DNA of 64,000 nucleotides from Picocystis sp. L7 (taxonomy: Eukaryota > Chlorophyta > Picocystophyceae > Picocystales > Picocystaceae): the NCBI GenBank assembly GCA_020975725.1, contig QXJR01000007.1, positions 769,246-833,245 of the forward strand, in the 5' to 3' direction. The translations under genes were made by a program, and so were the position numbers. Shown one piece after another: positions 1 through 64,000 of the stretch. The first letter of the stretch is position 1. The number at the start of each line of letters is the position of its first letter. The notes below the pieces were generated by a model. The model made no database searches. It was not told the DNA's origin and saw only the letters and a program-made list of their open reading frames with translations.

Positions 1-192
1 GCCCTCTACAAAGGATGGGTGGACTCCCCTGGCCGCGGGCTGCACTTTCATCTTCAATGATGCATACGCATGTGCAGGAGCGCAGGACCGTCAGACTGGA
101 TAGCTAATCCGTTATCCCAAGCATTTATGAGGGATGCTCGGTTGCGAAGGTGAAGGGGGGAAGGCAGAATGTCTGCCCTGCTTCCATTCCAA

Positions 193-1215
193 TTACTCGA
201 TGTGGAAGTGCAACCCACGCAGCATCTCTAGTGCACAATCGCTATATCCGCTTCCTCCACGGCACGGTCGCACCTGCTCCAAGATCTCCAAAGCTTGGGC
301 AAAGCTCTTCTCTTGTCCACGTCTGCCGCACATCACGTTCTTCCTCACTTCCTCGGGCACGCAGGCCAGCATCATCCTCGGCGCCCCGTACACTTCTTCT
401 GCCATCGCGTGCGCATGGGCTTCTTCTGGTTTCATGGGTCCCATCCATCGCCTTGCATCTTGCAGCACGGATGGATCGGTCGCCATGGCCAGCACACGTT
501 CGAACAGGGCTCTTTTGACCCCGTAATGTACGGGGTGTTCCTCTCTCCACTGGAGATCTTCAGGGACGGCCACGTTCCAATCCAGGTGTTCTTCTAGCGT
601 TTTTCCATGGATGTCTTGTCCTCTTTCTTTCCTCCATCGCTGCACCAGGTGTTTGCGTATTCCGTTTCTGTGTCTTCTACCGACCACGGCCACCACGTTC
701 TCTGCACCGTGTTCTTCCATCGCCATGGCCAGCGCACGTGCCATGCCTGCATCTCTCTCGTCCACCACCACGCGTTGGAAGGCGTCTTTCCTCCTCCGAG
801 TCACGTCCGTGTTCATGCAGCACGTCCCGCTCCTGGCGACGGTCCTCTCGTAGTTGCGCGCCACCTCTTCCGCGTAGGCCTCGTCCAGCTCTTCCACGCG
901 GCTTCCGAACAGCAGGCGCGCGTAGGTGATCCGCTTGGGACGATCCGCAGCCACCACGCGTGCGCCGCAAGCCAAGGCGGCGGCGTGCGCCATCGCTTCT
1001 GGCGGCGTCGCTTGGCCGCTTCCCAAGCGAGGCGTTCCACTCCGTTCAATCATCTGCAAGCTCTCTTCGCGGCTGGTTTCCATCACCACGGCCTTGGGAC
1101 GTCTACGTAGGATGTGTTGGTACGCTTCCATCGCGTCCGCCATCCCTCTTCCGCGATGTTCCACGCCAAACACCTGCGGCATGCGCCATGCCATCCCGTT
1201 CCCAAACGAATGCAT
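193..1215 (-). CDS. TraB/PrgY-family (TraB domain) protein
   Basis: The protein has the TraB signature in order: a GVEH motif close to the start (the family's GTxH-like element), a VVMETS strand, an AADRPKRIT segment, an ERDAGMA helix and a VVAVVGRRHRNGI motif near the C-terminal third. TraB proteins of algae and plants are poorly understood membrane-associated or metal-dependent hydrolase-like proteins, and some act at mitochondria or ER. The start at 1215 is chosen because the domain begins about 17 residues later. The frame stays open upstream to about 1590 and could supply an N-terminal targeting segment. No C-terminal membrane helices are obvious. Family assignment is from motif recognition; the biochemical role is unknown. 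Confidence 0.7.
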   Translation of the reverse strand: MHSFGNGMAWRMPQVFGVEHRGRGMADAMEAYQHILRRRPKAVVMETSREESLQMIERSGTPRLGSGQATPPEAMAHAAALACGARVVAADRPKRITYARLLFGSRVEELDEAYAEEVARNYERTVARSGTCCMNTDVTRRRKDAFQRVVVDERDAGMARALAMAMEEHGAENVVAVVGRRHRNGIRKHLVQRWRKERGQDIHGKTLEEHLDWNVAVPEDLQWREEHPVHYGVKRALFERVLAMATDPSVLQDARRWMGPMKPEEAHAHAMAEEVYGAPRMMLACVPEEVRKNVMCGRRGQEKSFAQALEILEQVRPCRGGSGYSDCALEMLRGLHFHIE

Positions 1216-1898
1216 GGTCGCCCATCCAATCCCACACACAACAAATGCATGGAGGAGCGGTGGATCTGGGACCACCCCACCCAACCGAAAAGCAAGTGCA
1301 AGTGCAGGTGCAAGGAAGACGCGTCGATCCCAAAACCACCCGTATACGTCCGCGTTGCAGGAAAAGGACGGGGTGGACCCACCAGACGTGGGATCCCAGA
1401 AGAAGAAGGAAGAGACGAACGACCGTCCCGTCCAGGGTAGACCATCGCCAACCACAACCTCGGGGAAGGAACCCAATCCCGAATGCTCTCGAACGTCCGT
1501 CCTGGCGCAAGCAGTCAAACACATCCACGCATGCACGCATCCATAGCATTGTAGAGCCACACCTGCAACCCTCCACGCATACCAAAACACAAGATGGATG
1601 CAAGTGAGACGGATTCCTCAGACACATGAACCGAGGGACAAGAACCTGACGCCAGTGCGGGAACGCTTCCACGTGCCCCCCACCACCACCGCACACACAC
1701 ATGCGCCGGCGCACGTGCATCCTTACCTTGGGATGGAGAGTTCCACGGACCCATCCGCGCCCTCCCACGTGCAGCAAGGAAGACCCGTCACACACGCACG
1801 CAAGTTCATCCGCGTTGGCAAGCACCCGAACCACCCTGAAACGCATGGTCTCCTTCGACTGCGCCCCGGATCCTAACCCTGTAGACGTTCGGATCCGT

Positions 1899-2727
1899 TC
1901 AACCGAAGTACACTGAAGCGGGAGAGCAGTGTTCCGGAATACCCGGCATGGGACGGAGCTTCTTCCAAATGTCCAGGGCCATTTTGATCTGTTCCAGCTG
2001 GGCCACGTTGTCTTGACTGTGCTGGAAGGTCACGGGGAGCGGTAGCTCTCCACGCGGCCCTTCTTTCCCGGACAGCTGGGTGATCAAGCACTCGCTCCTT
2101 TGGATCAAGCGACGCACGATATCCGTGGAAAAGAAGGGCTGGCGGACCACGTCGTTCAGGAAATCCGAACGGAGCAAGAAGCCGCTGTATTTGTCGTGTT
2201 TCTTGAGGATCTTGACCAGAGCAGCGTAGTTGAGCGTGCTCCAGTTGAGCATCATGACCATCCCACCGTGAAGTTGGATGGCGTCGCTCAAGAGCGTGGT
2301 CCTAGTGGCTTCGTTCTCCCCTCCTTTCTGTTCGAGCAACGTGCGGATGCGATCTTCCGCATGCTTGAACGCGATCACGTATTCCTCTTCCTTCTCGAGG
2401 AAGAAGTCGTTGAACCGGTTGATTTCTTGGTCCAAGGTACGCACGAACGCGTCCTCTTCTTTCGTGAGTGGTTTCTTTTCCTCCACCACCTTCCTACGCT
2501 TGCAAGACGATCCGTCTCGGCTCTCTTCTTCTTCCTCCTCCTGTTGGTCCTCGTCTGTGCACTCGTCTCCTTCGTCGGCGGTCTTGGGCGCTTACGGTTC
2601 GTCCTTCTCGTCCACCATCCACGCATGGCCTTGAGCATCTTCTTCAAACGCTAGTAGTCTAGGTACTCTGCGCTTGGGCAATGTGTTGCGCGTCGGACAC
2701 TTCCTTCAACAACTTGCCGAACTTCAT
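1899..2727 (-). CDS. SPX-domain protein, spliced with very short introns
   Basis: SPX domains bind inositol pyrophosphates and signal phosphate status. The start codon at 2727 begins MKFGKLLKE, the canonical SPX N-terminus. The largest exon (2554-1899) carries the SPX C-terminal half, including HGGMVMMLNWSTLNYAALVK and an LKKHDKYSG motif. The pieces are in different frames. An intron at 2595-2555 (41 nt, donor GTAAGC, acceptor CACAG) restores the frame between the LKKMLKAMRG helix and an acidic linker followed by KRRK. A second intron at 2700-2651 (50 nt, GTG...CTACTAG) would join the first nine residues, but it skips sequence resembling the usual YLDYK strand, so this junction is uncertain. 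The protein is SPX only, about 240 residues, with no EXS, RING or MFS partner seen. Confidence 0.7.
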
Positions 2728-4127
2728 CGCGATGGGAAAGACTGTCCGTTCCTACTGGTGCTATGAAGGGGGAAAATTTCGGTAGCAAGCTTGCATAAGC
2801 TTGTAGAAGTTTATGTATGCGACTACGGAGATCCCCACAAAAGCTGCATAAAAGGTGTGGTCGTGGCCACAAAGCTTGCAGAAGTGGGTGGACACGAACA
2901 GAGCAAAGGGTGGGAAGGAACAACCTTTCGTGGTCGGGAGCATCTTCATATGGAAAGCTTGGAAGAGATGCCGTCTTCTCGATGCATAAGGTGCCGAATA
3001 GCATGGGCTCCATTACAAAAGTAAAACCTCTCGAGCTTGAACTTAAAGACACGAAACCCCGATTCGACCATTCACGACGCACTTTCACCCTTCGTCTTTT
3101 GCATTACAATGGTAGTGCAAGCCTTTGGAGTGGTTGAGCCATCCCTTGAAGTGGGAAATCCATGTCAAGCAATTCAAAGAACCAACCGTTTATTCACATT
3201 GCAAAATCAAAGTACATAGCTAGTAGTCACGTTCAAAGGCATGTACACATGGCCACATTGGTCGATGCCTCATGCTTTTCGCTTGGCGACAAATCGTCTT
3301 GGTTCTGCCCTTTGCATCCACTTTGCAAGGCAGCAAGAAGTAACACGCAGTCCACGAAATCGAACTTCTACTTGATCTAAGGGTTGTGAGACGAAGCATG
3401 CCACATGCGGAGTTTGATTTCGCGTTTCCTCGGGCGGAAAGAGGTAGATCACACGAATAAGCTAAGAGTTTGCACGTAACTCAGGAAAAGCTTAGCTTAT
3501 GTAAGCTTGCATGAAGATTCGCATGTAAGCTTTTTCACAGCACTAGCCCCCACCCCACCCCCCAAGAGATCGAGTTCGTCTCTTTACTTTCCCATTCGAA
3601 AACGGATCTACAACGGGAAGCGGAAGTCCCTTTCGAAACCTGGACCACCCCATTTGGACCGAAAGAGGAAACATTAATAGAAAGGAATGGAGCGGATGGG
3701 AGGGTACGAGATTCGAAACTTCGGGGAAACAACCACACAAACAACGACGAAACGGACGGGACCTACACCCTTGCTTGATTGCATTACATTGCATTGCATT
3801 GATCACTCGATTGCAATCGCGCAACACCACACATGTGCCATGTTGGACAATCCGTGGATTCGAATGTCGGTCGGACCGTGCCCACATCGTCGCGAAAGCA
3901 AACACAATTTAAAGTGGAAGAGTACAAAACCGCACGTATATCCTATGCTATGCGTGAAGAAATATCCATTTGTGCCTCCACTTCGAAGAGGTAAAGGGAC
4001 ATCGAACGCGCTTGTGTTTCTTGAGACTCAAACCAACACCAACACCCCTCCATTGCTTGATTACAACATGGTTGAAAGCAGAGTGTGAGGTCGTCCGACC
4101 CTTCGGTGCGCATCCGTCACGCGCGTT
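2728..4127. other. intergenic, AT-richer, no gene recognised
   Basis: Short open frames occur on both strands but none shows a recognisable domain or consistent coding character. The stretch contains simple motifs such as repeated TTGCATT around 3780-3800 and a CCCTTTCGAAAC motif near 3630. I see no RNA gene. Confidence 0.4.
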
Positions 4128-4420
4128 CACGCGTTGACATCACCCACCAACGGCATGAATTCCACCTCGTCCGCTCCGAGGGGCCCGACATCAGACTTGG
4201 CGATTGCGACACCCGGCTTGTACGGCACAAGTTCCCGTACCCCTCGACCGAAAAACCTGCCATACTACTGCAATGAGCCGTCATAGAACTCGTCAATCGA
4301 TCTCGGAACGTTACGTACCAACGCGCAATAGTTCCGGTAGCCCTTTGCCTTTTTCTGATTCCTCGAGCCATTGCACCATGGCTTCCCAAGCAGTCGCTAG
4401 AAGGGAGGATATCTCGTTGC
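4128..4420 (-). CDS. 3' exons of an unidentified spliced gene (tentative)
   Basis: Two blocks of protein-like sequence lie in different frames. The upstream block (about 4420-4315) reads LLATAWEAMVQWLEESEKG and continues to LLRVG. The downstream block (4256-4128) contains RELVPYKPGVAIAKS and ends at a TGA. A 58-nt GT-AG intron (4314-4257, donor GTAACG, acceptor GGCAG) would join them in frame. Exons further upstream, toward 4750, could not be placed. No family was recognised, so this is reported only as a likely broken-up gene that simple ORF scanning misses. Confidence 0.3.
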
Positions 4421-4758
4421 CTCAGTTCCCACGACATCCATGTACTACACTTATAGATGTGCAAGGTCATCCAATGGCTTTAGGGACCGTTTTCGCTCCC
4501 AAGCGCACCTCACGTGGGATGGCACGGTTTCGGACAGGCCTTTTGCTTCTGATTCTCGCGTTCCACTGCTCTTGAAGGAACCAGCATAGCCCCCTGCCTT
4601 TTCACCTCGAAGGCTGCGTCTAGTCGAACGAGAATAGTCGATGAAATCGTGTTTCAACTCGGCCCGGAATTTCCCGGACCGAGCTTGGCCCTTTCATGGA
4701 TGGGGCAAGGGAAGGGCCTCGGTTTATCCTGGTTCGGACAGCCAGGGCAAACGAAGCC

Positions 4759-5373
4759 CTAAACCCTTGAGAATAAACTCTCGCTTGGCCCAGGTGCAAT
4801 GGAACTCCTGGCCGAGTGATGTTCGTCGGCACCTTCCGCTTCACCTGCAGCTTCTTCCTCTTCGTCTTCGAGCCATCCTTTCTCTTGGAGCGATTGGATC
4901 ATGTTTCGGATGTCTTCTGCTGCATTTGGGTCCATCTTTTTCACCTTCAGTGCTCTGGCCACAGGATTCCCTTTTTTGAGCGTGGTGGCTTTTTCGCAGC
5001 ACGTCCTCTTGGGACAGAGGTACGCCGACCTTCCGGTCCACCTCTTGTACGTCCTTGGTTCGACTTCCTCCTCTTGTTCTCCGGACTGATTCGTTTCGTC
5101 TTTCTTACGGGCCGGATGGTTCCAGTCCACCACCACTTCCACGTGCGTCCGTTCGTCGTCTTGGTCGGTGTCTTCGTCTGCACACACCACGCGCACCACC
5201 CGCACCATTTCGGTTTGGGGTCGTATCTTTCGACAGTTCACGCACGTCCTGGCGTGTTCTTTTCTCATTTGGACCTTGGTCCATCCTTGTCTGTCTTTTT
5301 TCTGTTTCGAGGGTCTGTCTTTGGCCCTGATCCTCCCTTTCTTCCCTTGGATCGTCGGCATGCACCGCGCCAT
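4759..5373 (-). CDS. YlxR (DUF448) family RNA-binding protein, probably plastid
   Basis: The 204-residue protein holds a YlxR fold: RTCVNCRKIRPQTEMVRVVR near residues 43-62 and a GRSAYLCPKRTCCEKA segment near 114-129. These match the bacterial TCxxCRxxxP and GRGAYxCP motifs. Bacterial YlxR is a small RNA-binding protein encoded next to nusA/infB and linked to RNase P and transcription regulation. A nuclear green-lineage copy is likely plastid-derived. A basic N-terminus (GKKGRIRAKDRPSKQKK) precedes the domain and a highly acidic tail follows it. A charged insert (about 70-105) splits the domain. It is divergent from NDUFS5, with a GA-rich low-complexity block between them. Targeting is inferred from family history only. 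Confidence 0.72.
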   Translation of the reverse strand: MARCMPTIQGKKGRIRAKDRPSKQKKDRQGWTKVQMRKEHARTCVNCRKIRPQTEMVRVVRVVCADEDTDQDDERTHVEVVVDWNHPARKKDETNQSGEQEEEVEPRTYKRWTGRSAYLCPKRTCCEKATTLKKGNPVARALKVKKMDPNAAEDIRNMIQSLQEKGWLEDEEEEAAGEAEGADEHHSARSSIAPGPSESLFSRV

Positions 5374-5440
5374 CCCACACGTCCCCCCCCCACATCCAGC
5401 AGGACATCACCGAGAACAGCAGAGGGTAGCACAGGGACAG

Positions 5441-5690
5441 CGTAGCCGAGAGAGGGTGAGACGGACAGAGGGAGAGGGAGAGGGACAGAGGGAGAGGGAG
5501 GGACAGAGAGAGAGGGAGAGGGAGAGGGGGGGACAGAGGGAGAGAGTAGCTGAGAGGGAGAGGGAGGGCCAGAGGGAGAGGGAGGGCCAGAGGGAGAGGG
5601 AGTGAGGGACAGAGGGGGAGGGAGTGAGGGACAGAGGGGGAGGGACAGAGGGAGACAGTAGCTGAGAGGAAGAGGGAGTGACAGGTGGAG
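5441..5690 (+). repeat. GA-rich microsatellite/minisatellite
   Basis: About 250 bases consist of iterated GAGAGG, GGGACAGAG and GTAGCTGAGAGG units with no pyrimidine-rich interruption on this strand. The repeat lies between the divergent YlxR and NDUFS5 start codons and explains the long arginine/glutamate and serine/proline reading frames that cross it on both strands. Confidence 0.9.
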
Positions 5691-5732
5691 AGGGAGAGAA
5701 ACCCTTGGGAACGTGGTGGCGCGCGTGGTGTG

Positions 5733-6165
5733 ATGGCGTCTGGATTCGGACTCGGCGGACAACAAGGACGGTGCTATCCGTTCTGGCGGGAATACCAGGA
5801 GTGTTTGAGGACCCACGGACCGGAAGAAGCCTTGGAAGAATGCCCTCGCGTGAGAGAAGATTACTACGAATGCTTGCACCACCGCAAAGAGGTGAGGGAC
5901 GCACCACGTGCGACACGAATGGCACGCCAACGTGCACCCCGTGCCATGCACGAGAGGCGCGACGCACGTGCCTTGAGATCGAAACAAGGGGACGAGAGAG
6001 GCGGCGGATGGGTGCGAAGCACGTGGAGAAGAGGGGAGCTGACGACCGAAGCAGTACGCCAGGCACAACGCCATCCGCAGGGAAGTCCTCAAGAAACAGA
6101 CGCAAACGCCATCCCAGGGCGCCCAAGCGGTGGATGGAAAGGTCCACACCGAAGAACAAGCGTGA
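5733..6165 (+). CDS. NDUFS5: Mitochondrial complex I subunit NDUFS5 (15 kDa, Cx9C)
   Basis: Exon 1 (5733-5891) gives MASGFGLGGQQGRCYPFWRE followed by ECL, ECP and ECLHHRKE. This is the cysteine pattern of the NDUFS5 / 15-kDa subunit of NADH:ubiquinone oxidoreductase, a twin-Cx9C intermembrane-space protein folded through Mia40. A 163-nt intron (5892-6054, GTGAGG...GCAG, phase 0) leads to exon 2 (6055-6165), which continues YARHNAIRREVLKKQ. The spliced protein is 89 residues, a normal length for the plant form. The intron is required because the unspliced frame runs into unrelated arginine-rich sequence. The start is the first methionine that matches the family N-terminus. Confidence 0.85.
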
Positions 6166-6484
6166 CACTTGCCACGTGGACGTCCATCCGCATCGAAGGA
6201 GTGGACGAGAAGGAGAGAAGGAGGTAGGAAAAGGGGACGATCCGGCGCGTCTTGGATTCCCGAATTCACGGCCCACGTCGGGGATGGCGGCGAAGGTGTA
6301 CGACGACAGAGGTGCGCGCACGAACAACCACGATGGACGGACGGATCCTTGCCATCCTTCCGTCCACGAAGCGAGGTCCGTACCGTCCTCTCGCGCCTCT
6401 GCGACGTGTGCGCCCACGTCTCCTCCCGTGGAATAAATCGCCGTGGCAGGACGCACACCTTCCTGCACGTGCACGTCTGCTGCC

Positions 6485-7513
6485 TTATTGATGGTGGATG
6501 GATTGGCTTCCCGCTTCGTTCCACTTGCGTATGATCTGACTGGCGATCTCGTAGGCCACGAGGAAGATGGCGGAAGACGGCATCTTGTACAGCAGCCTCG
6601 GCGTGACGCCACGGAGGAAACCGCGTGGACCGCTCTCGTGCCACACTTGCTTCGCCGCCGAGCTCCACGCGCCTTTCCCAGGCCTCATCTTCCCTTGTGC
6701 GGTCATCATGCGGGTCTTGACCACGTCCATGGGCGTGGTGAGCACGCACGCCACCGCGCCGGAGAGCGCGCCACGTCCCAGTGCGTGCACCGCGCGTTTC
6801 CCGCGACCTTTCGTAGGTTGGACGTCGACCTTGGCCTGCGCCTGGGACGGTTTGGAACGTCGCTTGAGCGTTTCGTAGGTGCCGAACTGGGCCATGGCGT
6901 ACGGTATGTCACGCACCAGCTGTGCGCCATATCCGCGATAGAATCCACGTGCGCCGTCTTGACGTGCGATGGACACCACGGCGTCGACGGCGTGGCGATG
7001 GAGACCGGTCTGGACGCGCTGCTTGACCACCTCCGGCGGCACGCGAAGGAGGCTGGCGGCCAAGTTGGCGCCACACGCCGCCAAGAGGGTGGTGGTGGCG
7101 CTCGGCGGTCCCAAGCTGCGCTTCAACGATTCGTAGGTGGCGAAGAACACCGCCGAAGAAGGCGCCGAAGCGGCGATGGCGGCGGGCAGACCGCGGTAGA
7201 GCGAACCCAAGCCTTGTGCACGTGCCAATCGGATCACGCAGTCTCCCATGGTGCGATACCTGGATCCGTTCGTGGATTGCATCACCGTCTTTGCCGTGTC
7301 GAACGGTTGCAGGACCAGCTTGGTGGCCAAGGAAGCCACCACACCGGAGGCGCAGTCTTCCGTCCATTGCGGCACCTTCCGAAACCCACGCCTGCCCACC
7401 TTTCCATCCCCTTCCATCCCTGTACGAGACCTCCCCGATGCACCCCTTCGTGCGTCCTGCACGTGTGCTTCACCGACCACCACCACCGCGTCGGTTGGCG
7501 CCTCCATCGCCAT
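6485..7513 (-). CDS. Mitochondrial carrier family protein (SAM-carrier-like)
   Basis: Three tandem carrier repeats are visible with signatures PFDTAKT, PPEVVKQRVQTG and PMDVVKTRMM, each followed by the usual glycine/aromatic loop (YRGLPAA, YRGYGAQLVRD, LRGVTPRLLYK). The RVPPEVVKQR form of the second signature and the total length (342 residues from 7513) resemble S-adenosylmethionine carriers (SAMC/PET8), which import SAM into mitochondria and, in plants, plastids. The N-terminal ~45 residues before the first repeat are variable and could be a targeting extension. Substrate is inferred from the second-repeat motif only; another SLC25 substrate is possible. Confidence 0.82.
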   Translation of the reverse strand: MAMEAPTDAVVVVGEAHVQDARRGASGRSRTGMEGDGKVGRRGFRKVPQWTEDCASGVVASLATKLVLQPFDTAKTVMQSTNGSRYRTMGDCVIRLARAQGLGSLYRGLPAAIAASAPSSAVFFATYESLKRSLGPPSATTTLLAACGANLAASLLRVPPEVVKQRVQTGLHRHAVDAVVSIARQDGARGFYRGYGAQLVRDIPYAMAQFGTYETLKRRSKPSQAQAKVDVQPTKGRGKRAVHALGRGALSGAVACVLTTPMDVVKTRMMTAQGKMRPGKGAWSSAAKQVWHESGPRGFLRGVTPRLLYKMPSSAIFLVAYEIASQIIRKWNEAGSQSIHHQ

Positions 7514-7558
7514 CGGAACCGTCCCTCCCCTCGCTCGAACCCAACCCACCCGAAAAGG

Positions 7559-7735
7559 GGAGTTTCTTCTCCAGGATGGGGGTCCTTTTCCCCCTCCCCC
7601 CGTCCTCAGACGAAGGAGGGGAGTTTCTTCTCCACGGTGGGGGTCGTTTTCCCCCTCCCCCCGTCCTCAGACGAAGGAGGGGAGTTTCTTCTCCACGGTG
7701 GGGGTCGTTTTCCCCTGTCCTTACCCGGAGGAGGG
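7559..7735 (+). repeat. 61-bp tandem repeat, about three copies
   Basis: The block starting AGTTTCTTCTCCA recurs at 7561, 7622 and 7683 with a 61-base period. Each copy is followed by GTTTTCCCCCTCCCCCC and GTCCTCAGACGAAGGAGG, and the third copy is truncated. It lies immediately upstream of the carrier gene start. A related GAGAAGAAACTCCCC segment on the opposite strand occurs near 12766. Confidence 0.9.
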
Positions 7736-8334
7736 GAGGGTGTACTGGGGTCACCATCGATCCATGGAGGGGAAAGGACACCACCAAGCGGAATGCAGAG
7801 GAAGGATGGAACCGTAGAAGCGTGCTCCATCCCACACAGGTGGGAAAGGAGGAAGGATGGCAGGTGGAAGGTGGTATCTGCGCCACAGAGGCAACCCACG
7901 CGACCTGCCAACGTAGTTGCGGACACATACGACCACGCACATCGATGACATCCCAACAAAGGAACCATCCACACCCGTGGACGGGACCTCGAGAACCGGT
8001 GGGAAAACCGCGCCCAACTCATCGAACCGATACGGTGGTAAGGGGGTCGAAGAACCAGGTTCCAGATCCAGGAGACGAGTCCGGATGAAAGACGAGCGCA
8101 ACGGACATCCCACACACCGGCAAACGTTCACGAGAAAACCAATGCCACACAATTCCTATCGGAACAACAGTGCGACGGAACGACACGTTCCGTGCCACAG
8201 GTTCCAAGGACACCCAAAGAATCGATTCCTCATCCTTCCCGTCGCGAAGGACGAGGAAGGGAAGCGCCACCCACGACCCTCCCGATCGCGAATCCGCGGG
8301 GGGAGAAACCTGGATGAAGGCAAAACGACAGAAC
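7736..8334. other. intergenic, no gene recognised
   Basis: This holds the upstream region of the carrier gene and the downstream region of the ABC1 kinase. Overlapping frames are open on both strands, but only in proline/arginine-rich low-information sequence. Confidence 0.4.
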
Positions 8335-9870
8335 TCATGCTTCCGCCAGGGCCTTCTTCGCGTACTTGTTCCACTGCTTGGCGGTGGAAAAATCGGAAAT
8401 CTTCATGCCGTACGCCAATCCTCGGATCAATTGGACCACACGCATCACGAAAAACATGTCCGATGGAAACTTGGTGATCGCGTTCTTCTTGATTTCGCTC
8501 GATTCCGAGAAGGGGCTTATGACCCCTCGTGTGTCGAACATGTTGCGCGCCACACGTGCTTTCAAACGAGACATGCCCTCCTTCTCGAAGACAACCCCCA
8601 TGGACTCCATGTCCGCGGCAATGGTCTCGTAATCTCTGGAGTTCATCGACACCACCAGCTTGGCAAACGCCTTGCGCTCCTCCGGGGTCAGCTGCTTGGA
8701 TTGTCCGTAGTCAAGCAGCGCCACCTGCGCTCCTTTCCTCACCAAGATATTACCCGGGTGAGCATCGGCTTGGAAGAGTCCGGTCTCCAAGATCTGCTTC
8801 CCGTAGGCCTCGCAGATGTTAGACAAGATCCTCCTCTTGGCGATCTGCCTCTGGCGCCGGGACACGTTCGCTAGCTTGTCCTTCATCTCGTCCAACCTGC
8901 ACCCGTCGACGAAGTCCATCACCAGTACCCGGCGTGAAGTGAGCCCCTCGACGCTGTGAGGTACGGTGACTTGCTTTCGGATTCCCCTCAGGTTGTTGTG
9001 TATCTGATCCATGATCCTGGCCTCCCTCTCGAAATCGAATTCCAGCTTGATCTGCTTGTGGAGCTCGTCTACCGCGGAGACCAGATCGAAGTTTATTTCC
9101 CTCTGGCTCAAGAACTTGGCCAGCTTGCGCAGGTTGGCAAGGTCTTGAAGCATTTTGCCCTCCGCAGAAGGATACTGCACCTTGACCGCCACGGTTTGTC
9201 CACCTTTTCTTGCCTTGCGCTTCCCATGCGGTCGGACCGCCACATTCAGCACCTGTCCTCCCCGAAGGACTTCTGGGTCCACTCCTGGATTCATGTGGAC
9301 AAGTTCCTTCATGCTCATGTGGTGGCGCTTGGCAATGCTGAATCCTGTATCACCCTTGCGCACTTGGTACGTCCGGCACTCTGGTTGCGCTCGCAGCTTG
9401 GCTTTGTGCACTTGGGCAAGTGATGCAGAGCCCAAGGGATGTTCAAGATCGATCCATTCAAACATGTCTTCCAAGGCCTTCCCTTTTCCCACCTCTTCTT
9501 CTATGACTTTCCTGGTCTCTTGTGCTCCCATGGGTGGAACACGATCCTGCAGCTGTCGCAGCTCTTCACACACGGGTTTGGGCACGAAATCCGGCCTGGA
9601 TCCCAGAAACTGTCCCACTTTGACGTAGAAACCACGTAGATCTATGCACAACTGGTACATGTCGGCACCAGCACGTCGATGGTGTCGTTCCCAGTCCTCC
9701 AGATGGAGCTCTTGGGCTCTGGGCTGCGACTTGCGCATCCCATCCAACACCGCCATGCGCGCCTGTTGGACCTTGTAACCCAAGTAGATCCCTCCGGCCC
9801 TCCTCCAGAACTCCAAGGTGCGCCACAAACGCTCCGGAAGATCCCTCCTCGCGTCCTCGGAGGTCGCCAT
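8335..9870 (-). CDS. ABC1/UbiB-family atypical kinase with inserted LysM domain
   Basis: The 511-residue protein is an ABC1/ADCK/UbiB atypical kinase. It shows the KxGQ motif (KVGQFLGSRPDFVP, residues 84-97), the alanine-rich loop GSASLAQVH (147-155), the VAVKVQYP lysine strand (227-234), catalytic QADAHPGNILV (367-377) and a metal-binding LLDYG (385-389). Plant family members act in plastids and mitochondria on prenylquinone metabolism. Unusually, residues ~166-212, between the alanine-rich loop and the ATP-site lysine, form a LysM domain (TYQVRKGDTGFSIAKRH, then MNPG and LRGGQVLNV). The insert and its basic linker add about 65 residues in the small lobe. The start at 9870 precedes MATSEDARRD, although the frame remains open upstream. 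No frameshift or stop interrupts either domain. Confidence 0.9.
   Translation of the reverse strand: MATSEDARRDLPERLWRTLEFWRRAGGIYLGYKVQQARMAVLDGMRKSQPRAQELHLEDWERHHRRAGADMYQLCIDLRGFYVKVGQFLGSRPDFVPKPVCEELRQLQDRVPPMGAQETRKVIEEEVGKGKALEDMFEWIDLEHPLGSASLAQVHKAKLRAQPECRTYQVRKGDTGFSIAKRHHMSMKELVHMNPGVDPEVLRGGQVLNVAVRPHGKRKARKGGQTVAVKVQYPSAEGKMLQDLANLRKLAKFLSQREINFDLVSAVDELHKQIKLEFDFEREARIMDQIHNNLRGIRKQVTVPHSVEGLTSRRVLVMDFVDGCRLDEMKDKLANVSRRQRQIAKRRILSNICEAYGKQILETGLFQADAHPGNILVRKGAQVALLDYGQSKQLTPEERKAFAKLVVSMNSRDYETIAADMESMGVVFEKEGMSRLKARVARNMFDTRGVISPFSESSEIKKNAITKFPSDMFFVMRVVQLIRGLAYGMKISDFSTAKQWNKYAKKALAEA
9235..9375 (-). other. LysM domain inside the ABC1 kinase
   Basis: Residues 166-212 of the kinase fit the LysM pattern Y-x-V-x-x-GDT-x-x-x-IA, a spaced L and N, then L-x-x-GQ-x-L-x-V. 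LysM modules bind N-acetylglucosamine-containing glycans such as peptidoglycan or chitin. A basic linker (RPHGKRKARKGG) returns the chain to the kinase fold. Confidence 0.85.
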
Positions 9871-10580
9871 CGCGGTCCGAAGTGCGCCGCCGACGCCTAT
9901 TGCGGAATCGACGAGTGGACTCGACGTACCTCTCTCACCTGGTCCACACCCTCCACACCCAATGTGAAGGAGGTGGTCGTGGAGATCCAAATCAACAAGA
10001 AGGGAGTGGAACTTCCTCCACGCCAATGGCAGGCTTGGCCATGGAGGAGACCAACGAGAGGGGTGGCCTTGGAAAACAAAGATACGGTTGGGTTTCGCCC
10101 ACCGAGGCGAGGTGCCGTCATCGCGACTAGAATTCAACACCGGGAGATCCGTCCCTCCACCAAACGAGGTGGGATACTCACGCGTGCAACTCTGCAGGCA
10201 GAACCGTGGCGAATCCGATCCAAAAAAGACAAGACACGGAGGGGTCAGGAGAGGTCCCTGCAGAGGCTTCCAATCCAGGCGATTCGATGCCAAGGATTCT
10301 TCACAAGAGGGAGCAGCTTCCCTACCAACCACGGAGCCAAGGAACAAGAATCTTGCTCCCATGGACATCCGTTTCTACGAAACCAGAACGTCTCTATATC
10401 CCTCTCGGCATTGCAGCAACAGGTCGGATGGATCCTTCCTCTGTAAACGGGTGCGTGCAGATGCGTGGGCTTGTGAAAGGCTACTGTGAAGCAAGGAATC
10501 CATCGGTTTCCAGCCAAGCGGTGGGCAGTCGTCCCACCATGTCCTGCTTCAGAGGGGCAAGGTTGTGTGCAGCGGAAGGG
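9871..10580. other. intergenic, no gene recognised
   Basis: Upstream region of the ABC1 kinase and downstream region of the DHHC gene. Its minus frame is open in continuity with the kinase, but the translated sequence has no family resemblance and probably includes 5' untranslated sequence. Confidence 0.4.
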
Positions 10581-11501
10581 TCATCGTCCGCCGGTGCGTG
10601 CAGTCAGTGGCGCGTCTGGGAAGAGGGCTTCCCAGAGGTTGTTTTTCAGACCCCGGTCGTAGGCATGTGTTGGCATAATGAGCAGGTCCTCGTTGTTCGC
10701 CAGGCCCGTTTCGTTCCGGAACTTTCTTCGTTCCAGGATCTCTTTGTTTTCGACTTCCAGTTGCTGTTCGATGGTTTGCCTCTTGTGCGATTCGTTGGTG
10801 GTTAGATTCCGACAGACCAGGCTCAGCTGGTAGGCCAGGAAGAACACCAGCACACACCCAATCATGGAAAGGAACAGCACGATGGAGGCCACGCTGCTGT
10901 GCCATCTCAAGATGAAGCTCCACGTTTCTTTCCATCCCACGGCCTGGCTTTTGTCGACCTCTCGTTGGAGCAGGACCCCACTGATCCACGTGCCATACGC
11001 ACACAGGTACACCAGCGAGGTCAGGAAGAGCAGGAACCACCTCATGTTCCGTTCTCCCACGCAGGAATTGAGCCACACGCAGTGGTGATCGAACCTGGCG
11101 ACGCAACGATTGCATGCACGGCAGTGTTTGGATCTGGCCGGTTTCTCCCTTTGGCACGTGCTGCAATGCCTTCCAGGCACGTACAACAATCCGTCGAAGG
11201 CATGCGTTCGACTCGACTTGCTCCTCGGGCCGTCCACCAGCACGCCTGGATCGACGAAGCAAGCCATGACGAAGGCGAAGAGCACGAAGGTGACGCTTCC
11301 AGGTGCGATCCAACGGTGCCAGGCGCGGTCGATCGCGTCCCCTTCCACCAGCAACAGCGGATACGCGGTGGTCATCCACGCGCCGTAGAGCACGCTCACC
11401 AGCAGAAGGAAGCAGATCGGCAAGGATGGATTGAGACGCTCGCAGCAGAGCTCCAGGACGCGCGACGCCAGCCTCAGGACGAACGCACGCGTCCTCGCCA
11501 T
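10581..11501 (-). CDS. DHHC-type protein S-palmitoyltransferase
   Basis: The 306-residue protein contains the complete cysteine-rich DHHC domain: CSTCQREKPARSKHCRACN, then FDHHCVWLNSCVGERN, with the catalytic DHHC cysteine. Two hydrophobic helices precede it (FLLLVSVLYGAWMTT and FVLFAFVMACFVDPG) and two follow (FLLFLTSLVYLCAYG and SIVLFLSMIGCVLVFFLAY). The DPG and TTNES (TTxE) motifs of the family are present. It transfers palmitate to cysteines of cytosolic proteins from Golgi, plasma or endosomal membranes. The start at 11501 precedes MARTRAFVLRL, just before the first membrane segment. The C-terminal tail is charged and consistent with regulatory length in plant PATs. Confidence 0.92.
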   Translation of the reverse strand: MARTRAFVLRLASRVLELCCERLNPSLPICFLLLVSVLYGAWMTTAYPLLLVEGDAIDRAWHRWIAPGSVTFVLFAFVMACFVDPGVLVDGPRSKSSRTHAFDGLLYVPGRHCSTCQREKPARSKHCRACNRCVARFDHHCVWLNSCVGERNMRWFLLFLTSLVYLCAYGTWISGVLLQREVDKSQAVGWKETWSFILRWHSSVASIVLFLSMIGCVLVFFLAYQLSLVCRNLTTNESHKRQTIEQQLEVENKEILERRKFRNETGLANNEDLLIMPTHAYDRGLKNNLWEALFPDAPLTARTGGR

Positions 11502-13026
11502 CCTTCTGCCCGCGGCATGCGGCGAGAACGATCCCGTCGCCGACGTGCGAATGGTCGCTCCTTCCGGCGGAGACGTTCCGTGGCGCATCGATGCCACTCC
11601 AGGAAGGACATCCATGCGCGCCATGGATGCGTCGTGGACGTTCGCGCGCGGTGCTCTCGTCGAGGCGTGCGAGGAGGTGGATGCAAACGTTCGCGCGTCG
11701 AGGTGTGGGAAGGGGTCGACGTGGAAGCGGCGTGGAAGAGACGTCGGCCATCGCACGTGGACACGTCCTGCATCGTCGGTGTCCACCTGCATCCTCCATC
11801 TTCCTTCGCAAACGCGTCCTGGATCGGTCGGACGAAGCCATCCGTTGCGGAATCCCAAACCTGATCATGGACCAACCGAAGAACGTGTCCACCACTCGAC
11901 CTGGCTCTGGCTCTGGCTCTGGACCTGGGTCCAAGGTTTCTGCCTTGGAAACCCATCCCAGACGCCGCACTGTCCATGGAGGAGATCCCAAGGAGGACCC
12001 ACACGTCCGTGTGGATGAAGTGGACGTCGGACCTCGTGTCCGGGGAAGGATGGGATCGAAGGATCCATGCAACAAAGGGATGGCCATGCGCCGGTCGAGC
12101 CGACGACGACGAATTCGTTGCGGATCGTACGTCGGTCAACAATCCAGGCGTTGCCCCTTCCGTCGAAAACAAACGAGTTGGAGAGCATTCGACGATTGGG
12201 CGCAAACGCTTGGTGTACGCGATGACCACGCTTGAAGGCCTTTCGATCGACTCTACGTCCGATCCCAACCGAGTATTTGTTCGTTCTCGCGTCGATTCCA
12301 TGCGGACCGAGGGAACTTCGTCCTCATCGACGTCATGTGGATCTTGGCCAACTCCTTGTAAAAGTGGGGCACGAACGGTCGCTCCACGTGCGTGTTTGTT
12401 CGCTTGCACAATCTCCGTTGCAACTCCAAGGGAAAGGATTTCGTCGGTAGGGAAATGCCAAGGCGCCCTCCATGGAACGGTGGGGAGGGCGCTTCCAATG
12501 CAAGCCCCGCCATCTACGGAACTGTCCATGGCGACGACGAGAGTGGGACCGTGGAAGCTCGTAGGAATGTAAAAAAAGGCATCGACTCTTTTCGTCGATA
12601 CGTGTCGCGAGGTGCCCACTCTCGAAGTCGATTTCTTTTGGCCTTGGGCATCGGACACGAACCATTCGATACCGTGGATTCTCTCCCGATCCCAAGCCGC
12701 TGGGCATCCGCTTGGTTCCGGTGTCGGTTCCATCGTGGATGCCGCCCCTCGGCCACCCTCCTTTGGAGAAGAAACTCCCCTGGGGGTGCCTCTCGGCCGT
12801 CCCTTGTGCCAGGTGGCCTCCCTCTCCCGGATGGGGGAGGATCGACCCATTCCCTTTGCCTAGGCGGGTTTCACCCGGGACAGGAACGGACCTTGAAAGG
12901 GAAGACCCGGGATGCGTAGAAGGAGAGACCACGGGGGTGTGGGGACCCCCATCCACTGGGTGGGACCGAGTGGACGTGGTGGACGTGGCATGGAACGGCG
13001 CGTGGGATAGATCGTGGACCTGCGAC
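11502..13026. other. 1.5-kb stretch without a recognised gene
   Basis: Long frames stay open on the minus strand (one overlapping the DHHC gene to ~12850), but their products show no domain. A minus-strand stretch near 12510-12260 has protein-like character (for example PTKSFPLELQRR) and could be an exon of an unidentified spliced gene. A copy of the GAGAAGAAACTCCCC motif lies at ~12766. Confidence 0.35.
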
Positions 13027-13755
13027 ATGGCCATGCACGCCCGATTGGTGGGGGTGGACGCCAGGAGGCTGCTGGTGGTGGGAGACGTGCACGGATGTGC
13101 GAAAGAAGTGGAAGATCTCATGGATGCGTGCCAATACCAACCCAAACGTGACGTCGTGCTCTTCCTCGGAGACCTCGTGGCCAAAGGACCGGATTCCGTG
13201 GGAGCCGTCCGATTGGCAAGGAGATTGAATGCACACACCGTGCGTGGAAACCACGAAGAAAACGCCATCCGATGCCATCGGGCCTGGATGGAAAAAGGAA
13301 AGAAGCTCAAATCAGGACTCAAGTACCTGCAACGGCTCTCCGACGAAGACTGGAGCTATCTCAAACATGCACCACACACCCTGCGCGTGCCGTCCCACAA
13401 CGTCATGCTCGTGCACGGAGGAATACTTCCCGGCGTGCACCTTCGAAAGCAAAAGCCCAAGGACCTGTGTCGCATGAGGGACGTGGTCATCCACGAAGAT
13501 GGAAAGTTGCAGGCGAGAGAGAGACCCGTGCATGGAAGCTTGCCGTGGGCCAGCCTCTGGAGAGGTCCAGAACACGTCCTCTTCGGACACGATGCAGTGC
13601 GAGGGCTGCAACAACATCCACATGCCACGGGACTCGACACGGGCTGCTGCTACGGAGGAAAGCTGACCGCCTGCATCGTACCTCCTTTGGTCGAACAAGA
13701 CGGACCCTTCAGCATCCAATCCGTGCCTGCCAGACGAGTCTACTGCAAACCGTGA
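13027..13755 (+). CDS. ApaH-like (ALPH) calcineurin-type phosphoesterase
   Basis: All metallophosphatase signatures of the PPP/ApaH group are present. GDVHG is at residues 19-23, GDLVAKGP at 48-55, RGNHEEN at 73-79, a VHGG motif mid-protein, and LFGHDA toward the C-terminus before a GLDTGCCYGG. The 242-residue length, the GDLVAKGP in place of GDxVDRG and the terminal LDTGCxxGG point to ApaH-like phosphatases rather than PP1/PP2A. Relatives hydrolyse dinucleoside polyphosphates, and a kinetoplastid ALPH removes mRNA caps. The start is the methionine 18 residues before GDVHG; the frame is open further upstream. No signal peptide or transit peptide is evident at this start. Confidence 0.87.
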   Translation: MAMHARLVGVDARRLLVVGDVHGCAKEVEDLMDACQYQPKRDVVLFLGDLVAKGPDSVGAVRLARRLNAHTVRGNHEENAIRCHRAWMEKGKKLKSGLKYLQRLSDEDWSYLKHAPHTLRVPSHNVMLVHGGILPGVHLRKQKPKDLCRMRDVVIHEDGKLQARERPVHGSLPWASLWRGPEHVLFGHDAVRGLQQHPHATGLDTGCCYGGKLTACIVPPLVEQDGPFSIQSVPARRVYCKP

Positions 13756-14451
13756 ATGCAACTCGCCATACCGGCGGATGCCAAGGCATCCATGAAACGG
13801 CTTCGGAAGAAGGCGCGACGGCGAAGAATCGGCCCTACCGAAACGCAACGGAAGACGGTGGGAAATATGATGGGGTCGGCGACCCCTGACCTGCATCGCA
13901 ATTCCGTCCGTGCCATGCCTGTGCAGGCTGCGCCAGGTGGAACGGCATGGCGTGGAGGATCTGTTCCGTACAGACGTTCCATCCTCCTGGATCGAGCGAC
14001 GGTGTCCGCGTGCTCCAGGCGACACGTGGACCGCGGTCTCGGCGGGAGCGAGGTAGCTTCTGCTGGACGCTCAAGTGCGTGTCCGAAGATTGGCTCCGGC
14101 CCTTGCAAGTGAATGGCCGTCGGTGGACGTGTGGCAGGGAAGAAACGATGTCGGATGGAGAGGAAGGGGACCAATCCCACCGGCGCTGGTGTGGTGACGA
14201 CGAAAAGATACACGCACGGGGAAGGGAGCCTCGACATGAAACACTGGTAAGATTCATTGACTCGCTTGTTCCGTTTTTGAAAAAAATCACGGGCGTGTGC
14301 CTTTGTTACATGCACGTAGATTCCATCTCGTCAAAGGAGGCAAGACGCCGAGTCGATTCCCCGCGTGCCCCCGTTCCATCTCCTCGCCAGAATCTGTTTC
14401 CTTGCATGCAGCTTATTCCACGTATGGCACACACCCCCGGGTCGAATGGTC
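13756..14451. other. intergenic, no gene supported
   Basis: A plus-strand frame opens directly after the phosphatase stop (13756-14112) and encodes a basic 118-residue product with no recognisable domain. I treat it as 3' sequence. Confidence 0.4.
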
Positions 14452-15291
14452 CTAGAGGTCCAACCCTCGCAATTCACCGCCTTGTTCCTTCTCTCCCGGC
14501 GTGCGATCTCCTCGCGCGCCGTTCTCTGCACTAACTTTGGCCATTTTCCGTGCATCCTCTTCCTCTCGTTCTTCTTGTCTATGTCTCTTGCCATCTTCCC
14601 GTGTGTGGTTCCCATCCTCTTCTTGTTCCTCTTGTTCAGAGTTTGTGTCTGCTAGCTTGCTTTCCTGTTCCTGTTTTCTCTGGAGCTCTTCCAGTTCTCT
14701 GGCGTTGAGGAACCTTCCGCCGGGTCCGCGCATCCTCCTTGCGGCATGTTTGTGCCTGGATTCGTGCAGGTACGGTTTCCTGGACTTGATGAGTTTGTTC
14801 TCCTGCTCCGCTTTCGCCCTGGCTTGCCTCCTACGAAGGATACCGTGGTATTGCTTGGCATTGACGTACACGGGCTCTTCTTCCACCATCTCCGAGGGTA
14901 GAGGCATGCGTCCTTGGGGCATGCTTGCGAACATGTGATGCGGTGGCATCATGGCTTGTTGGTTGTAAGCCACCACGGATCCGTAGTAAGGATCGTACAC
15001 GCCTCCTAATGCGTAGTAATCCACTGGTCCACCGACCATGTGTGCCGCGACGCCGTGTGCCACACCGCCCGGTGCGGTCTCGGCGGAGGGAGGACCTGTC
15101 ATGCCATACGACGCCGAAGGGCCACCCATGGCTTGTCCGTGGGCGTATCCACCTCCTGGAGTTGGGTTCCACGGGTTTCCATTCCTCACGTTCGCGTCGG
15201 ATGCAGCGGTGGTTTGGCCGAGGAGCACCATCCCGTCCACCGGACGGGACGGTTCTCCCGATCCACGCGAAGCGGGCGCGGCCGAAGCCAT
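14452..15291 (-). CDS. NF-YA: NF-YA (HAP2/CBF-B) CCAAT-box transcription factor subunit
   Basis: Residues ~140-197 form the complete NF-YA core. The subunit-association helix is [17 protein letters not shown] and the DNA-contact helix contains [24 protein letters not shown] joins the NF-YB/NF-YC histone-fold dimer and reads CCAAT in promoters. The N-terminal 130 residues are glycine-, proline-, methionine- and tyrosine-rich (activation-domain-like), and the C-terminus is strongly charged E/K/R. Total length is 279 residues from the start at 15291. The minus frame is open further upstream, but that part is low complexity and lies in the GC-rich leader. Nothing in the conserved core is missing. 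Confidence 0.94.
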
Positions 15292-16918
15292 GGTGCTTCG
15301 GTGCCCACGTCCGAGGTCCGTCTCTTCCCTTCCAATCCGGGTCCGTTCTCCACCGGAGGTGTCCGTCCGGGAAGCACGAAGCACGTCGCGTGGTGCACGT
15401 GCGACTGGGCGGTGCGCTTCGGTCCGTTCGAGTCGTGCACACGCACGAAACGAAAGGAGACGAGGAAAGGGGAACCGATCGGGTTCGATCGGGAAACAGA
15501 CGCCCGATCGAAAGGAGAGGAAGGGATCCGATCGAGAGGGAAGCGGGGTGCCTCGACGGGGATCGGACGCGGAAAGGGAAAAAGGGACCGGAAGGGAGGG
15601 GAAGGACGGGGACGCATCGATCGTGGCAGGCAGAGGACGTTCGGGCGGGGAAGCCCTCCCTTTCCGAAAAGAGAAGATCAGGCTCCCCCGATGATCCTCC
15701 ACGGATCATGTCCAAATGACCCCAAACCTAACCGGACTTTCCTCGAGTGAATCGGGTCCATCCACCACGACCCTTCGAGGCGAGATCTTCGGATGGGGGG
15801 AAGGGATCCGGCGCCCCAGCTGGTCTCGCCCGACACCCCTCCCTCCCTGTGTGGGGCAGGGGAGGAGATCCCAGACGTCCTCGTCACCCCACGGCGAACC
15901 CTCCCTCGAAGTTCGGGTCCACACTCCGAACCTTCCCTGCGCGCAGTGGCTGCGCTCGCAGAGGAATGCCCTCCGCGTGCTTCGGTGGAATCGGGGTACA
16001 GCTGTCGGTCTCGCAAACCAGCATTGACCCAGACCGACACCAGACACCGCGAACGGGGTCCTCGTCGGTTCATGCCCGAAAGGTGGGTGCGAAGAACGGG
16101 ATGGCGTCGACGCCAAGGACCGATCTTGACGGAACACGAAGACAAAGAGCCCAGGACAGTGCGAGGGCAATAAAGTAAGCCGATGCCAGCACACCACCAC
16201 CAAACACGCAAGGACCGACGTCAGGCGAAAAAAAACAACGACGGGGCATCGCCTGAAGATCTCAGGGCGCAGGTTTGGAGGGGTGCACCCACGGGGACTC
16301 CGCTCCAGAAAAAAAAGACCACACAGGATCGATACGCAACCAACGGGTACGAGACGCGTGAAGATGTCGCCCATCGGATCGTTTCCTCCTCACTGCCAAA
16401 CGCAAATCCTTGAAACCGTTCTTCCAGAGCGTCTACAATGCAATGAACAGGTCCATGCCCAAGAAACCCAAACACACCGCACCCCAACACCACGGCATCA
16501 AAATGTAGTTTACTAGCACGACTTCGTGCTCGCTCTCAAACAAAATCACGCATTGTCGGGGAACCGATGGACATTCCGACGCATGCCTTTTCGGATAGCA
16601 AATATAGGGCAAGGCCGAAAAACAAAAGGAGCACAGGAATCCATCATCTCCGTGCTCCATCCCCATTGACAACCACGCTTGGCAGGTTCCACCATGGACT
16701 GGAAGAGCAGCACCTTCCTCCTTGTCCAAGTCGTACGAGCAACCACCGGTAAGAGCAGCTCCCGCGACAAAATTCTTGACGTTGCGGGTACCACCACCCA
16801 ACACCAGCGGTGTGGAGTTGCGCTTCCTGCCCTTGTCGCAAGCGTCGACAGGTTTCTTGTTTGCCCCCACCTTTGCCAGGCTCCTGGATACTTTGATCGC
16901 TTCCGCGTCGGGCGTGGC
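15292..16918. other. 1.6-kb stretch without a recognised gene
   Basis: Contains the GC-rich NF-YA leader. From 16918 down to 16433 the minus strand stays open for ~160 codons in the same frame as MOG1, directly after the MOG1 TAA, and ends in a hydrophobic tail. No domain is recognised in that extension. Confidence 0.35.
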
Positions 16919-17491
16919 TTACGGGCCGAAGAGTCCCCAATCAGACACCTGCAGCGTGTCGATTGCTTGCACCACGATTCTCCTTGCCTCTTCTACCGCT
17001 GTGTCTGCCGTGGGCAAATGTCCGTTCGTGGCTGCTGCACTGCTGCTATTCATGCTGATCTCCAGGGGTGTGTTCAAGGTGATCAGCACGTCCGTCTTCG
17101 CTCTGGGTAGCCGCACGAGCGCGAGAAGCAGATGCACGCGGTTGGCTGCAGTCGGTCCTTCTTCGTGCTTGGCAGCGAGCATGTGTCCTTCCAGCACCCC
17201 TGTGTAAGCTGCTTCTGGCAAGTTCGGCACCCTTTGTAGTTTTTCGACGTGTTCCACCCGTGCATGCGTCCCTCCATTGAGTTGCACGAGGTCTCGAAAG
17301 AAGATCTGCAGGGTTTGTTCATCGGTGGCGTCTTGGGCCTCCAGGAGCTCCACGACCACGGACTGGTCCCTCTCCGCGTCCGCGAAGATTTCCTGGTGGT
17401 CGGGCACGGGTCGAACGTCGCTGATATCCTCCAATCGCGCCGGCAGGACCGTCGACATCGCGCCCCCGAACAGCGAGCGCGGTGAAGCCAT
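16919..17491 (-). CDS. MOG1: MOG1 / Ran guanine-nucleotide release factor
   Basis: The N-terminus MASPRSLFGGAMSTVLP is followed by LEDISDVRPVPDHQEIFAD and DQSVVVELLEAQ. This is diagnostic for MOG1/RanGRF, which binds Ran and promotes GTP release in nuclear transport. The later segment VHLLLALVRLPRAKTDVLIT gives the central sheet, and the C-terminus ends DWGLFGP, as in fungal and plant relatives. Length is 190 residues, normal for the family. The start at 17491 fits the plant LFGGAxS start region. Oddly, the stop is embedded in CCGTAAGCC, a good splice-donor match, and the same frame continues open for ~160 codons, so an alternative longer isoform cannot be excluded. Confidence 0.88.
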   Translation of the reverse strand: MASPRSLFGGAMSTVLPARLEDISDVRPVPDHQEIFADAERDQSVVVELLEAQDATDEQTLQIFFRDLVQLNGGTHARVEHVEKLQRVPNLPEAAYTGVLEGHMLAAKHEEGPTAANRVHLLLALVRLPRAKTDVLITLNTPLEISMNSSSAAATNGHLPTADTAVEEARRIVVQAIDTLQVSDWGLFGP

Positions 17492-18704
17492 GCCATGCAC
17501 GTGCCTCGAAGGGGACCGGTTTGGCGACCGTGCATCCCTGCCCTGCAGACCCCGCACAGATACACCCCGTTTTGCAGACACACCCCACCGGGATCGACAG
17601 AAGATCGGGGAGGAAGGATCCGTCGAGATACACCCAAGCACGAAGGAAAGACGGTCGAAAGTGGGAGAATCCAAGACGAATATTCGCAACGCCTCGGGAG
17701 GGGGGCCTTGGGGACACGTTCCCGCCACGCCTGGGAATTCGGACCCTCGATCGATCCTTTTCGGGTGGACGTTCGAAACCCGAGTCAAGCGATGAACACG
17801 AAAGTCGTCCAACGGGATGGCCGTGCGCCGATGGTGACGTCCGTCCCCTACCGATTGCTTGTTACACTCGATCTCGCATGGCAGCAAGACACCCGTCATG
17901 CCGATAGGTTTCCTATCTATGGGATGCACCGAACGCACGATGGCACGACGATGCAAGAAGTCTAGGCGAGGAAGGGAGAAGCCAACCCCGCTCGGTGACT
18001 TTGTCTTGGGCCAAGCAAGGTTTCGGCGGCATTCCCCCTCGATGGCTATTTCGGCGGAGCTCACCATCCTCAGCCACTCCAACAATTTGCCCAGAAGGTC
18101 GATCGGAGGCACGGATTGAACAAGAAAAGTCGTAGGAACCGGCTTGCTTTATGGCGTACACTGAGGTCGGGCATACGACATCACGACGCGACTCGGTGTC
18201 CAACACCCTCGTGCTCGTTGAATCACGTGCTTTCCCATGCTCTCGATCACTTTGGCAGCAAGTCGGGCAATGCAGAAGAGAGACCCTCTCTCATCCTCGC
18301 TCACAAGTTTGTAAAAGGCGATGCGAGTTTCGTGAATTGTCCTCTCGAGAGGATCCAAGGCACATGGCAAAGAACCTGCACGGTGGGCAAGGACATTGAC
18401 ACGGTGGACAATCTCTTTGCTAGAAGGGACAACTCTGGCTCCACGAACACCGCTCGTCTGTCCCTCTTCTTCGCGGGCCTGGAAGCTCCGCCAACGAGCA
18501 TGCTCGAGGAACCCCTTGTAAGTCCCTTCCCTCCAAAGAGCCTGTTCTTGTGCCACGTGGATCGAAACCTGGTGATGGACGACGTCCAGAGATCCTATCC
18601 ATCGGAACTTACCTTCTATTGCGTCGGTTCCATCCGATCGAACCCGAACGTTGAAAGGGGATGGGTTCGGGTCAACGGTGGCAATTCATCCAGTCGAGCG
18701 CGGA
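17492..18704. other. 1.2-kb stretch, possible unidentified spliced gene on minus strand
   Basis: A GTTCGAAAC motif lies ~280 bases upstream of MOG1. Between ~18150 and 18560, minus-strand pieces in two frames look protein-like (RAVFVEPELSLLAKRLS and LFCIARLAAKVIESMGKH). They could be exons of one gene, but I could not assign splice sites or a family. Confidence 0.3.
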
Positions 18705-19535
18705 ATGGACGTGGCGCAGCGCGCCTTGCGCGCACATGGCGTGGCCTTTCGATGCACGACGGCCAAGTGGACGCGGGAGAAGCAGAGCAGGAGGGTCGGG
18801 GAGAGAGCAGTGGTGGCGAAAGCTACCCGAGGGAAGGTGGACGTCGCGGGAAACGTGCTGAATGGAGCGCTTTGGGCGGGATTGGTGGGCTACGCCGCCT
18901 TGGTCGCGCCCAACTTCACTCCGCAATTGGACGAGGAGATGCTGAAGACGCTCTTGCGATTGGGTGACAACCCGGAAATGTCGATCAACCGGGTGTTCAC
19001 CGCTCTCTTCTTTGTGATGGGCACGTGGCCGGGCATCTACGCGGCCCTTCTCGTGCCCACAGGGAGGAGCGGAAACAGAGTGCCGGCATGGCCGTTCCTG
19101 ACCGGTTCGGTAGCTTTCGGTGCGTTTGCATTGCTTCCTTTCCTGGCTCTTTGGACGCCTGCCTCTCAGGAAAGGAAGGGCCCGCCGTCGTTGGAGGACT
19201 TGAAGAGTCAGGGTCCTGCAGGATGGATTCCTCGATTGTTGGAAACGCCGTTCTTCGCTTGGTACACCTTGCTTTCCGTGGTCGGTTGCTTGGTCTTTGC
19301 AGCCAGCGCGGGTGGGGACGGATGGTTCGAATTCGGGGCATTGTTCACGGGCAGCAAATTCACGCACGTCATGACGTTGGACTTTCTCACCCTCACTTCC
19401 TTGGCACCGTTTTGGATCGAGAACGATTCCCGGGTCCGTGGTTGGAGCGGCAGGGATCGATGGTTGGTTCCATTGTGCTGTTTGCCCCTCCTTGGTCCTG
19501 CGTTGTACTTGGTGTTGCGTCCCAAGGCCCAGTAA
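18705..19535 (+). CDS. Conserved multi-pass membrane protein, probably plastid
   Basis: The 276-residue product has a basic, serine/alanine-rich N-terminal ~45 residues like a chloroplast transit peptide. About five hydrophobic segments follow (GALWAGLVGYAALV, FTALFFVMGTWPGIYAALLV, FGAFALLPFLALW, WYTLLSVVGCLVFAA, LVPLCCLPLLGPALYLVL). The segment FTHVMTLDFLTLTSLAPFW followed by ENDSRVRGW resembles cyanobacterial and plant plastid membrane proteins of unknown function that end in a PFWxxNDxxxR motif. The start at 18705 (MDVAQRAL) is chosen for the transit peptide; an in-frame ATG at 18651 is also possible. Activity and location are not established. Confidence 0.62.
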   Translation: MDVAQRALRAHGVAFRCTTAKWTREKQSRRVGERAVVAKATRGKVDVAGNVLNGALWAGLVGYAALVAPNFTPQLDEEMLKTLLRLGDNPEMSINRVFTALFFVMGTWPGIYAALLVPTGRSGNRVPAWPFLTGSVAFGAFALLPFLALWTPASQERKGPPSLEDLKSQGPAGWIPRLLETPFFAWYTLLSVVGCLVFAASAGGDGWFEFGALFTGSKFTHVMTLDFLTLTSLAPFWIENDSRVRGWSGRDRWLVPLCCLPLLGPALYLVLRPKAQ

Positions 19536-19634
19536 CAGGATCTCCTTCGCTGCTCTTGCAGGCTTCGCTGTCCTTCCACGTCCCCCCCTTGGGTAGAGAA
19601 TATTCGCAAGCGAAGGTGTCGGAACCATTCCGCG

Positions 19635-20072
19635 ATGATGCGCACGTCGTTGCACGCGCTTCGACCGCGCCATGGCCTCCACGCCAGGCCCACGAGGCGC
19701 AACATGCGGTCGAAAGCCTTCCCTTCCGGATCCGTGCCGCCCACGCTTCCACCGGTCGCCACCAAGTGGGCCACGCTGCTCGCCACGGTGTTCTTCGAAG
19801 TGTGTGGCACCACTTGCATGAAGCTCAGCGACGGATTCAAGCGTCCTTTGCCGACCATCGGCGTGTACGTCTTCTACGGGATCTCCTTCGCTCTGTTCTC
19901 CGTCACCTTGAAGCAGTGGGACGTATCCGTGGCCTACGCGGTGTGGAGCGGTGCAGGAACCGCCATCACCGCCGTACTGGGTGCCTCCCTCTTCCATGAA
20001 AAACTCACCAAGAAGAAAGTGGCATCCTTGGCACTCATCGTAGCGGGCGTGGTCAGCCTCAACCTAGCCTGA
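19635..20072 (+). CDS. Small multidrug resistance (SMR/EmrE-like) transporter with N-terminal extension
   Basis: After ~42 residues of arginine-rich leader (MMRTSLHALRPRHGL...), four short membrane helices follow in SMR order. The first, TLLATVFFEVCGTTCMKLSDG, carries the essential membrane-embedded glutamate (residue 55) equivalent to EmrE Glu14. The others are TIGVYVFYGISFALFSVTLK, VAYAVWSGAGTAITAVLGA with the AxWxGxG core, and VASLALIVAGVVSLNLA. The family is almost entirely prokaryotic and exports cations, guanidinium or lipids as an antiparallel dimer. The leader resembles an organelle-targeting peptide, which suggests an organelle envelope location. It follows the plastid membrane protein by ~100 bases on the same strand. 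Substrate is unknown. Confidence 0.85.
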   Translation: MMRTSLHALRPRHGLHARPTRRNMRSKAFPSGSVPPTLPPVATKWATLLATVFFEVCGTTCMKLSDGFKRPLPTIGVYVFYGISFALFSVTLKQWDVSVAYAVWSGAGTAITAVLGASLFHEKLTKKKVASLALIVAGVVSLNLA

Positions 20073-20884
20073 CACATGGGTTCCGTTCCAGACGATCCGG
20101 TCCAAAGCAGCATGGGACCATGCGCGTCGCAGAACCGCTGTGGACCCGTGCTAATGAAGGAATAGGTGCCCGTGGGACCCATCGCTTCCCCTTCTTCACC
20201 CGGCACAGCTGCATTCTTTACTATGGCATTCTGAATGCGGGAGGAGGCGTGGCGGCCGAGCCTGGCCCCTAGGCGGAGCGACAACCATGCGTAGGACGTG
20301 GGGACTGAACTTGCACCCCTGGTAGGTGCTCTCCATCTCTCCGGACCGCTGGCGCAGAATGCACCTTCCCTGTTTGTAACAAACAGGAGCATTGTTTATA
20401 CCTTGAATGGACTATGAAAGGCGGCACACGGGGCCATCTGCGCACGTGGATGCATTCGATGGGGCGGGATGGAACGTTGCGATGATATTCCGTGCGTAGC
20501 CCCTGGGATGCGAACGGACAGGCCTTTCTTCCACGTCCAGGAACACCCGGCTGTCTCCGTTGTCGCTTTGGTTCCATCATTTGATGTCCTCGTTCCATCA
20601 ATGCGGTAGTTGCGGTCGGTATCTCCTCCCACGCCACACGTGGTTCGTGATATTGCACCCCGTAGCACCAACACGATGGTTTCCTTGGCCCAACCAAGAT
20701 CGATCCCTCCACCCTGTGTTCCACGCGCACGTCGATCCTTTCACCCTTGCATCCCTATTCGCCGCGTCCTGCAATGCCACACCTGGTCCCCATGGGTCTT
20801 CTCTTCCACTCTCTAGGATGGATGGATGGATGGATGGTGCCATGGAAACGAGTGAAGGACCACTTTTGCATGGACCCAAGAAGG
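20073..20884. other. intergenic, no gene supported
   Basis: A minus frame (20730-20269) is open for 153 codons but contains no recognised domain. The right end holds a short GGAT microsatellite at ~20817-20840 just upstream of the cyclophilin start. Confidence 0.4.
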
Positions 20885-21446
20885 ATGGACGCACCGATGG
20901 TGGAGCTGCAGACGAGCATGGGAACCTTCGCGGTGGAGCTGTACGTGAACGAAGCGCCCAAGACGTGCCATAACTTCGTGGAGCTGTCCAGGAGCGGTTA
21001 CTACGACGGCGTGGTCTTCCATCGCATCATCCGCGACTTCATGGTGCAAGGTGGCGATCCCACCGGAACTGGACGCGGTGGAACGAGCGTCTATGGCGGC
21101 ACGTTCGAGGACGAGATCACCAACGCCTTGAAACACACCGGTGCTGGCGTCCTCAGCATGGCCAATGCCGGACCCAACACCAATCGAAGCCAAGTGAGTG
21201 CGCGTGTGGTGCCCAAAAGGTCATGGACACGAACCATTCCTCACGTGGAGGCTGACCGAGGATCGCACGCGTACGGAGCAGTTCTTCATCACCTTGGCAC
21301 CCACACCTTTCCTAGATGGCAAGCACACCATCTTTGGCAGGGTCTGCTCTGGCATGGAAGTGGTGCAAAGGATGGGAGCGGTAGAAACCGATCGTAAGGA
21401 CAGACCAGTGCACGAGGTGAAAATATTACAAGCCAGACCCTTGTGA
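20885..21446 (+). CDS. PPIL1: PPIL1-type cyclophilin peptidyl-prolyl isomerase, one intron
   Basis: Exon 1 (to 21193) encodes MVELQTSMGTFAVELYVNEA, then CHNFVELSRSGYYDGVVFHR and QGGDPTGTGRGG, ending NTNRSQ. An 88-nt intron (21194-21281, GTGAGT...GAGCAG, phase 0) leads to FFITLAPTPFLDGKHTIFGR and a C-terminus VHEVKILQARPL. Spliced length from 20885 is ~157 residues; a second ATG at 20897 (MVELQ) matches human PPIL1 exactly and may be the true start. PPIL1 is a spliceosomal cyclophilin. Catalytic Arg and Phe/Met residues (VFHRIIRDFMVQGG) and the FFIT strand are intact. Confidence 0.93.
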
Positions 21447-21487
21447 TCATCCGTCCTTCGCACGGAGGGGAAAGGTTGGCCGACAGG

Positions 21488-24400
21488 CTACTTGGCGCCG
21501 TCCCCATCGCCAATGACGCAACGAAAATCATCAAAGGCCTCCGGATCAATCAGACCTTCGTTGATCAGCTCCTGACGCTCGCGCAGCTCTTCCAAAAGTT
21601 CCTTCGCATCGTCATCAAGCTCGTCGTATGGCACCGTGGGCTCGTCGGCATGTACCAGCTCCTTCAAGACCTCGTAATGGGACTTTTCTTCCCCGCCCTC
21701 AAACAAGGATCTCCAGAAGTAGGAATCGTCCTTGGGGATGAGGATGGTGACCTCGTTGCCATCAAGGGACCACTGAAATTCCGAAGCTTTGCATCTTCTG
21801 GACAGCGGACCATCCAACACTTTGCCATACCAACCCAGGTTGACCGTCAATCGTGTGGGCGTGAGCTTCACCGTCACGTCTTTCCCTCTTGTTCCTTCTG
21901 GCATCTTCACGTACACCACAAGCTCGACGGATGTTTGTGTCCAACGGAACTTGTCTTTCAGAGGTATATCCGTCCATTTTTTACGCTTTTCGCGTTCCGG
22001 CAGGGAAGGGGCGCTATCGTAGACCACCTTCAAGCCGTCTTCATCGTAGCCCTCCGTCTCTTTCTTGTTTCCTTCGGGTTTCTCTGCATCCTGGAGCCAA
22101 GCTGGAATGGCACCGTCCTGCGGATGGACGGGTCCGATGGGCTTTACAACTTTCTTAAGATCCAACGCATGTTTGGCTTGAGAAGGTTGCACAATCCCTC
22201 TTCCAGACCGACGTGAGCGTCCGCCCAAAAATCCCTTCCTCACCAGCCTGTCTTTAGAGGTTTGATGTGCGTCTCCCTGCTCCTGCCCTTTGCTGTGCAG
22301 AGTGCTTGGTGTCTCTTTGGAGGAAGGAGGAGTTTGCTGTCGCTGGTCTGAATGGACCCGCGAGCCTGCAGCGGCACGCTCTGTGACCTTTTTCGGAGCC
22401 GGACGAGGTACTTCCAGTCCTAGGATCTTGGCCTCGAGTTCAAGGATCAGCGCCGGGCCTGCCTTGTCCCAGCCACCCCCCTGGGGGCACTTGGCACGTG
22501 GTAGACTCTGACAGCTCCTGGCGCGCTCCAACGTTCTGATGAACACGTCTTCTGCCGCTTTCTGTATGCGTGCATGCTTCAGTTCCTTCGAGGGAACCAG
22601 GTGGTCCAAGCCGTTGCGGCCGAGGAAACGGATCACCTGCAGCAGCCCACCTCGCCCACTGCACCACTCCGCAAACTCATCTCCCGGACAAGTGCTCAAA
22701 TTCAGCAAGATGGCCTGCAGGCCACGATGGACCAGCTGCGCATCCTGAAGCTGCAGCAAGGCGGATGCTGCTGTTACATTGGACTGTTCGAGAAGCTCAT
22801 GCACTGCCTTCTCGTTCTGGCGGCAGAACCTTGCGCACACATCCTTGGCCATGGAAACCACGCTAGGAGTGGCAAACATCCAAAATCCTTCCATCAAATC
22901 CAAAATCCTCTTCGGCAAGAGCGCCTGGCAGACGACCTTGCTTCCTGTGCACGAGGACAGCCAAGTGAGGCAATGCTCAAGCTGGGTCAACCTAGCGACC
23001 TCACCATCTCCATTGTCCAATCCGTCTTCAGAGCCATCCTTCCCATCGTCCAATTGCATGAGCAGGTCCCCTGTGGGATTGCGGAGGTAATCTGCTGCAT
23101 AGGGCCTTTGCTCATACGATCTCGGTTTGCCGTCCATCCCCAGAAAAGGTGCGGTTTTCAAGGGGGAGTCTTGTTGGAGCTTTTGCAACGTATCATACAA
23201 GTCTTGGACCAGACCAGCAGCAACTGTACGGGATTTTCCAGAGCGATCGGTCTGCCTTGCCAGCATGTCTGCCTGCAGGATTTGCATGTCCTTGCTGAGC
23301 AATGCAAGTGTGTATAGAATGGATTTTCGAAGTGTAACCACGGGTCTATCGTACAGACGTTGCTGCTCCCTCTTTGCAAAAGCCATGAATTCCTCGACAC
23401 TTTCAAAATCGCTTTCTTTCAGGGAAGGGCCAACGCTGGTGGCAAACGACCCCACCAGGTGTTCAGCCTGCTGGTACAGTTCCACAAGGAAACACAGGGG
23501 AGAAACATCCACCATTTGCAAGGCACTCCGAGATGCGGAGTCCGTCGAGAAATTCCTCAACAAGGAAACAAGAGCTCTTGCTCCAGTGACGGACAGCACG
23601 GAAGCAAACTTGCACTTCCGGATGGTCAGAAGGATACGTTTCAGTGGGGGGTCAAGATCATCTGATTGTTGTTGGGAAGTCAGTACTCCAGTCCTCATCA
23701 AGGGGTCCCTGGAAGACAGCTCCAGCAACTGAAGCAGCACAGTCAGCACTCTGCTGGGAACACCCGCCGACGTAGCGAGGTGCACGAGACGGGCTAGAAA
23801 GGAGTGGGGCCAGAAGATGCCTCCATCTTGCCCAGCACCGGACGCAGCTCGAAGTGTCTTGTAGGCGATATCACAGTAGGCTTCGTTGAGGTACAGCATC
23901 ACTGCCATATAACCACTGCAGGCAGCAAAGTACTGCCTGTTCTCGACGGACTTAACAAGAAGCGACTCCAGCAGCTCCAGGGTGTCGTCTGCTGCCATGG
24001 TGTCTCCTTCGTCTTCGTCGTCTACCAGCATTCGGACTCCTTCTTCGATCACGAGCAGGTCGGATGGCGATTCAAGCACCCCTCTTTTCCCTACCATTGC
24101 CTTTCCGTGGATCGATCTGTGCATGGCGGCCGTTTCTTTCACTTGCTGTGCTGCTTTTTGATTGTCGATTTCCACTTGGCAGCGTTCCATCATGGTCTGG
24201 GTGGTGTGCGAATCTTCCGTTTGCAGTTCCATTGCCTTTTGGAACCATGTTTTTGCGTTTTCGAAATCTTCCATCCGGAAGCAAGCCATGGCTCCATGGT
24301 ACCATGCTTTGGCATGTGTTGGTTCAGCTTGCACGGCCTGTTGGCAGTCCATTTTCGCCATTGGGAACTGGCCCAATCTGAGGTGCGCCTGTGCACGGTT

Positions 24401-24700
24401 GGTTCGTAGGGTTGCATTCCACTTGGACTTGTTTTCCACTTGCGTATCGTCCTTTTCGGCCGCATCCAACGCTTTCGTGTACCTATCCACGGCTCTTTCG
24501 AACTGTCTCTTACGAAACGCTTCGTTTCCTTTCTCCTTCTCCACCACGGTCTGGAGATCCGCGGGAACGTCTCCATCTTCCTCTTCCCATTCCTCTGTTT
24601 CCTTCCTGCACGCGTGTAGCTTCTCTTCCTGTCCATCCACCCACGCATTCGCCTCGTTCGTCTTCGTTTCTTCTTGGATCCATTCTTCGATGCACACCAT
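21488..24700 (-). CDS. Large TPR + helical-repeat + CS (NudC-like) co-chaperone-like protein
   Basis: The protein (~1,070 residues from 24700) begins with an Hsp90/Hsp70-type TPR unit: EKEKGNEAFRKRQFERAVDR, NRAQAHLRLGQFPMAK and AWYHGAMACFRMEDFENAK. A long alpha-helical middle (roughly 250-800) looks ARM/HEAT-like but has no clean repeats. Near the C-terminus a CS/p23 domain of NudC type appears (FRWTQTSVELVVYVKMPEGT, VLDGPLSRRCKASEFQWSLD, VTILIPKDDSYFWRSL). It is followed by the NudC-like tail YDELDDDAKELLEELRERQ. TPR and CS domains are both Hsp90-associated, so a co-chaperone or dynein/NudC-like role is inferred. It is divergent from NOB1 with ~270 bases between starts. An in-frame ATG at 24808 is an alternative. 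Confidence 0.78.
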   Translation of the reverse strand: MVCIEEWIQEETKTNEANAWVDGQEEKLHACRKETEEWEEEDGDVPADLQTVVEKEKGNEAFRKRQFERAVDRYTKALDAAEKDDTQVENKSKWNATLRTNRAQAHLRLGQFPMAKMDCQQAVQAEPTHAKAWYHGAMACFRMEDFENAKTWFQKAMELQTEDSHTTQTMMERCQVEIDNQKAAQQVKETAAMHRSIHGKAMVGKRGVLESPSDLLVIEEGVRMLVDDEDEGDTMAADDTLELLESLLVKSVENRQYFAACSGYMAVMLYLNEAYCDIAYKTLRAASGAGQDGGIFWPHSFLARLVHLATSAGVPSRVLTVLLQLLELSSRDPLMRTGVLTSQQQSDDLDPPLKRILLTIRKCKFASVLSVTGARALVSLLRNFSTDSASRSALQMVDVSPLCFLVELYQQAEHLVGSFATSVGPSLKESDFESVEEFMAFAKREQQRLYDRPVVTLRKSILYTLALLSKDMQILQADMLARQTDRSGKSRTVAAGLVQDLYDTLQKLQQDSPLKTAPFLGMDGKPRSYEQRPYAADYLRNPTGDLLMQLDDGKDGSEDGLDNGDGEVARLTQLEHCLTWLSSCTGSKVVCQALLPKRILDLMEGFWMFATPSVVSMAKDVCARFCRQNEKAVHELLEQSNVTAASALLQLQDAQLVHRGLQAILLNLSTCPGDEFAEWCSGRGGLLQVIRFLGRNGLDHLVPSKELKHARIQKAAEDVFIRTLERARSCQSLPRAKCPQGGGWDKAGPALILELEAKILGLEVPRPAPKKVTERAAAGSRVHSDQRQQTPPSSKETPSTLHSKGQEQGDAHQTSKDRLVRKGFLGGRSRRSGRGIVQPSQAKHALDLKKVVKPIGPVHPQDGAIPAWLQDAEKPEGNKKETEGYDEDGLKVVYDSAPSLPEREKRKKWTDIPLKDKFRWTQTSVELVVYVKMPEGTRGKDVTVKLTPTRLTVNLGWYGKVLDGPLSRRCKASEFQWSLDGNEVTILIPKDDSYFWRSLFEGGEEKSHYEVLKELVHADEPTVPYDELDDDAKELLEELRERQELINEGLIDPEAFDDFRCVIGDGDGAK

Positions 24701-24969
24701 CCTCTTCTTCGACGACGGTTCTCCTTCTGTCTTCGATCGACCGAACCTTCCTTCCTTCCCACCCCGAAGAACCCCGCCTTGGTCCTTCCTTTCCCCACCG
24801 ACATCCATCCCCTTTCGAAAGGGAGACGGGGTTCCCTTTCGAAACCAGGAAGGGAAAGGGAACCCATCGAAAGAAGGACGGGGAAAGGGAAAGGGATCCG
24901 GGTTCGAACCCGTGGGGGAGTAAGGGGTAGGAAAGGGAGGAGAAGGGGATCCCTTCCCTTGGTGAAACC
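24701..24969. promoter_or_regulatory. bidirectional promoter region between TPR-CS gene and NOB1
   Basis: Divergent starts at 24700 and 24970 share 269 bases. The interval contains a CCCTTTCGAAAC box at ~24835, a CCTTTCGAAAGG palindrome at ~24811, GGGTTCGAACCC at ~24901 and several GGGAAAGGG runs. The same TTCGAA/AAAGGG character recurs upstream of several other genes here. Confidence 0.4.
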
Positions 24970-26481
24970 ATGGTGGATCTTGGCGCAGATGCGGATGGGA
25001 TGGACGAAACCGCGTCGCGCACGCTGGTGGTGGACGCGAACGCGCTGATCGAAGGATGGACGGATTGGAAGAGACACGCGGATCGAACGGTGTCGGTGCA
25101 AGAGGTGGTGGAAGAACTGAAGGATCCAAGAGCCAGGATCCAAGCCCAACACCTGGAGGTCCTGGAACCGTCGGCCGCCGCCATGCGCGTGGTGGAACGA
25201 TGGGCCATGAAAACAGGAGACATGCGAGCCATATCCAGAGCAGATGCGAGGATCATCGCACTCACCTGGGACCTGGTCCAACTCCAAAAGAAAGACAAGA
25301 ACGACCGGTCGGACCCGGAACGAGGAGGACACGAAGAAACGTCCCAACACAACGCCGATAAACAAGAGGGCAACGTCGGAGATAATGCACCAAAGGATAG
25401 AAACAGGAACAAGAAAGGCATGCCGGGATGGGTGGAACCCGAGGAAGACGACTCGTGGGGAGAAGAAGAAGAAGAAGATGGAAGGTTGGACGGACGAAGA
25501 ACCAACGCAGACCTTCCGACTGGACCCGAACCAAACGAGGCTGGACAAAGCAGAGGAGAGACGACGAACGAAACGAATCACGCCACTCGATCCAAAAGCA
25601 ATCGAAAGAGAGAAATGCTGGAGAAGGAGAAACAAGAAGGTTGGGAAAGACCCGTGAGCGCCAATCGCAGGAGGAGAAAGCAGAGGAAGGAATGGGAACA
25701 AATCGAAACGGAACGGTTGGCCAAAGAACAAGCCGAGAGAGACCTCCGTGCATTACAAATCAAGGAGGGAGACCATGCTCGTAAGCTCGCCTCTCGAAAG
25801 GACCTGCACTGCGTAGGTGCATCGACCAAGGACGAATCGATCGAAGAGCATGGGAGCGCCCCTCCCGAGCGCGGCACGGTCGCTCAACCGGCCACATTCG
25901 TGCCGCCGCAAGGACAAGAACCCGTCCAAGGGATGGACGACCAGGACGACGAGGAACCTCTGGTCGCTTGTGTCACCGCGGATTTTCCCATGCAGAACAT
26001 CCTCCTGCACATGGGGCTGCCCCTGCTTGCCCCGAATGGCAAGAGGATCCGGGAGTTGCATGTGCACGGGCTTCGATGCTCGGCTTGCAACTTCACCACC
26101 CGAGAAGTAGCGCGCATATTCTGTCCCAAGTGTGGCAACAAGGATACCTTGGAACAAGTCCCCGTGATCTTGGCGGACGGTGGTCAGGAGGAGTACGGCT
26201 ACGTCACCAGGCACAGGCTGAGAGGGACCCGGTACTCGCTACCGAAACCCAAGGGCGGGAGGCACGATGTTCAACCCATCCTGCGGGAAGACGTGCTCCT
26301 GGCCAGACTCCCCAAGTCTGCAGGCAAGAAAAAGACTTCCGAGGACGTGTTCGCCTGCGAGTTTGGACCAGACACGTGGTGCTCCGATCGAGCGCCCAGG
26401 CACGCCAAGGGCATCCTGGCCAGCCTGGACTCCGCCAAGAGGAACCCGAACGAACGACGACTGGTTAGGAAGAACAAATGA
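24970..26481 (+). CDS. NOB1: NOB1 PIN-domain endonuclease (18S rRNA 3'-end maturation)
   Basis: The N-terminal PIN domain starts TLVVDANALIEGW with the first catalytic aspartate, followed by EVVEELKDPRARIQ and a later SRADARIIALTW acidic cluster (residues ~18-110). A long charged linker (about 110-330) leads to the NOB1 core ADFPMQNILLHMGL, preceding the four-cysteine zinc ribbon GLRCSACNFTTREVARIFCP with CGN. The conserved C-terminal RLRGTRYSLPKPKGGRH follows. NOB1 cleaves site D of pre-18S rRNA in cytoplasmic pre-40S particles. The 503-residue length is normal for algae. The open frame shows no intron. The identification is secure; the linker is poorly conserved as expected. Confidence 0.96.
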   Translation: MVDLGADADGMDETASRTLVVDANALIEGWTDWKRHADRTVSVQEVVEELKDPRARIQAQHLEVLEPSAAAMRVVERWAMKTGDMRAISRADARIIALTWDLVQLQKKDKNDRSDPERGGHEETSQHNADKQEGNVGDNAPKDRNRNKKGMPGWVEPEEDDSWGEEEEEDGRLDGRRTNADLPTGPEPNEAGQSRGETTNETNHATRSKSNRKREMLEKEKQEGWERPVSANRRRRKQRKEWEQIETERLAKEQAERDLRALQIKEGDHARKLASRKDLHCVGASTKDESIEEHGSAPPERGTVAQPATFVPPQGQEPVQGMDDQDDEEPLVACVTADFPMQNILLHMGLPLLAPNGKRIRELHVHGLRCSACNFTTREVARIFCPKCGNKDTLEQVPVILADGGQEEYGYVTRHRLRGTRYSLPKPKGGRHDVQPILREDVLLARLPKSAGKKKTSEDVFACEFGPDTWCSDRAPRHAKGILASLDSAKRNPNERRLVRKNK

Positions 26482-26500
26482 TCGCCGTTGCAATGGGTTT

Positions 26501-27525
26501 CTATCCCGGTTTCGCAGCCGAATCCAACAAGTTCCAACGCAGCGTCATGGCGATGGCCATTTCTGCACGGCGAATAAGCTCGGGGTGGGCACCTGACACC
26601 TTTCCCATGAAGTAGCTGCCTGGAACAAACGATTGGCTTTCTACAAGTTTGATTGCGATCCACAGGCTTGCGAGAATGTATATTTGGTCCTGGGCGGTTG
26701 GTAACTTCCCCTCTGTGCAATCACCTGGCGTCAGTTTTCTCAGAAATCTGTGGTGGATGTCCGTGGCAAGATGGCAAGTGTCGGCTTTGAAAATGTGCTT
26801 GTGCCGCATGACTGCCTCCAGCCTAGTACACCACTGCAGCATCGACATTCGGCCGGTCGAGTCGGAAGGGAAGGATCGAGGGTCTTCCTTGGACGGACGT
26901 GGAGTGGCATTGCACTTTCGGCTCCCTTGGACAGAAGGAGTCCATCTCTGTTTTCTCTTCTTGAACTGCAAGGTTGTTTGAACCTTCAGTTGTGAGCTAG
27001 ATTGTGCCATCAACCGAAAGTTCGACTGGATAGAACAGTTGCTATCGACCGTAGGACTACCGACTGTTTCTTTGCGTTTCGAAGGCACCTCCTCCTTCGA
27101 GGCGAGCATGTCCTGCGTAGAACCCAAGTGCGACGGTACATCGCATCTGGTCAGCCTTGGCTCTTGGCGGAGTCTCACGCTTCGTGGGCGTGAGGTGACT
27201 TTGCAAGTTTCGAGCGTACCTCTGTTGCCAGCACGACCGTATCCTTTGCATCTGTTGCGGATGGAGTCTTTCTCTTGTTGCCATGGTTGCATCTGTCTGT
27301 CTCAAAGCACGTATCCCTGCTTCTTTTCCTGGTCTGCATCATCTCATCTGGACGTTGGACGTCTTCCTTCTCTTGTGCCGTCGTCTCTATCGCCAATCTG
27401 AGCCTGGCGAGTGTCTGTAGGTGGTCCACATCCTGTGGGTCCCCTCCTGTCGATTCACGTCGCCTCGTTCCCCTCTTCGATTCGGGGCGGGGCGACCCCA
27501 CTTGGGACCGGGCCATCATCGACAT
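26501..27525 (-). CDS. Divergent cyclin-like protein, one intron
   Basis: Exon 2 (27112-26501) ends in a cyclin-box-like region: MLQWCTRLEAVMRHKHIFKA, then DIHHRFLRKLTPG, QIYILASLWIAIKLVES and AEMAIAMTLRWNLL. These match the LQxLGxxxLxIAxKxEE and MExxILxxLxWxL patterns of cyclin N-domains. The protein stops right after this fold, so no second cyclin fold follows. An intron of 107 nt (27219-27113, GTACGC donor, CTGACC branch-like site, TTCTACGCAG acceptor, phase 0) joins exon 1 (27525-27220), which is basic and charged. The start at 27525 (MSMMARS) is one of several in-frame methionines. The gene is tail-to-tail with NOB1, with only 19 bases between stops. CDK partner and cell-cycle role are inference. 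Confidence 0.65.
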
Positions 27526-28719
27526 CCTCGAGGGAAGGCAGAAGCACCCCTTCCCGCAGAGGAATCTCTTCGGAGGACCCACCATTTCCTCTTCGCATCA
27601 GGGGTCCGGGAGGGTCTGGATCGGAGGAATGGGGCCTCGGAACGCTTCCATGGATCTAGGAATGGACCGCTACAACCTCGTGGACAGCAAAACCATCGTT
27701 CGATCACCTGCACGTGATTGGAGAGAAAGAGAGAGTGATGGAACGAAGCTTGGTTCCTTTTGAGAAGGGAAAGCATGGCGAAGGGGAGGGGAAAGACGGA
27801 TGGAAACGCGTGGAGGGATAGGAAGCGGGAGACCTGGACATGGTCCTTTCCATACGAGCGGAACGTACCTCCCAGATGGAAACGCGGCCGTTCGCACGAC
27901 ACGGACGAAGTGCCGGGGTGGAACGCGTGCGTGCGCAGAAGACGAGGCACTGGGCTTGCCTTGGATCCTGGATACGTATGGTCGTGCGCACGCGTCACGG
28001 TCGATCGCGATGGATCCTCCACCTGGGCCATCCATGCTACAACTCCCCTTCGCCTGGGATCGCCAACCACTCGCGCCCATCGCATCCGATCCTCCTATGC
28101 CCTCGAAATTGACGTCTCTGATGCATCCATCCACCGTTCTGTCGGCGTTGCATGCTCCTCTGTCGCCCCCCTCTTCCATGACGTGGACATCCTTCGGATC
28201 CAGGACCCTGGTGATGGTGCAGGTCTCGAGCTCCCACCTTCCTGAGCTACAGGTGGACCCGACGTAGCACGGATTCGCGAGGACGTAGCCAACGACCTTG
28301 TTCGAAACCGTGCCGACGCATCCCACGTACCTGACCGCGTGCCTGTGCCTCCTTCGGCGTCAGGAGCACCCTAGCCAAGGCGCGGTCGACGCCTTCCGAC
28401 CTGTTTCGAACCCATCCTCCTGCGCCGTGCAGCCGGACCGCGTCCGTCTCGGATCCGTTTCCTCACGTGCAGATCGCGAACGGCGCACGGGACGTCCATC
28501 GACCTTCGATTCCACGCCGTTCGCGGTCGACATCGGCACAGGCTTCCTCCCTCGAGGCAGGATTGGAGTGGAAAGGGTCGACACCACGGGAATGCCGACA
28601 CTCGACCCGAACCCACGTGGACTTGCACGCGTCGGGTCGCACGCGTCGCAGTCGTCGCACGCAGGAGAGCTCTTGGCGCAGGCGAGAGGGAAGGGAAGCG
28701 GTTCGGAAAAGGGTGGAGG
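27526..28719. other. 1.2-kb stretch without a recognised gene
   Basis: Several frames are open on the minus strand. Around 28480-28330 one reads ALARVLLTPKEAQARGQ followed by GTACGT, a possible exon-donor junction, but no family is recognised and flanking exons were not found. Confidence 0.3.
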
Positions 28720-28995
28720 ATGGACGTGCCGGTCAAGGTGGAGGAACAGCTGCGATCCAGGATGAAGGCGAGGGCCTTGCGACGTTGCGACGACGTGGTG
28801 CGTAGGTACGTGGAATGTACCAAGGATCGCACCCTGTCGGTCATCTGGGCGTGCAGAGACGCTTTGCAAGACATGAACGCATGCCTGCACCAGCACACCA
28901 CCGAACAAGAGCTGCAGAAGCTCAAGAAATGGTGGGTGGATCAAGGCAGACCTGGATCCCTACACCTGGATGCAGACACCCAAGTGGAAGGATGA
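28720..28995 (+). CDS. CMC1: CMC1-type twin-Cx9C COX assembly protein
   Basis: The 91-residue protein has one CHCH unit with CDDVVRRYVEC and CRDALQDMNAC, i.e. two Cx9C motifs, in the order and with the WACRDALQDMNACL helix typical of CMC1/CMC family proteins. These are imported into the mitochondrial intermembrane space by Mia40 and support cytochrome oxidase assembly and copper handling. The start at 28720 (MDVPVKVEEQLRSRM) gives the expected short N-terminus without a presequence. The C-terminus is short and hydrophilic. CMC1 versus CMC2 cannot be firmly separated from sequence alone. Confidence 0.85.
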   Translation: MDVPVKVEEQLRSRMKARALRRCDDVVRRYVECTKDRTLSVIWACRDALQDMNACLHQHTTEQELQKLKKWWVDQGRPGSLHLDADTQVEG

Positions 28996-29180
28996 ACCAA
29001 ACAACGGACGAGACCAGAGGAACGCGGCCGTTCCGCGTCCGACGGACGCCCGCGCCCACGTCCGCCGTCGGATCGCGAGCCGAAGACGGAGCAGGGAGCG
29101 CGGGAAAGGCAAAGCCGGAACCGCCAATGGAGAAGAGGGGGTGGCCAATGAAACGAGAAACGAGAAACTCGCCGGTGCGC

Positions 29181-30026
29181 TCATTTATTGATGGGGTCGC
29201 AGTGCACGTCCCATTCGAACTTCTGCTTGCTGATGGGCAAGGTGCGACGCAAGGATTGAAGCATGTCCAGAAACGTGCTGGAGAGGAGCGATTCAGACTT
29301 GGCCGCGTGTGCGTCTTCAAAATCCACGATGGCCGCGTGGACGGCGGACACCAGCTCCTCCGAGTTCTGGAAGCGGAGGTCCCTGGAGTAATCGAGGGTG
29401 CATTGATGCCGTATCTCGCAATCCTCAAAGTGGAACACGTCGTCCTCCACCGTGCCCGTCAACCTGCCCGACCTCCCATCCTCTCCCAATCGAACGTTCC
29501 AGACGCTCTTCCAACTCGAGCAGACCATCTGCTTGGGATTCTTCTTCAGCTTGTACACGCAGACGACGAGCCCCGCGCCCGTGCGAACTTCTTGGAACAC
29601 CGTCGCTACTGCATCCGGGAAGTTCTGGCCGTACTTCGTCATGGAGGCCTGCAGCTGCGTCCTTGCTTCCTCCAGCTCCGGTCTCAGCAACTTGCTGTAC
29701 GATTGCGGCACCTCGATCATTTCGGAGCAGCTTCCGTCCTCTAAATTCAGGCGCACAGCTTTCCCTGCTTGGGGGACGTAGTAGAGGTCCCTTCCGATTT
29801 TCGCGGCCTTGGCGATCAGCACGTCCTGCTGTCCTTGGGACGTGCTGCAGAGCATCATTCGATCTTCCACGACCTCCTGCAGTAGGAGGTGCAGCTGCTC
29901 CTCTCCACAGAACGGTCCCAACAACCTCTGGGCTTGGTGGGAGAGCGTCCGAAAGCTACACGGCGAAGCCGACCTCAGCGCGGCGACGACCTTGCTCCTT
30001 CGATCTTGTGGCTGCGTTTTCTTCAT
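29181..30026 (-). CDS. F-actin-capping protein subunit alpha (CapZ alpha)
   Basis: The 281-residue protein follows CapZ-alpha order: a helical N-terminal third, then DVLIAKAAKIGRDLYYVPQ, FQEVRTGAGLVVCVYKLKKN, the SSWKSVWNVRLGEDGRSGRL strand pair, a DVFHFEDCEIRHQCTLD sheet and the C-terminal tentacle LDMLQSLRRTLPISKQKFEW. Alpha and beta subunits form the heterodimer that caps actin barbed ends. The strand and tentacle resemble alpha (LRRxLPxTRxKxxW) rather than beta. The start at 30026 is the first ATG of the frame. A TTCGAAAGGG motif lies about 165 bases upstream. The beta subunit is not in this window. Confidence 0.88.
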   Translation of the reverse strand: MKKTQPQDRRSKVVAALRSASPCSFRTLSHQAQRLLGPFCGEEQLHLLLQEVVEDRMMLCSTSQGQQDVLIAKAAKIGRDLYYVPQAGKAVRLNLEDGSCSEMIEVPQSYSKLLRPELEEARTQLQASMTKYGQNFPDAVATVFQEVRTGAGLVVCVYKLKKNPKQMVCSSWKSVWNVRLGEDGRSGRLTGTVEDDVFHFEDCEIRHQCTLDYSRDLRFQNSEELVSAVHAAIVDFEDAHAAKSESLLSSTFLDMLQSLRRTLPISKQKFEWDVHCDPINK

Positions 30027-30547
30027 GAGGATGTGCACCTCCTCCCTACGATTCGACCTTGCGATCGGTAGAGATCCAGGCCTTTTTCACGCGACGTAGA
30101 CGCGTCCCACCTGACGTCGTCCTGGTGGAACTGAGCGCCCATCCGATCCAGATCCGGACGGTTCGAACCGTCCTACTGTTCCCATCTCGACCGGGTTCGA
30201 AAGGGAGGGATCACCCGGGGTAGGAAAGGGACAGAAGGAAGGGAAGCCCAGACAGAAGGGAGACGGCAGGGATGGGACGCGAAGAGAAAGGTGAGGATGT
30301 TCGAAACAGGGAACATTCCGACGGATGGGGTGATCCGGACGTCAAGGAACGTGTTACAAGCGTCATGCGACGCGTCCCCGCCGAATGAGACCGCAAAGAA
30401 TATGCACACACGAGGCATGGATGTCCCGTGATGGCGAAGAATGCAAGTCATGCGGAAACCTACCGAGCACACGTGTGCTCCTCCTGCACTCAACAAGGGC
30501 CCGGCCAACCTCCCAGCGAACATGGGGTCACGGAGTCCGATGCCGCC
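30027..30547. other. intergenic between CapZ alpha and MurA
   Basis: Contains GGTTCGAACC near 30160 and GGGTTCGAAAGGG near 30190, upstream of the CapZ gene. No coding sequence is recognised. Confidence 0.45.
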
Positions 30548-32125
30548 TCAGGAATCAGGGAGGACGACACGCTTGACATCCGCCCCCAGGAGACGAAGTT
30601 TCTCGTCCAACCTCTCATAACCTCTGTCCATGTGATGTAGACCTTCAATCGTTGTTGTTCCCTCTGCAGCAAGCCCCGCTAGGAGCAGTGCTGCCCCGGC
30701 ACGCAAGTCCGATGCCTTCACGTGCGTACCCCATAAAGATAATGCACCAACATCCCTACGTCCCGTGACTTCGATCACAGCAGCCTGCCGCTCCAACATG
30801 GCCCCCGGATCGTGATGACCCCCGTCCACGACTGCATGACTACCGGATAACTTAATGTGTGCTCCAAGACGCTGCAACTCTTGCACGTGCTTCATACGGT
30901 TCTCGAACACCGTCTCTCTGACCACGCTGGTCCCATTGGACTGCGTGAGCAGCGCCATGAACTGCGGCTGCATGTCCGTGGGAAACCCTGGAAACGGCAT
31001 GGTGGTGATGTCCGCCGGCCGAAGGACCTCTGCAGGCGTCAGCCTCACACAATCCGGGCCCTCCAAGCTCACCTTGCATCCAATGCTATGCAGCTTCGCA
31101 ATGACCGCCGTGAGGTGTCGAGGGATGACAGGAGAGAGGGTGATCGTGGAGTGCGTGATGGCACCAGCCACTAGGAAGGTGCCCGCTTCGATGCGGTCTG
31201 GAATGACCGCGAATTCGGTCTCATGCAACTTCTTCACGCCGTTGATGGTGATGCAATTCGTCCCTGCACCGCGGACGCAGGCCCCCATGGACACCAGATA
31301 GTTGGCGAGATCCACCACTTCGGGTTCTTGCGCCACGTTTTCTATGGTGGTTTCTCCTTCCGCTAGTGCAGCAGCCATCATGAGCGTTTCGGTGGCTCCA
31401 ACGCTGGGATAATCCATGTAAATCTTGGCGCCCACGAGTCCCCTAGTGGTTGCGTGTACGCACCCGTGTTTGATTTCGATGTGAGCGCCGAGGGCCTCGA
31501 GGCCTCGGACGTGAAGGTCCACGGGCCTGGCTCCAATGTCGCATCCTCCTGGGAGGGGCACGACCGCCTCTTTCAGCCTCGCCAGCAGTGGTCCGAGCAC
31601 GAAGAAGGAAGCACGGAGCGATCTCACGGCGTCTTCGGCAGGCGCAGGGTTGTGGATGCGGCTGGCGTCTACGGTGAGGGAAGCACCCCCTCCCGTCCTC
31701 CTGTCGTCGATTTCGACATCCACCTTGGCTCCGATGGATTCCAGGACGTCGCACATCCTCTTTATGTCTCGCAGCTCCGGCACCATGCGCAGCACGGACG
31801 TGGTACTGCACAGCAGCGTCCCGGCCAGCACGGCCAGCGCGGAGTTTTTGGCCCCGGAGATTCGCGCGTGTCCTTGGAGGACGGACCCTCCGCGCACCTC
31901 GAGTGCTTCTTTCGGCCTCTGATTCCTGGCCACGTGCGTGGGACGCAGCAAGGGGCTGTTCGAGCTCCTGTTCGTTTGCGTCGATGCGTGCGTGGTCCTT
32001 GCACGTGGTTGGGAGGTGGGCGAAGGGGTGCCTGCCAGTTCGCACCGCACGCGTGCGATCCTTCCCTTGGCATGCGGTCCCGCGGCTCTCCCCTCCCACG
32101 CCATCATGGCCCGTCCGAAGGGCAT
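30548..32125 (-). CDS. murA: MurA, UDP-N-acetylglucosamine enolpyruvyl transferase (plastid peptidoglycan)
   Basis: MurA catalyses the first committed step of peptidoglycan synthesis, transferring enolpyruvate from PEP to UDP-GlcNAc. The mature enzyme begins near residue 76 with LEVRGGSVLQGHARISGAKN, containing the substrate-contact Lys-Asn pair. The catalytic cysteine (Cys195, Cys115 in E. coli) is present in PLPGGCDIGARPVDLH. Other conserved blocks are YPSVGATETLMMAA, QEPEVVDLANYL, PDRIEAGTFLVAG, PGFPTDMQPQFMALL, ENRMKHVQEL and DLRAGAALLLAGLAAEG. Total length is 525 residues; the ~75-residue Arg/Ser/Thr-rich N-terminus fits a chloroplast transit peptide. The frame is open and complete with no damage, so the gene is likely functional. 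The start at 32125 is the last good ATG before the domain; upstream frame is GC-rich leader. Confidence 0.96.
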   Translation of the reverse strand: MPFGRAMMAWEGRAAGPHAKGRIARVRCELAGTPSPTSQPRARTTHASTQTNRSSNSPLLRPTHVARNQRPKEALEVRGGSVLQGHARISGAKNSALAVLAGTLLCSTTSVLRMVPELRDIKRMCDVLESIGAKVDVEIDDRRTGGGASLTVDASRIHNPAPAEDAVRSLRASFFVLGPLLARLKEAVVPLPGGCDIGARPVDLHVRGLEALGAHIEIKHGCVHATTRGLVGAKIYMDYPSVGATETLMMAAALAEGETTIENVAQEPEVVDLANYLVSMGACVRGAGTNCITINGVKKLHETEFAVIPDRIEAGTFLVAGAITHSTITLSPVIPRHLTAVIAKLHSIGCKVSLEGPDCVRLTPAEVLRPADITTMPFPGFPTDMQPQFMALLTQSNGTSVVRETVFENRMKHVQELQRLGAHIKLSGSHAVVDGGHHDPGAMLERQAAVIEVTGRRDVGALSLWGTHVKASDLRAGAALLLAGLAAEGTTTIEGLHHMDRGYERLDEKLRLLGADVKRVVLPDS

Positions 32126-33121
32126 GGAAGCGCGTGCACGTGATGTGCGCGTTCGCACACCACTGGGTGCGGTGGAGACGAAGCCCAGGGAAGGATGGGC
32201 TCCACCCACGAAACGGGGAGGGAGAACGGACCCCCTTTTCGAAAACGAGGGAGGATGGAGGGGCGCGAACGGAAGGGGGGGACGGAAGACCCCCCACCCG
32301 AGGATGGGTGGGTGAGGTTCAACGGTAGGGTGGGAGTCCCTCGGAAGGGGAGAAGCAGGAAGGTCGAAGCCAACCCGAAGGGAAAGGGAAAGGGAAAGGG
32401 AAAGGGGACGGGTTCGATCGAATGGGACAGGTCCTTGGGACAACCAAGGACCCACGACCCCGAGATCGAAACGGAACGGATCGGTTTGGCGGGAACAATC
32501 CGACCCAGGATCGTGAGCCCTCCCCGGTTCCATCGATCGGACACCCAACGAAAGGAGACCGGACGACCGATCCCCCCCAACTCCCTTCGACCTTGGAACC
32601 CATCGAAAACCTAGGAGATCCACCACGGGAAAAGGGAGGGACAAATGGGCGGTGCAGAATCGATCCCGGAAAGGGAAGGAGGGGACGTCCACGGTCGCAT
32701 CGTCGTCCACACGATCGTCATCGGGAGGGATGAACCCGGACGGATGTCGACGTGCAAGGATGCGAGGGCAACGACAGGACCCGGTGCGTCCACCCATCCC
32801 CCCCCCCGCTCTCATGAGAGGATGGGAACTCCCCGTGGAACGCAGAAACGCATCGGAACGATCGACCACAGAAACTCCCCGATCGCAGCATCAACAAGGC
32901 CACGAGAAAAAGACGAGCCAACGTCGCGTCGTTGGCAAGCCATCGGAGCCCGTTCGGTCGTTCCCAAATGGCTTGCCCTTCCTTCCTCAACACGTGTGAC
33001 CAAGCTCAATCGCTCGTGGTCCACGCTCCATCCCAGCCACGGGCGACCTCAGCAAATGCAACCTCCGATCTTGGTGTCTTTTTTCCGGGCCTTCCTTCGA
33101 ACGACGCGTAAGGAAACGCAA
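32126..33121. other. MurA upstream region, no gene recognised
   Basis: Contains a TTTTCGAAAACGAGGG box near 32235, a run of four or more GGGAAA units at ~32380-32402 and other purine-rich tracts. Long overlapping frames here have no domain content. Confidence 0.4.
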
Positions 33122-33658
33122 CTACACCTCTCTTGCTTTCACCATCGACTGCGCCGATGGGTAATCGTCCGCAAAAAATGAAGCTAAAAACTCGGTAAAA
33201 CGCTGCAACTGGGAATCTTCTTTGCGAAGGATTGACTTGCAGCACTTGGCGGCATACTCGGGCAAGCGACTCCGATCGCAAAGTTGAAACAAGGCGGGCT
33301 CGACCACGTAGGAAATGACAACAAGCCCCCCCCCTTGCCGGATGGGAACGCGCAGGGGATTGGCTAAAACACCCGTTTTTTCGAGGTGCTTCAACTTAAT
33401 TTGGTCGGTTTCCGTGCACAACGGGATGGAGCAACGGACGAGGAAGTGAACCCCAACGACGTGTTTCAAAGCTTTCTTGGAGGCATGCTCGACAAAACCC
33501 GACCCCTCGTTCTTTTGCAAACGCCGAGTTATGGACACATCGGAGAAATGAGTGCCACATCGGGGTCGAAGAAGACCAATGTGGATTGCATGCATGGGCG
33601 GGGCTGATAGACAAATGGTTGATGAAGAGACGCCGCATGGAGACTTCGCGTCATCCAT
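33122..33658 (-). CDS. Hypothetical protein (uncertain)
   Basis: A 178-codon frame gives a product with balanced composition and helix-like segments (HVVGVHFLVRCSIPLC, GGLVVISYVVEPALFQLCDR, LQRFTEFLASFFADDYPSAQ). No domain, signal or family is recognised, and an intron in the 5' part is possible. It lies in a region of falling GC between MurA and LHCB5. It may be a genuine lineage-specific gene or a chance open frame. Confidence 0.3.
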   Translation of the reverse strand: MDDAKSPCGVSSSTICLSAPPMHAIHIGLLRPRCGTHFSDVSITRRLQKNEGSGFVEHASKKALKHVVGVHFLVRCSIPLCTETDQIKLKHLEKTGVLANPLRVPIRQGGGLVVISYVVEPALFQLCDRSRLPEYAAKCCKSILRKEDSQLQRFTEFLASFFADDYPSAQSMVKAREV

Positions 33659-34418
33659 GCGAAGAGGACATGCGTGTTTTAGCGAGACAGGAGAGTCAAG
33701 CGAAAGCGCTCATGGCGAACCTCCTACTTGCTATTGGCATCGAGCGTGCCCGTCACGATCCACGTCACCATTGCGTTTTCGACCTTCCGCTGTTTCCACT
33801 TCCACCGCTTTACGGCACCCTACTCCATCGCGGGCAGACGCTTCGTTGACATTCGCCGCAACCGTGGTCTCGTATTGTCCTTGCGCATCTCACCTATTCC
33901 GAACGTCTCGTATCGCTTGAATCTGTTTCGTTCTTTGTTTCGGGGGCATGGCCCTTGGCCCCGGTTCACGGCCCCGGTTTCGCGGTTTCGGTTCGAACCG
34001 GGGATTCGTTGGGTGATGGACGGGGAAACCCGTCTTCGTCGGGGGTTCTGACGACGATGCTCTGGTTGATGGAACAAGGCTCCATGGAACCCAGATCTGG
34101 GGGAGGGTGAGGGGGGGAGAAGGGATGTTGGGAACGCGTCCTGATTGGTCGAAACCCACAGAGCGGATTTCGGATCGGGGGAAACCTCTGCAGGCCCTGC
34201 TCCGTCCTTCGGTTTTCTGTCGGTCCCTCCAGGGACGTCCATTCGGCTTGCCACCGTAGCTGCCGAGGACGCCTATCCGCAGCCGTACGGGTACGGGTCC
34301 GTCTTACGTTGCGGGGGGGTCAGGGGGGCAACGGACTGGACCTGGCCACAGCACGCCGTTCCTCGCCAGCTTCAGAAGCGCTTGTCTCGTCCGCCGCCGT
34401 CCCGCCTCTCCTCTCGCC
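33659..34418. other. LHCB5 upstream region
   Basis: No coding sequence is recognised. A GGTTTCGGTTCGAACCGGGG element near 33985 and TTCCGAACG-type elements lie within 450 bases of the LHCB5 start. Confidence 0.4.
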
Positions 34419-35327
34419 ATGGCTTGCAACACGATGGCACGCAGCGGGTTCCTCGGAGGAGCCGTGACGCAACGCACGGCTTCCAAGCACAGCTCCCGCA
34501 CCGCGGTCTGCGTCGAAGCTCGGAAGACGGGAAAGAAGAAGGCTCCCACCAAGACCACCTCCTCCAAGAAGGCTGGATGGTTGGGCAAGGAAGATACCTT
34601 CAACTTTTCCAAGTACTACGGTCCTGACCGCCAGCTGTTCTTGCCTGGAGGGCTGCTCGATCCCAACGACGTGCCCGATTACCTCAACGGAGAGCTCCCT
34701 GGAGACTACGGATACGATCCTCTCGGACTCGGCAAGGACGGCGGTGTGGACAAGTACCAGGCCTACGAGGTGATCCATGCACGTTGGGCCATGCTTGGAG
34801 CTGCTGGGTGCATCATTCCCGAAGGTCTCGCCGCCAACGGTGCGGACATCAAGGGGGCGACCTGGTTCGAGACCGGTGCCGCCATGTTGAACGGCGGAAC
34901 CCTCAACTACTTCGCGGTGCCATTTGGTCTGATCGACAACAAGCTGCCGTTGTTCGCCGTCGTCGCCATCGAGGTGGCCCTGATGGGAGCTGCTGAGAAT
35001 TATCGCCGCACTGGAACGGGGCCAGCTGGGTACGCGCCGGGTGTTGGCAAGTTCGACTCTTCCGTCTTTGACGGTGCCGATCCCCTGTATCCTGGTGGAC
35101 CGTTGGACCCCTTCAACCTCGCATCGGATCCTGATGTGGCCGCACAGCTCAAGGTGAAGGAAATCAAGAACGGACGCCTGGCTATGGTGGCCATGCTGGG
35201 TTTTGCAGTGCAAGCACTTGTGACCGGCGAGGGTCCTTACGCCAACTGGTCTCAGCACGTGGCCGATCCCTTCGGCTACAACCTTCTTACCATTTTGGGA
35301 GACGGCGACCGCGTGCCCACTCTGTAA
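34419..35327 (+). CDS. LHCB5: Chlorophyll a/b-binding protein CP26 (Lhcb5-type)
   Basis: A ~40-residue Ser/Thr/Lys-rich plastid transit peptide precedes [40 protein letters not shown] and helix [21 protein letters not shown], with the chlorophyll-ligand ExxHxRWAMLG motif. Helix C is [14 protein letters not shown]-like ([16 protein letters not shown]) and helix A is [20 protein letters not shown]. The CP26 C-terminus SDPFGxNLLT is present as [13 protein letters not shown] with a terminal PTL. CP26 is the minor monomeric photosystem II antenna linking LHCII trimers to the core. The GPDRxLFLP N-terminal block and the PTL end place it with Lhcb5 rather than LhcbM or CP29, which fixes the organism in the green lineage. 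The 302-residue gene is intact and intronless. Confidence 0.95.
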
Positions 35328-35611
35328 AGCGACGGGTCGGCCATTACAATCACATAAATGGGTCTCCTTGAGTTGTAAGCGATCCCTCCTTCGATGGCGG
35401 TGAGGTGTTCCACTTTTACACCGTGTTTCTCCATGGTTCTACGCTGCACCGTTCCTATGCGCACGTGGGTGCCGAGCATCCGTCGTGTCTTCCGTGGAGA
35501 TGCACCAACCTGGGTGCGCAGGGCGTTGTCCCCTCCATCGAGGTCGTTGCACCCCCAGGGGGACGAGTGGGCACGTGGCGGACACACGTCCCTACTACGT
35601 CGTACACGCCC

Positions 35612-36481
35612 ATGGCGGTGCGAGCAGCGCATTGGAACCGCGCCAGGAGGTGTGCGGTGGTGACGATGAGCTCTGCAGCACGTGCCGGTGGACAAGGGAA
35701 AGCGACGGAGAAACCCACGCGACCCACCGTCGGCGAAGAGTGCCGGACCATCGTCCGAAACGCCACCTTCGGCGTGTTGAGCACGATCAGCGCTTCGGAA
35801 CCCAGCGGATTTCCCGTGGGAAGCGTCGTGGCTTATGCTGGCGACGAGAAGGGAAGGCCGCTGATGTTCCTCAGCACGCTCTCGAAGCACACGCGGGACC
35901 TCCAAGTGGACGACAAGGCGTCCCTCACCGTCGCGACGGGCCTGGGGAGCGCCGAAGACGCACGCGTCACGCTCGTCGGACCGGTCAAACGCGTGGAAGA
36001 CAGCCAAGAGGTGCAACGCATCCGGGAAAGGTTTGCCCAAGCGCATCCGGATGCGTTCTGGATCGACTTTGGAGACTTTCAACCGCACCGAATGGAACGT
36101 GTGTTGCAGGCAAGGTTCGTAGGAGGGTTCGCCCGAGCAGGAACCGCAAGTGAAGAGGATTACCTCCATGCCATGCCCGATCCTGTTGCCCAATTCACGG
36201 GACCAGTAGCCAAGCATATGAACGAGGACCACGAAACGCAGACCATACTGTGCGTCAAACACTTCTGTGACGTGGATGCCGAGTCTGCGAAGATCGTCGC
36301 GCTGGACCGCCTAGGCATGGACGTGCAGGTCAGCTACGATGGATCCACTCACCGCGTTCGGCTGCCCTTCCTGCATCCTGCGGAGGATCGCAAGGCCATC
36401 AAGGATCGCATCGTGGAATTGATCAAGATCGCAACTGCTGCGTTGGCAGAGACCTTGGAAGACCCCCAGCAGTCGTCCTGA
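35612..36481 (+). CDS. GluTR-binding-protein / HugZ-like split-barrel protein (DUF2470)
   Basis: The N-terminal ~45 residues (MAVRAAHWNRARRCAVVTMS...) look like a plastid transit peptide. A pyridoxamine-oxidase-like split barrel follows: CRTIVRNATFGVLSTIS, GFPVGSVVAYAGDEKGRP, MFLSTLSKHTRDLQVDDKAS and RVTLVGPVKRVED. The C-terminal DUF2470 region contains AKHMNEDHETQTILCVKHFC and the RLGMDVQVSYDGSTHRVRLP strand pair. This two-part layout matches plant glutamyl-tRNA reductase-binding protein, which holds GluTR at the thylakoid for heme synthesis, and bacterial HugZ heme oxygenases. Total is 289 residues. Whether it binds heme or GluTR cannot be told from sequence. The start is the first ATG of the frame and suits the targeting peptide. 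Confidence 0.82.
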   Translation: MAVRAAHWNRARRCAVVTMSSAARAGGQGKATEKPTRPTVGEECRTIVRNATFGVLSTISASEPSGFPVGSVVAYAGDEKGRPLMFLSTLSKHTRDLQVDDKASLTVATGLGSAEDARVTLVGPVKRVEDSQEVQRIRERFAQAHPDAFWIDFGDFQPHRMERVLQARFVGGFARAGTASEEDYLHAMPDPVAQFTGPVAKHMNEDHETQTILCVKHFCDVDAESAKIVALDRLGMDVQVSYDGSTHRVRLPFLHPAEDRKAIKDRIVELIKIATAALAETLEDPQQSS

Positions 36482-37815
36482 AGTCCTTCTTAATGGACGC
36501 AGCGGGTAGATCACAGGAACGGATTCGCTCTTCAGGCAGAAAAGTAATTGTCGCTGGCTCTCTTGTTTGATTGATCTACATCTGTGCACAACACGAGCGT
36601 GCTAATTTTGATTGACTGGGGATAAGGAAGACTGGTTGGGATCGTCTTGTTCGTCGAGCGATGCCCGAGTATCCAAAGAGCAAGATTGTGGCGGTTGCTG
36701 GAAAGGAGTGCATGGGGCCAGGGTGGAGAAGCCAACGACCCTTCCTGAAGGATTCCTACTCTTTCCCGATCGTATGTCAATATTCCTGCCTGTGGTGGTC
36801 GGAGGCTGGATCAAGCAACCCGTCAGCATTGTCCACGATGATGCCACCGCTTGTATTTTTGTCTGATCTGGGGCCTATGTTACAGGCAGAAGTAGAAAAT
36901 TGGGAGTGAAATAAAGAATATGTACTTACTCAAAGCAATCTCGGTTCCCAATGAAGTATTGAAAGCATAACAGCGAAAAGAAAAGGGCAGTGTTCCATAT
37001 AAGTTTCACGCAGTACCAAACACGCAAGTCTAGAATCATCATTCACTTGCCCATGGGGCGGTTGGATGTAAGAGGCGTGTTTCGATCAATCCAAGCGACG
37101 CAACTTAGCCCGAAAAGTCAGTCGATGGGCATGCCCATCACGGTATACAAAACGGCACGAAAAAGCAATTGCTTTCCATAGGAGAGGTTGGGCCTCTTCG
37201 AGGATTTGGCCATCTACACATAACGACCACGTCCACGCCTCAAAGAAGCAGCGAAGATCGGTGTCCGTCAATACTTGAAGTTATTGTTATCGCACGTTCA
37301 AGTACATCCTATCCTCTACACTACCCATGACGTCTTGAGCGAGCCAAAGGGTTGGATACGCAAAGGTGCGCAACGGAGGTAAGGCCGTGGGGTGGAAGGG
37401 TCACCCTGCACGGCACTCGGCAATCCTTGGAGCCTCAGAACGAATGGTGGGATACCTGAGAGATGGTGTCACTTAAGACGAAACTTCGGTCGCATTTTCT
37501 TGTTTGCACCTTGCCAACAGTCATATTTGTGGCGCTTGCGCGCCCACCTCCTTTTCCTGTGGCGCGAAGACGACGAGGGTGGTGGCGTCGGCGTGCGTTC
37601 GCGCTCGTTCGCTCGTGCGTTCGTGTCGCCGCGGTGCTCGAGACCGTTGGGCGGAACGTTGAGGAACGTTGTTGTTTTCTCGTTCCCCTCCGCCGCAATT
37701 AATATTACATCTTAACTCCATTGGGGAATCCGCCCGTGGCTAAGCCACGTATTTATCCGGTTCATCGGCCACAGAGCCCTTATTAGAAAGGGGGACAAAC
37801 CGGTCCCTATTCGGG
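36482..37815. other. AT-richer transition into the subtelomere
   Basis: Base composition drops noticeably after 36.5 kb. Frames are short and no gene, RNA or repeat is recognised. This marks the boundary between the gene-dense arm and the transposon-rich end. Confidence 0.45.
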
Positions 37816-38259
37816 TTAGTCCTGGCCCTGCATCCGCCTAGGGACATGGCTAAGGAGGACGTCCCAGTGAGGGGAAGGCAAGGGCCTTCCTTGGGCATCC
37901 GAGAATATTCCCTCATGCCTCCCTAGTACCTCCTGGTAGGTAGCGAGATGCTGCAAGCGAGGGAACCAGGGAGCCTTTGGCCAATGCGGAGTGATCATGG
38001 TCACAAGGGCTCTAGGTTCGGCCTCCAGCTTGCCTATCACGGAGTCAATGAGGCAACAGGGTGGGTGTGCCCATAGGTTGCCAAGACTAGCCCAGTCTTG
38101 GGCGAGAGCATTGGTCTCCCGTGTAAAGAAGGCCGGACATTGGGCATTGTTTGGCGAGGCAAACAAGTCCCAAGTGAATGGCCCGAATATAATTGAGAAC
38201 CTCTCAAAGGCCTCACGATTGAGTGCATATTCCTCATCGTCGAAGGACAACCTCGGCAA
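37816..38259 (-). mobile_element. DIRS-like retrotransposon remnant (RNase H region)
   Basis: The 147-codon minus-strand frame contains FGPFTWDLFASPNNAQCPAF, then DWASLGNLWAHPPCCLIDSV and a TPHWPKAPWFPRLQHL end. This succession (DLFASxxNAQ, then WAxPPxxLI, then PxWPxAPWFP) is typical of the RNase H/C-terminal region of DIRS/PAT-like tyrosine-recombinase retroelements. No reverse transcriptase or recombinase is seen next to it, so this is a fragment. Surrounding sequence to 38300 shows no terminal repeats. Confidence 0.6.
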
Positions 38260-40344
38260 GACAGGTGTCTCGAGAGGGCTGGGCGCAACATATTCAACTT
38301 AAAGGGTCAATAGTTTGCAACATGACACCTTGCCACGCGATCACAAGGAAACTTGTTTTTGTCTTTCCAAACCTAAAAAAACACAAATGGGTCAATGTGA
38401 GGAAACATAGAATGCATCAACAGTCAAGTAGGAAGTGCAAGACGAAGAAGCTTCGGTTTGAAGGAAGTCTTTGTCGTTCGTTGAGATGGCCTTCTCGCAA
38501 AATCCAATGGTGTTCGAAAAGACGATGAGAGAGAATTACTTCCTCTTTGAGGGCCCCGCTTTCAAAGCTTCCTCGATCAAAAACATTCTTGTGCCGAGAT
38601 CAACCACAACCTTGCTTGGAGTTTGTATGTAGAAAGGCAACATCCATTTGCATAAGAAAGGGGCATGGGGGCAGAGGATGCGTTGGTACATCTCGAAGTT
38701 TAGCCTCGATGCATGAAATGGGAACGATCGCCTCGATAAAGTGAGGGCTTTCTTGAGCAAGGAGCGTCCTAGATATCGGCGATGTGCCTGCCCATTCGGA
38801 AGAGGGTTGGGCTTTCTACACTGGAATACCTTTTGCGTCGTCAAGCCGTTCCACTGGAAGCCGCCTCCTTGAGCATTGATGATGCGAACAAGGGAAGCGA
38901 TTGAAGGTCTACACAAGCTCACAACGAAGAAGCAACGAGTCAAGCCATTGGTGCACATTGACCGAGCCTTGCGATTTCATGTAGAAGCATTCACAACGAA
39001 ATGGTAGATCCACGTTGTTGGTCGAGGAGGTGCCGAATCTTTAAGAGAACGAAAACGAAGAGCAGCACGGTGGTGGGGCCGGATTACTACCTACAACTCA
39101 GTACACCATTGATTGGAGTGCGCGTTGGCTTCGGTGCTCAAATGAACGACTCGCCTAAGTGGGGATCCACAAATTTAAATCATGCTTTCCTGCTATTACG
39201 ACACGAACGTTTGGGGTGCGATCGAAGAGCGAATCCTTGAGCCGTATAAAGTGGGCGTCCGAGGGAGGTTGCAGTGAAACCATCCGAGTGATAACCCTTG
39301 TCGGCGGAGGGTCGTGCTCCCAACCTTGCGTGGCGTCCCCACGCTAGCAATATCCCACCCTCGGATATCGGCTCAATCAAACCCTATCGAATTTTTCTTG
39401 TGCTAAGGCTCAAGCGACAACTGTCCGTGTCTTACATGAGTTGGCCTCAACTAGTCTTACCAAACGTCAGGAAAGCTCTGGCCGACTACATATGTCGAAT
39501 TATAACAACATTGCACAACCGAAAAGGGATGAGAATTGCGAGGAAGCAGACCAAGGACTGGCGATTTAAATGAAGAGTTGCAGTGGCACGGCACTAGGAG
39601 CAATGTTGTGCGTTTTGCATGAATGGTGACTTTATTCGACCCCCGTACCTCCAAACCAGTCACACACATTCAGTGCAAATTGTTTTCTTGCGCGATGAGG
39701 GCATGTTCATTTTTCGCACCCCCAAGTCATTCGCAAGCATTCATCCGATGTATTGAGGGCTCATCCTGGGGCAAACATCCTTCCGACAGTGAACGAAAAA
39801 CTTCATCGATCGATAAACCGAACAAGAAGAAAAAGCTTGTCGATCGAGGTCAAGCGAATTGTTGGGACATGTACGTGAGTTGTGGCTATCCTTCATCTTT
39901 CCGCGAGGCACTAGGCACGCTAGAAAAACACATCGACGCACATCTCATACTCGAGAATTTTCGGAAATTCGACCTGTGGAGATCCTTGGTTGTTCCCGAG
40001 CAGTGCTCGCATTCTTGCTTGGGTATGGCGCTTAACGCCGTGGGACATTGTGTCCGAGAACGTAGCAAATCGTGATGAATGCGAAACATCACGATAGGTT
40101 TCCTTCGCTCGAACACGCAATCTTGCTAAGTTTGCTTGGATGCCCACGAGCTTTGTCCTCCACATGTGTGAGTGGAATCGGGAGACCGATCCCTTTCGTT
40201 CCAAGCACGTCCGTGTGTTTCCTCCGGAATTCCGAGACGCGAGAATGGTTTCGTTCGGTGAGCCCCGGGGGGCTACAACGGGCTTCATCAGAAGGCCCCT
40301 GGTATACCCATCCCTTTCCTTTGGGGATGGGTTGGAGCAGCAGG
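38260..40344. other. 2-kb AT-richer subtelomeric stretch, no gene recognised
   Basis: Only short frames occur. A 140-codon minus frame (38958-38536) has protein-like composition but no recognised family. The copia element begins just beyond. Confidence 0.4.
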
Positions 40345-40349
40345 GAAAC
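40345..40349. other. copia target-site duplication, left (GAAAC)
   Basis: GAAAC directly precedes the left LTR and the same GAAAC at 45385-45389 directly follows the right LTR. Confidence 0.93.
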
Positions 40350-40665
40350 TGTTGAAAGGATCTGCTGTTTAACCGCAAGGTTAACAGGCAGCGTTGGAGG
40401 ACCTGGGTTCGTGAAGGTCCTTGGGAGTTCGGAGCACGGAGGTGCACGGAGGAGCGAGGTTGGAAAGAGTGTGTGGCATGCATTCAAGGCGTGGCCCCTT
40501 GGGCCCTAATAGCCGCCACAATGCCTACGTGGCATTGTGGATAGGGTATCCTATCCACAGCCGCCGCCGAACGTGCGGCTGTCCTGGTCGGAAGGGACGA
40601 CCTGCACGACCAGTCCCATAGAGAATAAACTCCATAGAACTGGTCCTGTACTTAACTTTTCAATA
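40350..40665 (-). repeat. copia 3' LTR
   Basis: 316 bp, apparently identical to 45069-45384. It is the 3' LTR because the element is transcribed leftward. Confidence 0.93.
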
Positions 40666-43600
40666 CTCTCCCTCAGGACCTGTTTCATTGCTTGTTAACT
40701 CAGGTAACTGCACAAGTCCAATCTGCTTAACACTGGCACCAAATTTCTGAACACTGGTGGGTTTTGTGAGGAAATCTGCCAACATTTCTGTTGTTGGGCA
40801 ATATTTGAACTGCACCTCACGTCTCATTATCCTCTCACGGACGAAGTGGTGAGCAATGTCAATATGTTTTGTCCGCTGGATGGACTTAACATCATTCAGC
40901 ATCTTGATGCAGGCCTGGTTGTCACACTTCATGTTAACAGTGTGAATTTTGCCCCTGGAGTTAAGTCCGTTAATTAACCTCTTCAGCCAGAGGGCTTCTT
41001 TGACTGCTGCTGCTGCTGCTTGGTACTCTGCCTCTGCTGTGGAGGTAGATACGGTCTTCTGCATTTTGCTCTGCCAAGAGATTAAACTCCCATTCAGGAA
41101 GAATAGGTAACCTGTCCTGGATTTCCTTGTTAACTTGTCTGCTCCATAGTCTGCATCACAGTAACCAGTGAGGTTAAAGATATCAATATCTGCATCGAGA
41201 TCTTCTGAACTGTCATCGATACGATTTCCAAGAACCAGGCCCAGGTCCATTGTGCCTCTCAAGTACTTGAGCACTGACTTTGCTGCATTCATGTGCTCCA
41301 CACTTGGCTTGTCCATGAATCTTGACAAATGTGACACTGCATGACACAAATCTGGCCTGGTGGTGGTGGCCAAGTAGAGTAGTGAGCCCATGAGCACTTG
41401 GTAGGATTGTTGAGGGGCTGCAGGTTCATTCTCTAGTGCAGTAAAGTGGTATTCCAGAGGTACCTGCTTAACCCTGCAGTTTTCCATGTTGAACTGCTTA
41501 ATTAACTGCCTTATCTTCTCAGGCTCACTGAGTGTGAGGGTCCTGTTTTTTCTGTCCCTGTGAACCACCATGCCACAGAAGAAACTCACAGGTCCTAGGT
41601 CTCTGGCCTGGAATCTCTTGCAGATGCTCTCAATGACTTCTTCAATCATATGGATATCTTCTGCTGCAAGGAGTATGTCATCCACATAGATGCACAGGAT
41701 GCACTCCTTGCCTGTTTCTTCGTTAACTTTCTGTAAAATAGTGTCCTCCACTGGGTTAACTACGAATCCCAGCTCTGTAGTTAACATGTTGATGAGGTGG
41801 AGGAACCAGAGTCTTGGAGCCTGTTTCAGGCCATACAAACTCTTGTTGAGTTTGAGAGCCAGATGGCTGTTTCCATCTAATTCTTTCCCTTTGAGTCCAT
41901 CAGGTATCTGGATGTAGATAGGTTCATCCAATTCTGCATTTAAGAAGGCAGTTTTGATGTCCACCTGCCTGATTTCATAGTCCTTCAAGGCTGCATAAGT
42001 TAAGTAAACTCGCTGGGTTACCTTACCAGAGGTGGGGGCAAACACCTCCTGGTAGTCCAAACCCTCACGTTGCTCGAAGCCACGCACGCACAGGCGGGCT
42101 TTGTAGCGCTCCACGTCGCCACCACCGTCGCGTTTCACCTTGAAGACCCACGTGGTGGTGAGGGCCTTGCGTGCTGGAGGAAGCTCGGTGAGCGTCCAGG
42201 TCTCGTTGGCCACCAGCGAGGTAAGTTCTTCGTGGATGGCTTCTTTCCAGAGGTCGGCGTCCGATCTTCGCATTGCGTTTGCGAAGCCTGAGAATTCGTC
42301 GCTGACCATCCAATCGTCCTTGCAGGTGGTCTTCAAAGCTTTGCTGGAGCGAGGACGCAGGTTGTACCCATGCGTTGGGTTTGCTGGAGGTGCTGGACTG
42401 GCTGCTGGATTGGATGCTGGAGGTGAGGCTGGAGCCTGCAGCTGCATTGCTTGCTGGATGCCATGTGGAGATGGTGAAGAAGGTGCTTGAACATGCTGAG
42501 CACCTTCTCCATCATCTAGGATGCCTGCTGGATTGTCGTTTTCGCTGCTGCTGGACTGCTGAAGGCGTTGCAGGATTGCCGGAGTAGATTCTGGATTGCC
42601 CGTAGTTTGGGCAATGGCTTGGTTGGGTGGTGAAGAAGGTACTTGGCTTTGCTGAGCTCCTCCTTCATCACCTACATAACCAGGTTGAACAGGTGGAACC
42701 TGCTGGAGGGTTGCTGGTGGTTGCTGGCGAATGGACTGCTCGCTGCCGAAAGTTTGTGGAAATTCTGCACCTGCAGAATACACGGGACTCCTCTCCCCGT
42801 TTGGTGATCCCATAAGGTCCAAAGCGCTTGGATCCTGTGGAATCACTGAACCATCTGGACCGTAACTGGAGCGGAGTTCGGAGAGCTGAAGCTGCGGAGG
42901 CTCAGGGAAGAGTTCAGGGAGGACCTGACCTTCCAAATCTTGCTGACTTTGATTTGCTGCAGGTCCAGGAGTGCTCTCCACAAACTCCACATTTCTGCTG
43001 AGCACAATTTGGTCCTTTACAAGGACACGGTAAGTTGAGCTGTTTTCATAGCCCAAAAATGTTCCCTCGACTGACTTTGGTCCGAACTTTCCAATGCGTT
43101 TTTCTGCAGGTACGAGCACCCAAGCCTGACAACCGAATGTTCGCAGGTTGTCTAGGCTTGGTTGCTTGTTGGTCAGCAATTCAATTGGGCATTTTCCTTC
43201 TACTGATGCCTTCACGGGCAGTCGGTTTCGAAGGTAGTTGGCACATCGGATGGCCTCTCCCCAGAAGGTACGAGGCAACTTGGAGGACAGCAGCAACGCA
43301 CGCGCACTTTCGTTGAGTGTGCGGTGCAATCGTTCTGCTGCATTTTGCTGTGGTGTATACCCAGCAGTTGTTTCATGGGCTATGCCCTTTGATTGTAAGA
43401 ATTTTTTGAGTTCAGCATTCACAAACTCTGAACCTTGATCCGTTCGCACGGCTTTCACCGTCTGACCTGGGGAAACCTTTTCAAAGGTGTGTATCCCTTC
43501 CATGAGTGCACCTACCGCACTCGATTTGTTCGGCAGCAAGTACACCTGACTTGCTTTGCTGCCTTGGTCATAGATGGAGAGGTAATATCTGTGACCAGAT

Positions 43601-45057
43601 ATACTTTCTACCTCCATGGGACCTACCAGGTCAGCATACAAAAGGTTAAGTGGGGCATATTTGTATCCACTGGGTTTGTATGGTTTACTGCACTGTTTGG
43701 CCTGTATACAAGGGGTACAGGGGCAATCCAGTTTGTGGGGTAGACCCAAGAGCCGTAGTTTTTCCTCGCTGGCATGCCCCAGTCGTTCGTGCCAGAGTTG
43801 CGCTGGGGCAGAAAGGGCGAAAACGTTTCCGGGGCACAGGGGGGCGTCCAGGACCCTTCCTGCCAAGGAGATTCGACAGTGACCCTTCGAAAACTGGAAA
43901 TCGGCACCGGCTTCCATGGCTGCCTTGACCGAGATGAGGTTGTGCGCCAAACCAGGGATGAACAAGACATTCAGCAGTCGAATGTTTGTTCCATCTGGAG
44001 TTGTAATATGAACTGTCCCCTTGAATCGACTCGACAGCACAGTCCCGTCCGCGGTCATGATGTCTGAGATATGAAGGTCCGTGTTCCCTTGTTCAAGGAG
44101 ACCCAGATCTCCTGTCATGTGATAAGAGGCTCCTGAATCAATGATCCAGGGCTGAGATGGACCTCCTTCAATTTTGCTGGTGGTCTTGAGCATATTGCTG
44201 GCCTGATTGACCATAGAAAAGGCCATTCCATCGCAAGGGCTGTTGGTATCCAGGGGCGGTGTGTCGTTGAGACGGTCATTGGCTGTGGTGGTCAACAAAC
44301 TTGCTGCCTTCTCCCTTGCCCGTTTCTCTTGAAGTTTGTGGCAGTTGTCAACTGTGTGACCTTGCCTCTTGCAGTACTTGCAGAAAATCACCCTGTCCAG
44401 TGGTGAGGAGGTCTGTGAGCCACTATAGAGGCTCTTTGACCTGGAATTATGCAACTCATGCCGAATGAGTGCGTTTCGCACGAGATCCACGGTAGGTTCG
44501 ATGCCGTTGTTCTCCAGGACAGTGCACACAATATTGTAGCTTGGTGGAAGCCCAGAAAGAATGGCAATGGCCACAGCGGAGTCCGTAACGGGATTGCCGG
44601 TCTCCCGCAACATGTTGGCCAACTCCATGGCCCGGTTCACGTAGGACTCGATGTCCTCCACATCAAGTTTCCGAAGGTTGTGAAATTGCTTTTGAAGATA
44701 GATGGTTTGCTGAATAGACTTTTGTCTATAGAGATGCTGAAGCTTTGCCCACACTTGATGTGATGTTTCGCAATCGATCACATGTGGAAGGAGCTTGTTT
44801 GACACTCGAAGCAAAATTTTTGCTTTTGCTTTGGAAACCGAACTGAAATTCAATTTGTCTTGGTCGGTGAATTGAGTGGTGTCATCAGTGGAGTACACCG
44901 GTTCACTTTGAGTAACATCCCAAAGGTCAGAAATGACCAAGTTTGATTGCATGCGGACGGACCATGTGGTCCAATTGTGAGAGTCCAATTCTGGGACTCC
45001 GAAGTTGTCCACCATTGAGTTTGACATGGCTTCTGATCTCTCTTGGTGAGGCTTCAA
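40660..45057 (-). CDS. copia Gag-Pol polyprotein, intact
   Basis: One 1,465-codon frame carries all copia modules in order: a Gag helical region (NWTTWSVRMQSNLV early), a CCHC zinc knuckle (CKYCKRQGHTVDNCHK), an aspartic protease (WIDSGASYHMTGD), a GAG-pre-integrase HHCC-like segment (LWHERLGHASEEKLRLLG), an integrase core (VRTDQGSEFVNAEL and ETTAGYTPQQNAAER with D, D and E), a proline/glutamine-rich linker, reverse transcriptase (TWVFKVKRDGGGDVERYKAR, then CIYVDDILLAA) and RNase H (SRTGYLFFLNGSLISWQSK, STAEAEYQAAAAAVKEALWL). Integrase before reverse transcriptase defines the copia order. No stop or frameshift interrupts it, so it is probably competent. The last few codons run into the 3' LTR. 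Confidence 0.96.
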   Translation of the reverse strand: MKPHQERSEAMSNSMVDNFGVPELDSHNWTTWSVRMQSNLVISDLWDVTQSEPVYSTDDTTQFTDQDKLNFSSVSKAKAKILLRVSNKLLPHVIDCETSHQVWAKLQHLYRQKSIQQTIYLQKQFHNLRKLDVEDIESYVNRAMELANMLRETGNPVTDSAVAIAILSGLPPSYNIVCTVLENNGIEPTVDLVRNALIRHELHNSRSKSLYSGSQTSSPLDRVIFCKYCKRQGHTVDNCHKLQEKRAREKAASLLTTTANDRLNDTPPLDTNSPCDGMAFSMVNQASNMLKTTSKIEGGPSQPWIIDSGASYHMTGDLGLLEQGNTDLHISDIMTADGTVLSSRFKGTVHITTPDGTNIRLLNVLFIPGLAHNLISVKAAMEAGADFQFSKGHCRISLAGRVLDAPLCPGNVFALSAPAQLWHERLGHASEEKLRLLGLPHKLDCPCTPCIQAKQCSKPYKPSGYKYAPLNLLYADLVGPMEVESISGHRYYLSIYDQGSKASQVYLLPNKSSAVGALMEGIHTFEKVSPGQTVKAVRTDQGSEFVNAELKKFLQSKGIAHETTAGYTPQQNAAERLHRTLNESARALLLSSKLPRTFWGEAIRCANYLRNRLPVKASVEGKCPIELLTNKQPSLDNLRTFGCQAWVLVPAEKRIGKFGPKSVEGTFLGYENSSTYRVLVKDQIVLSRNVEFVESTPGPAANQSQQDLEGQVLPELFPEPPQLQLSELRSSYGPDGSVIPQDPSALDLMGSPNGERSPVYSAGAEFPQTFGSEQSIRQQPPATLQQVPPVQPGYVGDEGGAQQSQVPSSPPNQAIAQTTGNPESTPAILQRLQQSSSSENDNPAGILDDGEGAQHVQAPSSPSPHGIQQAMQLQAPASPPASNPAASPAPPANPTHGYNLRPRSSKALKTTCKDDWMVSDEFSGFANAMRRSDADLWKEAIHEELTSLVANETWTLTELPPARKALTTTWVFKVKRDGGGDVERYKARLCVRGFEQREGLDYQEVFAPTSGKVTQRVYLTYAALKDYEIRQVDIKTAFLNAELDEPIYIQIPDGLKGKELDGNSHLALKLNKSLYGLKQAPRLWFLHLINMLTTELGFVVNPVEDTILQKVNEETGKECILCIYVDDILLAAEDIHMIEEVIESICKRFQARDLGPVSFFCGMVVHRDRKNRTLTLSEPEKIRQLIKQFNMENCRVKQVPLEYHFTALENEPAAPQQSYQVLMGSLLYLATTTRPDLCHAVSHLSRFMDKPSVEHMNAAKSVLKYLRGTMDLGLVLGNRIDDSSEDLDADIDIFNLTGYCDADYGADKLTRKSRTGYLFFLNGSLISWQSKMQKTVSTSTAEAEYQAAAAAVKEALWLKRLINGLNSRGKIHTVNMKCDNQACIKMLNDVKSIQRTKHIDIAHHFVRERIMRREVQFKYCPTTEMLADFLTKPTSVQKFGASVKQIGLVQLPELTSNETGPEGEY
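40666..40675 (-). other. copia polypurine tract
   Basis: On the minus strand GAGGGAGAG abuts the TATTG start of the 3' LTR, as expected for plus-strand DNA priming. Confidence 0.75.
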
Positions 45058-45068
45058 GGCTCTTAACC

Positions 45069-45384
45069 TGTTGAAAGGATCTGCTGTTTAACCGCAAGGT
45101 TAACAGGCAGCGTTGGAGGACCTGGGTTCGTGAAGGTCCTTGGGAGTTCGGAGCACGGAGGTGCACGGAGGAGCGAGGTTGGAAAGAGTGTGTGGCATGC
45201 ATTCAAGGCGTGGCCCCTTGGGCCCTAATAGCCGCCACAATGCCTACGTGGCATTGTGGATAGGGTATCCTATCCACAGCCGCCGCCGAACGTGCGGCTG
45301 TCCTGGTCGGAAGGGACGACCTGCACGACCAGTCCCATAGAGAATAAACTCCATAGAACTGGTCCTGTACTTAACTTTTCAATA
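45069..45384 (-). repeat. copia 5' LTR
   Basis: 316 bp, apparently identical to 40350-40665. Its promoter would fire leftward, away from the neighbouring phosphatase gene, but its far edge lies 69 bases upstream of that gene's ATG. Confidence 0.93.
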
Positions 45385-45389
45385 GAAAC
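45385..45389. other. copia target-site duplication, right (GAAAC)
   Basis: Second copy of the 5-bp duplication. Confidence 0.93.
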
Positions 45390-45453
45390 CCTTCCCAGGA
45401 CAACGTAGGGACCACCCAGCACTGACGTGGATAGGAATCGTTGCACGTGGGAC

Positions 45454-46464
45454 ATGGAGGAAGGAGAGTGCGCACAAGGACCGGATGTGTGCGACAGGCC
45501 TCCGTTGCTCACGAGGACCTTGAGCAGGAAGTATGGGATCCCCAACCTCAGGGACCTGCATGAAGCGGGACACATGCTGAGGGAAGGCAGGCTCTTTCGT
45601 GCGTCCCAGGTCTTCAACGGTGGAAAACTCAAGCGACTGGGCATCAAAACCATCATCGACCTACGAACACCCGACATGGCGTGCAGGTCTGCGTACCAAA
45701 AGGTCAAGTCCTACCTACGCCTGCCGCTCAGCTTGGTCCCGGAAACGGTGATCAATCCGGACAGAAGGGCCGCTCCACACAGCTGTCCCGAATGCACAGG
45801 TCGCCTCGAGGCGAGCGTCGTGCACGCCAACTTGATCACAGGATACATTGGACTCAGCATCTTCTGGAAGCTGCCGAGATCTACCAAAGCCAGAGTATTT
45901 CGTAGCTTCTTCGCAAGGGAAGGACCGTCCGCCTTGATGGCCAGGGATGTGGCCAACAAAGAAAAGTTTGGGTTCTATGCCCTGTATGTTCTCATCCTAG
46001 AAAACTCCAAAAGGGGTGTTGCAAAGTGCATGAGAGTGTTTCTCTTCGAAGAAAACTTTCCAGTGCTTGTGCATTGTGTGCATGGCAAGGACAGGACAGG
46101 GATCATCATTGCCTTGCTCCTGCTCTTGTGTGGGGTGGATCGCAAGACCGTGGAAAAGGACTATGTCGTGTCTGAAGAACTACTGCAACAAAGCAAGGAT
46201 GCCAAAGAACTTCTTATGGCTGAGCACCTACAGCAGGACGTAGTGATGGCAGCTCCATTCGAAGTTATCTCCGACACCATCGATTACATTGAGAGGGTAT
46301 ACGGAGGTGCCAATGAATACTTGAAATCAACAGGGCTGACACACATGGAATTAAGCACAATAAGAATAAACCTCAGGAAGAGAATCGATGCGAAAGATGT
46401 CCTTGAAAAAATGCAAGGGCACTTGATGAACGAGGAGCCCCTTGTCTCTGCCCGTCTGAACTAG
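45454..46464 (+). CDS. Protein tyrosine phosphatase (Y_phosphatase3-like)
   Basis: The 336-residue protein has the cysteine phosphatase signature HCVHGKDRTG, with the nucleophile at about residue 208. It is preceded by the general-fold motifs GIPNLRDLHEAGHMLREGRL, FRASQVF and LKRLGIKTIIDLRTP that mark the atypical tyrosine-phosphatase group related to bacterial PtpB/Siw14-like enzymes. The HCxxGKDRTG loop (Lys-Asp after Gly) often indicates phosphoinositide or inositol-phosphate activity, so substrate is uncertain. A long helical insert with SIFWKLPRSTKARVFRSFFA separates the N-terminal fold from the active site. The start at 45454 is the first ATG. The fresh copia insertion has replaced the sequence upstream of -69. 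Confidence 0.85.
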   Translation: MEEGECAQGPDVCDRPPLLTRTLSRKYGIPNLRDLHEAGHMLREGRLFRASQVFNGGKLKRLGIKTIIDLRTPDMACRSAYQKVKSYLRLPLSLVPETVINPDRRAAPHSCPECTGRLEASVVHANLITGYIGLSIFWKLPRSTKARVFRSFFAREGPSALMARDVANKEKFGFYALYVLILENSKRGVAKCMRVFLFEENFPVLVHCVHGKDRTGIIIALLLLLCGVDRKTVEKDYVVSEELLQQSKDAKELLMAEHLQQDVVMAAPFEVISDTIDYIERVYGGANEYLKSTGLTHMELSTIRINLRKRIDAKDVLEKMQGHLMNEEPLVSARLN

Positions 46465-46675
46465 AACGTGGGTGATTTATTGTACAAGACATGGATCATC
46501 TCCACCTGACACACCGCCCACCTTGTTGAAGACTCGCCCAGGCACGCACTGGCTTTTTAGCTTTGTTTGAACGCCCATGAACATCTGCACAACACATGCA
46601 AACATTCCATTTGGACTGAGCTGCTGCTTGTGGTCGGTTGAAATTGGAACACCTTTGACACGTTTCCTCGTTTGC

Positions 46676-47191
46676 TCAATTCCCTTTCCCAGCTGGTTCG
46701 ATGCTCGCAATTAACCCATTTCCTCGCATGGCTTCGCAGATATCTTCCGCTTCTTGTTGACTGGTGGTGATCACGCATGCGATTCCGTTCACGTGCGCTT
46801 CCTGCATGATGTTCACGGCTGTGTCGACGGTCATTCCCGGTACGGTCTTCATGAGCACTTGCACGACGTATTCTCTACGATTGACGTTGTCGTTGTGCAG
46901 CATGACTCGGTAAAGCGGTGGCTTCTTCTTTTGTCTATTCTTATCTAAGTCCCGGTCCACATCTTTCCCCGGCAGGACAGGTGCAGGTCTGTCTAAGACA
47001 CCACCTCCGGATCCCAGGCCCTTGGGCGTCCACGTCGTCTTCCTTTGTCGCATCCTCCAGACGTCCGCACGGTACCGTATTGCCACATGGCGCTCATGTT
47101 TCACTGAACAAGGTCTATCCAAGGCACGAGTCCAGAATCTCGCGGGAAACGGCTTCGAAAGGCTACCTTGCACGCGCCCTGTGCTCTCCAT
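46676..47191 (-). CDS. CLPS: ClpS, N-end-rule adaptor of the plastid Clp protease
   Basis: The C-terminal ~80 residues are a complete ClpS core: PPLYRVMLHNDNVNRREYVV, VLMKTVPGMTVDTAVNIMQE, AHVNGIACVITTSQQEAEDI and a final EAMRGNGLIASIEP. The LHNDNxN motif binds N-degron residues and the MQEAHxNG helix forms the pocket. ClpS delivers substrates to ClpC/ClpP in the plastid stroma. The ~90-residue Arg/Ser-rich N-terminus is a plausible transit peptide. The start at 47191 (MESTGRVQGSLSK) is the first ATG of the frame. It is convergent with the phosphatase gene on the small host-gene island between the two retrotransposons. The frame is complete and looks functional. Confidence 0.92.
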   Translation of the reverse strand: MESTGRVQGSLSKPFPARFWTRALDRPCSVKHERHVAIRYRADVWRMRQRKTTWTPKGLGSGGGVLDRPAPVLPGKDVDRDLDKNRQKKKPPLYRVMLHNDNVNRREYVVQVLMKTVPGMTVDTAVNIMQEAHVNGIACVITTSQQEAEDICEAMRGNGLIASIEPAGKGN

Positions 47192-48227
47192 GCCTCCGTC
47201 GCGTGGGCGTGGTTCCCTCAACGACCCATCCAAGAAATCGTGGGTGCTACTGTCCCCGTGAAACGGACCCTAGCCAGGGAAGGCTGTTAAGATTGTTTCT
47301 CCTCTTAGTGTTAACTTCTGTACTCCTCTCACCGGTTGTGACGTGGTTGTGAACTGTTTCGCAATTTGTCTTTCGCTACTACGTGTGTTGTTTAATAGTT
47401 GTTTCTGTCCTTTCTTTAGTAGTACAGACCAAAGGAATCAAGTTAGGATGGTTTGGTTGCTGATAGGGGAATGGAGATGTGAAAGTGGTGTCTTCGTCAA
47501 AGTTCAGAATTACAAGTCATGCACTACGCTCTATAATAATCGCAGATGTTCGATTCCATCCAATGCTCTTGCATTAGTATACTTGACAGTTTTCGACAGT
47601 GGAATGTCGAATTCAATTGTTTGTTCGCGAACAATGTTGTTCGTCACTTCTCATGCCATCGTCAACGATCCACGTGCTGAGCTGGTGGTCGTCCCCTCCA
47701 TCCCTTTTGCAGGGTTGGTCTCGGAGGAGGAGCTGCAAACCCTAAACGAATTAACATTCGTTTCAACAGAGGCAATCCACTCGATGGAAATCTCACCTTT
47801 TTGGTCAACGTGGGTACAATGGAAGAAAACCAAACGGGAAATGTTCCCATATCAAGCTAGCTATCGATGGAATGAAGAGCAAACGTTGATAGCTCGCTGA
47901 ATGGAGAAGCAAGGGAAGAGATTACAGCAAATGATTGCCCTTCCGTGCACACGAATTCCACTCAAATCCGTTTCGAGCCCTGTTGGTTCAATCGCTATTC
48001 TTCTGCTTGAAGTGAGTACAACGGATGCGGGTAACACTTTCCGTCCAAGAGGGAGCTTGACAACCAAGAACGATGGTCCACCTTTAACTGTGTGAGTAAA
48101 GCAAAGTCGGAAGCAAGTGTAAGCGTACCGGAAAAGGCACTAGCGATGCCATCCGAAAAGTCCCTAGGGCGTGGAATGTTTCCAAGCACGAAAGCGATAG
48201 GGCAACTCTTTGGAATTCTTGCCAATG
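47192..48227. other. 1-kb stretch between ClpS and the gypsy element
   Basis: No gene is recognised except that the last ~130 bases (about 48100-48231), read on the minus strand, continue in frame with sequence on the far side of the gypsy element, so they are the left half of an interrupted open frame. Confidence 0.45.
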
Positions 48228-48231
48228 GACC
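48228..48231. other. gypsy target-site duplication, left (GACC)
   Basis: GACC precedes the left LTR and GACC at 56754-56757 follows the right LTR. Confidence 0.8.
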
Positions 48232-49332
48232 TGTTACAAAGTGTCCGTGAGGAGCACTTTTACACACGTTTCGCTCTGATGAGCTTCGAGCTTCCACGGG
48301 CGAAGGTGGGAGAGGCCGGTTGGGCCTTGAAGCGATTCCTTTCTTGTTCTCGCAAAGGGGGGGGGTCTTCGGCTCCCTAGCAAGAGGGACACCGCGAGAA
48401 AGCTTCCGGTGGTCTTCAAGAGCAGTTGGCGTGTGAAAAATGGCGCGCCAAGCTCGTGGGAGAGGCGACATGGCTCTCGATGGTCAAGCAAGTTCTCTCT
48501 ATTTCAAGGCAAGGGTGGCTCCCTAAGGGCCACCATAGGAGGGAGCGCTCCAAGCGGAGCTCCCTCTCAAACCAGCGGTTGCTGGTGGTCACGTGGACCC
48601 CGCGTCCCGATCGGACGGTTCAGCACTGAGCTTGTGATTCACCGAATCTATCCGGACAACATCCTCACCCTTCGTTGTCCCTTGAAAGATTCCGAAAGAT
48701 TCGCCCGTTGCTAGGTCCCTTTGTTGTCCGAATAGTCTTTCTCAGTGGGTTTTGGGTGAGAGAGATCGATAATTATCACCAGTAATTCACTACCTAGTAT
48801 TACAGTTCAACTCACGAGCGTGTGAGTCACAAACCAGGTTCCAAGTTTGACTATACGTGTGTTCCAACGGTTCCAGTTGCCGTGCTCTTCAGGTCTTCTC
48901 GTAGGCTCACGAGTCCAACACAGCAGCAAGCGTCCACACTTCTCTCTACCAATCCCTTCTGACACTCCACTGGAGTATATCAGGTGGGGGGCAGTGCAAC
49001 AGTCCCATGCACTACAAGCTACCTACCACTGCAGTCTTCTGTGACGGGGTGACCCAGTCCCTTCGATCCCTTCCGAGACTCGAAACCACCGGGGTGGGAG
49101 TATCTTCTCCGAACTGGGGTGACTCGAGTGAACCATCATGATTGTACCGAGATACAGCCAATTGACTAACACCCTTTCAGTCCCGGTTCTCCCGGGCAAT
49201 TCGTCGACTAATCGAGAGATTAGTCCGGGGGGATGTCCAATGAACTGATCAGCAGTTGGGGTCTTGTGTCTAACTGCTAGTGGTACAAAGAAGAGCATGG
49301 CTTCAAAGGAGTCAGGCTTACCCGGCGTAACA
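48232..49332 (-). repeat. gypsy 3' LTR
   Basis: 1,101 bp, almost identical to the right copy; TG...CA ends on either strand. Confidence 0.95.
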
Positions 49333-49342
49333 CTCTCCTGGC
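49333..49342 (-). other. gypsy polypurine tract
   Basis: On the minus strand AGGAGAG directly precedes the TGTTACG start of the 3' LTR. Confidence 0.65.
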
Positions 49343-49359
49343 TCCTGGCATTCAGCTCA

Positions 49360-52300
49360 TCATAGCTGAAAGTCATAGACATAGGTCACAGGATCGTAGA
49401 GCATACCCTTGACATGTTGCCCGCTGTACGATTCTGTCTTTCCATCTGTCCACATTACTTCCAATTGTCCTCCACTGTCATTGGTCTCCACTCCCTGATA
49501 GTATGCAGATTTGTGATCTCCCATGTGGAAGAACTCCTGTACCACACAGCCAAGCAGGTTTACTGGCATAGTCACTTTGGGCCTGCGTCGGGTTTGGTAC
49601 GGCAGTTTCGCGTAAGTCCAGGTGTTCACCATTACAGGTTCTGGCGATTGGAGGTATACTGTTTTCTTGTGTGTCCTGACAGCATCATAATTAGTTGGGC
49701 TGATGCCCTGCTCAGGTATACATCCATTGTTTTCTTCGAGCGGTAAGAATTCCTCCAGCAGGGTGGAAGTTTCATCCACCCAAAAGAAGCGTTGCGATGC
49801 ATCAGCCAGGTTGCTTTCAATCCAGTAACGTACGGGGCGCGTAGGAAATACAGAGTAGTCCCGTAACAAGTATCGTCGAATACGATAAGCGGCGGCTTCA
49901 TTTTGCATGGCTGCACTATCCGGTAGCGGCGCCGTAGCAGGCTGCGTATGCTCGTCCATGGGGAAGAGAGTAAGATCTGAATCTACCCAATGTTCCAATC
50001 TGTTGGCATGGATACGGTCTGAAAAGGAAGAGCCTGGTGGTAGGTCCAGTTGGTAGGCTCCATTCTTCAGCACTTTCTTGATGAGGTAAGGACCTACAAA
50101 GTAAGGGTCCAATTTGTGTTTGTCAGTGGGTCCCTTGAGCCCATACTGAACTTTTACCTTGTCACCCACAGCAAAGACCTTCTTCGGTCGGTGCGCCGTT
50201 GCTTCAGCCACTTTCTGTGCAGCCTTCAACAGATTCTCCTGCACAGCCTGATACACCGTGCGGTGTTGTTCCAGCAAGGTTGTAAATCTCCTGTCAAAAG
50301 TTGTGACCGTTTGATTATCAGCAGTTCCATCCCTTCTGGGTAGTTGAAGGTGCCATGGTAACCTGGATTGGCAGCCGTACAGCAGCTCAAAAGGGGAGTG
50401 CTTGGTAGCATCATGCACGGTATCATTATATGCATGTGCTGCTGCTTGCAAGTACTGATCCCAATGATGTTTGTCAGCACAAGTTGTTCGGAGGGTCTGC
50501 AGCAGCGTACGATGTTGCCGTTCAGCACCACCTTGTGACTGCGAGTGATATGGTGTCCCCGTAACATGACGGGCACCCAACGCTGCGCAGAATGCTTGGA
50601 ACAGCGCTCGATAAGCCGGTCCATTATCTGTATGGATATGCACAGGTGTGTGAAACCTGTAAATTAAATTGTCCATGAGACATTGAGCTTGTCTATGAGC
50701 ACTCCAGGTGGAATGGATGGGTATATAGATAGCATATTTGGTAAATCTGTCCACTACTGTCAGCACTGCGTTGTGACCCAGAACTGTAAGGGGCAAGTTC
50801 TCCACCATGTCCAGCACCACTGTGTGGAATGGGTAAGGGTAAAACCTCATCTCAGGACAGAGTGGTATGTGTCGCAACCGGTTACCTGGTTTCTGAAGCT
50901 GACAGGCAGGACAGCGAGCGACGAAGTGCTCGATGTGCGATCGAATCCCAGTCCAGGTGAAATGTCGCTTGGCGTCTGCGAGCGTACGGGCTGATTCAAA
51001 GTGTCGATGATCGTGTACCATGTGCAGCAACTCCTGTCGTAGAGCGTTATCTGCTGGTACCACCAAAACTGGTTGAGCGTTTGTCGATTGATCGAACAGT
51101 AAACCATCGCGAACAGTTGTGCCCTCCGGCGGTGCGTCCAGTAATTTCTGGTAGTCAGGATCCGCTTGAGCGGCGACGCGAATTCTGTCCAGTATGGGAG
51201 GTAACTGACCAGTAAGACCTGTACGCAACGATTGCGCTGATTGCTGATCTGTAATAGACGCGATTGACCCACACACAGTCCCAGCAGGACTGCGGCCGGC
51301 TAGCAGTCGAAGCGTCCGTGTGTTGTTCAGCCATCGGTGTAACATGTGTGCAATCCAACCCATGGGGAAGGCGTTGCCGCACATGCGCTGCCGGCTGGTT
51401 TCGCTGACGTTGAGCGCTGCAGTGTCACCAACCTGCATACCGACGAGTCTTTCTCGCTCGCTGATGGTCAGCGGGCGTAGAGTCCCATCTTGATCGTGCA
51501 CCCAGGTGGAACGTGAACGGTCGCTGTGCGAGCGTTCGCTGGCCATTAAAGTGGTGCACTTCAAGCGGGGTCGATTCAATGCGTCTAGCGGCACCTTTGA
51601 TCCAGGTTCTAGGCAATCCTGCCAGGTCATAGGTGTTGCCCCCCTGTGTTCAGGCTCATGCTTGAAGGGTGGTAGAGAGGTCCAGCACAGCCGGACTCGC
51701 GCTTGCGCACAATACTTTGAGAGGTCTTCGCATATGGGCTCTCCAAACCAGTGTGCAATCTTGTCCAGGTGGGTCTTCAAGTGCGCCGCAAACGGCGTGC
51801 ATTCCAATATGTAATCAGGCGATCGCAACCGTTCGTATATTTTTGCTACTGCTGTGAACAGTTCGCGCGTATCGTACAACCCAAGCGGCGGTTTCGAGGG
51901 ATCGGTGTTCGCCCTCGAGAATGGCTGACAGGGCACCCCAGCAATCAGCAGGTGGACTTGGGGGAGCTTCCGTCGATGCGCCAAGGCGGTCACATCGTCT
52001 CCATAGCGAAAGATGTCCTTACGTGTAAACAGGCCAGGCCGTGCCAAGCGAACCTGATGAAACACGCGTGCGATCACGCTGCGGCAATCCTGGTTCTCTT
52101 CCACTGCGATGTAATCCAAAGTAATGTTGCTTGATTCTGGTATCGCATGTTCCAGCGCACGCAAGGTGGTTCCCATACCTGCACATAAGTCCAGAATGCA
52201 GTACGTATCGGTGTCGTTGACCTTGGCTGAGTGCCTGGAAAGGTAATCAGGTCCAACATTCTCTGTGCCTGGTCTGTACTCCACCTTGAACGGGGCGAAG

Positions 52301-54351
52301 TAAGCCAGCTTTTCGATCCATCGCATTTCGCGCGGTGACAACTGCTCCGTAGCCTTTGTTCCAATGAACTGACTGGCCTTGTTGTCAGTGATGACAGTAA
52401 ACTGCTGGCCAAACAGGATGTGTCTCCAATGCTGCAGTGCATACAATATTGCACAGGTCTCTTTCTCAGCAGGATGATAGTTTTGCTGAGCTGTGTTGAA
52501 TTTCTTGGACCAGAACTCCACAGGATGCCAATTCCCTTGCTGGTCCTATTGCATTAAGGCTGCTCCCATTCCCACATCTGAAGCGTCGGTTTCGACCCGT
52601 ATAGGTCTGTCTTCATCGAAAAGCGCTAGTACAGGTGCTGTGGTCAGCGCTTTAATCAGTTCTTGATAGGCATCCTCCTGGGGCTCCTTCCAGTAGGATG
52701 CGAAGCCGTGCTTCAGGGCTGCTTGATTCAATTCTGTCAACGGGGCCGCCCGTTCCGCGTAGCGAGGAACGAATCGCATGTAAAACTGGCAGAGTCCAAG
52801 GAATGCCATGTTTTCACGCTGCGTGCGAGGACGCGGAAACTGTTTGATCTTGGACAGCAGGTGATCCGTGCACGCGAGCTGACCGTTGCGAATGCGGAAC
52901 CCAATCCATTCCAGTGTACTCATGAAAAAGTGGCATTTGGACCTTTTCAACCTGATATCGGCACGATCGCAGGTGGCAAAGAACTCTTCAAGATGTTTGA
53001 AGTGTTCTTCAACTGTTTCTGAGTGGACAAGGATGTCATCCATGTACACTTTTAGGTACAGTAGATGACCAAACACCCTGTTCATCATACGTTGGAACAT
53101 CGCGGGTGCGTTTGCTGCCCCCATGGGCATCACCTTCCATACAAACGAACCGAATGGGGTGACAACCGCTGTCTTGTCGATGTCGTCAGGGTGCATACGG
53201 ATCTGGTGAAACCCATCCAGGGCATCAAGCGATGAGAAGTACTTGGCTCCTCTGAGGTTTTGTAAGTAATCATCGATCCGCGGCAGCGGATATCTGTCTT
53301 TGATGGTTACATTGTTCAGCAGGCGATAATCGAAAACGACTCGCCATCCCCCATCCTTTTTTGGGACCAGGATCACTGGGGCACCCCAACTGGATCCTGC
53401 GCATAGGTCCATCTTTCCAGCCTCAACATACTCGGTCACCAGCTCTTTGAGGGCAGTCTGCTGTTGGGGGGATAACCTATAATAATTTCTGTATTGCGGA
53501 GTTGCTCCTTCCTCCACCTGGATCTTGAATGTTTCGCCCAGGACACGTTCCGAAGGCAGTTCTGTACGGGGCTCGAATAAATGCTTATACTGCTTGTTCA
53601 ACAGGTCATCGAGCCGCTGTCGATGAGCGTCGTCCAGGGGCCACTCATCGCTAACCTGGCTGTGCATGCTGCCAAAGTCTGAGTCTTCGCTGATGAGTTC
53701 CGGCGTTTTGTCCACAGGCTGAATCATGAGGAGTAGGCAGCCAGGCTTCTTCACCGCTTTACGTGCTTCGCTCCTGGGCACGATCAGGTCCAGTTTTCTT
53801 GAGGCAATGAACTGGTGGTCTCCGTAGACAGTAAATTTTGTGCCATGGTTGTCTCGCAGCACCATGCGGTGATTCTGCCAGTCCAGTGCTGTCAAGTGCT
53901 TATGACAGAATGTGGCTCCTAGAATACAGTCAAATGTTTCTAAGGGAGCAACTCCGAAGTCGATGCTGGATTGGAATCCATCGATCGAGAATCGAGCCTT
54001 TATTACTGGGGCAGTGTGAACCTGCTGGCCCACAGCCACGCTGTAATTGAAGGCTGTTGTTGTATACTGCCAGGACAGACCCTTTGGGTTAGCTTGCTGC
54101 AATTCTTTGAAGAGGCGTTCGCTAATGAAGCAGTAACTCGCTAGGGTGTCCAGGTAAGCTTGCGTTCTGACTTTGTGTGGTTTGTTTCCAAAGTAGGTTT
54201 CAGCAGCCAGGAATTCATGTCTAGGCCTGTCATTGGTGAGTGAATGCAGGCAGACTGGATTCCCATCCTTGGTAACCGGGGCGGCTGCAGGTTTCGCTCC
54301 CGGCTCCGTCCCGGCAACCGTAGTTACCGGACGGAGGGTCTTCAGTTTTTT
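49360..54351 (-). CDS. gypsy Pol (PR-RT-RH-C5 methyltransferase-IN), -1 frame, one in-frame TAG
   Basis: The frame is entered by -1 slippage at 54351-54345. It begins with KKLKTLRP, then a protease with DTLAS in place of the usual DTGAS. Reverse transcriptase shows WRVVFDYRLLNNVTIKDRYP, FSSLDALDGFHQI and VYMDDILVHS. RNase H starts at RVETDASDVGMGAALMQ, where a TAG (52546-52548) occurs, and continues HPVEFWSKKFNTAQQ and ITDNKASQFIG. A complete cytosine-5 methyltransferase follows (52203-51328), then the integrase HHCC finger (HDHRHFESA..., CPACQ) and its catalytic core (VLDMVEN, HTDNGPAYRALFQ, GGAERQHRTL). After the usual KVKVQYGLKGP/GPYLIKKVL post-integrase domain a ~200-residue extension ends with a possible Tudor-like module. 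The protease Gly-to-Leu change is odd. Confidence 0.93.
51328..52203 (-). other. Cytosine-5 DNA methyltransferase domain embedded in gypsy pol
   Basis: About 290 residues contain the C5-MTase motifs in canonical order. Motif I is ILDLCAGMGTTLRALEH (SAM binding). Motif IV is IAGVPCQPFSRAN with the Pro-Cys nucleophile (Cys codon 51930-51928). Motif VI is ILECTPF, with the catalytic glutamate but Cys-Thr instead of Asn-Val. Motif VIII is CAQARVRLCW (QxRxR). Motifs IX-X are RPLTISERERLVGMQ and RQRMCGNAFPMGWIAHML. The target-recognition stretch between VIII and IX is short, ~65 residues. No accessory CXXC, PWWP or BAH domain is visible. The layout with GNAxP is closer to bacterial Dcm/Dnmt5-free single-domain enzymes than to plant MET1 or CMT. 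Confidence 0.93.
52546..52548 (-). other. in-frame TAG inside gypsy pol at the RT/RNase H junction
   Basis: Context ATG CAA TAG GAC CAG. Conserved RNase H sequence continues immediately after it in the same frame. Confidence 0.88.
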
Positions 54352-55607
54352 GGGGCACCCATTACGGATGCCATTTTACAGGCTGCCTGGTCATGGCCGT
54401 AACGGCGGCAGCGCAGACACAGTGCATGTGCCAGGCACAGGTCCTTCTCTTCTGGAGACAGTTTCGCACCAAGGGGCTTGCTGGCCAGTTTGGTCTGCAC
54501 CTTGACAATAGAATTCTTCTGGTCTTCATCCAAATCATCAAAGCGCTTACGCTGCCGTTTGGCCGGTCCACTTCCACTGGATCCGCTGCCGTACTTCGTC
54601 GATGGGAGAGCGGCGGCCACTGCTGCTGTTGTCCGAGGAACAAAGCTCCGCTGAAGCTCCCGATTGCGACCGATTGTGGACTGTGGTTTCCAGGTGCTTG
54701 GTGACTGCCTCGTGTCCTTTCTGAATCGATCGTTCTCCTCCCTTTCCAACTTGAAGATGATGGCAGCAAGGTTCCCAGGCTCCATGTCAGGAGCCTTGTC
54801 CACTTCAACCAGGTGGTCCAGGTGCTTGTAGAGTGCACCTTGCAAGTAACTTGGGAGGCCATGCTGAAGACGGGCAGATATGTCATGCTCTGTGAGTGTG
54901 CGGCACACTGGTGAGGTGCTCACATTCACCACAAAGCTCAGTTGTACCAGCCTGTTGAGATACTGGAGAACATTTTCTGTCCGCTTCATACGGGCAGTAT
55001 GAAACTCGCGCCACGCCTCGGGACCAGGGTCTTGGCTTTGGAAAGTCTTGCGGAGGTACCGGTACAGGTCCTCTACGGACGCGAGGGAGGCTGGGTCCCG
55101 CATGATCAGATTTTGGACCGTGGCTTTTGCGGTGCCAGCGAGGGCTTGATTAATGGCCAGGACAAGTTGTTCCATTGGCCTATTGAAGGCATAAGCTTGA
55201 CACTAGCAAAGAACATCCCTATACCAGTAGGTGAGGGCATAGGGGTTGTCCTCGAGCTCGAGACCGGTGAACTTGTCCGGTTTCTCGAGCGACACCTTCG
55301 ATATGTTCTTCGAATCTTGAAGGGCTGTACCATATAGACTTATCAAGTGCGGCAAACCTTCACGCTCTGATGGAACCATGTCCATCAAAGCTTTCGCATC
55401 CGCTTCCGCTTGGTGAACCCCTTCGGTAGGGTGCGTTCCTTCTTCGCCATCAGTTTCTTCAACTTCCATGGCTTCCGATGCTTGAAGTTCTTCAACAAGT
55501 TGCTGAAGCTCTGCAACTTTAGCTTCTAGAGACCTCTTTTGGTCTCTTTCTTGCTCAAGCTCCCTTCGTAGGGTGCCCATGCGGGTGGCATGGTCCCCTT
55601 CCTCCAT
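54342..55607 (-). CDS. gypsy Gag, interrupted by one in-frame TAG
   Basis: The ATG at 55607 starts MEEGDHATRMGTLRREL, a coiled-coil segment rich in Glu, Gln and Leu. It is followed by an acidic linker and the KPDKFTG...NPYALTYWYRDVLC segment, where a TAG occurs (55203-55205). The same frame continues through the capsid region (DLYRYLRKTFQSQDPGPEAW, EFHTARMKRTENVLQYLNRL) and a CCHC knuckle, CLRCRRYGHDQAAC. It ends TGA at 54342, three bases after the slippery heptamer. Without the TAG the protein would be about 420 residues. Confidence 0.88.
54345..54351 (-). promoter_or_regulatory. -1 programmed ribosomal frameshift site (A AAA AAC)
   Basis: In the gag frame the codons read CCA AAA AAC TGA. 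The heptamer A AAA AAC is a classical X XXY YYZ slippery site, the gag stop follows at once, and pol lies precisely in the -1 frame. Downstream sequence is GC-rich (GTCCGGTAACTACGG and on) and could form the stimulatory structure. Confidence 0.8.
55203..55205 (-). other. in-frame TAG inside gypsy gag
   Basis: The frame is open for ~134 codons before and ~287 codons after this single TAG (context TGC TAG TGT). Confidence 0.85.
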
Positions 55608-55653
55608 TCCGTGGTAAGCAAGCGAAGTACAAACAAAGCTCAAGCTTCGACAG

Positions 55654-56753
55654 TGTTACAAAGTGTCCGTGAGGAGCACTTTTACACACGTTTCGCTCTG
55701 ATGAGCTTCGAGCTTCCACGGGCGAAGGTGGGAGAGGCCGGTTGGGCCTTGAAGCGATTCCTTTCTTGTTCTCGCAAAGGGGGGGTTCTTCGGCTCCCTA
55801 GCAAGAGGGACACCGCGAGAAAGCTTCCGGTGGTCTTCAAGAGCAGTTGGCGTGTGAAAAATGGCGCGCCAAGCTCGTGGGAGAGGCGACGTGGCTCTCG
55901 ATGGTCAAGCAAGTTCTCTCTATTTCAAGGCAAGGGTGGCTCCCTAAGGGCCACCATAGGAGGGAGCGCTCCAAGCGGAGCTCCCTCTCAAACCAGCGGT
56001 TGCTGGTGGTCACGTGGACCCCGCGTCCCGATCGGACGGTTCAGCACTGAGCTTGTGATTCACCGAATCTATCCGGACAACATCCTCACCCTTCGTTGTC
56101 CCTTGAAAGATTCCGAAAGATTCGCCCGTTGCTAGGTCCCTTTGTTGTCCGAATAGTCTTTCTCAGTGGGTTTTGGGTGAGAGAGATCGATAATTATCAC
56201 CAGTAATTCACTACCTAGTATTACAGTTCAACTCACGAGCGTGTGAGTCACAAACCAGGTTCCAAGTTTGACTATACGTGTGTTCCAACGGTTCCAGTTG
56301 CCGTGCTCTTCAGGTCTTCTCGTAGGCTCACGAGTCCAACACAGCAGCAAGCGTCCACACTTCTCTCTACCAATCCCTTCTGACACTCCACTGGAGTATA
56401 TCAGGTGGGGGGCAGTGCAACAGTCCCATGCACTACAAGCTACCTACCACTGCAGTCTTCTGTGACGGGGTGACCCAGTCCCTTCGATCCCTTCCGAGAC
56501 TCGAAACCACCGGGGTGGGAGTATCTTCTCCGAACTGGGGTGACTCGAGTGAACCATCATGATTGTACCGAGATACAGCCAATTGACTAACACCCTTTCA
56601 GTCCCGGTTCTCCCGGGCAATTCGTCGACTAATCGAGAGATTAGTCCGGGGGGATGTCCAATGAACTGATCAGCAGTTGGGGTCTTGTGTCTAACTGCTA
56701 GTGGTACAAAGAAGAGCATGGCTTCAAAGGAGTCAGGCTTACCCGGCGTAACA
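55654..56753 (-). repeat. gypsy 5' LTR
   Basis: 1,100 bp, almost identical to 48232-49332. It drives leftward transcription of gag-pol. Confidence 0.95.
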
Positions 56754-56757
56754 GACC
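56754..56757. other. gypsy target-site duplication, right (GACC)
   Basis: Second copy of the 4-bp duplication. Confidence 0.8.
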
Positions 56758-57010
56758 GTGGGACTTAATAAACCATCCGAGCCAAGTATGTGGCCAAAGA
56801 AGGCTTGTTTCTTGTAGTCATGGAATTCTTCTTGCAATGTTTGCATGTCATCTTTGTAATAATAGATTTTGCAACGAGTGCATTGGATTTGTGCGTTTCC
56901 ATCAAGATCGCAACAATATGAGAAAGCAATCCCTCTCGACGAGCTCGCCTAAATAATGTTGTCGTTGAGGGGTGCACCATGCTCGTTGTATTTGCAAGGC
57001 GAGCATACGA
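56758..57010 (-). pseudogene. open frame interrupted by the gypsy insertion (unknown protein)
   Basis: Read leftward, the frame SYCCDLDGNAQIQCTRCK then YKDDMQTLQEEFHDYKKQAF and LGSDGLLSP runs up to the duplication. Across the element it resumes in the same frame at 48231 (HWQEFQRVALSLSCLETF and on) to a stop at ~48091. The Cys-x-x-Cys pairs suggest a zinc-binding module, also hinted at in another frame near 57000 (VCSPCK). The family is unknown and it may itself be transposon-derived. Confidence 0.4.
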
Positions 57011-59145
57011 TTTCACGCATGATGGAAGACATTAACCATGCTAAAAGCAAGAATATAAATGCATTGAAATAAGCAAGGAAGTCGCTTTGACACCTAGTAC
57101 ATATTTAATTGAATTTGGTAAGACAAACAAGCTTGGAAGTGTGAAGCCGACTGGCTGGCCGACGCCATCCAAAAAACGAACATCATGGAAAGACTAGACG
57201 ACGAAAGGGTATACGAGCCCGACTTGGTCTTTGGAAATGCTGAGCGACCATGGATCCCCTCACGCACTGGAACGGCCAGCGAGGCCTACTACGGTCCCTA
57301 TGAGACCCCAGTCTACAGGACTCGATCCTCAAGGCCCCATATGGAGAAAGGGCAATGGTGTCCCTTTGGATAGAATAGAGGAATTCGATTTTGGATCTTA
57401 TTAGAAGTAGAGTACGATAAAATAAGGGATCCATATGCTACATTTTCGACTCCTGTACGGTCCCTGCTCCATAAGGTACTCCTGTTCGTTTGTGGCGACT
57501 TGTTGCATAAGGCAGTGGCCTCCTCCTGTGAACGAGGCCCACCAGGGTCCGTCGAGACCCTGGCTTACGGGTCCGAACCACTAGGGCTACCCAGCTAGTA
57601 AGGGATATGATACCCCATTGGAGTACAACGGCCATATCAATCCGGGATCAGAACCAGTTTTCCCCGAGGCGTAAGGAAGCACGGTCACCTCGATCAGAAC
57701 GGGTTTCCTGTAAGGGGAACCGGGGACTTTGATCGAGACAGACCGAAGGGAACCAGCCGACCCCGTCCCAATCCACAATTGTGAGGGGTGGGCCTGAGGG
57801 GGCTGAACGGTGTCGAGCAAGTGACAGCTCACAGTCGCCCCGGGGCGAGCAAAATGGACGGTCAGGTGTGACTTAGAGGAGGACGAAGGCGGATAAGACA
57901 CCCCCTTTGCTCCAATTCCAACCGCCAGTGAGAGGCGGTGAGAGAGGTAGACCTATCGTCCCTCTTTGCTTTGCGATAGGTTTTGACTTTGCCAACCACC
58001 GGCGCGCCTCCTTCCGTCCTCCCTCGACGACTTGCTAAGGCCTACGCGCTTGCCCAACCACCAGGAGGTCGACCTCGCTAGGCACCACGCCTCGAGCCGG
58101 TTAGAAGGGGACTTTGTCCGCGAGTGCGAGGACCCTCGCCCAAGACCGGTGCACCGGCTCCTTCCCGACACACGCTCTCCTCCAAGGCACGTGTGTGAGT
58201 GTCCAAAACTCACGGACGCTTTGGCAACAGGAGCCTAATGGTCCACGAACGACCACCTCCACTCCAAGCGCTTCTTCCCCTCCTCTCATCTTCCGACACT
58301 TGTTCCTGTGCTTCTTTTCCATCTCTCGAGCGTTTCAATCCCCTCGTTCCGACCTTCTCCTGCTCTGTCCATGATTCCACGCGTGGTGTGACGCACCAGA
58401 TGCGTCTTCCTGGTCGGCACCTTCGTGGTGTATCCCCACGTGAACCCAGTGAAACCCGGGTTACGGGGGTTGTTTTCGCATGGGGGGCCCGATAGGGGGG
58501 GACTAGACCGATGTCCGAGATGTGCCTATCTGGGGAATCGGCCATCCCACAGTCCCTCATGCCGGGATGTTTCCAACCGTCCTATTAAAAATCACGAAGC
58601 CTATTTGCATTTTTCAGGCACATCCACCCCCCCAATCGCAATCGCAAAAACTTTCGTCCTCAACGCCCGAGGAGCCGCTAGGAGAGCTTGGCCCTTGGCC
58701 GCCTTGGGCAAATAAGGCTTGGAGCGACCATCCCCTGTGCGTGGCATCTCTAGGACCTCTCACGGGACTTTGTAATTGAACCACAACCTTCCAGAATCCA
58801 GCTCTCAAGCGTGCTCCCGTTCTCCGCGCGATTGAACCAACCACTGTGCTCTGCCTCACGACAATAACCCTCAACCAAGCGCGATGCATGGCAAACTGTT
58901 GCGCAAGCTACGAGGCGGAAGCACTACGATAGGCCTCACTGGCCATTGCAAACTCTGTGTAGGGTATCCAATTCCATTTTCCGCGATCGGGTCGATGTGG
59001 GGGCAGGAACTCAAACTGGCTCCATTACATTTGATGTCTTCAGCCCCTCCTGGAAGCGGAGGGCTTGGCGGTCGGAACCCAACAAAGGAGAGGATGCTGG
59101 AGCCCGTCTCACCAAGTTTGATAACTCCCACTCACATCAGACGGA
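57011..59145. other. 2.1-kb stretch, no gene recognised
   Basis: Short frames only. The part from 57420 to 57910 has long minus-strand frames with a repetitive, transposon-like feel but no recognisable domain; the part from 57950 to 58900 is GC-richer, also without recognised content. Confidence 0.35.
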
Positions 59146-60090
59146 TCAGTTGCATGCGGCTCCCCAGTCAGGCTGCTTTGTAGTTTCACCCGCGAATCCA
59201 GTACCTGCATCAAAGTTGGTTGGCTCTGGAGAAATCTGTGACACACACCAACCGGACAGGTCTTGGTCGAAGCTGCTGGCACCAGAGAACATGGCATCCA
59301 TGTTGGTCACTTGGCTGGTGTCCCAGCTCCCAATGTCTTGGTCAAAGCTGCCGGCCTCGAAGAACATGCTTCCCATGCTGGTCACCTGGCTGGTGTCCCA
59401 GCTCCCAATGTCTTGGTTGAAGTTACTGGCCTCGTCGAACATCTCCTCCATGTCGGTCACCTGGCTGGTGTCCCAGCTCCCGATGTCTTGGTCGAAGTTG
59501 CTGGCAGAAGCGAACATGCCAAGCATGTTGGTCACGCTGCTGGTGTCCCAGCTCCCAATGTCTTGGTCAAAGCTGCCGGCCTCGAAGAACATGCTTCCCA
59601 TGCTGGTCACCTGGCTGGTGTCCCAGCTCCCAATGTCTTGGTTGAAGTTACTGGCCTCGTCGAACATCTCCTCCATGTCGGTCACCTGGCTGGTGTCCCA
59701 GCTCCCGATGTCTTGGTCGAAGTTGCTGGCAGAAGCGAACATGCCAAGCATGTTGGTCACGCTGCTGGTGTCCCAGCTGCCGATAGACTGATTGAAACTG
59801 CCTTTGAGGTAGAACAGTTCACTCATGTCCGTGATCCCGGTCGTGCACGTACGGGCGAGTTCGGGATCGTTTTCGTCATCGTCGATCAAGGCATCCAGGC
59901 CGGCTCTGTCGCGTTTCGTGTAGGTTATCCCGTCCACCACGCCGGTTTCGCCCACGTCCGCGTCGGGACACAGTACGGTCACGCCATTGGCGGCCCGAAA
60001 AAACAAGCTCGGATTATCTCCTGCGAAGGCTTGTTGGAGGCCCGTTCCGACGAGCAGGAAGAGGGCCAGGAAAGAGGAAGACGTGGCCAT
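59146..60090 (-). CDS. Secreted BspA/DUF285-type leucine-rich repeat protein
   Basis: The 314-residue product starts with a clear signal peptide ([24 protein letters not shown] cleavage region). After a short N-terminal domain it runs through about nine ~25-residue repeats of the BspA/DUF285 type with consensus [20 protein letters not shown], ending with a Trp/Cys-containing cap (LSGWCVSQI). Such repeats are common in bacterial and mycoplasma surface proteins and recur, patchily, in microalgae; they are thought to mediate adhesion or protein contacts. A block of three repeats (~75 residues, 225 bp) is present twice in tandem and is identical or nearly so, indicating a recent internal duplication. 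The gene lies between transposons and the terminal satellite. Function here is unknown. Confidence 0.88.
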
Positions 60091-60207
60091 GGCGGATGCG
60101 TGGTGTGGTGGCGCGCGACCACACCGAACCTTCCTGGGCTTCTTCGACGGCGCAACACCTGGGCGGCGGGAAGAAGGTGGAAATGGGGAAGGAGGCAGGG
60201 GGATGGA

Positions 60208-60670
60208 TTCGTCGCCAGTAGGGGGAAGATTTCCACATTCCTCCACAATCTTGCCGGCTGGGAGGGAGGGAGAGGGAAAGCGACGTGGAGAGAGACCCCG
60301 CGGGATCGAAGGTGGGGTCGGGGGGTGGGGCGCCCCGATTCGAGAAGGATAGGTCTGCGCTGTCCTCCCCACCTCCCCCTCGAAGGACAGGGATGGACCG
60401 TGTTGGGGAACAGGAGGAAAGAGGGGGACTACTCGCGGTCCGTCGGATAGGAAGGGTGGATGGGTGCAGGGTGAGGGTTCAGTCGCCATTGCCTTCGGGG
60501 CGAGATTCGAAGAATCTGCGGTTGCCCATCCTTCTCGAGTCGGGGCGCCCCACCCCCCGACCCCACCTTCGATCCCGCGGGGTCTCTCTCCACGTCGCTT
60601 TCCCTCTCCCTCCCTCCCAGCCGGCAAGATTGTGGAGGAATGTGGAAATCTTCCCCCTACTGGCGACGAA
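60208..60670. repeat. Long inverted repeat (two 143-bp arms, 177-bp spacer)
   Basis: Arms 60208-60350 and 60528-60670 are reverse complements with a single noticed mismatch (CCCGATTCG versus CCCGACTCG). They start ~118 bases upstream of the BspA-type gene and would fold into one long hairpin. No terminal target duplication is evident outside the arms. Confidence 0.92.
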
Positions 60671-61178
60671 CGGTTTATCTATTTGTAGCCTGGCTACAAA
60701 TTAGCCAGTTTTTTCCTCTGCGGGATCAACCACCGTCCGTTCCATTCGAACCAAACAGCGAGGAGTAAATATACACTTTTGAACAAAAACATGCAGAGGA
60801 ACAAGGATTCCTCCTCGTGTCTTCGAAATATTCGCTTGAACGATTCACCGATTCATCGATCGCCTGTCTCGAAAGCGACAACTGCCGCAGAGCGATTCCC
60901 GCTCCATTGTGAGGCGAAGGGGGGGCACCCTTGGGTCTCACCGGAGGACAAGGAAACGACCAAGCCAAAACAACCAAAGGACTCATACATTGATCGACTT
61001 GCTGAGCCATTTCCGACGACTTTCCCGCCACAGACCACCGCGAAAGAACGCGAACACAGCCGGAAAAAAGAAGACGCACGTCGATCAACACGTCTCGGCA
61101 GCCTGTTCACACCCGCCAGCAGCAACCGAAAAGACAGCAGGCGCCGACCGTGGGTGTTGTTGCGGGCTGCATTTGCGA
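60671..61178. other. unique sequence between inverted repeat and satellite
   Basis: No gene is recognised. A short palindrome, TTTGTAGCCTGGCTACAAA, lies at ~60680-60702. Confidence 0.4.
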
Positions 61179-63396
61179 CATCCAGGACAGCAGGTGACGG
61201 CATCGGACAGCCAGGTGGGCTGCTTTGGAGGCATCCAGGACAGCAGGTGACGGCATCGGACAGCCAGGTGGGCTGCTTTGGAGGCTTCCAGGACAGCAGG
61301 TGACGGCATCGGACAGCCAGGTGGGCTGCTTTGGAGGCATCCAGGACAGCAGGTGACGGTATCGGACAGCCAGGTGGGCTGCTTTGGAGGCATCCAGGAC
61401 AGCAGGTGACGGTATCGGACAGCCAGGTGGGCTGCTTTGGAGGCATCCAGGACAGCAGGTGACGGTATCGGACAGCCAGGTGGGCTGCTTTGGAGGCATC
61501 CAGGACAGCAGGTGACGGCATCGGACAGCCAGGTGGGCTGCTTTGGAGGCATCCAGGACAGCAGGTGACGGCATCGGACAGCCAGGTGGGCTGCTTTGGA
61601 GGCTTCCAGGACAGCAGGTGACGGCATCGGACAGCCAGGTGGGCTGCTTTGGAGGCTTCCAGGACAGCAGGTGACGGTATCGGACAGCCAGGTGGGCTGC
61701 TTTGGAGGCATCCAGGACAGCAGGTGACGGCATCGGACAGCCAGGTGGGCTGCTTTGGAGGCATCCAGGACAGCAGGTGACGGTATCGGACAGCCAGGTG
61801 GGCTGCTTTGGAGGCATCCAGGACAGCAGGTGACGGTATCGGACAGCCAGGTGGGCTGCTTTGGAGGCATCCAGGACAGCAGGTGACGGCATCGGACAGC
61901 CAGGTGGGCTGCTTTGGAGGCATCCAGGACAGCAGGTGACGGCATCGGACAGCCAGGTGGGCTGCTTTGGAGGCATCCAGGACAGCAGGTGACGGCATCG
62001 GACAGCCAGGTGGGCTGCTTTGGAGGCTTCCAGGACAGCAGGTGACGGCATCGGACAGCCAGGTGGGCTGCTTTGGAGGCATCCAGGACAGCAGGTGACG
62101 GTATCGGACAGCCAGGTGGGCTGCTTTGGAGGCATCCAGGACAGTAGGTGACGGTATCGGACAGCCAGGTGGGCTGCTTTGGAGGCATCCAGGACAGCAG
62201 GTGACGGCATCGGACAGCCAGGTGGGCTGCTTTGGAGGCTTCCAGGACAGCAGGTGACGGCATCGGACAGCCAGGTGGGCTGCTTTGGAGGCATCCAGGA
62301 CAGCAGGTGACGGTATTGGACAGCCAGGTGGGCTGCTTTGGAGGCTTCCAGGACAGCAGGTGACGGCATCGGACAGCCAGGTGGGCTGCTTTGGAGGCAT
62401 CCAGGACAGCAGGTGACGGCATCGGACAGCCAGGTGGGCTGCTTTGGAGGCATCCAGGACAGCAGGTGACGGCATCGGACAGCCAGGTGGGCTGCTTTGG
62501 AGGCATCCAGGACAGCAGGTGACGGTATCGGACAGCCAGGTGGGCTGCTTTGGAGGCATCCAGGACAGCAGGTGACGGCATCGGACAGCCAGGTGGGCTG
62601 CTTTGGAGGCTTCCAGGACAGCAGGTGACGGTATCGGACAGCCAGGTGGGCTGCTTTGGAGGCATCCAGGACAGCAGGTGACGGCATCGGACAGCCAGGT
62701 GGGCTGCTTTGGAGGCATCCAGGACAGCAGGTGACGGCATCGGGCAGCCAGGTGGGCTGCTTTGGAGGCTTCCAGGACAGCAGGTGACGGCATCGGACAG
62801 CCAGGTGGGCTGCTTTGGAGGCATCCAGGACAGCAGGTGACGGTATCGGACAGCCAGGTGGGCTGCTTTGGAGGCTTCCAGGACAGCAGGTGACGGCATC
62901 GGACAGCCAGGTGGGCTGCTTTGGAGGCATCCAGGACAGCAGGTGACGGCATCGGACAGCCAGGTGGGCTGCTTTGGAGGCATCCAGGACAGCAGGTGAC
63001 GGTATCGGACAGCCAGGTGGGCTGCTTTGGAGGCATCCAGGACAGCAGGTGACGGCATCGGACAGCCAGGTGGGCTGCTTTGGAGGCTTCCAGGACAGCA
63101 GGTGACGGCATCGGACAGCCAGGTGGGCTGCTTTGGAGGCTTCCAGGACAGCAGGTGACGGCATCGGACAGCCAGGTGGGCTGCTTTGGAGGCTTCCAGG
63201 ACAGCAGGTGACGGCATCGGACAGCCAGGTGGGCTGCTTTGGAGGCTTCCAGGACAGCAGGTGACGGCATCGGACAGCCAGGTGGGCTGCTTTGGAGGCA
63301 TCCAGGACAGCAGGTGACGGTATCGGACAGCCAGGTGGGCTGCTTTGGAGGCATCCAGGACAGCAGGTGACGGCATCGGACAGCCAGGTGGGCTGC
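61179..63396. repeat. 53-bp subtelomeric satellite, about 42 tandem copies
   Basis: The unit contains GTGGGCTGCTTTGGAGGC, then an A/T position (GCATCC or GCTTCC), AGGACAGCAGGTGACGG, then a C/T position (CATCGG or TATCGG) and ACAGCCAG. Nearly all differences between copies are at these two positions. Rare others occur (for example CAGTAGG at ~62142, TATTGG at ~62315, GGGCAGCC at ~62740). The unit length is 2 modulo 3, and on the minus strand all three frames are open for the whole array. Confidence 0.96.
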
Positions 63397-63513
63397 AGTT
63401 AAGAGCCACCTTTGAAAGTTGGTTGGAAAAGAGTTAAGGAGGTTGAGCTGGAGTGTGCTGTAAATGTGGTAAATGACTTCATCTTTTCAACAGCTGCATC
63501 TGCTATCCTTGAA

Positions 63514-63927
63514 CTACTTGTGAATCTCCGTACATGGCCTCCGCCTTTTTTGCTGTGGTCTCCCCTTGCCACGTACCGATGGAGGGTTTAACATTTGGCA
63601 TGCTCCTTGCGCATGGATTGGAACGTTAGGGGGTGACCCAAGCGATGAGTGTTTTTCTACTATGGTGGCGGCAAGTTTGTCAAGTTCCCTTAGTACGATA
63701 TCGGTAGTGCTTGCATCATTCACACATGATGCCAGCTCACATACATATTTGGCCTTTTGTTGGATTGCTACATAAACTTGTTCTTTTGTTTGCAATTCTT
63801 TCTCTCTAATGGCCAATAACTCAACATTTGGAGCATTGCTTGTTGAGTAAAAGTCTTTATATGCATTCAATGTTCGTTGGTTGCATTCAAGCTTCCAATT
63901 TTCATTGAATTCATCACCTTTGAATGA
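63514..63927 (-). pseudogene. Transposase-like C-terminal fragment truncated by the telomere
   Basis: The minus-strand frame runs from the telomere junction (about 63927) to a stop at 63514. It ends with MLNPPSVRGKGRPQQKRRR, which resembles the NPxxVxxKGRPxxKR tail of MULE/FAR1-type transposases. The upstream part (ELLAIREKELQTKEQVYVAI, LRELDKLAATIVEK) is helical, as in that region. Everything upstream is replaced by telomere repeats. Assignment rests on the short basic tail, so it is tentative. Confidence 0.4.
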
Positions 63928-63938
63928 GAAGGGGGGGG

Positions 63939-64000
63939 TTAGGGTTTAGGGTTTAGGGTTTAGGGTTTAGGGTTTAGGGTTTAGGGTTTAGGGTTTAGGG
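63939..64000 (+). repeat. Telomere, TTTAGGG repeats
   Basis: A partial TTAGGG followed by eight perfect TTTAGGG units runs to the last base of the window, preceded by an eight-G run. The orientation marks a right-hand chromosome end of Arabidopsis/green-algal type. Confidence 0.98.

Follow-up and report, generated by a model that had tools for sequence, protein, structure and literature searches.

A DNMT3-like cytosine-5 methyltransferase domain within the Pol of Ty3/Gypsy retrotransposons of the green alga Picocystis sp. L7

A Ty3/Gypsy retrotransposon of the green alga Picocystis sp. L7 carries a DNMT3-like C5-cytosine methyltransferase (MTase) domain inside its Pol, and we favour, at a rough probability of 55%, the reading that this MTase belongs stably to Pol (in the order reverse transcriptase (RT), RNase H, MTase, integrase (IN)), is made in Gag-Pol, is packaged and methylates the element's own cDNA de novo. 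Its position, copy number, conserved catalytic residues, purifying selection, membership of one MTase clade and predicted DNMT3-like fold are documented at the level of sequence; from position and selection, together with the activity of the DNMT3 of a dinoflagellate element (SymbioDIRS) in yeast, we infer travel with Pol and methylation of cDNA. The features of the element within the window, the whole stretch of 64,000 nucleotides analysed, are as follows.

48232..56753, minus strand: whole LTR retrotransposon of Ty3/Gypsy type, 8,522 bp, with an LTR pair ending in TG...CA, GGTC at either outer flank and frames for gag, RT, RNase H, MTase and IN
55654..56753, minus strand: 5' LTR, 1,100 bp, the same as the 3' LTR in 1098 of 1101 aligned columns
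54342..55655, minus strand: gag frame, assigned by position, no Pfam match, in-frame TAG at 55203-55205 in this copy
52546..54375, minus strand: RT frame, RVT_1 3.4e-36, closing in the window copy at an in-frame TAG (52546-52548)
52297..52542, minus strand: RNase H, matched part in the 1061-aa frame, PF17917 8.6e-23
51328..52203, minus strand: DNMT3-like C5-cytosine MTase domain, 292 aa, Pfam DNA_methylase E 4.1e-8
52168..52191, minus strand: motif I, DLCAGMGT, SAM binding
51916..51942, minus strand: motif IV, AGVPCQPFS, catalytic Cys; PC in 75/75 and PCQ in 72/75 pieces
51790..51804, minus strand: motif VI, ECTPF, catalytic Glu kept and the usual ENV replaced; Glu in 73/73 and EC in 72/73 pieces
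51691..51705, minus strand: motif VIII, QARVR; Q, R and R invariant in 9 aligned sequences
51364..51378, minus strand: motif X, GNAFP; GN in 66/69 pieces
50887..51051, minus strand: integrase H2C2 zinc finger, PF17921 4.6e-15
50542..50775, minus strand: integrase catalytic core, matched part, PF00665 2.1e-12
48232..49332, minus strand: 3' LTR, 1,101 bp, paired with the 5' LTR

The two LTRs are direct repeats which differ by two mismatches and one gap in their alignment, bear TG and CA ends and have GGTC on each side as a short target-site duplication, while RVT_1, RNase H, H2C2 and rve follow one another in the order of a Ty3/Gypsy Pol. In the 1061-aa frame (49360-52545, minus strand) Pfam places DNA_methylase after RT_RNaseH (aa 2-83) and ahead of Integrase_H2C2/rve (aa 499-668), which bears out the preliminary description, made from the letters of the DNA alone, of an in-frame C5-MTase between RNase H and integrase. 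The same description called the element young, full-length and well-preserved; full length, by the paired LTRs, and youth hold, good preservation does not: the element is young, but the window copy is broken by two in-frame TAG stops, one in gag and one at the RT/RNase H junction. Gag is open over 437 aa in a near-identical copy on contig C13 (L062, 99% identity over the aligned 2.5 kb), and pol forms a single frame of 1,671 aa in four close copies (C13, C5:42712, C10 and C1). Within the window gag frame, CLRCRRYGHDQAAC is what we take to be a zinc-knuckle-like motif. An aspartic protease, though expected at the start of the RT frame, had no Pfam match before RT in the window frame, and relatives match weakly (gag-asp_proteas 9.6e-05 in P0024, RVP_2 1e-05 in L051); the retropepsin-like motif of this region reads DTL in the window element (54142-54150, minus strand), DSL in P0024 and the usual DTG in L051 and P0026.

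Further repeats and coding stretches surround the element. A single open Copia-like polyprotein of 1,475 aa (40660-45087, minus strand) lies, as judged by eye, about 3 kb from it, and a dispersed repeat with the translation RRCSIPSN..LVYL..FDS.MSNS was recognized by eye both at 47274-47900 (plus strand) and downstream of RbcS in L069. On the other side, a putative secreted or surface protein (59146-60678, minus strand) has 25-aa BspA-like repeats in 75-nt units, and a long tandem repeat at 60853-63486, which repeats HLAVRCRHLLSW/PTWLSDAVTCCPG and stays open simultaneously in three frames of the minus strand, is probably a satellite.

All motifs by which a C5-cytosine MTase is recognized, I, IV (PC), VI (E), VIII (QxRxR) and X, are present in the domain, and the motifs named in advance were recovered as DLCAGMGT, AGVPCQPFS, the Glu of ECTPF, QARVR and GNAFP. 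Conservation was counted over 87 domain pieces, 54 of them from the Picocystis sp. L7 genome, each motif being covered by 69-75 pieces; motif VI reads EC[TVM], not ENV, in 72 of 73. By profile, tree and predicted fold the retroelement MTase appears DNMT3-like. The prediction gives a compact DNMT3 catalytic fold with DNMT3 as best match, and the tree splits DNMT3A, DRM, phage enzymes and the retroelement MTases jointly from the rest at 95.1/97, the latter as a separate long branch, with DNMT3/DRM joined to the phages at only 36.6/77 and the host DNMT2 grouped elsewhere. A bacterial origin of Dcm/HhaI type, drawn from the PCQ motif alone, was dropped, as profile, fold and tree lie nearer DNMT3.

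The domain is abundant in the genome (20,525,659 bases, 30 contigs), where a search with it gave at least 135 matches at 49-100% identity; 15 of the 135 scored have a stop inside the domain, and in 57 the domain is free of stops and the frame stays open for 1,650 aa or more. These matches, with the motif conservation over 69-75 pieces, exclude a chance origin of the domain. A Pfam scan, host-gene rows left out, added 27 places to reach 162, a total in which the added places were read in part and at least one domain on C3 counts as two pieces. Contigs C3 and C4 hold 71 of the 162, at 34.6 and 25.2 per Mb, and 17 other contigs of known length have 1.5-15 per Mb. Sister copies with the same domain, for which a search had been proposed, were readily found: 121 of the 150 integrase zinc-finger places listed are preceded on their own strand by an MTase at a distance of 0-2.5 kb. 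Sister copies lacking it, which the preliminary description had set against its own claim, mostly fail to appear: 18 of the 29 MTase-less places among those 150 share one score, 63.1 bits, with the Dam-type element L051 among them, and the one MTase-less lineage read is a separate family, the other 11 being known by their integrase match. Proteins from other sources have the RT-RNase H-MTase-IN architecture as well, and the MTase follows immediately upon RNase H in 19 MTase-bearing polyproteins aligned side by side.

Some MTase-bearing elements stand in tandem, at G000:C4:1048782, 1055931 and 1063080 (spacing 7149 bp twice), at C11:536980 and 543585 (6605 bp) and at C3:345027 and 352051 (7024 bp), as expected of concatemers from LTR-LTR recombination. 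An MTase-Gypsy pol, 76% identical, was also encountered on a contig of a Rhodobacteraceae MAG (L063, PUNI01000121.1), which is probably misbinned algal DNA.

Four MTase types share the one genome, the window type and those of L050 (62%), L036 (49%) and L025 (36-37%), and in the sequences compared they belong to one MTase clade across Gypsy families, several of them old. L051 (G000:C4:117000-126000), a Gypsy element with a single frame of 2,672 aa, lacks a C5 MTase by the MTase profile and by Pfam; its C-terminus matches PF05869 Dam (3e-11) and also phrog_111, and this Dam part lies within the LTR, two LTR copies being identical over at least 600 bp spanning it. Dam places number 101 genome-wide, many of them paired about 8.12 kb apart (by eye), and solo LTRs of the family would bear Dam pieces as well. 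A Dam-coding remnant of the same LTR family is found in the window at 37963-38214 on the minus strand (G000:C5:807208-807459, 1.8e-12). Active Dam-type enzymes usually have [DNS]PP[YFW] where the L051 lineage reads HPPC, and its Dam may for this reason be inactive.

In the IN tree, splits at 99 and 100 flank L051 and set it between MTase-bearing lineages, and in the RT tree the two splits around it stand at 100 and 48; whichever outer MTase lineage is taken as outside, this position suggests that the L051 lineage once had the C5 MTase and lost it. At the place of the MTase the lineage has a 189-aa linker, which aligns with the MTase in register at 2.7 bits (as good a score came from 5 of 2000 shuffles and from none of 64 windows) and in a profile comparison at Prob 1.2%, E 0.042, values only suggestive of a vestige.

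Of 19 close copies that were aligned, 17 entered the estimate of selection, L007 and L013 being left out for their stops. Median dN/dS, over pairs that are non-independent, was 0.115 for the MTase (range 0.054-0.68, 111 pairs), 0.061 for RT end/RNase H (119 pairs; the divergent RT end of L011 inflates the RT range) and 0.080 for linker/IN (130 pairs). Pooled pN/pS was 0.163, 0.128 and 0.129 respectively, and within the MTase the C-terminal half (0.224) evolves faster than the N-terminal half (0.125). These ratios show purifying selection on the MTase, whose catalytic residues are conserved.

That the host is a green alga, as had been stated, follows from a nuclear RbcS, of green type on reading, and from its own MTase genes: BAH-DNMT1, a PWWP-MTase, a circularly permuted DRM and, by eye, a DNMT2-like gene and a CMT-like gene whose motifs I and IV are separated by a chromodomain-like stretch. 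The PWWP-MTase resembles ChloroDNMT as described in the available text of PMC12344493, which restricts DRM to streptophytes, unlike the permuted DRM-type gene found here (L052, G000:C20:155200-158200), whose motif IV is PCQ. Six of 18 tested EukProt proteins labelled Pavlova lutheri (P0036, P0038, P0043, P0045, P0048 and P0052) matched five host loci at 100% identity across the aligned length, the other 12 reaching 48-94%, and this haptophyte dataset seems to be mislabelled or contaminated with the green alga.

Under the favoured reading, the MTase would be made as a piece of Gag-Pol, packaged together with RT and integrase, and would methylate cytosines of the element's own double-stranded cDNA de novo, during or after its synthesis; a new copy could then arrive pre-marked, which might guard it against nucleases or deaminases or set the chromatin state of the insertion site. 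Several observations count against this. CpG in the element stands at 0.76 versus 0.96-0.99 at 1-40000 of the window, but at 0.65 at 57000-64000, a mild poverty only, and C/T differences are equally common at CT (0.033) and CG (0.034), CG thus not being singled out; to these are added the altered motif VI, the faster C-terminal half, the outcome of yeast assays with KnitGypsy-Dnmt3 (see below) and the many-copy related family without C5 MTase.

The enzyme might instead act mainly in trans on host or element chromatin, placing 5mC at or around insertions which the host's DNMT1 and CMT would maintain, and so tune silencing of the element. We hold this to be unlikely: the host BAH-DNMT1 and the chromodomain CMT-like gene could maintain such marks and copies are very dense on C3 and C4 compared with the sparser contigs, but open frames occur in copies on the latter too, and Pol, with which the MTase forms one protein, should remain with Gag particles. 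There is a smaller chance that the domain no longer methylates and has become a spacer that binds DNA or integrase. Such a fate would suit the change of ENV to EC[TVM], yet every covering piece retains the catalytic Cys and Glu, under purifying selection, in contrast to DNMT3L, which is of the inactive relic type. An RNA substrate, either genomic RNA or primer tRNA, is improbable; RNA is the packaged nucleic acid, and such a substrate is proposed for SymbioLINE-Dnmt in the accessible part of PMC5890265, but the MTase falls apart from the host DNMT2 in the tree and its predicted fold is closest to DNMT3. An assembly join or private chimera can practically be dismissed, given the 135 genome matches and the same architecture in proteins of other sources and on the stray bacterial-MAG contig.

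More tentative than cDNA methylation itself, and in our estimate doubtful, is a wider history in which this Gypsy superlineage has used DNA methylation as a working component since its ancestor: a DNMT3-like MTase would have entered a single time, where RNase H meets integrase, its source being an unpermuted DNMT3 or a phage-type enzyme and not the host DRM, and would have been kept in all families read but one, which would have lost it and has an LTR-written Dam, as if the cDNA required some DNA mark whose chemistry could be exchanged.

Candidate donors were looked for in several places. Host DRM is disfavoured, being circularly permuted and pairing with DNMT3A in the tree; since the retroelement MTase keeps the order I-X, it is no simple copy of DRM. 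Viral contigs offered nine loci at 24-36% identity, all nine read, with L053 scoring highest, and phages gave partial matches at 28-34% (5 records, and 12 of 30 among the matches listed in another search). Among 28 pattern-matching stretches of bacterial and archaeal contigs one encodes a relative, which is the stray Gypsy contig L063. These sources were likewise set aside.

Retroelements bearing DNMTs are already published, among them a Gypsy that has its DNMT3 in Pol, and the preliminary description rightly named Symbiodinium and Klebsormidium, as the available text of PMC5890265 attests. KnitGypsy-Dnmt3 of Klebsormidium nitens (de Mendoza 2018, PMC5890265), a Gypsy whose Pol frame likewise encloses a DNMT3-related C5-MTase, shares with the Picocystis element the several copies, the purifying selection (Ka/Ks of its DNMT <0.2, here a median of 0.115) and the retention of key residues. 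It differs in its host and in its repeats, DIRS-like by the legend of Fig. 4c of that paper as against plain paired LTRs with GGTC flanks, and the likeness is drawn from the published description; protein searches gave no Klebsormidium-labelled match, most matches carrying no name. Its domain gave no methylation in yeast, a result the authors call inconclusive, and the streptophyte element is a Copia in PMC12344493 and a Gypsy in PMC5890265, as far as the accessible portions of both go. The dinoflagellate SymbioDIRS-Dnmt3, which has a DNMT3-class enzyme in Pol that is active in yeast, and SymbioLINE-Dnmt likewise encode C5-MTases, but belong to other orders (tyrosine-recombinase DIRS and LINE), whereas the Picocystis element is Ty3/Gypsy with an rve-type integrase (PMC5890265, available text).

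Dam-bearing retroelements, DIRS above all (PMC5890265 and PMC6338049, in the portions available), carry a DNA MTase too, as does the L051 lineage with its PF05869 Dam; Dam is of N6-adenine type and unrelated to the C5 enzyme, and in Picocystis it sits on a Gypsy, inside the LTR. An orchid Gypsy with an AlkB m6A demethylase (PMC9289625, from its accessible part) also captured a nucleic-acid-modifying enzyme, but a different one, in a separate added ORF. With host DRM and DNMT3A-B the retroelement MTase appears to share its catalytic class, as judged from profile, predicted fold and tree; DRM is permuted, also with PCQ as motif IV, and the retroelement MTase is unpermuted, with PCQ in motif IV and EC in motif VI.

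For chlorophytes, the available text of PMC6338049 states in general terms that green algae have Gypsy and DIRS elements which encode DAM and DCM. A chlorophyte Gypsy with a C5-MTase was reported neither in the titles and abstract openings searched, subscription papers and preprints lying outside that scope, nor in the accessible parts of PMC9998398, PMC10538959, PMC11244446, PMC12344493 and PMC3145265. What is added here to the known systems is another green alga, abundant copies, one MTase clade shared by several old families, plain LTRs and a related lineage that lacks the C5 MTase and bears an LTR-encoded Dam. Retroelements armed with the enzyme class which hosts use to silence them were previously known from two lineages. 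The small Picocystis genome (20.5 Mb) has more than 100 places that match, of which 57 stand in long open frames, several old families and a complete complement of host DNA MTases; with families that carry the C5 MTase next to others that lack it, it is a compact system in which the benefit of the enzyme to the element can be studied.
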